A stretch of 29,626 nt of DNA. Origin: a virus. The stretch is from the IMG/VR virus record IMGVR_UViG_3300010354_000404, positions 1 through 29,626 of that record; one strand, given 5' to 3'. Each line of letters opens with the position of its first letter. Position 1 is the first letter of the stretch. Under the pieces are notes generated by a model. The model did no database searches, had not been told where the DNA came from, and was given only the letters and a program-made list of their open reading frames with translations. This document shows, piece by piece, positions 1-29,626 of the stretch. Position numbers and translations under genes: made by a program.

Positions 1-380
1 GCAGGGTATTCTGGATCAGTTGCATACGACTGCTCTTTAAGCATGCGTGCCGCTGCATAACGATTAGGCGCATTATTAACGCCTTTAAATTGACGATAGT
101 CTTTATACCATCGCGTGATTAAATATTCAATGCAAGCCGAAAGACTAGGAAAATCAAGAAAACCAGCTTTGATTGTCACCCATTGACCATCGTACCATTC
201 TTGAGTGGTGGTCCTAGTGCCATCGCCTTTTAAGCCTGCGTAGTTATGAATGCCAGACGTATGCTTTCCAAAACCACTTTCTAGACAGCATTGAGCTGCA
301 ACTAATTCTGGAAAACGCGCACCATGCCTACGGGCAAGAAGAAAGCACGAATCCCAGAAAGCTTTATTAGAAGCCGTCAT
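1..380 (-). CDS. Glucosaminidase-type endolysin, 3' end cut by window edge
   Basis: Peptidoglycan hydrolase of the GH73 / FlgJ-like N-acetylglucosaminidase family, expected to break the host wall at lysis. Reading the minus strand from ATG at 380 gives 126 complete codons with no stop before the edge. Visible family features are AQCCLESGFGKH (residues 29-40, with E34 as the likely catalytic Glu), then HNYAGLKG, and the late family motif NRYAAARMLKEQSYATDP. There is no signal peptide, so a holin is needed for export. It lies directly downstream of two small membrane-protein genes, making a lysis cassette. The start follows the stop of the upstream gene by 4 nt. The family call is strong; the C-terminus is not visible. 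Confidence 0.85.
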   Translation of the reverse strand, partial: MTASNKAFWDSCFLLARRHGARFPELVAAQCCLESGFGKHTSGIHNYAGLKGDGTRTTTQEWYDGQWVTIKAGFLDFPSLSACIEYLITRWYKDYRQFKGVNNAPNRYAAARMLKEQSYATDPEYP

Positions 381-384
381 GGCT

Positions 385-528
385 TCAGCCTTTAACGCGG
401 AAGACAGTTTTCAAGCCTTCCATAAGGAGTTGCAATACGTTATTGCTTTTCCATGGTGAACGATCAAGAATTTGATCAGCAGCAGCGATGATGATACCAC
501 CAATGACGAACCATTCTGCACCAGTCAT
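385..528 (-). CDS. Small membrane protein, holin candidate
   Basis: A 47-residue protein (MTGAEWFVIGG...). One hydrophobic segment (residues 6-17, WFVIGGIIIAAA) is followed by an amphipathic, basic C-terminus ending in VKG. Size, a single membrane span and position just upstream of the glucosaminidase gene fit a holin or another lysis accessory protein. No sequence family was recognised, so the role is inferred from context. The gene is too short for most automatic callers but fills the gap between its neighbours exactly. Confidence 0.6.
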   Translation of the reverse strand: MTGAEWFVIGGIIIAAADQILDRSPWKSNNVLQLLMEGLKTVFRVKG

Positions 529-558
529 GGTTAATGTCCCAAGAGAGTTTTCTATAGC

Positions 559-768
559 CTAGCGTTCGGTTTCCAGAGTGCGTAATCGCGTTTCAATGCC
601 ACTCATATTGTCGGTGAGCGTATTAAGTTTTTCTGTGATTGCTTCAATTTGTACTGCCACTTTGGCTTGTTGATTACCAACAGTAATAAGCATAGCTCCC
701 GTAGAAAGAAGCATGCCCGCCGTAATAGTGGCCACAAAATTGGCCATGCCTTCTCTAAAAAAGTCCAT
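559..768 (-). CDS. Membrane-anchored coiled-coil protein of the lysis cassette
   Basis: A 69-residue protein with an N-terminal membrane segment (about residues 9-31, NFVATITAGMLLSTGAMLITVG) followed by a heptad-rich C-terminal half (IEAITEKLNTLTDNMSGIETRLRTLE). This layout, one TM span plus a short coiled coil, is seen in phage spanin-like and holin-associated proteins. It is the first gene of the leftward cluster with the putative holin and endolysin, and lies back to back with the rightward HNH gene, so the 86-bp gap 769-854 probably carries divergent promoters. An internal ATG at codon 8 is an alternative start. The function is inferred. Confidence 0.6.
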   Translation of the reverse strand: MDFFREGMANFVATITAGMLLSTGAMLITVGNQQAKVAVQIEAITEKLNTLTDNMSGIETRLRTLETER

Positions 769-854
769 GGGAAGTTCTGCAAACTTAATGTTAGCTAAAG
801 CGCATTAATCAATAGAGGCTCGTTAGATTATTTGCAGAAAAAGTAAATAGCGCC

Positions 855-1337
855 ATGCAAAGAGCGAATGGTCCTGATGAGTTGCTTTATTCTCTCATTG
901 AACTTCGCCCTGGAGATGCTAGAAGAAGATTTCGCAAAGCTATTTTCGAGGACTATCCGTTAAAAGGGCCACTTGGGCAGTGCGCTTGTGCTTATTGTGG
1001 ACGATGGAATGAGAAGCTAACCATTGATCACATTGTCCCCAAAAGTAAAGGAGGGCCTCATTTTGCAAAATATAATTTAGTGCCCAGTTGCCAGTCTTGT
1101 AATCTTCTTAAAGGAGCAGAGCCTATTTTTGAATGGTGGCGCCCACAACGTTTTTGGACCGAAAAGCGTGAGGAGGTTTTGTTAGCGTGGGTGCATCATA
1201 ATAGCTTTGTTAGCGCTCATACTTCCCTGCAAGATATTGAAGAATTTGCAGAGCGTCGTGATTACTACATTCCACCGTCAAAAGAAGAAGCCCCCATCGC
1301 TGGGGGCTTTTGTTATACGGAATGGCAAGCAGCTTAG
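855..1337 (+). CDS. HNH endonuclease
   Basis: 160 residues. The HNH core is clear: CAYC (C45, C48), LTIDHIVPKSKGG with D58-H59, YNLVPSC (N74, C79) and C82-N83. Two CxxC pairs bind a structural zinc while H59, N74 and N83 form the metal-dependent nuclease site. Free-standing genes of this type in phages are often homing endonucleases. It is the only rightward gene in the first 2.7 kb and sits between two leftward clusters, which fits a mobile insertion. Its last 16 codons contain an intrinsic terminator (1289-1312), and its stop overlaps the 3' end of the convergent DUF3310 gene by 4 nt. Confidence 0.85.
   Translation: MQRANGPDELLYSLIELRPGDARRRFRKAIFEDYPLKGPLGQCACAYCGRWNEKLTIDHIVPKSKGGPHFAKYNLVPSCQSCNLLKGAEPIFEWWRPQRFWTEKREEVLLAWVHHNSFVSAHTSLQDIEEFAERRDYYIPPSKEEAPIAGGFCYTEWQAA
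1289..1312 (+). terminator. Intrinsic terminator inside the 3' end of the HNH gene
   Basis: AGCCCCC, six-nt loop, GGGGGCT, then TTTT. The 7-bp GC-rich stem and T-tract lie within the HNH reading frame, about 25 nt before its stop codon, and encode ...EEAPIAGGF. A transcript ending here would lack a stop codon unless readthrough occurs. Confidence 0.7.
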
Positions 1338-1717
1338 GCTTTATTTACTGGCGCGAATAATTCGCCTTCTTTAGGCGGAAGATCAAAGCGAACACCGGGA
1401 ATGGGACACACTCCATCTTTGCAGCTATTGTCAGCATTGTTTTGAATGGCGGCAAGAGCTTCACGCTCTTGATCAGTTTCAAGGGCAAAGATGAGTTGAT
1501 TAAGATACCACTTTGCCTTGCATAAATCTTCTAGCCCATTTTTCTTTTCGTAGCGCCAAAGGTAGGCCATGGCGGTGAGTTTCAGATGGGCGCGAAATCC
1601 TTCCGTTGAAGAACAGGCTTCAAGCGCTTCAATGCATTCCACTCCCCCACTGGCGTAGTGAGAAGGGCGTTCTACTGGATGGAAAGTTTCAGGAGATTGC
1701 TCAAAAGGCATTGCCAT
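1334..1717 (-). CDS. DUF3310 family protein
   Basis: 127 residues. The family signature is visible: RPSHYASGGVECIEALEA (residues 18-35), then YLWRYEKKNGLEDLCKAKWYLNQLI, matching the pattern of phage DUF3310 proteins, often annotated as nucleotide-kinase-like although activity is not established. A C-terminal CxxxxxC segment (CKDGVC) is not typical. The start overlaps the end of thyX by 17 nt, indicating co-transcription within the leftward nucleotide-metabolism cluster. The family call is good; the biochemical role is unknown. Confidence 0.8.
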   Translation of the reverse strand: MAMPFEQSPETFHPVERPSHYASGGVECIEALEACSSTEGFRAHLKLTAMAYLWRYEKKNGLEDLCKAKWYLNQLIFALETDQEREALAAIQNNADNSCKDGVCPIPGVRFDLPPKEGELFAPVNKA

Positions 1718-2420
1718 TTTCCTCGAATGCTTGGAAAGCTTCTTTAAAGAGAGGGCGAGCCAGAGTGGCTAGCGCTTGAGCATAGCATTGGATTTCGCCT
1801 TGTGCATCAGGCTTATCCCGCAATGAAAGGAAATGCAGAAGGGCCTGGAGGCTGCAGGTCCACGTAAAAGTTGTATAGGTGCTCATGGGCGAAATTCCAC
1901 GAGCCTGTTCTTTGCTTACGCCTAGCGTCAGGAGAGCCCTGTAAGCCTGCTTGGACTGCTCTAACGCCTTGGCATATTCGATCATTGCCACTTGGTTCAT
2001 AGAAGGTTCTAGATCGCCCGCTGAAGCCTGCTTATTGCTTGCGCTTTGATAACGAAACTGACGAGGCATATAGTAAGTGTCATCGTCCGCTTCGCAATAG
2101 CGGAAGCTTTTCTCATTCCATCCCAGTTGATCATTGGCATAGGTGCCACCAATTACATGCTTCCACCATTGCCGAGCAATAAACAGCGGAGCTTTAACTT
2201 GCCATTTAGTGACAACGCCCCTAAAGGGACTAGTGTGTTGATGCTTTACCAGATAGTTAAGAAGCTTTTGATCTTTATCAGTCCATTCAAAAGAGGCTTG
2301 ATCGAAAGATTGCCGCGCATCACAAACGATGTCAAGCGAACTTCCCATCCAATCAACGAGCCTGACAAAGCTAATACCGTCACAGAGGGGATCAATGGCT
2401 TGAAGGGGAGAAGAAGTCAT
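1701..2420 (-). CDS. thyX: Flavin-dependent thymidylate synthase, divergent
   Basis: 239 residues, normal ThyX length. ThyX makes dTMP from dUMP with FAD, NADPH and methylene-tetrahydrofolate. Recognisable features are SPFRGVVTKWQVKAPLFIARQWW (residues 64-86), NEKSFRY (102-108), RGISPMSTYTTFTWTCSLQALLHFLSLR near the middle, and AQGEIQCYAQAL. The signature RHRxxS is altered: the RHR positions read K87-H88-V89, and an insertion separates them from NExSxRY. The gene overlaps its neighbours on both sides (17 nt and 29 nt). Fold assignment is confident; activity of this variant is not assured. Confidence 0.85.
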   Translation of the reverse strand: MTSSPLQAIDPLCDGISFVRLVDWMGSSLDIVCDARQSFDQASFEWTDKDQKLLNYLVKHQHTSPFRGVVTKWQVKAPLFIARQWWKHVIGGTYANDQLGWNEKSFRYCEADDDTYYMPRQFRYQSASNKQASAGDLEPSMNQVAMIEYAKALEQSKQAYRALLTLGVSKEQARGISPMSTYTTFTWTCSLQALLHFLSLRDKPDAQGEIQCYAQALATLARPLFKEAFQAFEENGNAF

Positions 2421-2721
2421 GAACTAACAAAAAAGGACGAAGCCTCTGGAAGCTAATGATAGGCGCCACCTTGGTTTCTGCGTGCCAAACAATGCGAGCT
2501 TTAGTTTGTCTTCCGTCTTTCACAATGGCAGCAATGGTGCCTAGTAGGCTTGTTGGCATCCAGCCAGCAGCCGTACATTGTACGTACATAACGGTTTGCC
2601 CAACTTCCCAAGTGTGGGACACTCGCGTTTTCGGGAGGGCCTTGAAGGAAGCCGTACCAAGCTTTTCGGCTTTCCTTCCATCGTCCACTTGGTAAACAAA
2701 CTGCCTGCCATTTTGCTGCAT
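2392..2721 (-). CDS. Hypothetical protein upstream of thyX
   Basis: 109 residues, no family recognised. The middle (SHTWEVGQTVMYVQCTAAGWMPTSLLGTIAAI) has the alternating hydrophobic pattern and the V-G-x-V-x-Y start typical of small SH3-like beta barrels, and the pattern Q-x-x-L-R follows, so a small beta-barrel binding protein is possible. The 3' end overlaps thyX by 29 nt. It starts ATG CAG CAA and faces the divergent gene at 2752 across only 30 bp. Confidence 0.6.
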   Translation of the reverse strand: MQQNGRQFVYQVDDGRKAEKLGTASFKALPKTRVSHTWEVGQTVMYVQCTAAGWMPTSLLGTIAAIVKDGRQTKARIVWHAETKVAPIISFQRLRPFLLVHDFFSPSSH

Positions 2722-2751
2722 CGCTAGGCTAAAGCAAACAACAGAGGAACA

Positions 2752-3129
2752 ATGTCAAGAATGTTTTCTATTCCAGTAGGATTAAGCTACAAAGGAAAAG
2801 AATGTATTGCTGCTATGGGGCCTTTTGAGCGGAGCATGGAAAGGGATTTTGCTCTTGTAGCAAACAAGAAGGCTCTTGCCGAGTGTGATGATATTAATAA
2901 GGTGCGTGAAGTGGCCTGTATGATGATGGAAGGCTGGAGCAATATGCAAGAGGCAGTGACTGCATTAGTGAAAGAAAATCTTGAGCTACGCCAAGCCATG
3001 CAAATGCAAGAAATGGATTTAGAGGCAGCAGATCAACTTCTTGGTGAAGCAGGAGAAGCAATCAAGGCGTTCTCAGAACAGCAGCGATCTTCTCAAGCCA
3101 GGCGATTTCTTTGGCCGTTTGGGAAGTAA
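2752..3129 (+). CDS. Hypothetical coiled-coil protein
   Basis: 125 residues. The C-terminal two thirds (about residues 45-115) are strongly helical and heptad-like, with segments such as NMQEAVTALVKENLELRQAMQMQEMDL, and it ends in a basic RRFLWPFGK tail. It is one of only two rightward genes in the left 7.7 kb. Its last 68 nt overlap the convergent nuclease gene. The opposite strand has a 70-codon frame without a plausible protein pattern, so this strand is preferred. Function unknown. Confidence 0.6.
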   Translation: MSRMFSIPVGLSYKGKECIAAMGPFERSMERDFALVANKKALAECDDINKVREVACMMMEGWSNMQEAVTALVKENLELRQAMQMQEMDLEAADQLLGEAGEAIKAFSEQQRSSQARRFLWPFGK

Positions 3130-3424
3130 GTAGGAATACTTTCCAGCCACCAATCATGGCAAGATTGAATTTTCTGGCATCTCGTTCGTAGCCAGAGCCA
3201 GTAACATGACGGCCACGATTAAAAGTGCCACCTTGTATTTCAATGAGAGAGCAAGAAGGAAGATGTGCAAAATCTGCTCTATAGCGTTTGGAGCGCTTGC
3301 TCTTAGCGTAGCGTTCTTGAAAATCCATCTCCCAGCTACTAACGTCGCTGTATTCCCTAATCAATGGAAGATCGGGAAAATGTGCTTGCCACAAGCCGAG
3401 AAATTGATCTTCAAGAGCGCTCAC
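3062..3424 (-). CDS. Small PD-(D/E)XK-type endonuclease
   Basis: 120 residues. The pattern RADFAHLPSCSLIEIQGG (D51, E62-x-Q64), then GRHVTGSGYERDARKFN (71-87) and GWKVFLLT, matches VRR-NUC / DUF559-like small nucleases, in which the acidic residues and E-x-Q/K bind Mg2+ and the later D..K supports the core. Such phage enzymes act on branched or single-strand-containing DNA. The stop of the downstream dCTP-deaminase-like gene's upstream region is 3 nt away, so they are probably one transcript. The fold is reasonably sure from motif spacing; the substrate is not known. Confidence 0.65.
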   Translation of the reverse strand: MSALEDQFLGLWQAHFPDLPLIREYSDVSSWEMDFQERYAKSKRSKRYRADFAHLPSCSLIEIQGGTFNRGRHVTGSGYERDARKFNLAMIGGWKVFLLTSQTAKEIAWLEKIAAVLRTP

Positions 3425-3427
3425 TAG

Positions 3428-4015
3428 CTATACAGCAGCAAAAGCTACTTTAGCTTGTTGGTTTTGGTATTTACCATCGCCATAGGCGCTAGCAACATCA
3501 CCTTCTAGCTTGATGAACATCACTTGAACGATGCCTTCATTAGCGTAGATGCGACATGGAAAAGCCAAGGGATTGACAATACAAATAGTGAGAAAACCAG
3601 ACCAGCCAGGCTCAATTGGCGTAACGTTAATGATGGTCCCTTGCCTTGCATACGTTGACTTCCCATCTGTAATGCCCATTACATTATTGGGCATTGAGAT
3701 GCGTTCAAGGCTAACGCCAAGAGCGTAGGAAAAAGGAGGAAGCACGAAGAACGTGCTGCCGTTTTCTTGACGAGGCTGCTGTTCTTCCATTAGCTCCGTG
3801 TCGAAGCTTTTCACGTCAAGAGGGAAGTCCTTGCTCACACTGTTGTCAATGACCATGAAGCCTTCAGGAGAAAGACGCAGGTCGTAACCAGCATGAGACA
3901 GGCCATATGACAATGCTTTAGTGCCATTGTCTAGTTCACGGCGCTTTTCTCCAACAAAGGGGAAAATGATGTCATTTTCAGCAAGGATGCTGATTTGCTT
4001 GTCGTTAAGAAGCAC
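3428..4015 (-). CDS. dcd: dCTP deaminase/dUTPase-family protein lacking the catalytic Glu
   Basis: 195 residues, normal for Dcd. The trimeric Dcd/Dut fold is indicated by ITDGKSTYARQG (residues 115-126), PIEPGWSGFLT (133-143) and RIYANEGIVQVMF near the end. In active Dcd enzymes the segment after PGW(S/E)G reads LE(I/F)xN, with the Glu activating water for dCTP deamination. Here it reads T-I-C145-I-V-N, so the Glu position is Cys. The protein could be inactive, a nucleotide sensor, or have another activity. It overlaps the downstream end of the small membrane-protein gene by 11 nt. The family call is firm; the enzymatic call is not. Confidence 0.8.
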   Translation of the reverse strand: MLLNDKQISILAENDIIFPFVGEKRRELDNGTKALSYGLSHAGYDLRLSPEGFMVIDNSVSKDFPLDVKSFDTELMEEQQPRQENGSTFFVLPPFSYALGVSLERISMPNNVMGITDGKSTYARQGTIINVTPIEPGWSGFLTICIVNPLAFPCRIYANEGIVQVMFIKLEGDVASAYGDGKYQNQQAKVAFAAV

Positions 4016-4205
4016 TGTTTGATGAGCGATTGAACAGGCCCATTACGAGCCAAATCAAAATTGAAGCAGGCCAAAAGGGCACGGATGGCCAGATTGCCTG
4101 GACCGCCCATGCCCCCAAACAAGCCACTCCAAAAGTAATTCCAAAAGCTATGCCTGCTGCCAAAAGGTAGATGGGCCAGTCCTTGGAATCTTGGGAGTGT
4201 TTCAT
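4005..4205 (-). CDS. Small two-span membrane protein
   Basis: 66 residues. Two hydrophobic segments are visible (about residues 11-33, IYLLAAGIAFGITFGVACLGAWA, and 40-59, SVPFWPASILIWLVMGLFN) with a short Ser/Asn-rich tail. It overlaps the dcd-like gene by 11 nt and follows the upstream gene by 2 nt, so it belongs to the same leftward operon. No family recognised. Confidence 0.6.
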   Translation of the reverse strand: MKHSQDSKDWPIYLLAAGIAFGITFGVACLGAWAVQAIWPSVPFWPASILIWLVMGLFNRSSNSAS

Positions 4206-4207
4206 TG

Positions 4208-4492
4208 TCAGAACAGATCGTCGCTAGACGAGGACGATGCGAAGCTGCTACTTGCAGTTTCGCCATTCTGCCAGAAGGAAGAATAAGCTTTAGGGCTGTT
4301 CTCCATCTTGTTGACAGTCACTTGCCCTTTGAAATGAGGGGCAGTGTCCTTGTCGCGCTTGTCGTTGTTCCACAGTGCCACGCGGAAGCTGTAGTTTCCT
4401 TGTGCATTAGGACCAGCCTTTTTGGCTGCGTTCAGAATGTCGGGGGTGAGATCGACAGTGCCGCTGAAAACGGGAAGATTGCCAGAGGGCAT
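4208..4492 (-). CDS. Hypothetical protein with acidic SSB-like tail
   Basis: 94 residues. The body (FSGTVDLTPDILNAAKKAGPNAQGNYSFRVALWNN) looks like a small beta-rich domain; the C-terminus is a Ser-rich linker (residues 80-90) ending in DDLF. Single-stranded DNA-binding proteins of phages and bacteria often finish in such a flexible linker plus acidic-hydrophobic tip that recruits partners. Its location among recombination and nucleotide genes fits, but no OB-fold motif was proven. The SSB idea is inference. Confidence 0.5.
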   Translation of the reverse strand: MPSGNLPVFSGTVDLTPDILNAAKKAGPNAQGNYSFRVALWNNDKRDKDTAPHFKGQVTVNKMENSPKAYSSFWQNGETASSSFASSSSSDDLF

Positions 4493-4563
4493 GTAGTATT
4501 CCTCAGAAGGAGAGTGGTCGGCCCTGGAGGGGCTCTAGCAGCATAGCGGGACTAAGTCAGAAG

Positions 4564-5364
4564 TCAAGCTCCACGGTCCATAGAAATGGTTAAGGGGCGT
4601 CCGCCAGGGTAGTGCTCAAGGAAATACTGTTGCGTTTTTTGTGCCATCACCCCGGCTTGCATAGCAAGATCAGCGCCGTCAAGGCTCACAATTTGAGCTT
4701 CCTGACCCTGATCAGTGTCTGGATCGTAAATAGCGATGGCGCAATGCGCTTCGCTGATTTCGATGCCATACATTTGTTCAATGGCTTGGGAATAAGCTCC
4801 AAGCTGCATACGATAGTCGCCAAGTTGCGTGTCGGGCTTTTGCTTGTAGCTTGTTTTCCAATCGAGCAAGGCTGTATTCCCATTGGCCATGGTGGCAAGC
4901 ATGTCGAACGTGCCCGAATAGCCAGTTTCAGTGGAGGGGCAATACCAGGCAATGGCACTTTCCACCAATAATGGACTAGCTATGCCAGTTAGGAAATTGG
5001 CGATGCTGTTGAAATAAGGAACAAACAATGGATGGGAATCAAGATGGCAGTTGATGTCCTCACCATTCCAGAAGTCTTCTAGTACGCCGTGAAGCCAATT
5101 GCCACGTTCCACGGCAGAGCGTGTGCGTCTGTTCGCTTCTTCATCGCCGACTTTCTTGCGCCAGTTCATCAAAGCCGCAATTTTGCCAGGGGGCGAACAC
5201 GCGCTCGCAATAGTCGTCACAGAGGGCAAAACAATGCCTTCTGGGACATTCGGAAAAGCGTTTAAGACGTAATAACGCTTTTTGTTGATCTGAAGTCGGT
5301 TGGGTTCGTAGCGAGGTAGAGAAGGCATCGAAAGAGAGTTGAGGCATAGGTCGTAGCAAGGCAT
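4564..5364 (-). CDS. RecB/Cas4-like PD-(D/E)XK exonuclease
   Basis: 266 residues. The full RecB-family set is visible: ERGNWLH (H92), VESAIAW (E135), GTFDML (D154), ALLDWKTS (D168, K170) and MQLGAYSQA (Q187, Y191). These residues coordinate Mg2+ and act on DNA ends. In phages such enzymes pair with a strand-annealing protein, and a Sak/DUF1071-type annealer is encoded 0.9 kb upstream in the same cluster. It probably resects ends for annealing recombination or degrades host DNA. A second ATG at codon 13 is an alternative start. Confidence 0.8.
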   Translation of the reverse strand: MPCYDLCLNSLSMPSLPRYEPNRLQINKKRYYVLNAFPNVPEGIVLPSVTTIASACSPPGKIAALMNWRKKVGDEEANRRTRSAVERGNWLHGVLEDFWNGEDINCHLDSHPLFVPYFNSIANFLTGIASPLLVESAIAWYCPSTETGYSGTFDMLATMANGNTALLDWKTSYKQKPDTQLGDYRMQLGAYSQAIEQMYGIEISEAHCAIAIYDPDTDQGQEAQIVSLDGADLAMQAGVMAQKTQQYFLEHYPGGRPLTISMDRGA

Positions 5365-5367
5365 TGA

Positions 5368-5592
5368 TTAAAGCAGTTCGCTCATTTTGTCCTTGAGCGT
5401 TTCAATGTCGTGCTCTAAATGGTGAATAGTGCTGCAAAGGTCCAAGATGTCATTTTGCATTTCTCCCAAGAGATTAAATAGGCTTTCTAATTTCAGGCCG
5501 CGATCAGTCATTAATAAATCAGCCACTCCATAGCCCAGTGGATCCAGGAATGATGATGAGAGGATTGTCTCGCGGTTGTTTTTAGTGCTCAT
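5368..5592 (-). CDS. Hypothetical coiled-coil protein
   Basis: 74 residues starting MSTKNNRETILSS. The second half (LFNLLGEMQNDILDLCSTIHHLEHDIETLKDKMSELL) has a clear heptad pattern, so it is probably a coiled-coil oligomer. The start was chosen because its ATG overlaps the upstream stop in an ATGA arrangement; the frame is open 15 codons further upstream. It ends 3 nt before the exonuclease ORF and is likely translated with it. Confidence 0.6.
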   Translation of the reverse strand: MSTKNNRETILSSSFLDPLGYGVADLLMTDRGLKLESLFNLLGEMQNDILDLCSTIHHLEHDIETLKDKMSELL

Positions 5593-5912
5593 TCTTCGTT
5601 CATGTCCCAGAAATATTCGCAGCCATCCTCCGTGCAAGGCGGCGTTGCAAAATAACTTTGGAAGCGATCAGGGGGCGCCATATAGCGCCAGCAATCTTCC
5701 TTGACAGGACATCCATCCCCCGTGCAGCAAGCAATATCGGGCATGAGAATAGTGCGTGCAGTTTGAAGAAGAAAAGTTCGATCAGTAACAGGATGCTCAG
5801 CAATAGTAAGCAGCACCGAAGCAATACGTCGATCACTGCTAAGCGAATCATCAGGCCATTGCCAAAATGCTTCATGACAAGCATCAATCAACGAATGACG
5901 GTTTGTCAGCAT
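5589..5912 (-). CDS. Hypothetical Cys-rich, possibly zinc-binding protein
   Basis: 107 residues. The C-terminal half carries Cys in CCTGDGCPVKEDCWRY and CTEDGCEYFW, which could bind one zinc; the N-terminal half is helical. It overlaps the downstream gene by an ATGA junction and the upstream gene by 29 nt, so it is embedded in the leftward operon. No family recognised; metal binding is inferred from Cys spacing only. Confidence 0.6.
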   Translation of the reverse strand: MLTNRHSLIDACHEAFWQWPDDSLSSDRRIASVLLTIAEHPVTDRTFLLQTARTILMPDIACCTGDGCPVKEDCWRYMAPPDRFQSYFATPPCTEDGCEYFWDMNEE

Positions 5913-6096
5913 TTTTTAAATTGTCGTAACATTCTTCTGCTGCTTCATTGAAGCAATCAGCAATTGTGGTTTCATGGAAGCCAGCGGAAAGTAGAAACTG
6001 TTTGAAATGATTGATAATTTCAGGGCAGAAAATAGAAGAGAAAGAATAGCTCACTTGGACGCTTCCTTCGTCAAGCTTGAATGAATAGTTGCTCAT
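5884..6096 (-). CDS. Hypothetical small protein
   Basis: 70 residues starting MSNYSFKLDEGSVQVSY. This ATG overlaps the stop of the upstream membrane-peptide gene (ATGA), which favours it over the ATG 12 codons further up. A beta-like N-terminus is followed by helical segments (IINHFKQFLLSAGF and CFNEAAEECYDNL). The 3' end overlaps the Cys-rich gene by 29 nt. No family recognised. Confidence 0.55.
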   Translation of the reverse strand: MSNYSFKLDEGSVQVSYSFSSIFCPEIINHFKQFLLSAGFHETTIADCFNEAAEECYDNLKNADKPSFVD

Positions 6097-6227
6097 GGCA
6101 GAATCAAGCTCGCGATCAAGATAATGGCCCATGCAATTAAGACAAATGAAAAGCTAAGAAGAAGAAATAGGCCAAGTGGATCATTTGCTAAAAAATTCGG
6201 GAGGAAGGCTATCAAGGGGATTGTCAT
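6093..6227 (-). CDS. Small single-span membrane protein
   Basis: 44 residues, MTIPLIAFLPNFLANDP then a long hydrophobic stretch (about residues 18-43, LGLFLLLSFSFVLIAWAIILIA). It ends in an ATGA overlap with the next gene, which supports it as real although it is very short. It is one of several tiny membrane proteins in the leftward block. Function unknown. Confidence 0.55.
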   Translation of the reverse strand: MTIPLIAFLPNFLANDPLGLFLLLSFSFVLIAWAIILIASLILP

Positions 6228-6255
6228 TGTCAGAGAGGCAAATGGTTCCAGCAAA

Positions 6256-6274
6256 GGCCCGCGCAAAGCGGGCC
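6256..6274 (-). terminator. Hairpin downstream of the annealing-protein gene
   Basis: GGCCCGC, five-nt loop, GCGGGCC: a perfect 7-bp stem 11 nt after the end of the 6285-7229 gene. On the minus strand only TTT follows, so this may be a weak terminator or a partial attenuator that separates the annealing gene from the downstream small genes. Confidence 0.5.
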
Positions 6275-6284
6275 GCTGCTAGAT

Positions 6285-7229
6285 CTATGGCTTTTTTGCT
6301 ACAAAAGCCTTCATCGCTTCAGCCATTACTTCCGCGTTGTCACAAGCGCGAACAAGGTCGATTTCCTTGGTCATTTCCGCTTTGGTGATGACCATTTGCT
6401 CTTCCTTTGCCCAGACAGTCATCATGGCTGCTGCCACATTGCCAAATTGCTGCCAAGTCTTCACTTCAGTGGCGCGAGATAGACCAATGGCTTCTAGAGC
6501 AGCTTTGCCAAGTGCCATGCTTGCCTTTTCATCGGCGTAGCCAAACGGATTGGCCTTGCAAATGGTGGTTAGCGCAGTTTTAGCATCAAAGGCTCCATTG
6601 GAGGAAGCAGTTGACGCTGCTCCAGGAGCTTCAGGAGCTGATTGAGCTGCCGTTGACGCCTTGCTTGTCCGCGTAGCTTGCTTCGGAGCTTCCTGTTGGA
6701 GCGGGAGTTTGGCCGATCCTTTTTCATCTTCTTTAGGAATGTCTTCTCCTGCATAGAGACGTAGACCAAGGCCAGTGAAGGTGGCAATCGCTTTTACTGC
6801 AGCACGTTGGCAATTGTCAGAAATGGCACGGCCATCAAGCTCTTTGATGGAATTGTGCTTCCTGTCCATGATCGGAAAGATCAATGCAACAGTGCGGCGG
6901 CAACCATCAGTGAGATAGGGACGAAGATAGTAGGCGCCTGGTGTGCCAAAAACCACTTCTCCAACAGTCTTCTCTTCAAAGGCCACAAAATACGTCGGGA
7001 AATGCTCTTTTAAATAGCGATAGGCGAAAGGCCAGGACAAATAGGACAGTCCTTTGTAGTCCTTTTCAATGTGAGGAGCAATGTCGGGAGTGTCATAGGC
7101 AGCTTTGAATGCTTCAGCACTAATCTCCAGCGGGGAAAAGATGCCGTTGTAACGGTCCATTGCAGCTTGTTGGGCAGGGTCCATTGAAGAGAAATCAGAG
7201 GGGGAGTAGAGCATAAAGGAATGGTTCAC
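6285..7229 (-). CDS. Single-strand annealing protein (Sak/DUF1071 type)
   Basis: 314 residues. The DUF1071/SSAP family is indicated by GLSYLSWPFAYRYLKEHFP (residues 60-78) and ISDNCQRAAVKAIATFTGLGLRLYAGEDIP (about 136-165). A low-complexity Ala/Ser/Thr/Pro linker follows and then a separate helical C-terminal domain. It anneals complementary strands during phage recombination and is the natural partner of the RecB-like exonuclease in this cluster. The start used is GTG, overlapping the upstream stop as GTGA; ATG at codon 6 is an alternative. A GC-rich hairpin follows the gene. Confidence 0.8.
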   Translation of the reverse strand: MNHSFMLYSPSDFSSMDPAQQAAMDRYNGIFSPLEISAEAFKAAYDTPDIAPHIEKDYKGLSYLSWPFAYRYLKEHFPTYFVAFEEKTVGEVVFGTPGAYYLRPYLTDGCRRTVALIFPIMDRKHNSIKELDGRAISDNCQRAAVKAIATFTGLGLRLYAGEDIPKEDEKGSAKLPLQQEAPKQATRTSKASTAAQSAPEAPGAASTASSNGAFDAKTALTTICKANPFGYADEKASMALGKAALEAIGLSRATEVKTWQQFGNVAAAMMTVWAKEEQMVITKAEMTKEIDLVRACDNAEVMAEAMKAFVAKKP

Positions 7230-7489
7230 TGCCTTAATTGCGGCACGCTTACATATTCGCCATACATAATGACAAAATCAACACTCATCTCAGAACCTTC
7301 GTTCTTAGTGATGATGCTTTTACCAGGCAAAGGCCAATCGGGAATTGCACGAATATCTGTGGGAAGTTCGTAATACTTAGCATTAAAACCTTCATCAATA
7401 GTTCCTTGCTCCCAAAGAAGCTTTACTTCTTGGTCGCCATGCTCAAGAAGAAATTCTTCGCAAGCAAGTTTAAGGTGGGAAACTTTCAT
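7226..7489 (-). CDS. Hypothetical protein
   Basis: 87 residues starting MKVSHLKLACEEFLLEHGDQ. An N-terminal helix is followed by a beta-rich part with SVDFVIMYGEYVSVP at the end. The internal ATG was chosen over an earlier in-frame start because it gives a 20-nt overlap with the upstream regulator gene rather than a long one. GTGA overlap with the annealing-protein gene points to coupled translation. No family recognised. Confidence 0.55.
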   Translation of the reverse strand: MKVSHLKLACEEFLLEHGDQEVKLLWEQGTIDEGFNAKYYELPTDIRAIPDWPLPGKSIITKNEGSEMSVDFVIMYGEYVSVPQLRQ

Positions 7490-7712
7490 CAAAAGAAGAA
7501 TTAAGGGACGTAGAATAATCTTCGATAAGGTCGAAGGCGCCATTTGCCAAAGTGGCGCTACCTTCCCAGATGGGTGTGGAGCGAACCAGGCGTTCTAGGG
7601 TTTCAGAAAGGCTCAGTCTTGCTTCATGGGCAATGTTTCCAAGATGGTCGTAGGCGGTGTCAGTCAAGCTGAAATGCCTGCCCTTCTTCAGTTCTTTGTT
7701 GCTATTTGTCAT
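7470..7712 (-). CDS. Ribbon-helix-helix (CopG/Arc-like) regulator
   Basis: 80 residues from MTNSNKELKKGRHFSLTD. The segment RHFSLTDTAYDHLGNIAHEARLSLSETLERLVRS (about residues 11-44) has the strand-helix-helix pattern of RHH DNA-binding proteins, including the basic strand and the SxSETLERLV second helix. It is near the start of the leftward replication/recombination operon and opposite the primase-helicase gene, so it could regulate that divergent region. The fold is inferred from pattern. Confidence 0.6.
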   Translation of the reverse strand: MTNSNKELKKGRHFSLTDTAYDHLGNIAHEARLSLSETLERLVRSTPIWEGSATLANGAFDLIEDYSTSLNSSFDESFPP

Positions 7713-7776
7713 AAAACAGAGGACCAAGCAGATAGCCGATTGAAAAGCCGATAATGGCGGCCAGCCAGAGTTCCAT
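7702..7776 (-). CDS. Tiny membrane peptide (24 aa)
   Basis: MELWLAAIIGFSIGYLLGPLFYDK in two pieces: a hydrophobic helix (residues 3-20) and a charged end. It is the first reading frame of the leftward operon and overlaps the start of the ribbon-helix-helix gene by 11 nt. Its length is at the limit of what can be called from sequence; the clean TM pattern and operon fit are the only support. Confidence 0.4.
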   Translation of the reverse strand: MELWLAAIIGFSIGYLLGPLFYDK

Positions 7777-7887
7777 GAACAAGAGACGTTGGGAACATGG
7801 CTAGGTTAGCCATGATTTGCAGGACTGCCAACTGCGACGTGCATTGTCACTGCTTATGGTTGCATGCTTTTTGGATTGCCTTAACTT

Positions 7888-9924
7888 ATGGGGCGATCAC
7901 CCACTGATTTCCTTGCTACAACGGACGCATCTCCTTCATTGCCCATGGCATTCTCCATCCTGGACCACATTGAGAAACTTGAACCAAGTGATCATCCAGG
8001 AAAGTACATCTGTCCAGCGTGTGGCGGTAACGACCTCTCTATAAACACCAGCAACGGCGCTTACAATTGTTTTAACGATGATTCAGCAAAGCATCGTGCA
8101 GAAATTCGCAACATCATTGCTCCGCTTGACCGCTGGGAACGCCCTCTTCGCGAACCACAATCTTACACTTTTCCCTACAAAAATCGACAAGGTGAAACAA
8201 CAATCAATGTTCACCGTGATGATGCAAGTGGCAAGAAAACTATCAAGCAAAGCTATCCTTCAGTACCGCAAGGCACGCATCAACGCAAAGCATATATTGA
8301 TGAAATAAGAAGCACCATTCTTCCTTATCGTTTTGATGAAGCCTTGACGGCTTCACAGGTGACTGGTCTTCCCATTTTTATTGTTGAAGGCGAACTCACT
8401 TGTGATCGCCTATGGGAAATTGGCATTCCTTCCGTCACCTTTCTTGGTGGCAGCGGACAGTATCGAGCTAATGGCGACTATTCTCTATTGTTCCGTGGCA
8501 AGAAGATTGTTCTATGCCCTGATCGGGATGAGCCTGGCATTGCGCTCATGCGGGAAGTGGCTTCAGATAATCCTGGGGCACAATGGCTTTATGCAGATCC
8601 TGGTAACTTTGAATGGGACAGTCTCCCGCAAAACGGCGGCTATGACTTGGCTGATTGGTTAGACGATGGTGCAGACCAAGAACTTATTCTTTCCTCCATT
8701 GTCTCAAAAGATCGCCATGAAGGCAAGGATGGCCTTCCTTCCTACGAGGAAATAATTGGCACATTTGAGCGCATGGTCGGGCTGTTTGATAATGATGCTC
8801 GCGTGGCCTTTGAAGCCTCTAAATGGCTAGAGACTCATGGCGTAAAGATGCCACAGGCAAATATTGACAAAATGATTGACGAGGCGCGTTCTCGTTTATT
8901 TGGCAAAGAAGAAATTGAAACCATTGACGTGCTGCAGCTTATTGATGATGACTCCGTGAGGGAATGGTTGATTGCTGGCATCGTTCCTCTTGGTAGCGTC
9001 ACTCTTCTTGCCGCTCAAGGCGGGACGGGGAAAACCAGCTTGGTTTACAACTGGGCTTTGGGCGTGGCCACTGGCTCATCGTGGTCGGGAAGGCGCTGCC
9101 TGCCTGGCAAATGCCTTTTGATCTCCGCTGACGAACCATTGTCAGACACCAAGGAGAAACTTTCCATTATTGGCTATCAAGAAGCCAACATTCAGCCCGG
9201 CATGATTTCCTTCTGGGAAACCTGGCGCTTTGCTCACATGCAACAGCTTGAACGTTTCATCAAAAAGCATCGCCCAGTGTTTGTCGTGATCGACTCACTC
9301 ACTGCTTGTTTTGCTGGCATGAATGTCGATCTTATTAAGAGCAATGCCGGTGATTCCCTTTATGCATTGCGTGACATGGCCAATGTCTATAAATGTTCCA
9401 TCGTCATTCTCCACCACTTAAACCGTCAAGGAGGTTTGCGTGATAGCTCTAGCTTTGTTGATAATGTGAGTGAAGTGGTAAAACTTTATCGCCAGGAAGG
9501 CAATTTTGATCAGAATCAATTTGTCTTGGAATGGGTGAAGAGCCGCAGTGGTTTAGCTGGTAAGCACGTTTTAAAGCGTAATGCCATCAACTATGGCTGG
9601 GACTATGCTGGTCCGCTTGGTAATTCCATTGCAGAACTTGATCGCGTGGCTAACTATGTGAACATGCGTCCGCATGAGCGTTTTAGCAAGCAGCAAGTGT
9701 CGCTGGGAACCGGCATGAATGAGAATGTCACCACTGGCAAGCTGCTGGAAATGGCACGTCGCCAGGGCTTGATTACTAGCAGCTTCATTGTTGGCCCTCA
9801 TGATGAGCGCACCCGCATGTACCATTCCTGGGACTATCAAGGCCCGAATCTAGATTTCAGCTCTCCAAATGCTCCCATAGAAAGCACCCCCCATAAAGAG
9901 GATGCTGATCACGACTTTTTCTAA
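7888..9924 (+). CDS. Primase-helicase (zinc finger, TOPRIM, RecA-like ATPase)
   Basis: 678 residues. In order: zinc-binding CPACGGNDL...C (C42, C45, C61); TOPRIM region with IFIVEGELTCDRLWEIG and KIVLCPDRDEPG (about residues 165-220), whose acidic residues support primer synthesis or nicking; Walker A GGTGKT (about 379-384); Walker B FVVIDS (about 466); and ILHHLNRQGG (about 506-515), the RepA/DnaB-type motif. This is a bifunctional phage replication protein that primes and unwinds DNA. It is monocistronic on the plus strand, followed by two terminators. ATG at codon 20 (MAFSILDHIEKL) is an equally plausible start because the conserved part begins there. Confidence 0.85.
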   Translation: MGRSPTDFLATTDASPSLPMAFSILDHIEKLEPSDHPGKYICPACGGNDLSINTSNGAYNCFNDDSAKHRAEIRNIIAPLDRWERPLREPQSYTFPYKNRQGETTINVHRDDASGKKTIKQSYPSVPQGTHQRKAYIDEIRSTILPYRFDEALTASQVTGLPIFIVEGELTCDRLWEIGIPSVTFLGGSGQYRANGDYSLLFRGKKIVLCPDRDEPGIALMREVASDNPGAQWLYADPGNFEWDSLPQNGGYDLADWLDDGADQELILSSIVSKDRHEGKDGLPSYEEIIGTFERMVGLFDNDARVAFEASKWLETHGVKMPQANIDKMIDEARSRLFGKEEIETIDVLQLIDDDSVREWLIAGIVPLGSVTLLAAQGGTGKTSLVYNWALGVATGSSWSGRRCLPGKCLLISADEPLSDTKEKLSIIGYQEANIQPGMISFWETWRFAHMQQLERFIKKHRPVFVVIDSLTACFAGMNVDLIKSNAGDSLYALRDMANVYKCSIVILHHLNRQGGLRDSSSFVDNVSEVVKLYRQEGNFDQNQFVLEWVKSRSGLAGKHVLKRNAINYGWDYAGPLGNSIAELDRVANYVNMRPHERFSKQQVSLGTGMNENVTTGKLLEMARRQGLITSSFIVGPHDERTRMYHSWDYQGPNLDFSSPNAPIESTPHKEDADHDFF

Positions 9925-9937
9925 CTTCGCAATAGGA

Positions 9938-9989
9938 GGGAGGCTCTATTGCACAGCCTCCCTGCCGCTTACCGTAGCGAGCGGCTTTT
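9938..9989 (+). terminator. Tandem terminators after the primase-helicase gene
   Basis: Two hairpins in a row: GGGAGGCT/AGCCTCCC (9938-9962) and a second with GCCGCT/AGCGGC followed by TTTT (9964-9989). The second has the classical T-tract and is the likelier intrinsic terminator. Confidence 0.65.
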
Positions 9990-10036
9990 AATAGTTTAGC
10001 TTTTTAATTACAATGGAGGAAAGAATATTGTGAATC

Positions 10037-10174
10037 ATGAAAATTATTTGGGACAACAATGAGAGCGCGGCGCCTGTAGCGCCGCTTTCGCTTGAGGCAA
10101 AAGATAAGCTTGTTGAGTTGGCGGAAGATTGGTTTAAGATTGCGCCAGATTTTGAAGACGATGATGACGAATGA
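10037..10174 (+). CDS. Small acidic protein
   Basis: 45 residues, MKIIWDNNESAAPVAP... ending in APDFEDDDDE. The acidic tail is striking and resembles DNA-mimic or SSB-tail-like ends, but nothing more can be said. A GGAGGA sequence lies 17 nt upstream, too far for a strong ribosome-binding site. An intrinsic terminator begins 1 nt after the stop, so the gene forms its own short unit. Confidence 0.55.
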   Translation: MKIIWDNNESAAPVAPLSLEAKDKLVELAEDWFKIAPDFEDDDDE

Positions 10175-10175
10175 A

Positions 10176-10201
10176 AAAGGCGGCCCTTGAGCCGCCTTTT
10201 T
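10176..10201. terminator. Bidirectional terminator between convergent genes
   Basis: AAAGGCGGC, CCTTGA loop, GCCGCCTTT with A-tract on one side and T-tract on the other. It can end both the rightward small acidic gene and the leftward gene that ends at 10204. Confidence 0.75.
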
Positions 10202-10203
10202 GC

Positions 10204-10338
10204 TTATTTGCCTTGAGCCTTTCGCTCATCAAAACGCTTCTGTTCCTTTTCTTTGCCGTAAAGCCATGCTGTGGTGCTTTGGCCAGGCTTAGGACCATTA
10301 CGAGGAAGCTTAATCACTTTGAAGCCGCTGGTGTCCAT
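10204..10338 (-). CDS. Hypothetical small basic protein
   Basis: 44 residues starting MDTSGFKVIKLPRNGPKP and ending in a Lys/Arg-rich helix (KEKEQKRFDERKAQGK). The ATG at 10338 was preferred to a TTG 23 codons upstream because a TATGAT box lies between them on the minus strand. No family recognised. Confidence 0.5.
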   Translation of the reverse strand: MDTSGFKVIKLPRNGPKPGQSTTAWLYGKEKEQKRFDERKAQGK

Positions 10339-10517
10339 GGAAGGAAGTGAAAGGGCTCGATGATCATAGAACAGACCTCTTCTTGTACCAAGTGGACAGT
10401 TTTGCAATTGGTTCTCTTGTCAAAATTTGGTGGCCGTGCATAGAGTGGTTACGGAAAGTCCCGAGCGCACCCCAAAATCTAGTGCTTGGCTCTCCAGCCT
10501 CCTCAGGCATGGCCACC

Positions 10518-10552
10518 AGCCAGAGCGGAGCCCCCAAAGGGCGGAGCGTTCA
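10518..10552 (+). repeat. REP-like palindromic repeat, copy A
   Basis: Contains AGCCCCCAAAGGGCG, a small hairpin (GCCC, CCAAA loop, GGGC) flanked by AGCCAGAGCGG and GAGCGTTCA. It matches copy B at 10625 with four differences, and related copies on the opposite strand lie at 23020 and 23087. Confidence 0.65.
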
Positions 10553-10624
10553 GTCCAGCAGGCCAAGATTCCCTAAAAAGAACAAAAGCCTGCACAAGAC
10601 CAAACACTTCCGCAATGCCGCTAT

Positions 10625-10659
10625 AGCCAGAGTGGAGCCCCCAAAGGGCGAAACGTTCA
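10625..10659 (+). repeat. REP-like palindromic repeat, copy B
   Basis: Same unit as copy A 107 bp upstream, with AGCCCCCAAAGGGCG intact and changes in the flanks (AGTGG, GAAACGTTCAT). Non-coding, short, dispersed and palindromic, like bacterial REP elements. Confidence 0.65.
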
Positions 10660-10729
10660 TTACATAAGGCAAAAGAAGCCTTCAATGAACAAAACTCTCT
10701 TTAGCATTGCAAAGGAATTTTCCTGAACA

Positions 10730-10969
10730 ATGCTTAACGCTCCACGAGCAGTCGATCACTTGCCATTGCTGGAATATAGCGGCATTGAAATTTTGCCAAT
10801 TGTTCACTATGGCTTTTCTTCTCCAAAGAAAGGGCCGCAACCAGCAGCCCGCACTCTTTATGGAGCACGTGATAGTAATGGAGAGCGCCATTGGCGCTCT
10901 AGCCTGCATGAAATTGAAAAGCTAATTGATAACGGCTTTGCTATTGAGCAGGAAGAGATCAATGCCTGA
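10730..10969 (+). CDS. Hypothetical protein
   Basis: 79 residues. The most protein-like part is ARTLYGARDSNGERHWRSSLHEIEKLIDNGF (about residues 41-71), which looks like a small beta-then-helix domain. It overlaps the next gene by 8 nt, as is usual for the small rightward operons here. No family recognised. Confidence 0.5.
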   Translation: MLNAPRAVDHLPLLEYSGIEILPIVHYGFSSPKKGPQPAARTLYGARDSNGERHWRSSLHEIEKLIDNGFAIEQEEINA

Positions 10970-11180
10970 TAAAGATTGGCATTCTCCTAAAGCTGCCATG
11001 GCATCTGCCTATGAGAAAGAAACTGGCATGCAACTAGATAAAGCTGGACTTAATGCAGCTTACGCTTCTATCGTGGATAGTTTCCATGGTGAAATTGAAG
11101 AATTTGTTAGGAAGCATTGTCCAAAGCGTTTGGTTGAACTAGATGCCTTAATGGACCAAGTTTTTTGGCAGTATCATTAA
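10962..11180 (+). CDS. Hypothetical helical protein
   Basis: 72 residues from MPDKDWHSPKAAMASAY. Mostly helical and acidic, with LNAAYASIVDSFHGEIEEFVRKH. The internal ATG was chosen because it overlaps the preceding gene by 8 nt rather than by 44 nt. A strong terminator follows the stop by 9 nt. Function unknown. Confidence 0.55.
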   Translation: MPDKDWHSPKAAMASAYEKETGMQLDKAGLNAAYASIVDSFHGEIEEFVRKHCPKRLVELDALMDQVFWQYH

Positions 11181-11189
11181 TTCAGAACA

Positions 11190-11210
11190 GGGCGCTTGTG
11201 CGCCCTTTTT
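11190..11210 (+). terminator. Intrinsic terminator
   Basis: GGGCGC, TTGT loop, GCGCCC followed by TTTTT. It ends the two-gene unit 10730-11180 and lies only 3 nt before the ATG of the next gene at 11214, so that gene needs readthrough or a promoter overlapping the terminator. Confidence 0.75.
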
Positions 11211-11213
11211 ACT

Positions 11214-11375
11214 ATGAAGATTGAAGAAGAGCTTTCGCAAGAAGAATGGCAAGAGTTATGCAGCTTGAAAGAAGCCATTGATGGTTATCCAGCAAGCGTG
11301 GCTACTACGGCAATGGAACGTTTCACTGAACTATTAGTTCGCTCTCTCCATGGAAAAGGAGATACAATTCATTAG
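11214..11375 (+). CDS. Small acidic helical protein
   Basis: 53 residues, MKIEEELSQEEWQELCSLKEAIDGYP... helical throughout. It starts 3 nt after the T-tract of a terminator and ends 16 nt before the terminase-small-subunit-like gene. No family recognised. Confidence 0.5.
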   Translation: MKIEEELSQEEWQELCSLKEAIDGYPASVATTAMERFTELLVRSLHGKGDTIH

Positions 11376-11391
11376 AGAATAGAAAAGCGTA

Positions 11392-12147
11392 ATGGCTAAG
11401 CCTGAGATTGAATTTGAAACGCCAGAGCAAGAGCTTGAATATGCTGCTAATGCATTGAAAAAAGCTGGTGTTAGTCTCACGCAATTTGAAGCCGTAAGGG
11501 AAACAAAAGTGAATGGTGGTACTGGCGCCGCTGGTTATTCCAAGGAAATGCTTGGTCTTAGGCGATGGATGGTGCAAGAACTTCTTGCTGCCAAAATGAG
11601 TAATCGTCAAATTGCAAATGTTCTAAAACTAAGCAAAGAAACAGTCAATGGAGATAGGCATTTTAATAGGCAACTATACACTGAAGAAATTCTCAAGAAT
11701 CAAGACGTGCATAGAGCACGTCTTTTGAAAGAGCAAATGGACTTGAAAGATTTAGCTCTGGATAGCTTTGAAAAAAGCAAAAGGAAGCGCGTCATAACAA
11801 TGATGGAAGGTGGTGATGACGGTAGCAAGGAAATGATCAAGATCGAAGAAAGTGCAGGAGATGCATCATTTCTTAATGTGGCAAAGAATAGTCTTGTTGA
11901 GCAAGCGAAGCTTCTTGGTCTCAATGAAATTAAACAAGAATCTCAACAAGATAATTCCTATAGAAAGTTCCTAAAAGATCTTTCCACCACCATTGCAAAA
12001 GAAAAAGAAGCAAATGCCACCGAAGAGCGCAGGAAGAATTCGCTACCAACATCGGCAGAAGAAGCAATCAGCTTTGATGCAGAGCCAGAAAAAGAGGAAT
12101 GGCCCGAAGCCATTCCTTTACAAACAATTAATAAAGACGACTATTGA
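11392..12147 (+). CDS. Putative terminase small subunit / HTH protein
   Basis: 251 residues. A helix-turn-helix is visible at about residues 60-90 (LLAAKMSNRQIANVLKLSKETVNGDRHF), and the later GDASFLNVAKNSLVEQAKLLGLNE resembles the helical part of phage small terminases, where the protein recognises pac/cos DNA and hands it to TerL. The C-terminus is long, charged and probably disordered. TerL is encoded about 17 kb away on the other strand, so the packaging genes are not adjacent in this window. Another DNA-binding role is possible. Confidence 0.55.
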   Translation: MAKPEIEFETPEQELEYAANALKKAGVSLTQFEAVRETKVNGGTGAAGYSKEMLGLRRWMVQELLAAKMSNRQIANVLKLSKETVNGDRHFNRQLYTEEILKNQDVHRARLLKEQMDLKDLALDSFEKSKRKRVITMMEGGDDGSKEMIKIEESAGDASFLNVAKNSLVEQAKLLGLNEIKQESQQDNSYRKFLKDLSTTIAKEKEANATEERRKNSLPTSAEEAISFDAEPEKEEWPEAIPLQTINKDDY

Positions 12148-12192
12148 CAATGGTCGCTAGCGTGAGCAGACTACTGTTGCTGCCCTTCTCCA

Positions 12193-12624
12193 TTGTCTGA
12201 CTTTACCTTCTCTACGGCTGAAGCGTTTCTCCGTGAAGCTGCTGCTGCTAAGCAAAGCAAGCGTGATGCTATCTCCGCTTCCATTGCTCCCCAAATCAGT
12301 GATCAAGGAACTGTAGGCATTCCCCCTGTTCTTCATGAAGTCATGGACAGGCTCCTGGAGCGCTATGGCGATGAGACATACAGGCAACTCGCCCTGTTCT
12401 GTCTCGGGAAGTGGTTTGAGGCCCATACAGAAGCGGCTGAAGACCTTTTCGCCACTGGGCAAATGCCAGAAGCAGTGGCTTGCATGATGGATGCCACCCG
12501 CATTTCTGACAGTCTTCACCTCGTATGTGAAGTGGGCAGCTTAGTCGGTGATCAAGATTGGAAAATTATGCTAGAAAAAGAGCTTTCCCAAGCCATTCTT
12601 GAATATATAGAGGAAGACTTATGA
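12193..12624 (+). CDS. Hypothetical helical protein, TTG start
   Basis: 143 residues. The frame has no ATG or GTG upstream of conserved-looking sequence, so TTG at 12193 (TTG TCT GAC) is the likely start. Helical with VMDRLLERYGDETYRQLALFCLGKWFEAHTEAAEDLFATG in the middle, suggesting an alpha-helical repeat or bundle. It overlaps the next gene as ATGA. No family recognised. Confidence 0.6.
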   Translation: MSDFTFSTAEAFLREAAAAKQSKRDAISASIAPQISDQGTVGIPPVLHEVMDRLLERYGDETYRQLALFCLGKWFEAHTEAAEDLFATGQMPEAVACMMDATRISDSLHLVCEVGSLVGDQDWKIMLEKELSQAILEYIEEDL

Positions 12625-12794
12625 CTCCTTGTCGCACTTATAAAATTACCACTTCCGAAGGTAAGACTATTGCCCTTGGTGCCACTTCTCCTAAACAAGC
12701 TGAACATTTTATGCTTGCAATGCGCCCAGACGTAAAGATTGCCCTCATTGAAGAAATTTCTCCCCTTCCAGAAAAATCTTCCGAATTGGAATGA
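12621..12794 (+). CDS. Hypothetical small protein
   Basis: 57 residues, MTPCRTYKITTSEGKTIALGATSPKQAEHF... The pattern of two strands, a helix (SPKQAEHFMLAMRP) and a third strand (VKIALIEEI) suggests a compact alpha-beta domain. ATGA overlaps at both ends tie it into a translationally coupled row of small genes (12193-12958). Confidence 0.6.
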   Translation: MTPCRTYKITTSEGKTIALGATSPKQAEHFMLAMRPDVKIALIEEISPLPEKSSELE

Positions 12795-12958
12795 ATGATT
12801 TTATTGGCATCATCTGCGCTAGTGATTGGGGCACAATGTGGCTTGGTCCACTTTCTATAAATTGGCAAAACAGCATGGGCATTTACGCCTATGCCCCACA
12901 TCGTAAATGGGGCAATGTGCTAATTATTTTTAAACAGCGTGAGTTCTTTCTCCATTGA
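12791..12958 (+). CDS. Hypothetical small protein
   Basis: 55 residues, MNDFIGIICASDWGTMWLGP..., aromatic-rich and probably beta-structured (GIYAYAPHRKWGNVLIIFKQREFF). ATGA overlap with the preceding gene; the second ATG of that junction (12795) is out of frame. No family recognised. Confidence 0.5.
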   Translation: MNDFIGIICASDWGTMWLGPLSINWQNSMGIYAYAPHRKWGNVLIIFKQREFFLH

Positions 12959-12964
12959 TCATCC

Positions 12965-13384
12965 ATGGATACGCATCAGCCTTCCTTTATTGTCGAAGGT
13001 ACGCCATTGGCCCCCACAGTTCACATTGTGCTTCCTCCTGAGCTTCAGGAAGATGCCAAAGCTTTAGCAGCAGAAAACGTCCATCCCGCATGGTCTAAGG
13101 CGCAGCATCGTGGTAGGCACTTTGTAATTACTACCAATTTGCTAGACGATTTGTCTGAGCTAGCGGACTATGCAAGGGTGGGCATTGAAGAGCCAGAGCC
13201 TGGTCTTTCTAAGCGAAAGCGTCAAGCCTTGCAGATCTTGCTAGATCGTACTAATAGGCATGCTGTGTTGGAGCCTATGGGCGCTTGTCATTGCATTGCC
13301 ACCAAATGGCGGGACAAACCATTGCCAAGTCACAAGGCTGCCTATCGCACCACACTGGAGCTCCGTCAAAAGCAAGCTGCGTAA
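12965..13384 (+). CDS. Hypothetical protein
   Basis: 139 residues. An N-terminal strand region (PTVHIVLPPELQEDAKALAAENVHPAW) is followed by helical segments and a basic KRKRQALQILLDR stretch. It is the last gene of the rightward unit that starts at 12193; a sigma-70-like promoter lies just after it. No family recognised. Confidence 0.55.
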   Translation: MDTHQPSFIVEGTPLAPTVHIVLPPELQEDAKALAAENVHPAWSKAQHRGRHFVITTNLLDDLSELADYARVGIEEPEPGLSKRKRQALQILLDRTNRHAVLEPMGACHCIATKWRDKPLPSHKAAYRTTLELRQKQAA

Positions 13385-13400
13385 AGAATTGTTACACCGC

Positions 13401-13429
13401 TTGACGCTGGCCAGTTGAGGCGGCATAGT
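13401..13429 (+). promoter_or_regulatory. Sigma-70-like promoter
   Basis: TTGACG, 17 bp, CATAGT. The -35 differs from consensus at one position and the spacing is ideal. An ATTGTTAC element, also seen at 16067 and 19381, lies 11 bp upstream (13388-13395). It would drive the 13474-14191 genes. Confidence 0.55.
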
Positions 13430-13473
13430 AAGGGCATGCGGGCGAGAGCTTGCATGTCCTTTCTTTTAAGCTA

Positions 13474-13812
13474 ATGACAGTATCATCCCCTACTTTTTAT
13501 CATTGGGGCGACAAGCTTTCAGCTTTCACGGCTGATAATCGTCTCGTGATGAGCATGGGCTCTCCTTTAGCAAACGTGCCGATCACGATTGCTGAGCTTC
13601 AAAGCTTTGTTTGTACGTTAGAGCAAGCCATTGAAGATGAGCCTAATACTAGGCAACGCGTAGCTCTTGGCACCATCAAAATCATCTTTGAAGCCTCTTT
13701 AAGACAAGCTGAAAATGACTATGCAGAAATTATCAAAACAGCTCCTACTGGGACAGATTTGGAAGAATATATGCTTTCTTATGCGCGTGCCGTCAAAGGA
13801 GGAGCTTTGTGA
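13474..13812 (+). CDS. Hypothetical protein
   Basis: 112 residues from MTVSSPTFYHWGDKLSAF. The ATG was chosen over an in-frame TTG eight codons upstream. A short beta N-terminus precedes long helices (TIAELQSFVCTLEQAIED and RQRVALGTIKIIFEASLRQAENDYAEII). The stop overlaps the next gene as GTGA. No family recognised. Confidence 0.6.
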   Translation: MTVSSPTFYHWGDKLSAFTADNRLVMSMGSPLANVPITIAELQSFVCTLEQAIEDEPNTRQRVALGTIKIIFEASLRQAENDYAEIIKTAPTGTDLEEYMLSYARAVKGGAL

Positions 13813-13988
13813 GCATGGCCTTCTTTACTGATGGTGATTATGACAACGATCCTGAGCTTGACTGGGAACGCCCTAAACGTTTGAACAAACAACTTAGTTT
13901 GCAACAGCTAGAAAGTCGTTTGGAGCTATGGAAACAAAAACATGAGCTTTTGTGCCTTAAGCTTTACCGTGCTGCCACTGGCATCTAA
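13809..13988 (+). CDS. Hypothetical small coiled-coil protein
   Basis: 59 residues from GTG (GTGA overlap) or 57 from the ATG two codons later. An acidic N-terminus (FTDGDYDNDPELDWERP) is followed by a helix with heptads (LSLQQLESRLELWKQKHELLCLKLYRAA). Part of the 13474-14191 operon. Function unknown. Confidence 0.55.
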   Translation: MSMAFFTDGDYDNDPELDWERPKRLNKQLSLQQLESRLELWKQKHELLCLKLYRAATGI

Positions 13989-13990
13989 TT

Positions 13991-14191
13991 ATGAGCAAAT
14001 TTACTAAGCTTCAATTAATGCTAGGACAGGCTCTTAACAAGAGAGCCGATGATCAGCAGGTGGTGGAAGTGATTGACACAATGGCAGAATGGTTTGAAAT
14101 TCTGCTGGAAGATATGGGAGTTGAACCAGCTTCTATTCCATCGCTTCTTCGCTGGCAATATTTACATAGCGACTACATAGGAAATGATTAA
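13991..14191 (+). CDS. Hypothetical small protein
   Basis: 66 residues, MSKFTKLQLMLGQALNKRADDQQ..., helical and acidic. It starts 2 nt after the preceding stop and is followed by a terminator 4 nt after its own stop, so it closes this operon. No family recognised. Confidence 0.55.
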   Translation: MSKFTKLQLMLGQALNKRADDQQVVEVIDTMAEWFEILLEDMGVEPASIPSLLRWQYLHSDYIGND

Positions 14192-14392
14192 TTAGAAGGC
14201 CCCATCAGGGGCCTTTTCTTTTGCCCAAGTAGTATCACCAGGAATAGGCTCAGTACCATACGAAAATGTATCAAAATCTGGCTCATTACGAGGATCATAA
14301 ACTCCCTCGCTAGGTGGAATATAAATTTCTCCTTTCCCTAACCATTTTGCAAGACGTTCACGCTCTTGTTCTGCGGGCAGTTTCCTTTCCAT
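14192..14392 (-). CDS. Hypothetical small protein with terminator in its coding end
   Basis: 66 residues, MERKLPAEQERERLAKWLGKGEIYIPPSEGV..., an N-terminal charged helix then a Pro/Gly-rich, probably extended tail. Convergent with the preceding rightward gene, with adjacent ends. Its last codons (EKAPDGAF) are made of the 14196-14218 terminator hairpin. A TATAGCC/TATAGG-containing AT-rich stretch just upstream on the minus strand may hold its promoter. Confidence 0.5.
   Translation of the reverse strand: MERKLPAEQERERLAKWLGKGEIYIPPSEGVYDPRNEPDFDTFSYGTEPIPGDTTWAKEKAPDGAF
14196..14218 (+). terminator. Intrinsic terminator
   Basis: GGCCCC, ATCA loop, GGGGCC, then TTTTC. It ends the rightward 13474-14191 operon and at the same time lies inside the last codons of the leftward gene 14192-14392. 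Confidence 0.75.
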
Positions 14393-14450
14393 AGAAAATC
14401 GGCTGATCTTTTATAGCCTACTATCAGCTAACCATCTATAGGCAAAAGAA

Positions 14451-14470
14451 AAAGGGGCCAAAGCCCCTTT
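14451..14470. terminator. Hairpin with CAAA loop, possible terminator
   Basis: AAAGGGGC, CAAA, GCCCCTTT: symmetrical with A- and T-tracts. It could end leftward transcription from the 14594-14758 frame. The loop resembles those of the REP-like repeats in the window. Confidence 0.55.
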
Positions 14471-14593
14471 CTCTTCACAGCCTCCGATACTTGAACACAA
14501 CTAGGGGAAATTTCCGCGCCTAGCAGGGTAGTGTGCCTCTCAGGAGAATGACTAGCTCCTTGGCAAAGCTATGCAGCATCGCCCACACCACCG

Positions 14594-14758
14594 TCAAGCG
14601 TTCACCCTTACGGCCCGCCTTACGACAGGAGCAGCAATTAAGCCGCTAGAACCGACTGCTTGAAAAGCATAGCATCCAGCAGTGCCCTTGACAGTCATGA
14701 CACAATAGTAAGACTGTCGCTCGCGAGGGTGATGGGCCTCTCTAGCTATTTTCACCAT
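14594..14758 (-). CDS. Possible small protein
   Basis: 54 residues from MVKIAREAHHPRERQSYYCVM, ending in a hydrophobic, Ala/Val-rich half (FQAVGSSGLIAAPVV). It would start back to back with the rlpA-like gene with 4 nt between the start codons, which leaves no room for a non-overlapping promoter, so the call is weak. The rest of 14471-14762 shows nothing I can name. Confidence 0.3.
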   Translation of the reverse strand: MVKIAREAHHPRERQSYYCVMTVKGTAGCYAFQAVGSSGLIAAPVVRRAVRVNA

Positions 14759-14762
14759 CTTG

Positions 14763-15119
14763 ATGCTTTCTCGTTTTCTTCTTTCTCTTCTCCTCCTGGC
14801 TCCTACCATCCCTGCCCATGCTGCGTCAAGGCAATGCGGCGAAGCTTCGCACTATGGCGTGGGGGATTCCTATCACGGCCAACGCACTGCCAGTGGCGTC
14901 AGGTTTGATGCCTATGGCTCATCTGCTGCCCATCCATCGCTTCCATTTGGCACGCGCCTGCTCGTTACAAACCGTGACAATGGAAAGCAAACAGTTGTAA
15001 CCATTAATGATCGCGGCCCATACTATGGCAGCCGCATTCTCGATCTTTCCTACGGGAGCTTCTCAAGACTTGCTTCACCAGGGCAGGGGACTGCTCGCAT
15101 TTGCTTCTCTCGCATTTGA
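14763..15119 (+). CDS. Secreted RlpA-like double-psi beta-barrel protein
   Basis: 118 residues. A signal peptide (MLSRFLLSLLLLAPTIPAHA) is followed by the RlpA/expansin-like DPBB pattern: GEASHYGVGDSYHGQRTASG, LPFGTRLLVTNRDNGK, VTINDRGPYYGSRILDLS. Bacterial RlpA binds or cleaves peptidoglycan strands lacking stem peptides; the catalytic Asp in the NDRGP motif is present. In a phage this could help lysis or modify the wall of the infected cell. It overlaps the next, also secreted, gene by TGATG. Confidence 0.8.
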   Translation: MLSRFLLSLLLLAPTIPAHAASRQCGEASHYGVGDSYHGQRTASGVRFDAYGSSAAHPSLPFGTRLLVTNRDNGKQTVVTINDRGPYYGSRILDLSYGSFSRLASPGQGTARICFSRI

Positions 15120-15304
15120 TGACCATGCTCACTAATCTTGCTTCCTTCACGCTTGTCACCACTGCCTTTGGGCTTGGTGCTTTCGCCATTGTTGCTGCCC
15201 CTCAAGCAATGCCCAATCAAGAAGGCTTGACAAAATGTCTTCAGCTCCATCCAGAACGCTATTGCCGCATTGCCAATGGCTTTCCCGTATCGCATAAGCC
15301 GTGA
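15119..15304 (+). CDS. Small exported or membrane-anchored two-Cys protein
   Basis: 61 residues. A hydrophobic N-terminus (MTMLTNLASFTLVTTAFGLGAFAIVAA) that could be a signal peptide or anchor is followed by a short domain with KCLQLHPERYCRIANGFP, whose two Cys could form a disulfide outside the cytoplasm. TGATG coupling with the RlpA-like gene suggests they act at the same place. No named family. Confidence 0.6.
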   Translation: MTMLTNLASFTLVTTAFGLGAFAIVAAPQAMPNQEGLTKCLQLHPERYCRIANGFPVSHKP

Positions 15305-15330
15305 TAGGCTTTGTAACGGAATGTTCTGCA

Positions 15331-15399
15331 GGCCCCTTGACAGGGGCTTTTTTATTGTCTATTGTCTCGCTGGGTGGAACCACGGCCCCTTCGGGGGCC
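15331..15399 (+). promoter_or_regulatory. Terminator-promoter-5' hairpin unit
   Basis: Three elements in 69 bp: a terminator (GCCCC/GGGGC then TTTTTT, 15331-15354), two overlapping-phase TATTGTCT boxes (15353 and 15360), and a stable hairpin GGCCCC-TTCG-GGGGCC (15384-15399) in what would be the 5' leader of the next gene. The C(UUCG)G loop is among the most stable RNA tetraloops. Confidence 0.55.
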
Positions 15400-15421
15400 T
15401 TTCACCAATCCTTTACCAGCG

Positions 15422-15676
15422 ATGGTGCCTCCAATGACTCAAACCCCATTTCTGACGCGCTCTCAACGTGCAATTGCCCGCATGGTGAAAGATGCATCAG
15501 GCTATTCCTTGTCTTGCTACTCTGCCGATGATCGTGCTGCTGCTCGCACTAAGCTTCTGGCCATGGTTTCTAAAGCGCCTGATCACGCCCCTGCCCATAA
15601 GCCAGCAAAGCGCACCAAGGCTTATTTCCGCACGTTAGCTGACAGTATGGAAGATAATATCTGGCGGTATTTGTGA
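15422..15676 (+). CDS. Hypothetical protein
   Basis: 84 residues from MVPPMTQTPFLTRSQ; ATG four codons later is an alternative start. Basic and helical (RSQRAIARMVKDASG, ADDRAAARTKLLAMV, KRTKAYFRTLADSMEDNIW). It begins 22 nt after the TTCG-loop hairpin and overlaps the HicA-like gene by TGATG. No family recognised. Confidence 0.55.
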   Translation: MVPPMTQTPFLTRSQRAIARMVKDASGYSLSCYSADDRAAARTKLLAMVSKAPDHAPAHKPAKRTKAYFRTLADSMEDNIWRYL

Positions 15677-15867
15677 TGGCATTAAATGACAATAGACGCG
15701 CATTGTTTGAGCTCATTAAAAAACATGATTTTGTTCTTCATAGAAAGAGCAAACATTATATTTTTAAGCATTCTTCTGGCAAGACTTTAGTTTGTAGCAC
15801 GAGCTGTACTGATTGGCGAGTGTTGAAGAATGTAGAGCGAGACATTAAGCGTCTATTGTCTTCATGA
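15676..15867 (+). CDS. HicA-like small RNA-binding protein
   Basis: 63 residues. The pattern LFELIKKHDFVLHRKSKHYIFKH followed by GKTLVCSTS and LKNVERDIKRLL matches the double-stranded-RNA-binding-like fold of HicA mRNA interferases; H27 occupies the position of the catalytic His. Classical HicA proteins are toxins paired with HicB. The partner genes here (15422, 15864) do not look like HicB, so it may be an orphan, an antitoxin-free variant or a phage regulatory protein. Fold assignment is by motif only. Confidence 0.55.
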   Translation: MALNDNRRALFELIKKHDFVLHRKSKHYIFKHSSGKTLVCSTSCTDWRVLKNVERDIKRLLSS

Positions 15868-16067
15868 AATTCTCCGTTGGTCTCATAGTTGATCTTTACG
15901 ACTCTGGTTTTAAACAATGGAGAGGAGAATATATCGTGACAAAAGTATATCCTGAAACTTGCCTCTATAAAATAAAGAACACCAAGACAAATAGCCAGCA
16001 GACGGTTAAGGAGAAAGCTCTCCGCATGGGAAGGCTTGGCCCTTTCCGCATTGAGAGTCTCCATTAA
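15864..16067 (+). CDS. Hypothetical small beta-barrel-like protein
   Basis: 67 residues, MKFSVGLIVDLYDSGFKQWRG... The succession of short strands (EYIVTKVYPETCLYKIKN) looks like an SH3/Tudor-type barrel. ATGA overlap with the HicA-like gene suggests co-expression. No family recognised; not similar to HicB. Confidence 0.55.
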   Translation: MKFSVGLIVDLYDSGFKQWRGEYIVTKVYPETCLYKIKNTKTNSQQTVKEKALRMGRLGPFRIESLH

Positions 16068-16118
16068 TTGTTACGAAATATGACAGGCCCCGCTTAAGGG
16101 GCCTTTTTGCTGTATTGT
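16067..16118 (+). promoter_or_regulatory. TTGTTACGAAATAT element, terminator and TATTGT box
   Basis: ATTGTTACGAAATAT (16067-16081) is followed by a terminator (GGCCCC/GGGGCC plus TTTTT, 16086-16108) and TATTGT (16113-16118). The 15-mer recurs exactly at 19381, also upstream of a TATTGT box. The spacing from TTACGA to TATTGT is 42 bp here. Likely an activator site plus -10 box for the genes starting at 16151. Confidence 0.55.
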
Positions 16119-16150
16119 TCTGGAGTCGTCGGGCAGAGATGCCTCCTCTC

Positions 16151-16429
16151 ATGGACAAAACCGCTCTCATTAAGCAGTTCATCTTTAACGCTGGCTCCAG
16201 CATCGTCAGCGTTCAGTTCATCAAAGCTGATGGTTCCGTTCGTAGCCTTCAGTTCAATCCCCGTGATAGCAAGGAAATCAAAGGTACGGGCACTGCCATC
16301 AAGAAGCCCAGCATCGTCCGTTGCCGTGACTTTCGCATTGCCCGCACTGCAGGCGAAGGTGCCTGGCGTTCCTTTGATTGCGAGCGCGTGATTAGCGTTA
16401 AAGCCAACGGCCAAGCTCTTTCTTTCTGA
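16151..16429 (+). CDS. Hypothetical protein
   Basis: 92 residues from MDKTALIKQFIFNAGSSI. The sequence VSVQFIKADGSVRSLQFNPRDSKEIKGTG looks like a small beta-domain that several phages carry (pattern F-x-K-x-DGS-x-R-x-x-x-FNPRD). The start ATG lies in a CCTCTCATG context like many starts in this window; earlier in-frame TTG and ATG codons are less likely. Confidence 0.6.
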   Translation: MDKTALIKQFIFNAGSSIVSVQFIKADGSVRSLQFNPRDSKEIKGTGTAIKKPSIVRCRDFRIARTAGEGAWRSFDCERVISVKANGQALSF

Positions 16430-16432
16430 ACC

Positions 16433-16654
16433 ATGAAACACTATCCCTCCTACGAAGCTCGTTTAGAAGCTGATCGCCAAGCTCAACACAGTGGCTATGG
16501 CATTCAGCAATATATGCTGGCTGATGGTTCCCGCAAGTGGGAAGCTTACGGCTGGGAACGCATCACTGAACTGCAGATCCAGACCACTTCCTATGGCATC
16601 TTTGACCATAAGTGGCAAGCTGAACGCTATTTCAATAACATTCTCCACAGTTGA
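16433..16654 (+). CDS. Hypothetical protein
   Basis: 73 residues, MKHYPSYEARLEADRQAQHSG..., rich in aromatic residues and Gln; beta strands in QYMLADGSRKWEAYGWER. It starts 3 nt after the previous stop. No family recognised. Confidence 0.55.
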   Translation: MKHYPSYEARLEADRQAQHSGYGIQQYMLADGSRKWEAYGWERITELQIQTTSYGIFDHKWQAERYFNNILHS

Positions 16655-16656
16655 TC

Positions 16657-16914
16657 ATGGCTACCATCCCTACTCTCCATCTCAACGGCACTGGCAAAAC
16701 CGCACTCCGTGATGAATATGCTGCTGCTTACGATGCGCTCACCAAAGCCCTAGAAACTTTCGCTTCCACCACTTGCAACGGTAGGGATTTTTATCCACAA
16801 GGCCCTGATGCCTACTATCAAGCTCGTGATGAACGCTCTGAAGCTTTTAGCCACCTAGAAGCAGCGAGGAAATACGTTGGTGAAATATTGATGGGAATTT
16901 GCGATCAAATGTAA
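16657..16914 (+). CDS. Hypothetical protein
   Basis: 85 residues from MATIPTLHLNGTGKTALRDEY. The N-terminal LHLNGTGK looks Walker-like at first sight but lacks the preceding GxxxxGK spacing. The rest is helical (YDALTKALETF, RSEAFSHLEAARKYVGEILM). It is the last gene of the unit starting at 16151 and is followed by an AT-rich gap. Confidence 0.6.
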   Translation: MATIPTLHLNGTGKTALRDEYAAAYDALTKALETFASTTCNGRDFYPQGPDAYYQARDERSEAFSHLEAARKYVGEILMGICDQM

Positions 16915-16940
16915 CAGTTATTAGTAGCCTTGTTGTCAAT

Positions 16941-16958
16941 TATATATATATATATATA
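16941..16958. repeat. (TA)9 dinucleotide tract
   Basis: Eighteen bp of pure TA repeat, the only such tract in the window, in the 157-bp AT-rich gap before 17072. It may ease DNA melting for the downstream gene and would be prone to length variation. Confidence 0.7.
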
Positions 16959-17071
16959 TGATTGTTCTGCTTAAAAAAATAATTTATACAAATTTTTGTA
17001 CTGTTAATTGCTTTGAGCAACTTGCGCTCATCATACAAGCCATTTCTTCTTTTTTTTTCTTAACTAAAACT

Positions 17072-17371
17072 ATGCTTACCATTGCTACTTTCCAGGACAA
17101 CGGCCCCTATTTTCCATGCACGAAAGGCCTCTACCAAGCGGCCCGCTTAAGAGATCTTCTCTTCCACGTGAGGCTTGCCATGGAGGATCGGGAAGATACT
17201 ATTGCCATCTTTGACCAAGAGGGCTCTTGTAAAGGCATCTGGCGCATGATGCTTGAAGGCCACACGGACAGCGCTGGTGATGCCATCATTGATCATGAAG
17301 GTTACGAACTGATGCGTCCTGATACTAAGGAGCAATGGCTTTTTAAGCGTCTTGTGCAGGAACTGCAATGA
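17072..17371 (+). CDS. Hypothetical protein
   Basis: 99 residues from MLTIATFQDNGPYFPCTKG. Alpha-beta pattern with RDLLFHVRLAMEDREDTIAIFDQEGSCKGIW. The ATG after the T-rich run (17050-17061) was chosen; the frame is open 38 codons further upstream, but that part is AT-rich and lacks protein character. ATGA overlap with the next gene. Confidence 0.55.
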   Translation: MLTIATFQDNGPYFPCTKGLYQAARLRDLLFHVRLAMEDREDTIAIFDQEGSCKGIWRMMLEGHTDSAGDAIIDHEGYELMRPDTKEQWLFKRLVQELQ

Positions 17372-17526
17372 TTCTCATTGATTATTTTTCTGAAGATTGC
17401 TGCAAAGGCACTGAACTCATTGAAGGCTGGTATTTCTATGCTGATGATGATGAAAGCTTTGTAGGAGGACCGTTTACCAGCGAAGAAGCCGCCCTAAAGG
17501 CGGCTTTTGATGGTCATGGTTGGTGA
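17368..17526 (+). CDS. Small acidic protein
   Basis: 52 residues, MILIDYFSEDCCKGTELIEGWYFYADDDE... The ending EEAALKAAF is typical of a small phage protein with GPFTSEEAA. The first codons ATGATTCTCATT are identical to the core of the repeats at 17678-17831. Its last codons contain a terminator hairpin (17488-17508). Confidence 0.55.
   Translation: MILIDYFSEDCCKGTELIEGWYFYADDDESFVGGPFTSEEAALKAAFDGHGW
17488..17508 (+). terminator. Intrinsic terminator inside coding sequence
   Basis: GCCGCC, CTAAA, GGCGGC, TTTT, located 18 nt before the stop of the 52-residue gene. Third example in this window of a terminator built into the last codons of a gene. Confidence 0.7.
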
Positions 17527-17538
17527 AAACAAACTGAA

Positions 17539-17596
17539 ACGCGGTAAAGGGACTAAGCAAAAGACGGTATGGGGACTAAGCAGAACGCGGTATAGT
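17539..17596 (+). repeat. Direct repeats ending in a TATAGT box
   Basis: GGGACTAAGCA occurs at 17549 and 17572 (23-bp period), alternating with ACGCGGTA at 17539 and 17585 and a shorter ACGGTA at 17565. The last copy runs into TATAGT (17591-17596). The layout fits tandem activator sites in front of a -10 box, or iterons. No gene follows for about 390 bp. Confidence 0.6.
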
Positions 17597-17634
17597 AAAC
17601 CCCCCCTAAAAGGGCGGTTTTCGGCCCGCCGCCA

Positions 17635-17792
17635 GTACACTTGTACCACTCACTAGTACGTTTGCACTACTGCCGCAAATGATTCTCATTCTCAATAGGC
17701 GCTAGTACGTTTGTACTACTATGCGGCTATGCGCATACACGCATACACGCCTATTGCGACTGATTCTCATTCTCAATAGTATGTTTGTACTA
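17635..17792. repeat. GTAC dyads, left cluster (four copies)
   Basis: GTACA-CT-TGTAC at 17635-17646, then three dyads of form TAGTAC-GTTT-GTACTA at 17654-17669 (one mismatch), 17703-17718 (perfect) and 17777-17792 (one mismatch). Constant 4-bp spacer GTTT suggests a dimeric DNA-binding protein. Similar dyads reappear at 22085-22124, beyond the other end of the biased island. Confidence 0.7.
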
Positions 17793-17831
17793 GTCTCTCC
17801 CTAGTTGCGAATGATTCTCATTCTCAACTAG
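17678..17831. repeat. Three Fur-box-like repeats
   Basis: TGATTCTCATTCTCAA occurs at 17680, 17761 and 17812. The third copy holds a dyad GAATGA-TTC-TCATTC. Flanking arms are inverted and covary: CTATTG/CAATAG in the second copy, CTAGTTG/CAACTAG in the third. The core resembles the Fur consensus GATAATGATTCTCATTATC in its middle. It could be an operator, an iteron or part of an origin. The stretch 17832-17934 has repeated GCGCATA/CGCATA words and no gene. Confidence 0.65.
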
Positions 17832-17934
17832 CCCCGTCTGGCTCCCATGCTTTTATGCGCCTATACGCATACGCGCATTGTTAAGAGATGTGACAATACG
17901 GCTCCGCGCCTCTGGCCTCCCTCCTCCTTCTCTC

Positions 17935-17961
17935 TATTGTCTCTCCTGACGGGCGACCGTC
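17935..17961 (+). promoter_or_regulatory. TATTGT box plus 5' GCGA hairpin, island unit 1
   Basis: TATTGT (17935-17940), 7 nt, then GACGG-GCGA-CCGTC (17948-17961). The hairpin begins where transcription would start, so the mRNA would have a 5'-terminal stem with a GNRA-type loop. TGTGACAAT lies 44 bp upstream of the -10 box. A run of nine C follows. The ATG of the first island gene is 30 nt after the hairpin. Confidence 0.65.
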
Positions 17962-17990
17962 TCCCCCCCCCTCTCTCTGTTCTGGCTCTC

Positions 17991-18365
17991 ATGTTCTCCT
18001 CTTCTCTCAGAGGCCCTGCCTCTCCCTCCTTCCCTCCTCTCTCTGACGCGCTCGAGGCGCTCTCCTCTCTCCCATGGGAGGCGATCGCCTCTCAGGCTCT
18101 CGAGGCACTTCTCTTCTCCCTGGCTCTCTGCCATGCTCTCGCCGCTCGCCTCTGGCAGGCTCGAGGCCGTCTCGCTCCTCTACTTCGCTCTGTAGCCTCC
18201 TCGCTCGAGCGCTTCGCCTCCGCTCTGCCCGAGCCTCTCTCCTCCTCCTCTCCTCGCGCTCTGCTGATCGAGGCTCTGACAGAGGCAGGAGAGAATGCTC
18301 CCGCTCTGGCGAAGGCCTCCCGCTCCGCTCTCCTTCGTCGCGCCTCTCGCCTCGGCCTCCTCTGA
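17991..18365 (+). CDS. Island protein 1, low-complexity helical
   Basis: 124 residues from MFSSSLRGPASPSFPPLSDALEAL. Made mostly of Leu, Ala, Ser, Arg and Pro, with predicted helices (LFSLALCHALAARLWQARGRLAPLL). The ATG follows TGGCTCTC and lies after the hairpin promoter, so the longer frame opening at 17847 is rejected. The coding strand is very A-poor (4 A in 60 nt at 18181-18240). The HIP1 palindrome GCGATCGC lies inside. No family recognised; reality rests on start context, promoter and operon fit. Confidence 0.55.
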   Translation: MFSSSLRGPASPSFPPLSDALEALSSLPWEAIASQALEALLFSLALCHALAARLWQARGRLAPLLRSVASSLERFASALPEPLSSSSPRALLIEALTEAGENAPALAKASRSALLRRASRLGLL

Positions 18366-18379
18366 GGCTATGCTCTCCC

Positions 18380-18397
18380 GGAGGCCGCGAGGCCTCC
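18380..18397 (+). promoter_or_regulatory. Intergenic hairpin with GCGA loop
   Basis: GGAGGCC-GCGA-GGCCTCC, a perfect 7-bp stem between island genes 1 and 2. Without a T-tract it is not a classical terminator; RNA processing, mRNA stability or translational control are possible. Confidence 0.65.
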
Positions 18398-18424
18398 CCC
18401 TCCCCTCTCTGTTCTCTGGCTCTC

Positions 18425-18658
18425 ATGCTCCGCTCTGCTCTCGCCGTTCTGGCTCTGTTCGCTCCTGCCTCGGCGCTCGCCTCTCCTCTGATCGTGGCTC
18501 CTCACGAGCCAATGGTTCGCCTCGAGGCTCTCCCTCATCTCGGCGCCTCTCGCTTCTCAACTGTTCAGCATTGCATCTCCGTGGCAGATGCTGAGCTCTC
18601 TCTCATCACCGATAGCGAGCTCGAGACGGTCGAGGCCTGCCTCCTTGAGCACACCTAA
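18425..18658 (+). CDS. Island protein 2, secreted
   Basis: 77 residues. MLRSALAVLALFAPASALA is a good signal peptide with an A-x-A-type cleavage site, followed by a small exported domain (SPLIVAPHEPMVRLEALPHLG and later FSTVQHCISVADAELSLITD), which has less biased composition than its neighbours. The start is in the shared GGCTCTCATG context. Probably exported to membrane or periplasm; function unknown. Confidence 0.6.
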   Translation: MLRSALAVLALFAPASALASPLIVAPHEPMVRLEALPHLGASRFSTVQHCISVADAELSLITDSELETVEACLLEHT

Positions 18659-18704
18659 GGCGCTCGCCTCCTCCCCTCCTTTCTGTTCTCTCGCTCTCCT
18701 TCCC

Positions 18705-18902
18705 ATGGCTCCTACTCACGAGATCAGCGCCTCTGATCTCTCCTGGCCTCGGTTCTCCTTCTCCTCTCGCCGCGAGGCCGCTATGTTCGCTCGCGAGCTC
18801 GAGGAGGAGCTCTCCTCCCCTTCTCTCTCTCCTGAGGCTCGAGCTGAGACAGAGGAGGCGCTCGAAGAGCTCCTCTCCCTCCTGTTCTCTCCCGTTTCCT
18901 GA
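18705..18902 (+). CDS. Island protein 3, acidic helical
   Basis: 65 residues from MAPTHEISASDLSWPRFSFSSRREAAMF. After a short N-terminal part it is an acidic amphipathic helix set (ARELEEELSS, ARAETEEALEELLSLLF). A small AGGCG/CGCCT hairpin overlaps the upstream stop (18658-18669). No family recognised. Confidence 0.5.
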   Translation: MAPTHEISASDLSWPRFSFSSRREAAMFARELEEELSSPSLSPEARAETEEALEELLSLLFSPVS

Positions 18903-18911
18903 GGCTCTGCC

Positions 18912-19196
18912 ATGCTCTCCCCTTCTGAGCTCGCCTCGCTCTGTTCTGCCGTAGAGAGCGAAGGCCGCGCCTTCTCTCCTTCTGAGCTCGAGGCCGCGCT
19001 CGCGCTCCCTCCTCGCTCTGGCCTCTCCCTTCAGGAGAGGCGCCTCGCCACGATCGAGCGCCTCCTCCCTCGCCTCTCAGGAGAGGCAGAGGAGCGCCTC
19101 CTCCGTGAGAGGCGCTCTCTCCTTCGTCTCATCCACGAAGTGCCGCTCTCTGTTGAGCTCCCGCTCTCTGTTCGCTCTGCTGATCTCTCCTCCTAA
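18912..19196 (+). CDS. Island protein 4, extreme amino-acid bias
   Basis: 94 residues, of which 71 are Leu, Ser, Glu, Arg or Ala; none is Lys, Asn, Trp or Tyr. Helical throughout (LSLQERRLATIERLLPRLSGEAEERLLRERRSLLRLI). It starts 9 nt after the preceding stop and is followed 10 nt later by the next ATG, so the spacing is operon-like. It shows the biased island alphabet most clearly. Function unknown. Confidence 0.5.
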   Translation: MLSPSELASLCSAVESEGRAFSPSELEAALALPPRSGLSLQERRLATIERLLPRLSGEAEERLLRERRSLLRLIHEVPLSVELPLSVRSADLSS

Positions 19197-19206
19197 GGCT
19201 CCTCTC

Positions 19207-19377
19207 ATGGCTCTCCCCTCTTATCTCCGCGCTCGTCTCATCGATCGAGCCGAGGAGCTCGGCCTCTCCTCCTCTGGCCTCCCCTTCCTCCTTGAGGAGC
19301 TTGCTCGCTGGCTTCCTACTGCCACGATCGAGGCCTTCCTCCTTGATCTCGAGGAGCTCTCCTCTGCTGATCTCTGA
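19207..19377 (+). CDS. Island protein 5, helical
   Basis: 56 residues, MALPSYLRARLIDRAEELGLSSSGL... with LLEELARWLPTATIEAFLLDLEEL. Trp, Tyr, Thr and Ile residues give it a more ordinary protein character than its neighbours, as if the biased composition had been laid over a real small helical protein. Start in TCCTCTCATG context; last gene of the first island unit. Confidence 0.55.
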   Translation: MALPSYLRARLIDRAEELGLSSSGLPFLLEELARWLPTATIEAFLLDLEELSSADL

Positions 19378-19380
19378 CGG

Positions 19381-19466
19381 ATTGTTACGAAATATTTTAA
19401 AAGGAGCGGGAGGCTCTGGCCTCCCTCTCTGGCCTCTGTATTGTCTGTTCAGACGGGCGACCGTCT
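19381..19466 (+). promoter_or_regulatory. TTGTTACGAAATAT element, TATTGT box and GCGA hairpin, island unit 2
   Basis: ATTGTTACGAAATAT (19381-19395) repeats the 16067 element exactly. A GGGAGGC-TCTG-GCCTCCC hairpin (19408-19425) follows, then TATTGT (19439-19444), 6 nt, and AGACGG-GCGA-CCGTCT (19451-19466). The TTACGA to TATTGT distance is 54 bp. The ATG is 21 nt after the hairpin. Confidence 0.65.
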
Positions 19467-19487
19467 TACCTTTCGCTTTCTGTTCTC

Positions 19488-19727
19488 ATGCTTCGCTCCG
19501 CTCGCGCTCTCGCTCCTGCGTTCGCTCTGTTCGCGGGCTTTGTAGGTTTCGGCCTCTGCGCCTCCTCTTATGGCTCTCGCATCGTTCTCGCTCCCTCCGC
19601 TCGAGAGGCTGCTCCTTTTGCTGTCCCCTTCGCTCTGTTCGCTTCTGCTGCTGCTGCCTCCTTCGCTCTCGCTGCTACTGCCTCTTGCGACGCTGCAGAG
19701 AAGCTCTCCCGCTCTCGCCTCTCCTGA
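19488..19727 (+). CDS. Island protein 6, membrane protein
   Basis: 79 residues. Two hydrophobic segments, LAPAFALFAGFVGFGLCA (about 8-25) and PFAVPFALFASAAAASFALA (about 43-62). The N-terminus MLRSA is shared with the secreted island protein 2, which suggests related or convergent export signals. It is the first gene after the second hairpin promoter. No family recognised. Confidence 0.55.
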   Translation: MLRSARALAPAFALFAGFVGFGLCASSYGSRIVLAPSAREAAPFAVPFALFASAAAASFALAATASCDAAEKLSRSRLS

Positions 19728-19733
19728 GGCTCT

Positions 19734-19753
19734 GGCCTCCCCCTGGGGAGGCC
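19734..19753 (+). promoter_or_regulatory. Intergenic hairpin
   Basis: GGCCTCCCC-CT-GGGGAGGCC: a nine-base self-complementary arm pair between island genes 6 and 7. No T-tract follows, so it is not a typical terminator. It fits the pattern of GAGGC/GCCTC-armed hairpins in island gaps. Confidence 0.6.
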
Positions 19754-19779
19754 TTCTCTCTGTTCGCCTCGCTCCTCTC

Positions 19780-19992
19780 ATGCTCTCCCCTATCGATCGA
19801 GCCTCTGACGCGGCTCCTCTGCTCTCTCTCCTCGCGCTCTCGCGAGGCCTTCGCCTCGCCTTCGATCGTGGCTCCTACCTACTGATCGAGACGGCCTCCC
19901 CCTCGATCGCTCACGAGAGCCAGAGCCTGCCAGAGCTCGAGGCCTTTCTCCTCTGGCTCCCTCTCGCCTCTGCCCCTCTCCTTCTCTCCTGA
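19780..19992 (+). CDS. Island protein 7
   Basis: 70 residues, MLSPIDRASDAAPLLSLLALSRGLRLAF... The middle has DRGSYLLIETASPSIAHESQSLPELEAFLLWLP, with less biased composition. Start in the TCCTCTCATG context; a GCGA-loop hairpin begins at the stop codon. No family recognised. Confidence 0.5.
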   Translation: MLSPIDRASDAAPLLSLLALSRGLRLAFDRGSYLLIETASPSIAHESQSLPELEAFLLWLPLASAPLLLS

Positions 19993-20006
19993 GGCCGCGA
20001 GGCCTC
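19991..20006 (+). promoter_or_regulatory. Intergenic hairpin with GCGA loop
   Basis: GAGGCC-GCGA-GGCCTC, overlapping the TGA of island gene 7 and ending 22 nt before the GP88-like ATG. Same loop and near-identical stem as the hairpin at 18380. Confidence 0.65.
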
Positions 20007-20028
20007 CTTTCTCCTCTCCTTCTTTCTC

Positions 20029-21144
20029 ATGACTCCCGCTCTCCTAGCTCCTCCCGCTCCCGTCTCCCTCTCTCGCGCTCCTCGAGCGCCTCAGGAGCTC
20101 CGCTCCTTCCTTTCTAGGTTCGGCCTCTCTTTAGAGAGCCTCCTCACTTCAGGCTCTGCTAATGCCAAACTCGCGAAGGGGAGCGGCCTCGCCTTCTCCT
20201 CAATCTTGCATCTCCTCCCCTCTCGCGGCCTCGCTCGAGCTGTCTCTCCTTCTTCTCATGCTTCGCCCGTGAGAGGCGAGCTCCCCGGCCTCCGTGCTCT
20301 GGCAGAGAAGGAGGGGCTCCTCACTCGCGCTCTCCTCTTTGATGCTTGCCCCTTCGCCTCTGATTCGTGCAAAGAGCTGTGTCTCGCATACAGTGGACAC
20401 GGAGGCATGAGTCAGAGCGTGGGAGCCTGCAGAGCTCGGCGTTCGCTTGCGCTCCTCGATGATCGTGAGGCCTTCGCTCGCTCTCTCCTATGGGCGATCG
20501 GCCTCTCTTACCGAAAGGCTCGGCGCCTCGGCCTCCCCTTCGCCCTTCGCCTCAATGGCACACAAGAGCTCCCCTGGACAGAGGCCTGGCTCTCTGTTCG
20601 CCTCTCTCCTGCAGAGGCTGCGGCTCTCTCCGCTCTGTTCGGCTCTCCCATTGACTGCGGCATCCGTACCATCCCCGAGGCGCTCGCCTCTGTCCCCTTC
20701 CTCTCTCTGTACGACTACGCGAAGGCTCCTCTCTATGGACGCTCTGGCCTCCTCGCGATGAGAGAGGCAGGCATCCATACAACAGCCTCTCTCGCTGCTG
20801 ATCGTGAGGGGGGCGCCTCTCGCGCTCTCGATGCCATTGAGGCAGGCTTCTCTCTCGCCGTGCCGATCCTGGCCAGCAAGGGACAGGAGCTCCCTCGCTC
20901 CCTCCTCCTACGCGATGATCGAGGGAGAGAAGCTCTCCTGCAGTGCGTCGATGGAGACGCTAATGATCTCAGAATGCTCGATCCCTCCCCCGCTCCTGGC
21001 TTCTCTGGCCTCGCCGTCCTCCTCCGTCTCAAGCGATCGAGAGGCGCCTCTCCTGAAGCCGCTCCTCGCTTCGCTCTCGCTCCTGGCTCTGGCGCCTTCG
21101 CTCCCATGGCTGGTGGCGGCTCCTTCGCCTTCTCTCGCATCTGA
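20029..21144 (+). CDS. GP88-family phage protein in biased composition
   Basis: 371 residues. It matches the pattern of the phage gene-product-88 family: NAKLAKGSGLAFSSILHL (residues 45-62), CPFASDSCKELCLAYSGHGG (C107, C114, C118), an ARRSLALLDDREAFARSLL-like segment, and FALRLNGTQELPW (171-183). The family's function is unknown; the Cys set could bind metal. Between HL and the first Cys lies a Leu/Ser/Ala-rich stretch (about 64-105) that seems longer than usual. Conserved positions are kept while the remaining positions drift to Leu, Ser, Ala, Arg and Glu. It is the strongest evidence that the island encodes real proteins. Confidence 0.75.
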   Translation: MTPALLAPPAPVSLSRAPRAPQELRSFLSRFGLSLESLLTSGSANAKLAKGSGLAFSSILHLLPSRGLARAVSPSSHASPVRGELPGLRALAEKEGLLTRALLFDACPFASDSCKELCLAYSGHGGMSQSVGACRARRSLALLDDREAFARSLLWAIGLSYRKARRLGLPFALRLNGTQELPWTEAWLSVRLSPAEAAALSALFGSPIDCGIRTIPEALASVPFLSLYDYAKAPLYGRSGLLAMREAGIHTTASLAADREGGASRALDAIEAGFSLAVPILASKGQELPRSLLLRDDRGREALLQCVDGDANDLRMLDPSPAPGFSGLAVLLRLKRSRGASPEAAPRFALAPGSGAFAPMAGGGSFAFSRI

Positions 21145-21155
21145 GGCGCTCGATC

Positions 21156-21386
21156 ATGGCTCTCCCTCTCTTCTCTCTCACCGCTCGCTCCTACTACGGA
21201 CACGATGAGACGATCGCCTCCTTCTCTTCTCTCGAGGAGGCAGAAGAGGCGCTCTCCTCCCTTCTCTCAGAGATCGATGAGGCCTCCCCTTCTCGCGCCT
21301 CCTTCCTTCGCTCCCTCGCCTCTCAGCTTGAGGAGCTCCTCCTCGAGGCCTCAGAGCCAGAAGAACAAGAGGAGCTCCTCTTGTGA
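21156..21386 (+). CDS. Island protein 9, acidic helical
   Basis: 76 residues. A beta-like N-terminus (MALPLFSLTARSYYGHDETIASF) is followed by long acidic helices (LEEAEEALSSLLSEIDEA, LRSLASQLEELLLEA, EEQEELLL). It starts 11 nt after the GP88-like stop and overlaps the next gene as GTGA. No family recognised. Confidence 0.55.
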   Translation: MALPLFSLTARSYYGHDETIASFSSLEEAEEALSSLLSEIDEASPSRASFLRSLASQLEELLLEASEPEEQEELLL

Positions 21387-21610
21387 TTCGCTCCTATCTC
21401 CTCCCCTCTCGCTCCTCTCGCTCCTTCCTCATCGTCTCCCGCTCCGCTCCTCCCGGCCTCCCTCTCCTCGCTCGCTTCGCCTCATGGCGCTCCCGTGAAA
21501 GCGGCTTCCTCTCTCTCCTCTCCCTTCGCCTCCCTGGCCTCTGGCTCCTCCTCCTTCGTTCCTTCCCCTCTCAAGCTCGTCTCAAGCGGATTAGCTACCC
21601 CCCGTGCTAG
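21383..21610 (+). CDS. Island protein 10, basic hydrophobic
   Basis: 75 residues from GTG (GTGA overlap), MIRSYLLPSRSSRSFLIVSRSAPPG... with a hydrophobic stretch (FLSLLSLRLPGLWLLLL) and many Arg. Possibly membrane associated. Its composition makes open frames likely by chance, so it is less certain than its neighbours; the overlap junction is the main support. Confidence 0.4.
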   Translation: MIRSYLLPSRSSRSFLIVSRSAPPGLPLLARFASWRSRESGFLSLLSLRLPGLWLLLLRSFPSQARLKRISYPPC

Positions 21611-21640
21611 CGGCCTCTCAGGCCTCTCCCATAGCCTCTC

Positions 21641-21675
21641 AAGCCCGTCTCCTGAGACCTCAGGATGACGGGCTT
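21641..21675 (+). terminator. Long terminator hairpin at island end
   Basis: AAGCCCGTC, inner stem CCTGAG/CTCAGG, then GACGGGCTT. Together 15 bp with a single mismatch region. It follows the last rightward island gene by 30 nt and is the end of the long rightward unit. No long T-tract (CTT). Confidence 0.65.
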
Positions 21676-21766
21676 CTTAACGCTTGAGCTCCCGCTCTGG
21701 CTCTCACGAGATGAGGGAGAGAGAGCAATGCCATTATGCGCATAGCGTCATAACGCAAGATAAAGA

Positions 21767-21794
21767 AAAGCCGACCTCAGAGGTCGGCTTTTAA
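21767..21794. terminator. Bidirectional terminator at the convergent junction
   Basis: AAAGCCGACCTC-AG-AGGTCGGCTTT with T-tract on both strands. It lies between the end of the rightward island genes and the end of the leftward island gene (21798), and can stop both. Confidence 0.8.
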
Positions 21795-21797
21795 TTG

Positions 21798-21950
21798 TCA
21801 GTCTAGAGGGAGCTCTAGAGCCTCGAGTTCAGCGATCGTGGCGCGGACCCTAGCGAGGGTCTCGACTGTCTTGCGCTCGCTCTCGAGATGCTTCTGCTCG
21901 AGCTCGGCGAGGCGAGCGGCGAACAGAGAGGCGATCGAGGGGGATGCCAT
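21798..21950 (-). CDS. Island protein 11, leftward coiled-coil protein
   Basis: 50 residues from MASPSIASLFAARLAELEQKH, a continuous amphipathic helix (ERKTVETLARVRATIAELEALEL), probably a coiled coil. The ATG at 21950 was chosen over one 14 codons upstream because the longer form would place the promoter hairpin (21973-21990) inside the gene. It is the only leftward island gene and contains Lys and Gln, which the rightward proteins mostly lack. Confidence 0.55.
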   Translation of the reverse strand: MASPSIASLFAARLAELEQKHLESERKTVETLARVRATIAELEALELPLD

Positions 21951-21972
21951 AGCGGATTGTCGAGGGGCAGGC

Positions 21973-22036
21973 GAGACGGTCGCCCGTCTCATCAGAGACT
22001 ATAGGCGAGATCAGCGCCGATCTCGGCTGATTGTCA
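21973..22036 (-). promoter_or_regulatory. TATAGT box plus GCGA hairpin, island unit 3 (leftward)
   Basis: On the minus strand TGACAA (from 22036), 33 bp, TATAGT (22003-21998), 7 nt, then the hairpin GAGACGG-GCGA-CCGTCTC (21990-21973). The ATG is 22 nt further on. Same order and spacing as the two rightward units, in mirror orientation. Confidence 0.65.
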
Positions 22037-22084
22037 CAATTCGTAACATAAGGCTTGCCTATGCTTGCCATAAGCTGAGCTGAT

Positions 22085-22124
22085 GGTACAAGTGTACCAG
22101 GGAGCAGTAGTACGGCAGTACTAC
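22085..22124. repeat. GTAC dyads, right cluster
   Basis: GGTACA-AG-TGTACC (22085-22098) and GTAGTAC-GGCA-GTACTAC (22107-22124), both perfect. They are the same two dyad classes, in the same order, as on the left side of the island (17635 and 17654/17703). Confidence 0.7.
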
Positions 22125-22187
22125 ACGCAGAGGCTGGGCATACCACCAAAAAAAGTGCGATTAGAAATGACCTATTTTTTCGCCTTA

Positions 22188-22203
22188 TAGGTATTTATAC
22201 CTA
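22188..22203. promoter_or_regulatory. Perfect dyad overlapping the HNH stop codon
   Basis: TAGGTAT-TT-ATACCTA, 7-bp arms, AT-rich. It ends on the TAG of the leftward HNH gene. It could be a protein-binding site or a target or footprint of the nuclease element. Confidence 0.45.
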
Positions 22204-22686
22204 CCAATCAAGAGAATTCACGATGGCGCGTCCTACTGCTTCTGTGACTAGTTTTAGCTCTTCATGAGATGCATCGTTTTTGATTGCATTGGCTCGGTGG
22301 CTGATTATCCACACATTGCCTTTTACGTAGCCTTTTAAGGGATCAATGCGATCTAGAGAAGGGCTATTAGGAAGAGTCAAATGACCATTATTCCTATGGG
22401 TAGACCATTCAAGGGGAATATTAAAAATCGGACAATGAGAAGGGATTATTGATCGTATATATGCGTGATCAATATCAAAAGCAATTCCTTTGTCCTTTGC
22501 TCGTCGGCGAGCATTGCAAATCATGTTATTAGTTTGCCTCAGTATCGGATTTGCTTGCTGATATTTTTTCCTACATTTTTTGCACTGACCCTCCAGTCCA
22601 TCGAACTGGCCTTTATTTTGGTAAAACTGATCAATGCTTTTAACAATGCCACACTTAGAGCAGCGCTTTTCTGGCAAGGCGGTCAT
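22201..22686 (-). CDS. HNH homing-type endonuclease with N-terminal zinc module
   Basis: 161 residues. An N-terminal zinc ribbon (CSKCGIVKSIDQFYQN...QCKKC, residues 9-39) is followed by the HNH-like core PSLDRIDPLKGYVKGNVWIISHRANAIKND (about 109-138), the pattern of phage and intron-linked HNH enzymes. It lies immediately right of the biased island, beyond the bracketing dyads, in normal base composition. It may mark a mobile junction. It starts 8 nt into the region that is then gene-free until 23276. Confidence 0.8.
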   Translation of the reverse strand: MTALPEKRCSKCGIVKSIDQFYQNKGQFDGLEGQCKKCRKKYQQANPILRQTNNMICNARRRAKDKGIAFDIDHAYIRSIIPSHCPIFNIPLEWSTHRNNGHLTLPNSPSLDRIDPLKGYVKGNVWIISHRANAIKNDASHEELKLVTEAVGRAIVNSLDW

Positions 22687-23019
22687 TTGTAAGAAGCATT
22701 TGCAAAACTATAACCAGCAAAAACCTAGTGGCACTATGCCGAAAGCAAGCCATAGGCGCCGCTTGAGGCATTTCAGACGATTAGCTTCTCCAATGGAAGC
22801 GCCCCAAAGGCGCTGGAATGACGCACCAGAAAAAGCATTTTCCTTTCCATTGTTCTTAGTAAAAAGGCGGCCCAAAGCCGCCGTTCAAGCTTTTAAAGAT
22901 AGACAAAAACCAAAAAAGCGCTTTCCTGGCAAATTCGCACACTATGGGCGACTCATCACATGAGACTGAGTCAGCTCTTGATTGATTGGCGCGGGCCTTT
23001 TATTTTTCGCCGCTTGTCT

Positions 23020-23045
23020 AGATGCTTCGCCCTTTGGGGGGCTCA
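23020..23045 (-). repeat. REP-like palindromic repeat, copy C
   Basis: On the minus strand it contains AGCCCCCCAAAGGGCGAAGC, one C longer than copies A and B in the 10.5-kb region. Inverted relative to them. Confidence 0.55.
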
Positions 23046-23086
23046 GCGTGTCTAGCTTTTCGCGGCTTGCTTGACCTTTTGTCAGT

Positions 23087-23112
23087 AGACGCTCCGCCCT
23101 TTGGGGGCTACG
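23087..23112 (-). repeat. REP-like palindromic repeat, copy D
   Basis: On the minus strand it contains AGCCCCCAAAGGGCGGAGCG, identical to copy A over 20 bp. Followed by CTACGCTCGCTT, another short repeat-like word. Confidence 0.6.
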
Positions 23113-23224
23113 CTCGCTTAAGGCACTGGCTTAAGGAGCGTCGTCTAGCCAGGAAGCTGCACTTAGCTTGCATGAAGCAGCAGCTTCGCCACGTCTATCG
23201 TAACTCGCGTTGTCGGGAGTTGTT

Positions 23225-23254
23225 TTGTCCCTTTTGTCCCGATCCTGTTATAGT
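23225..23254 (+). promoter_or_regulatory. Extended -10 promoter for the GIY-YIG gene
   Basis: TTGTCC, 18 bp, TATAGT, with TGT just before the -10 (extended -10). A purine-rich GAGGAG lies 7 nt before the ATG at 23276, one of the few clear Shine-Dalgarno sequences in the window. Confidence 0.65.
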
Positions 23255-23275
23255 GCGGGTTTACGAGGAGCATCA

Positions 23276-23971
23276 ATGGTTCAGCAGAAGCCTTTAAAGC
23301 GCAAAACCAGCGGATGGGTGTACGTTGTTCAGTGGGCATCCATGCCATGGCACGTCAAAATTGGCTTTTCCAAGTCATTGAAAGATCGTTTTGCTTCTTT
23401 TCTCACGGCATCGCCTGACACGCTGGTAGTAATCAAGGCTTTTGAAGCGGATCAGGACTATGAAACAGAACTACATGGACGTTTCTATGCGCTGAGGGAT
23501 GTGGGCGAATGGTTTCGCCTTTCTCCATCGTTAAAAACTTATTTAGAAAGCGAAGCGCCTTGTCAAACGCTTGAAGCAAAAGTCAAGTTTGGTGGTGAAT
23601 ACGAAACTCGCATTAAATGGATGCCCATGCGCCCAGAGTTATCAGGGGCGCTAGAAAAACTGCATCAAGAAAAGCGCTTGCCGCGATTTGTTAAAAGCGC
23701 CAGAATTTATGTGTTATGGGCGATTAATGATATTGAGACATGTGATTGCTTTGTTACGTCCAATGGCATTATTCATCACGAGGCAAATCGTGATGCTTAT
23801 CAGGCTAAAACTATTTACAACCAACTCATCACATTGGAGGAAGAGGGATTAATAGAGAAAACATCCAGAAAAACCTTTGCGTTATTGCCCAAGGGAGAGG
23901 GGGAGCTGATCAAGGCAGAAAGGGATGGAGTGCAGAAGCGCAAAAGCGCACGAAGCTTAAGGCTTGATTAA
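23276..23971 (+). CDS. GIY-YIG (T5orf172-like) protein with C-terminal winged-helix-like region
   Basis: 231 residues from MVQQKPLKRKTSGWVYVVQW. The pattern GWVYVVQWASMPWHVKIGFSKSLKDRFASF (13-42), ETELHGRFYALRDVGEWFRLS (about 63-83) matches the T5orf172/MUG113 branch of GIY-YIG nucleases: Y-V, K-I-G, R, E and EWF are the expected positions. The C-terminal part (about 165-225, YQAKTIYNQLITLEEEGLIEKTSRKTFALLPKG) looks like a winged helix for DNA binding. It has its own promoter and ribosome-binding site. Likely a homing or host-directed endonuclease, or a regulator using the same fold. Confidence 0.7.
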   Translation: MVQQKPLKRKTSGWVYVVQWASMPWHVKIGFSKSLKDRFASFLTASPDTLVVIKAFEADQDYETELHGRFYALRDVGEWFRLSPSLKTYLESEAPCQTLEAKVKFGGEYETRIKWMPMRPELSGALEKLHQEKRLPRFVKSARIYVLWAINDIETCDCFVTSNGIIHHEANRDAYQAKTIYNQLITLEEEGLIEKTSRKTFALLPKGEGELIKAERDGVQKRKSARSLRLD

Positions 23972-23992
23972 ATGAGAAAAATGTATTAAATA

Positions 23993-24238
23993 ATGCATGC
24001 ACAATTTATGAGACGAACTAGCGTGGTAAAACTACGGACTATTCCCATGTTTGGTTTGCCAGAACGCCAGCCATTTAACTATGGTCCCTATAAACTATGG
24101 CCATGTTTCAGCAAGCCTGAGTTCCAATGGTTTGCAGCGATAGACGGAGCTCCTCATTACTTTCGGAGCTTGAACGAAGCAAAGCTTTTTATTAAAGACC
24201 GTCTCTCCATGGAAGATGCTGAAAATCTTTGCGACTAA
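23993..24238 (+). CDS. Hypothetical protein
   Basis: 81 residues, MHAQFMRRTSVVKLRTIPMFG... with FQWFAAIDGAPHYFRSLNEAKLFIKDRL, a strand-strand-helix pattern like small phage modules. It ends in a TAATG junction with the next gene. No family recognised. Confidence 0.55.
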   Translation: MHAQFMRRTSVVKLRTIPMFGLPERQPFNYGPYKLWPCFSKPEFQWFAAIDGAPHYFRSLNEAKLFIKDRLSMEDAENLCD

Positions 24239-24378
24239 TGACTGAAGAAGAAATGAAAGCTTTTGTCCATCGTTCCATTCGTGAGCATGAGCTGCGTGTG
24301 GCACTATGGTCTGGCCTGCTTGGCGCTGCGTTAATGGCTGGCACTTGGCATGCCATTTGGTTATGTCGTCTTCCTTAA
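24238..24378 (+). CDS. Small single-span membrane protein
   Basis: 46 residues, MTEEEMKAFVHRSIREHELRV then a hydrophobic segment (about 23-43, ALWSGLLGAALMAGTWHAIWL). Start overlaps the preceding stop (TAATG). Two terminators follow. Function unknown. Confidence 0.55.
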   Translation: MTEEEMKAFVHRSIREHELRVALWSGLLGAALMAGTWHAIWLCRLP

Positions 24379-24382
24379 GAAA

Positions 24383-24448
24383 GCCCTTGGAAAAGGGCGT
24401 TTACGCTAGCCTTCCTTAGTTGATCGTCGGGGGGCAGCGCCCCCTTTT
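24383..24448 (+). terminator. Two terminators directly before the nrdA-like gene
   Basis: GCCCTT-GGAA-AAGGGC (24383-24398) and GGGGG-CAGCG-CCCCC then TTTT (24430-24448). The second ends only 8 nt before the ATG of the reductase gene, so either the gene is expressed from readthrough or the hairpin is part of its leader. Confidence 0.65.
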
Positions 24449-24456
24449 GTTGTCTC

Positions 24457-25890
24457 ATGAGCCTGAAAGAAAAAGCAAAGTGTGAGCCAATTGCACGCAC
24501 TGGTAGGGTGCAAGATTGGATGGACAGCCCTGAGAGTCGTCTACCAGTTTCGTGTACAACTTTTGTAGTGGAAGATGACATGGAAGCGCCAGATGGCATT
24601 GAAGCCTCTTGGCGTTTTGTAAGCCATGGACTACGCAATGCCGCTGGCGTAGCAGTACATCTTTCTAAGCTTCGTGCCAAAGGAAGTGACAATGGGAAAG
24701 GGCTTATTGCAAGTGGCCCCGTAAGCTTTGCGACTATTTATAGCAAGCTCAATGAAATCTTGCGTCGCGGTGGAAAATTTCGCAATGGGGCAATTACGCT
24801 TCATCTTGATTATTTCCATCCTGATGCCATTGAATTTGTCAAAGCCTCTCGCAATGAACTGCCTTGGGCAAAGCGTTGTTTGAATGTTGACAGCGATTTT
24901 CTCGACAAAGCATCGCCCGAATTAATCGCTGCCTGCTTGAAAGCAATTGCAAATGGTGATTTGTGGCTGACAAAAATTAGTTATGACAAAAATGGCAATC
25001 GTATTTATGGAAATGTTTGCCTTGAAATTTTGATTCCCCATCGTGGCACTTGTCTGCTTGAGCATATTAATCTTGGCGCTTGTTCCATTGACAATCTTGA
25101 AGGTGCTTTTATTGCTGGTATGACAGAACTATGCGCATTGCATGGACGCACTGGAGTGGGCGACACTGGTGAATATCTTTCTCCTGAAATTGACAAACAA
25201 GTGGGCTTAGGCGTGCTTGGCTTAGCCAATTTTCTTTCCATCCATGGAATTAGCTACAAGGAATTTGGCGATGCCATTGAGGCTTATTTAATGGATGATC
25301 CCCATCCTTGGGCTCACCATTGGACTGATACCGTAGCCGGAAAAGCCGTCTACGCTTTTGACAAAGGTCTTCGCTCTGCTGCTGAGGTGGCGCGTGAGAA
25401 TGGGATGGAGCGGGCTTTTACCATTGCTCCTACCGCCTCATGCTCCTACCGCTACTTAGACACTCGCGGCTTCACCACCGCGCCAGAAATTGCTCCTCCC
25501 ATTGATCGCATTGTTGATCGGGATAGTGAAACCATGGGCGTGGAGCGCTTTGAGTATGGACCAGTGGAAATTGCCGAGGAAGTTGGCTGGGAAGTCTTCA
25601 GGAAAGTAGCAGATGGCATCATGCGCCTAATGGGGCGCACTGGCCTTCTTCATGCTTATTCCATGAACTGGTGGTCTGATCTTGTTGCCTGTGACGAAGC
25701 ATTTCTTCGCGACTGGCTGCAAAGCCCACAAATTTCCTTGTATTACGCTCTCCAAGTGCAAACTGGCACTCAAGCCAAGGACGATGTTGGAGTAGAATTA
25801 GGGGAGAGTCTGACCGATTTCTTCGGGCTAGAAAGCGAGCCACAAGCTTGCTCTATGGAAGCAGGATTTTGCAGCAGTTGCGCTGAATAA
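24457..25890 (+). CDS. nrdA: Ribonucleotide reductase, compact class I alpha subunit
   Basis: 477 residues. It reduces ribonucleotides to deoxyribonucleotides. Catalytic set: C33 (LPVSC), N186-V-C188-L-E190 (thiyl radical site with partners), C199 (second redox Cys, in CLLEHINLGA), PTAS motif at about 330, YY pair in SLYYALQ (about 433) for radical transfer, and a C-terminal CSSC (C472, C475) that regenerates the site. The YY pair and an adjacent nrdB-like gene indicate class I. Typical alpha subunits are about 700 or more residues; here the ATP-cone and N-terminal helical domain are absent, so allosteric activity control is probably lost. Start in the TGTCTCATG context. Confidence 0.85.
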   Translation: MSLKEKAKCEPIARTGRVQDWMDSPESRLPVSCTTFVVEDDMEAPDGIEASWRFVSHGLRNAAGVAVHLSKLRAKGSDNGKGLIASGPVSFATIYSKLNEILRRGGKFRNGAITLHLDYFHPDAIEFVKASRNELPWAKRCLNVDSDFLDKASPELIAACLKAIANGDLWLTKISYDKNGNRIYGNVCLEILIPHRGTCLLEHINLGACSIDNLEGAFIAGMTELCALHGRTGVGDTGEYLSPEIDKQVGLGVLGLANFLSIHGISYKEFGDAIEAYLMDDPHPWAHHWTDTVAGKAVYAFDKGLRSAAEVARENGMERAFTIAPTASCSYRYLDTRGFTTAPEIAPPIDRIVDRDSETMGVERFEYGPVEIAEEVGWEVFRKVADGIMRLMGRTGLLHAYSMNWWSDLVACDEAFLRDWLQSPQISLYYALQVQTGTQAKDDVGVELGESLTDFFGLESEPQACSMEAGFCSSCAE

Positions 25891-25912
25891 TCCTCTTCTT
25901 TCGTTTAATTGA

Positions 25913-25933
25913 GGGCAGCAAATGCTGCCCTTT
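25913..25933 (+). terminator. Terminator between the reductase genes
   Basis: GGGCAGC-AAAT-GCTGCCC then TTT. It lies between nrdA-like and nrdB-like genes and could lower expression of the second. Confidence 0.65.
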
Positions 25934-25966
25934 GCTGTCTAATTCTTCATTCGCAAATAGCAAATC

Positions 25967-26698
25967 ATGGCGGTTCTTGATTATTTCTCTGCAGTAGCTA
26001 AAAAACGTCCGTGGCAAGCTATGCCCGTGACAAAAGGGGATCTTGTACCTGGCTCGGAAGAGACTATTTATCGCGCCCTTGCAATTCGCCATTTAGAGCT
26101 TCCCGTTAAAGAGATGCTTCTGGAAGGGCTTGAGAAAGAGCTGCCAAATTCTCCTGGTCTTGTTGAAAGTATCAAAAGTAACATTTTGGATGAAGAGAAA
26201 CACGACCTTGCGTTGAACTACGTGGCTGTAGCTCATGGCGTAGATGAAAAAGCCGAGGCGGAAGCCCTGCGTATTCGTCAAGCTTGGTACGATCATCCCG
26301 CCCATCCCATCGCAAAAGTGGCCACGCTTGAGCGCAGCTTATTCTTTACAATTTTGCCGTTTTTCCGTTTCAATGGAGACAAGGGACTTCGCACTGTCGC
26401 GACGGACATAAGTCGTGACGAGATCTGTCACGCATATTGCCATACGAAAATTTGCGAAGAAGCAAATGAAAAGTATGGCGAGAGCTTGAACAAGCTGCGC
26501 AAAATGACTGCATTGTGGATTTATGACAAGCTTGGCAGCTCGTCCAACAAGTATTTAGATAAAGATTTTTGGCTTCGTCAAAGTGATAGCTTGTTCTACA
26601 GCGGCAAAGCTCCTGAGCTGAATGCGACGAGGGCATCGTCCGTGCCAGCGTTCTTTGAGACGAATGCACTGAATCTGCCAAATTACGGACAGGCTTGA
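25967..26698 (+). CDS. nrdB: Ribonucleotide reductase small subunit, compact and lacking the usual Tyr
   Basis: 243 residues (usual about 320-380). Ferritin-like diiron ligands: E76-E-K-H79, E122 (LERS), E152-I-C-H155, and an acidic residue near 31-33. In E. coli-type NrdB the radical Tyr lies four residues after the first ligand His; here that position is L83, and the nearest Tyr is Y85. This suggests a non-tyrosyl cofactor as in class Ic-like enzymes, or a shifted Tyr. The C-terminal end (FETNALNLPNYGQA) may be the alpha-binding tail. It follows the alpha gene and is transcribed in the same direction. Confidence 0.8.
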   Translation: MAVLDYFSAVAKKRPWQAMPVTKGDLVPGSEETIYRALAIRHLELPVKEMLLEGLEKELPNSPGLVESIKSNILDEEKHDLALNYVAVAHGVDEKAEAEALRIRQAWYDHPAHPIAKVATLERSLFFTILPFFRFNGDKGLRTVATDISRDEICHAYCHTKICEEANEKYGESLNKLRKMTALWIYDKLGSSSNKYLDKDFWLRQSDSLFYSGKAPELNATRASSVPAFFETNALNLPNYGQA

Positions 26699-26703
26699 TA
26701 GTC

Positions 26704-26727
26704 AAGGCGCCTTTCGGGACGCCTTTT
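26704..26727 (+). terminator. Terminator after the nrdB-like gene
   Basis: AAGGCG, ten-nt loop, CGCCTT followed by TTG. Placed 5 nt after the stop. Confidence 0.6.
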
Positions 26728-26744
26728 GCTATATTTGTTGAGTT

Positions 26745-26883
26745 CCCGCTCTGCTTTGCATCGGGCTGATAGAGTCCAAGCCTCTGTTCGTCCTTGAGGC
26801 GCTTCACGCTTGGACCATCCGGGAGGCTAAGACAGCGTTAGGCAAATAGCCTAAAAGAGCCTGGTGCAATTCCTGGCCCTCTC
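26745..26883 (+). ncRNA. Putative structured leader RNA before the metallophosphoesterase gene
   Basis: Several nested stems: CCCG/CGGG (26745/26762), TCCAAGC/GCTTGGA (26775/26808), TTAGG-CAAATAG-CCTAA (26838-26854) with a 7-nt loop, and AGAGCC/GGCCCTCT (26856/26875) enclosing GGTGCAATTCC. It ends 15 nt before the next ATG, so it could be a 5' regulatory leader; GGTGCAATTCC also occurs in cobalamin riboswitches, but their B12 box is not seen. A tRNA was considered and does not fit. Confidence 0.35.
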
Positions 26884-26898
26884 ATTTTTATTCTCATT

Positions 26899-27432
26899 AT
26901 GAGCGCGTTCGTCACGTCAGACTTGCATCTTGGTCACATCAAGATGCTGGGCTTTTTACGGCCTGACGGTGAACTATTAAGACCATTTTCTTCCATTGAA
27001 GAGATGCATGAAACGCTCGTAGAGCGTTGGAACAAAATAGTCCACGCAAAGGACAGAATCTATGTGTTGGGAGACGTGGCTATTCCACGGTCTGGCCTGA
27101 AAGTGTTGGAGCGTTTAAACGGGAATAAAATTCTCATTCGTGGTAATCACGACATTTTTAAAATTCAAGCTTATCTTCCATATTTTGAAGACATTCGCGG
27201 GGCTTTCTATCGTGATGGTCTTATTTTTACGCACATTCCTGTGCATCCTGACGGTTTAGACGGTAAACGTTATGTTGGCAATGTCCACGGACATTTGCAT
27301 TGTCATCGTGTGCTAGATAGCAATGGAGAAATAGACGGGCGTTATTTTAATGCTTGCCTGGAAGTAAATAATTTTTCTCCAGTAGCGCTTGGTGCCATTA
27401 AGGAGCATTTTATGAATTACAACACGCTATGA
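26899..27432 (+). CDS. Calcineurin-like metallophosphoesterase
   Basis: 177 residues. All metal-binding motifs are present: SDLHLGH (D8, H10), LGDVA, GNHD, THIPVH and GHLHCH. Phage enzymes of this family cleave phosphodiesters, for example cyclic nucleotides or 2',3'-ends of RNA; the substrate here is not predictable. The gene is preceded by a folded leader and starts in a TTATG context without a Shine-Dalgarno sequence. Alone in its transcription unit or joined to the endonuclease VII gene 62 nt downstream. Confidence 0.85.
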   Translation: MSAFVTSDLHLGHIKMLGFLRPDGELLRPFSSIEEMHETLVERWNKIVHAKDRIYVLGDVAIPRSGLKVLERLNGNKILIRGNHDIFKIQAYLPYFEDIRGAFYRDGLIFTHIPVHPDGLDGKRYVGNVHGHLHCHRVLDSNGEIDGRYFNACLEVNNFSPVALGAIKEHFMNYNTL

Positions 27433-27494
27433 TTGGGTTGGAGCAGCGATGTTAGGCGCATCCCGCTCCGTGGCCATCTACCTATCTAGACGAC

Positions 27495-28061
27495 ATGACA
27501 AGCATAGCAAAAGAATGTGCTTTAAAGGATCGCGGTGGCAAGTGCTGCTCGATTTGTGGCGAATGGAAAGAATATTCCAGCTTCACAAAGCATGCAACGA
27601 TGAAAGATGGCTATTTAAAGCAGTGCAAGGAATGCAAAAGGAAACAAGAAAAAGAAAAACGCAAAAAACGCAATGAAATGTCGGAAGAGGAGAGATTGGC
27701 GGCAAGAGCCAAGGATAAGAAAAAATATAAAAATATTATTTCGGATGAACGACGCAATCAAAAGCGTAAGCAAACGATGCGCTCTTTGTATTTGCGCCGA
27801 AAGTACGGAATAACAATAGAGCAATATGAGGACATGCACCAGACTCAAGAGGGTCGTTGCGGTATTTGTAGCATTGAAGAGCAAGAAGCGCCAAGAAAAA
27901 TTTTAAATGTAGATCATTGCCATGAGACAGGCGTTGTTAGAGGTTTGCTTTGTGATCGCTGCAATCTTGGTATAGGCATATTGGGCGATAACTTAAATAG
28001 CGTTCAAAGGGCTTTAGATTATTTACAAAGGTCAACATGTGATTTGTGTGTTGAGCGGTAA
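27495..28061 (+). CDS. Endonuclease VII-like enzyme with N-terminal zinc module
   Basis: 188 residues. An N-terminal zinc ribbon (C18-x2-C21, C44-x2-C47), a very basic helical linker (about 48-100), then the endonuclease VII core: YGITIEQYEDMHQTQEGRCGICS, LNVDHCHETGVVRGLLCDRCNLGIG, ILGDN. T4 endonuclease VII resolves Holliday junctions and debranches DNA before packaging. The N-terminal ribbon resembles that of the HNH gene at 22201, suggesting module sharing. It overlaps the next gene by 23 nt. Confidence 0.85.
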   Translation: MTSIAKECALKDRGGKCCSICGEWKEYSSFTKHATMKDGYLKQCKECKRKQEKEKRKKRNEMSEEERLAARAKDKKKYKNIISDERRNQKRKQTMRSLYLRRKYGITIEQYEDMHQTQEGRCGICSIEEQEAPRKILNVDHCHETGVVRGLLCDRCNLGIGILGDNLNSVQRALDYLQRSTCDLCVER

Positions 28062-28284
28062 TCCAAGGCGAACTTTCAATACTCCCACTAGGGAGCCATG
28101 GAACGCTCCAATTCATAATATTCTTAAGGCCATAGATGCTCATATGGCCTTATATTTTATCCATCGTGATCCGTGGCATTTAGAAAAGGCGGCAATGCTT
28201 AGAAATTATCTTCATGAATTAAAATCTTACATCCACCGGCAAGAAGCAAATATGAAAAATTTAAGTGAAGATGCAAGGGAGTAA
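28039..28284 (+). CDS. Hypothetical conserved phage-like protein
   Basis: 81 residues from GTG; other GTG and TTG codons follow within five codons, so the exact start is open. The conserved-looking part is EPWNAPIHNILKAIDAHMALYF and DPWHLEKAAMLRNYLHELKSYIHRQE, helical and compact. It overlaps the endonuclease VII gene by 23 nt. I think similar small proteins occur in cyanophages, but no named family is known to me. Confidence 0.6.
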   Translation: MICVLSGNPRRTFNTPTREPWNAPIHNILKAIDAHMALYFIHRDPWHLEKAAMLRNYLHELKSYIHRQEANMKNLSEDARE

Positions 28285-28307
28285 TGTATCCCGCAGGCTA
28301 CAAAAAA

Positions 28308-28325
28308 GGGGAGCCTTAGCTCCCC
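28308..28325 (-). terminator. Terminator of the DUF4278-like gene
   Basis: GGGGAGC-CTTA-GCTCCCC; on the minus strand it is followed by TTTTTT. It lies 6 nt after the stop of the leftward gene and also near the end of the rightward operon. Confidence 0.75.
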
Positions 28326-28331
28326 CTATCT

Positions 28332-28451
28332 TTAGAGCCAGCGAGACTTAGGCGTGTAAGCCACTCCGCGATAAACGAGAGAAGCATGCTGAGCTTCTTT
28401 TAGACGCGCAGCTTTTTCAAGCTGCTGCTTAATCAGGGCAAGTGGGTTCAT
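28332..28451 (-). CDS. DUF4278-like small protein
   Basis: 39 residues. A Lys/Gln-rich helix (MNPLALIKQQLEKAARLKEAQHA) is followed by LVYRGVAYTPKSRWL. The YRGVxY motif is the mark of the DUF4278 family, which is found mainly in cyanobacteria and their phages. Too short for standard callers but with a clear terminator and a hairpin 15 nt upstream of the ATG. Function unknown. Confidence 0.65.
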   Translation of the reverse strand: MNPLALIKQQLEKAARLKEAQHASLVYRGVAYTPKSRWL

Positions 28452-28466
28452 GATAGTTCCCGATGA

Positions 28467-28492
28467 AATGCGGCCCCGTTCCCTGCCGCATT
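28467..28492 (-). promoter_or_regulatory. Hairpin in the leader of the DUF4278-like gene
   Basis: AATGCGGC, ten-nt loop, GCCGCATT, a perfect 8-bp stem that ends 15 nt before the ATG on the minus strand. It may control translation, or result from processing between the tRNA and this gene. Confidence 0.45.
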
Positions 28493-28540
28493 GTCATGCA
28501 CTCCATCGCTGAAGCGAACGTATCTTCAGCTTAGCATGAT

Positions 28541-28623
28541 GCCTTCGGCGGGATTTGAACCCGCATGGGGATGTCCCCTACGCATTTTAAGTGCGCTGCA
28601 TAAACCAGTTCTGCTACGAAGGC
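28541..28623 (-). tRNA. tRNA-Leu (anticodon UAA)
   Basis: 83 nt on the minus strand. Acceptor GCCTTCG/CGAAGGC (7 bp, perfect), D-arm GCAGAACTGGTTTATGC, anticodon stem GCGCA/TGCGT with loop CTTAAAA (anticodon TAA), long variable arm AGGGGACATCCCC typical of class II tRNAs, T-arm GCGGG-TTCAAAT-CCCGC. It reads UUA, and UUG by wobble. No CCA is encoded. These are codons avoided in the C/T-rich island. Confidence 0.9.
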
Positions 28624-28635
28624 GTGGGGAGCAAA

Positions 28636-28728
28636 GGTGCTGAGGGCGGGGCTTCAATCCGCCGTTCTACAGCTTTTAACCATGGGTCGGCCCATAGCCT
28701 CTGCTCTATTTTGGCAACGAACAGCATC
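28636..28728. other. Possible three-stem RNA next to the tRNA
   Basis: GGTGCTG (28636) pairs with CAGCATC (28722) with one G-U pair on the plus strand; inside are GGCGG/CCGCC (28645/28659) and ATGGG-TCGG-CCCAT (28682-28695). The closing stem and arm sizes recall a tRNA, but no proper anticodon arm or T-loop can be placed. It may be a degraded tRNA or another RNA. Nothing else is visible in 28624-28799. Confidence 0.3.
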
Positions 28729-28799
28729 CCCTGATACTGTTCTTTAAAACGCTGGCCAGCGTGCTTCGCGAAAGCTTTGAAATCATAACACGACGACGC

Positions 28800-29042
28800 T
28801 TAGGCGTCATATTCTCTCAAGGATTCGTTGCCGCGATGATCTGGCATGTAGTCATCATCAGTCGCATCAGCATCCCATGAGCGCTCCAATTGTTCTTCCA
28901 CCTTTAGTCGCTTTGCATGCTCTTTAAGTTTAGGAAGTAACGCTGGAATGTATAAATGTTCTGCGGCAAGAAGTTGCAGAGATGTTTGCTTGCTTGTAGG
29001 AGCATTTTCTAGTAGCGCCACGAGGAATTTTGTTTCCTGCAT
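28800..29042 (-). CDS. Hypothetical protein between terL and the tRNA
   Basis: 80 residues from MQETKFLVALLENAPTSKQTS; a GTG seven codons upstream is an alternative start. An N-terminal helical domain (SLQLLAAEHLYIPALLPKLKEHAKRLK) is followed by a highly acidic tail (WDADATDDDYMPD). It lies directly downstream of terL on the same strand. No family recognised. Confidence 0.55.
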   Translation of the reverse strand: MQETKFLVALLENAPTSKQTSLQLLAAEHLYIPALLPKLKEHAKRLKVEEQLERSWDADATDDDYMPDHRGNESLREYDA

Positions 29043-29094
29043 GGTTAATTTGCAATAAGTCACTTCATAACAGAACTATTGTTTGAAAATCATA

Positions 29095-29626
29095 CTAGGA
29101 GATCAAGCTTTCAATCCAGCCAATGTCATCATCTTTACTTGCGGCGAGAATTGCACCTGCCATGGCAAATGCCAAGTCGTCAATACCAGTCGCCTTGCCG
29201 CCAGTCACACTCCATTGTCCACTGGGTTTATAGATGACGGTTAGATTTTTAAGCTGCATAATTGCTTTTTCGTGGCGGTAGATATTAATTTGTCCCGCAT
29301 TAAACAGTTCCCGCATTTTGCTGAACGCTTTCATTTTTGAACTGACAGTCCACGTTAGTTCTGTAATTGGCAAATCGCTAGCCAGGCTTTGAATGGTTCC
29401 AGCGCTATTGAACTGGTCCATCACGATAGTGTCAAAAACGTATAGACGGTGTTGTTCCTTAATCCAATCTTCTACTGCATTGATATTGACTTCCATCCGT
29501 CCGTTGATTTCAAAATCAGCAACGAAAGAATGGAACTTGTCAACAACCAAAGTGCCGTTCTCATAGTGAACAATGCAAGCAGTGTAGTCGTCACGGCCAA
29601 CGCCACCACGGGCGGGGTCAAGGGCA
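29095..29626 (-). CDS. terL: Terminase large subunit, nuclease domain (5' part outside window)
   Basis: 177 codons up to the window edge, open at the 5' side. The RNase H-like nuclease motifs are visible: ALDPARGGVGRDDYTA (first Asp), IVMDQFNSAG (middle acidic), and TGIDDLAFAMAGAI (C-terminal Asp pair). This domain cuts concatemeric DNA at the start and end of packaging; the ATPase domain must lie upstream beyond the window. A TTG at 29550 is not the start, because coding-like sequence continues to the edge. Confidence 0.85.
   Translation of the reverse strand, partial: ALDPARGGVGRDDYTACIVHYENGTLVVDKFHSFVADFEINGRMEVNINAVEDWIKEQHRLYVFDTIVMDQFNSAGTIQSLASDLPITELTWTVSSKMKAFSKMRELFNAGQINIYRHEKAIMQLKNLTVIYKPSGQWSVTGGKATGIDDLAFAMAGAILAASKDDDIGWIESLIS

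Follow-up and report, generated by a model that had tools for sequence, protein, structure and literature searches.

The window analysed here, a 29,626-nucleotide stretch of viral DNA (IMG/VR record IMGVR_UViG_3300010354_000404), belongs to a phage related to Synechococcus phage S-CBS4 (HQ698895), the relatedness being 77% for the terminase, taken from the relative L018/G001, and 60% for the RecA-like ATPase, taken from the window. The gene order (thyX, dcd, exonuclease, RecA-like, rlpA, RNR) is that of S-CBS4. By its core genes and synteny the phage is thus an S-CBS4-like cyanosiphovirus, and it differs from S-CBS4, which has no island, GP88 gene or operator array at this place. By analogy with S-CBS4 (Synechococcus CB0101), the one source for this assignment, the hosts are probably picocyanobacteria (pond-dwelling cyanobacteria). 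The features of the locus are listed in Table 1. A catalogue of loci was built on the left anchor gene (99 viral loci encoding it, 80 kept), and iteron units of the type GGACT...CGGTA recur at this position in L003, L012, L016, L022 and L054.

Table 1. Features of the cassette locus in the window, from left to right.
Feature	Position	Strand	Basis or remark
Left anchor gene, 52 aa; invariant neighbour left of the cassette locus	17368..17526	+	Encoded in 99 viral loci, 80 kept
23-bp iteron array, consensus AAACACGGTATAGGGACTAAGCA	17537..17595	.	TRF
Operator array: LexA-box matches (17634, 17704), near-matches, TGATTCTCATTCTCA repeats, ATGCG..CGCAT palindromes	17634..17880	.	
Promoter-like box GTTAAGAGATGTGACAAT, conserved, left edge	17878..17898	+	Left-edge comparison across the family
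CTC/GAG-vocabulary transcription unit(s)	17896..21722	+	Segmentation, words
Leader hairpin GACGG-GCGA-CCGTC, GNRA loop, 50 nt past the left-edge box	17948..17961	+	Relatives
Gene A, 124 aa	17991..18365	+	55% identical homologue in GCCC-dialect island L054
Gene B, 77 aa, N terminus resembling a signal peptide	18425..18658	+	No family matched
Gene C, 65 aa	18705..18902	+	
Gene D, 94 aa (example in the original prediction)	18912..19196	+	
Gene E, 56 aa	19207..19377	+	L054 has a homologue, 69% identical
Internal promoter-like A/T-rich break (GATTGTTACGAAATATTTTAAAA) and second leader-hairpin copy GACGGGCGACCGTC at 19452	19379..19465	+	Sequence, motif
Gene F, 79 aa, with a hydrophobic N-terminal part	19488..19727	+	Homologue in L054
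Gene G, 70 aa	19780..19992	+	
GP88-family protein, 371 aa, PF17338 / phrog_1617	20029..21144	+	Profile match
Gene H, 76 aa, acidic, Leu/Glu-rich	21156..21386	+	
Gene I, 75 aa, GTG start	21383..21610	+	66% identical homologue in L054
Terminator-like hairpin AGCCCGTC...GACGGGCT	21645..21682	+	Sequence
Bidirectional terminator-like hairpin AAAAGCCGACCTCAGAGGTCGGCTTTT, between convergent units	21766..21793	.	Sequence
Gene M, 50 aa, coiled-coil-like, CTC/GAG vocabulary	21798..21950	-	
Third leader-hairpin copy (GACGGGCGACCGTC on minus strand)	21975..21988	-	
Promoter-like box TGTTACGAATTGTGACAAT, right edge	22022..22045	-	
Two LexA-box matches GGTACAAGTGTACC and AGTACGGCAGTACT, right edge	22085..22122	.	

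The GP88-family protein gave a PF17338 profile match of 39.2 bits against a curated cut-off of 24.4 (E 9.3e-10), and the gene is indeed still recognisable, as the original prediction held. It shares with the family (phrog_1617) a conserved Cys triad and a DGD..D motif, and differs from the members L031, L032, L056 and L065, which lack the vocabulary described below; the cassettes with a distant GP88 (L056, L065) are near-ordinary in composition. The protein is under purifying selection (dN/dS ~0.14–0.3) and its structure was modelled with confidence (pLDDT 88). Comparison of this model with the PDB gave no fold match (best E 0.056), and no GP88 was found in the scan of bacterial genomes. A role as a DpdA2-type 7-deazaguanine DNA-modification enzyme, suggested by GA/GGC motifs of another phage, was rejected after comparison with DpdA2 of phage nt-1 (hhalign probability 0.1, no shared Pfam hit). 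Profile comparisons of the cassette genes and the structure comparison of GP88 revealed no resemblance to nucleases, methylases or nucleoid proteins, and Rfam gave nothing above cut-off.

Three-state Markov segmentation placed the edges of the island at 17,896 and 22,022, where the GC content steps from ~46% to 60–67% and back and where the promoter-like boxes are situated. The island is A-poor and rich in CTC and GAG words, with 61–98 CTC|GAG per 500 nt vs. ~13 in the flanks, CTC making up 74% of the Leu codons and GAG 85% of the Glu codons. The 5-mer entropy deficit was 0.93–1.19 bits in this and other CTC-type islands vs. 0.23–0.29 bits in the flanks of the window phage. The counts given earlier for the region were reproduced: 18 GCCTC/GAGGC words at 18,001–18,371, 4 A at 18,181–18,240, and, in the gene D product, 71 Leu, Ser, Ala, Arg or Glu among 94 residues with no Lys, Asn, Trp or Tyr. 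The segmentation agreed with the sharp edges. The bias does cross genes and gaps: it is seen at all three codon positions and also in the non-coding leaders. The plus strand, described as C/T-rich, is so over most of the island, with the exception of the minus-strand gene M, where it reads GAG-rich; the vocabulary is CTC/GAG in both orientations, not simply a C/T-rich plus strand.

Such an abrupt change within a metagenome contig might point to chimeric assembly or a sequencing artefact, a check foreseen in the original prediction, but the search of related phages revealed the same island, with the same junctions and gene order, on 29 other viral contigs, many of them from separate metagenomes, and the chance of an artefact is practically negligible. 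A BLAST search of phages with the island DNA gave no match, and no precedent for such an island was found in the open-access literature.

When the synonymous codons were permuted with protein and codon usage held fixed, the island retained an excess of CTC (z = +13.8) and GAG (z = +6.2), and the pooled GP88 genes of nine relatives gave +18.9 and +15.2, respectively. The excess of CTC/GAG, GCTC/GAGC and AGAG/CTCT and the avoidance of GCCC/GGGC survived the permutation. CTC was distributed over the three codon frames as 159/125/127, and the non-coding gaps were equally dense. Adaptation to codons or tRNAs, or low complexity selected in the proteins, would agree with products rich in Leu, Ser, Ala, Arg and Glu and with the strong preference for CTC and GAG codons, but is contradicted by an excess which outlasts permutation and is seen in every frame and in the leaders, and we consider it highly improbable. 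The word bias is therefore independent of codon usage, and the earlier proposal, that DNA words and not protein selection are what the process works on, is supported in this part. Word z-scores correlated with those of the reverse complements at 0.63 in the CTC type and 0.59 in the type with GCCC words (controls 0.34–0.46), a rough strand symmetry which points to double-stranded DNA words, and CTC is far commoner than GAG in the plus-strand operon, which ties the effect in part to the sense of the transcript. Repeated 10-mers in GP88 reached 4.4 times (direct) and 5.8 times (inverted) the codon-permuted level, vs. 1.4 and 1.3 times in the flanking RNR gene.

Polarised synonymous changes gave a CTC|GAG loss/gain ratio of 1.33 (n = 711), vs. 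7.0 expected if the island were decaying or neutral; for the GCCC words of the second type the ratio was 2.15 vs. a neutral 4.6 (n = 790), and avoidance of the other type's word is likewise maintained. The vocabulary is thus actively maintained and is no fossil of gene transfer; a recently acquired island whose signature decays toward the recipient does not fit the ratio of 1.33. A recent transfer from a host, plasmid or satellite carrying the signature genome-wide could account for the sharp edges, the swapping of cassettes and a GC content of 62–70% like that of Cyanobium. It is nevertheless very improbable, since no sampled host locus approaches the CTC density (the 20-kb Synechococcus/Cyanobium loci lacked the vocabulary, with at most 37 CTC|GAG per 500 nt, which also answers the earlier question of a host-like composition), the synonymous changes are near equilibrium, and the island is kept in relatives down to 60% GP88 identity, with the flank synonymous sites saturated. 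In addition, CCGG avoidance is common to islands and phage, unlike the host. Escape from restriction, a form of the nuclease escape raised in the original prediction, is unsupported as an explanation of the dialect, as flanks and islands alike avoid CCGG.

In other phages this locus is occupied by orthologous cassettes (GP88 ~50% identical) in which GCCC/GGCC words abound and CTC is scarce, the CTC dialect in turn avoiding GCCC. These cassettes sit between flanks that are 80–89% identical, and L054, of the GCCC dialect, holds homologues of genes A, E, F and I. The locus thus has the structure of a swappable cassette, with two dialects that avoid each other's words. The vocabulary is not tied to GP88, since unrelated genes make use of it in one CTC-rich island. 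The lexicons are lineage-specific, and the distance between dialects rises with GP88 divergence. Elsewhere in the phage genome, no difference was seen between carriers of one dialect and carriers of the other; any factor involved is thus not acting genome-wide, and adaptation of the carriers' genomes to their own dialect was not seen. Because the orthologous locus carries alternative dialects with other words, the single Chi-, primase- or packaging-type signal proposed earlier is unsupported.

Matches to the cyanobacterial LexA-box consensus RGTACNNNDGTWCB (PMC3091678) numbered 34 in the 20 kb right of the anchor vs. 6 in 412 kb elsewhere, and all six of the latter lie where CTC islands end on the right. 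Such a box lies near the promoter, as it would in a host-LexA (SOS) regulated unit, and the operators bracketing the cassette match the host's LexA box. No Peptidase_S24 protein (LexA/CI-type protease-repressor) was present in eight long contigs. Phages controlled by the LexA of their host, such as GIL01 (PMC4551915), likewise carry SOS boxes of the host at a promoter, and the present case differs in that the predicted boxes lie on both sides of an accessory cassette, in phages of which most lack an integrase. The cassette might be insulated: it would have to avoid many forbidden words (spurious promoters, restriction sites, sites for host regulators) if the edge operators alone are to control it, and the small vocabulary left over would vary with the host. 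Operator-like palindromes are dense at the edges and absent inside, the CTC type has few A/T-rich −10-like words and little TA, AC or GT, and CCGG avoidance extends into the islands. This explanation is quite improbable, however, as the positive excess of CTC, GCCC and GGCC goes further than avoidance, CGATCG, which the flanks avoid, is 6–8 times over expectation in most CTC islands, and cassettes of ordinary composition share the operators.

Selection at the level of the transcript is an unlikely alternative: A-poor, CUC/GAG- or GCCC-rich mRNAs would resist RNase or bind an RNA-binding protein under stress-induced expression, and the vocabulary would set in where the transcript starts, behind a 5′ hairpin that protects it. 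The edges do match promoter-like boxes and terminators, the leaders share a positionally fixed GNRA hairpin (48–52 nt from the box in relatives, with covarying stems), the sense strand has a strong pyrimidine skew, and the minus-strand gene M has the words in its own orientation. Selection on RNA does not require the near strand-symmetric word preferences, however, and orthologous transcripts use different words in the other dialect. RNA folding was ordinary (mean z ~−0.5, as in the flanks), and secondary structure was discarded as the driver.

Directed mutation, also named in the original prediction, remains a rival, although improbable in its present form, in which biased repair or replication limited to the cassette lowers word diversity and the dialects drift apart neutrally. 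Strand symmetry, lineage-specific lexicons, the excess of repeated k-mers in both orientations and the growth of dialect distance with GP88 divergence agree with it. Against it, DNA a few nucleotides away on the same replicon is ordinary, no mutator gene was recognised, and close pairs differ mostly by single-base substitutions, which are only modestly clustered; template-switch patches were rejected on the same single-base pattern. A purely positional hotspot fits poorly because relatives have at the place of gene M an allele of ordinary composition 0.1–0.2 kb from CTC islands; L022, moreover, has an ordinary inserted gene in a CTC-island context.

The explanation we favour, tentatively and at somewhat less than an even chance, is a swappable, LexA-box-bracketed cassette in which selection on short double-stranded words holds each lineage to its own vocabulary. 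The accessory cassette comprises about ten small genes around the GP88-family protein and occupies one fixed locus in siphophages related to S-CBS4, whose hosts are probably picocyanobacteria. In GP88 cassettes of the window type and the L054 type, selection would act at synonymous sites and in leaders, keeping the former to CTC/GAG and the latter to GCCC/GGCC. We infer selection, and not mutation, as the force and a factor as the reader of the words; this hypothetical sequence-recognising factor, cassette-encoded or from the host, for example, would tell cassette DNA from other DNA and so protect, mark or silence the cassette.

Several observations speak against the favoured explanation. A word of 3–4 nt is too short for ordinary specific recognition; no cassette gene looks like one for a nuclease, methylase or nucleoid protein; dialect carriers show no genome-wide difference; CTC greatly exceeds GAG in the plus-strand operon; and L056 and L065, with their distant GP88, are almost ordinary.

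Chi, KOPS and DNA uptake sequences are familiar cases of DNA words under selection inside and outside genes, some of it strand-aware; these are words of 8–12 nt which are genome-wide, strand-polar and spaced at about one per kb. The island is alike in the type of selection and differs in having words of 3–6 nt every 6–8 nt, within one cassette of 3–4 kb and in alternative dialects. The dialects may even be a dense identity tag, through which a word-reading factor would tell self from non-self cassettes, hence the mutual word avoidance. This idea is doubtful; if true, it would amount to a composition-based recognition system unlike restriction-modification or CRISPR.

The usual explanations for patterns at synonymous sites are codon usage, RNA structure and mutation. 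At this locus an ongoing force on words, not codons, keeps orthologous genes to two low-diversity DNA vocabularies. Once identified, this force would be either a new reading of DNA composition in phage–host or phage–phage conflict or a cassette-limited mutational machine, and either outcome would warn against treating composition islands as simple gene transfer.

Recounting in the window reproduced the abrupt change in composition, the numbers of words and the narrowed amino-acid alphabet of the original prediction, and the phenomenon proved stronger than first described. Because the window is by itself an entire IMG/VR record (29,626 bp), the possibility of a chimeric contig was important. 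Similar islands of 3–4 kb were found in each of 29 other viral contigs (L002–L030), many of them from separate metagenomes, all encoding GP88 (best-segment identity 59–93%), which settles the question against a chimera. A host of the same composition, the other explanation considered at the outset, found no support either, the vocabulary being absent from the sampled host loci (six loci, 11–21 kb). Avoidance of CCGG was common to island and phage and absent from the host.

Coordinates of the island, its elements and comparable features in related viral contigs (L numbers)
Feature	Record	Coordinates	Strand	Description
CTC/GAG-rich island	window	17,896–22,022		edges by segmentation
Anchor gene	window	17368–17526	+	52 aa; invariant left neighbour of the cassette locus
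23-bp iterons	window	17537–17595		GGACT..GC.AAA.CGGTA; left of the edge, just left of the operator array
GP88 gene	window	20029–21144	+	PF17338
Gene M	window	21,798–21,950	−	50 aa; sole minus-strand gene of the island
Tandem CTTAACCT-like units	L011	6753–7082		left flank; replace LexA boxes
Inserted gene	L022	1900–2460		ordinary composition; flanked by 22-bp direct repeats (GTCTCTTCTTCGCTTCTCTTCT) within a CTC island
Island without GP88	L058	5638–7492		same locus; CTC-rich, genes unrelated to GP88
Another locus occupant	L063	6736–7452		DUF7178 protein (E 2e-45)

In the island, CTC was spread evenly over the three codon frames and was as dense in non-coding gaps as in genes. When synonymous codons were shuffled within each gene, with protein and codon usage fixed, CTC remained in excess (411 observed, 323 expected, z 13.8), as did GAG (z 6.2); for GP88 of nine relatives the values were z 18.9 and 15.2, respectively, with GCCC/GGGC the most avoided tetramers. 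Between words and their reverse complements, z-scores correlated at 0.63, as compared with 0.34–0.46 in flank and host genes, and RNA folding of the island was ordinary. Therefore, the signal resides in DNA words and is roughly strand-symmetric, the plus operon carrying an additional pyrimidine skew of the sense strand. A possible RNA-level explanation of the vocabulary draws on a covarying leader hairpin and on the coincidence of the island edges with promoters.

These elements belong to the cassette anatomy. About ten small genes, including GP88, for which no fold match was found, lie on the plus strand. A common promoter-like box (GTTAMGnnnTGTGACAAT) precedes both the plus and the minus unit; 48–52 nt (left) or 37–39 nt (right) downstream of it comes a hairpin whose stem varies among relatives with pairing kept and whose GCGA/GAGA loop is retained in most. 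The box belongs to the cassette edge, since identity between the window and the related contig L054 is 80–90% up to ~17,890 and ~38% beyond. The iterons, found at the equivalent position in L003, L012, L016, L022 and L054, may be a replication, resolution or cassette-exchange site.

To the left of the edge, operator-like palindromes form an array; its best-defined member, RGTACNNNDGTWCB, is the published cyanobacterial LexA box (PMC3091678). Across 50 loci, 34 matches lay in the first 400 nt to the right of the anchor gene; only six were found elsewhere in 412 kb, all at right edges of CTC islands. The units replacing these boxes in L011 resemble cyanobacterial Pho boxes, and other relatives carry TGAGAATNATTCTCA (Fur-box-like) and TGATACGNNNCGTATCA palindromes. 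In appearance, the locus gathers together operators for various host regulators. Eight long relatives were free of any LexA/CI-type Peptidase_S24, and one of them has an integrase. In a 74.9-kb relative (L018/G001) the terminase is 77% identical to that of Synechococcus phage S-CBS4. The RecA-like ATPase encoded in the window shares 60% identity with its S-CBS4 counterpart, and gene order is conserved. S-CBS4 lacks both island and GP88. From this kinship, we infer that the host is probably a picocyanobacterium.

Flank DNA (window 1–17500 and 22300–29626, and relatives) is depleted in CCGG and CGATCG (observed/expected 0–0.6 each) and GTAC (0.2–0.6), as would be expected if the host restricts or methylates these sites. 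Despite this, most CTC islands contain CGATCG, which forms the core of the HIP1 word of cyanobacteria, at 6–8 times over expectation.

A search with a flanking gene retrieved L054, whose flanks are 80–89% identical to those of the window and whose LexA boxes are the same. At the same locus it encodes homologues of GP88 and of the small cassette genes A, E, F, I and M (48–69% identical), written in GCCC/CTGC words and depleted in CTC. CCC/GCC-type words were abundant in all 38 loci found with L054 GP88, GCCC reaching 5–7.5 times background in 37 (2.7 times in L188) and GGCC 4–12 times in most. Codon permutation confirmed both the word-level preference and CTC avoidance, and the two dialects avoid each other's words. 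Sub-lineages have hexamers of their own. Dialect distance rises with GP88 distance, to 0.34 at 40–55% identity, as compared with at most ~0.12 for the flanking RNR and ferritin-like genes. Taken together, the comparisons show cassette swapping at a fixed locus bracketed by LexA-box matches.

GP88 is under constraint (dN/dS ~0.14–0.3 against relatives), and comparison of these same phages shows flanking genes to be nearly saturated at synonymous sites. Among 711 outgroup-polarised synonymous changes, CTC/GAG words showed 128 gains and 170 losses, against a loss/gain of 7.0 expected if synonymous mutations fell on these genes at random (uniform, transition/transversion ratios 1–4); the parsimony test is approximate and the loci are phylogenetically non-independent, and its known bias, inflated losses, works against maintenance. 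The GCCC dialect is likewise maintained (loss/gain 2.15, neutral 4.6), with 63 gains and 63 losses of CTC where neutral gains would be about twice the losses. The force on the vocabulary is current, and a fossil of gene transfer is therefore excluded.

The GP88-less island of L058, together with distant GP88 genes of near-ordinary composition in L056 and L065, indicates that the vocabulary belongs neither to GP88 nor to the locus alone. TCGA/CGAG, favoured in the dialect of the window, are avoided in the L058 sub-dialect, and the L063 occupant contains numerous repeated octamers in direct orientation only. Gene M occurs at one position as an ordinary or a CTC/GAG allele (right ends of L005, L010, L018 and L054), in free combination with CTC islands. 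The ordinary gene M adjoining CTC islands in L005, L010 and L018 and the ordinary gene inside the L022 island argue against a mutation hotspot that is purely positional.

The original interpretation, a process acting on DNA words, is partly supported, the word-level signal by codon permutation. Word-level bias, rough strand symmetry, maintenance and two mutually avoiding dialects are shown; we infer that selection rather than mutation is the force on the words and that something reads them. The rest of the genome does not differ between carriers of the two dialects, which limits models of a factor policing the whole phage genome. The phenomenon appears to be new.
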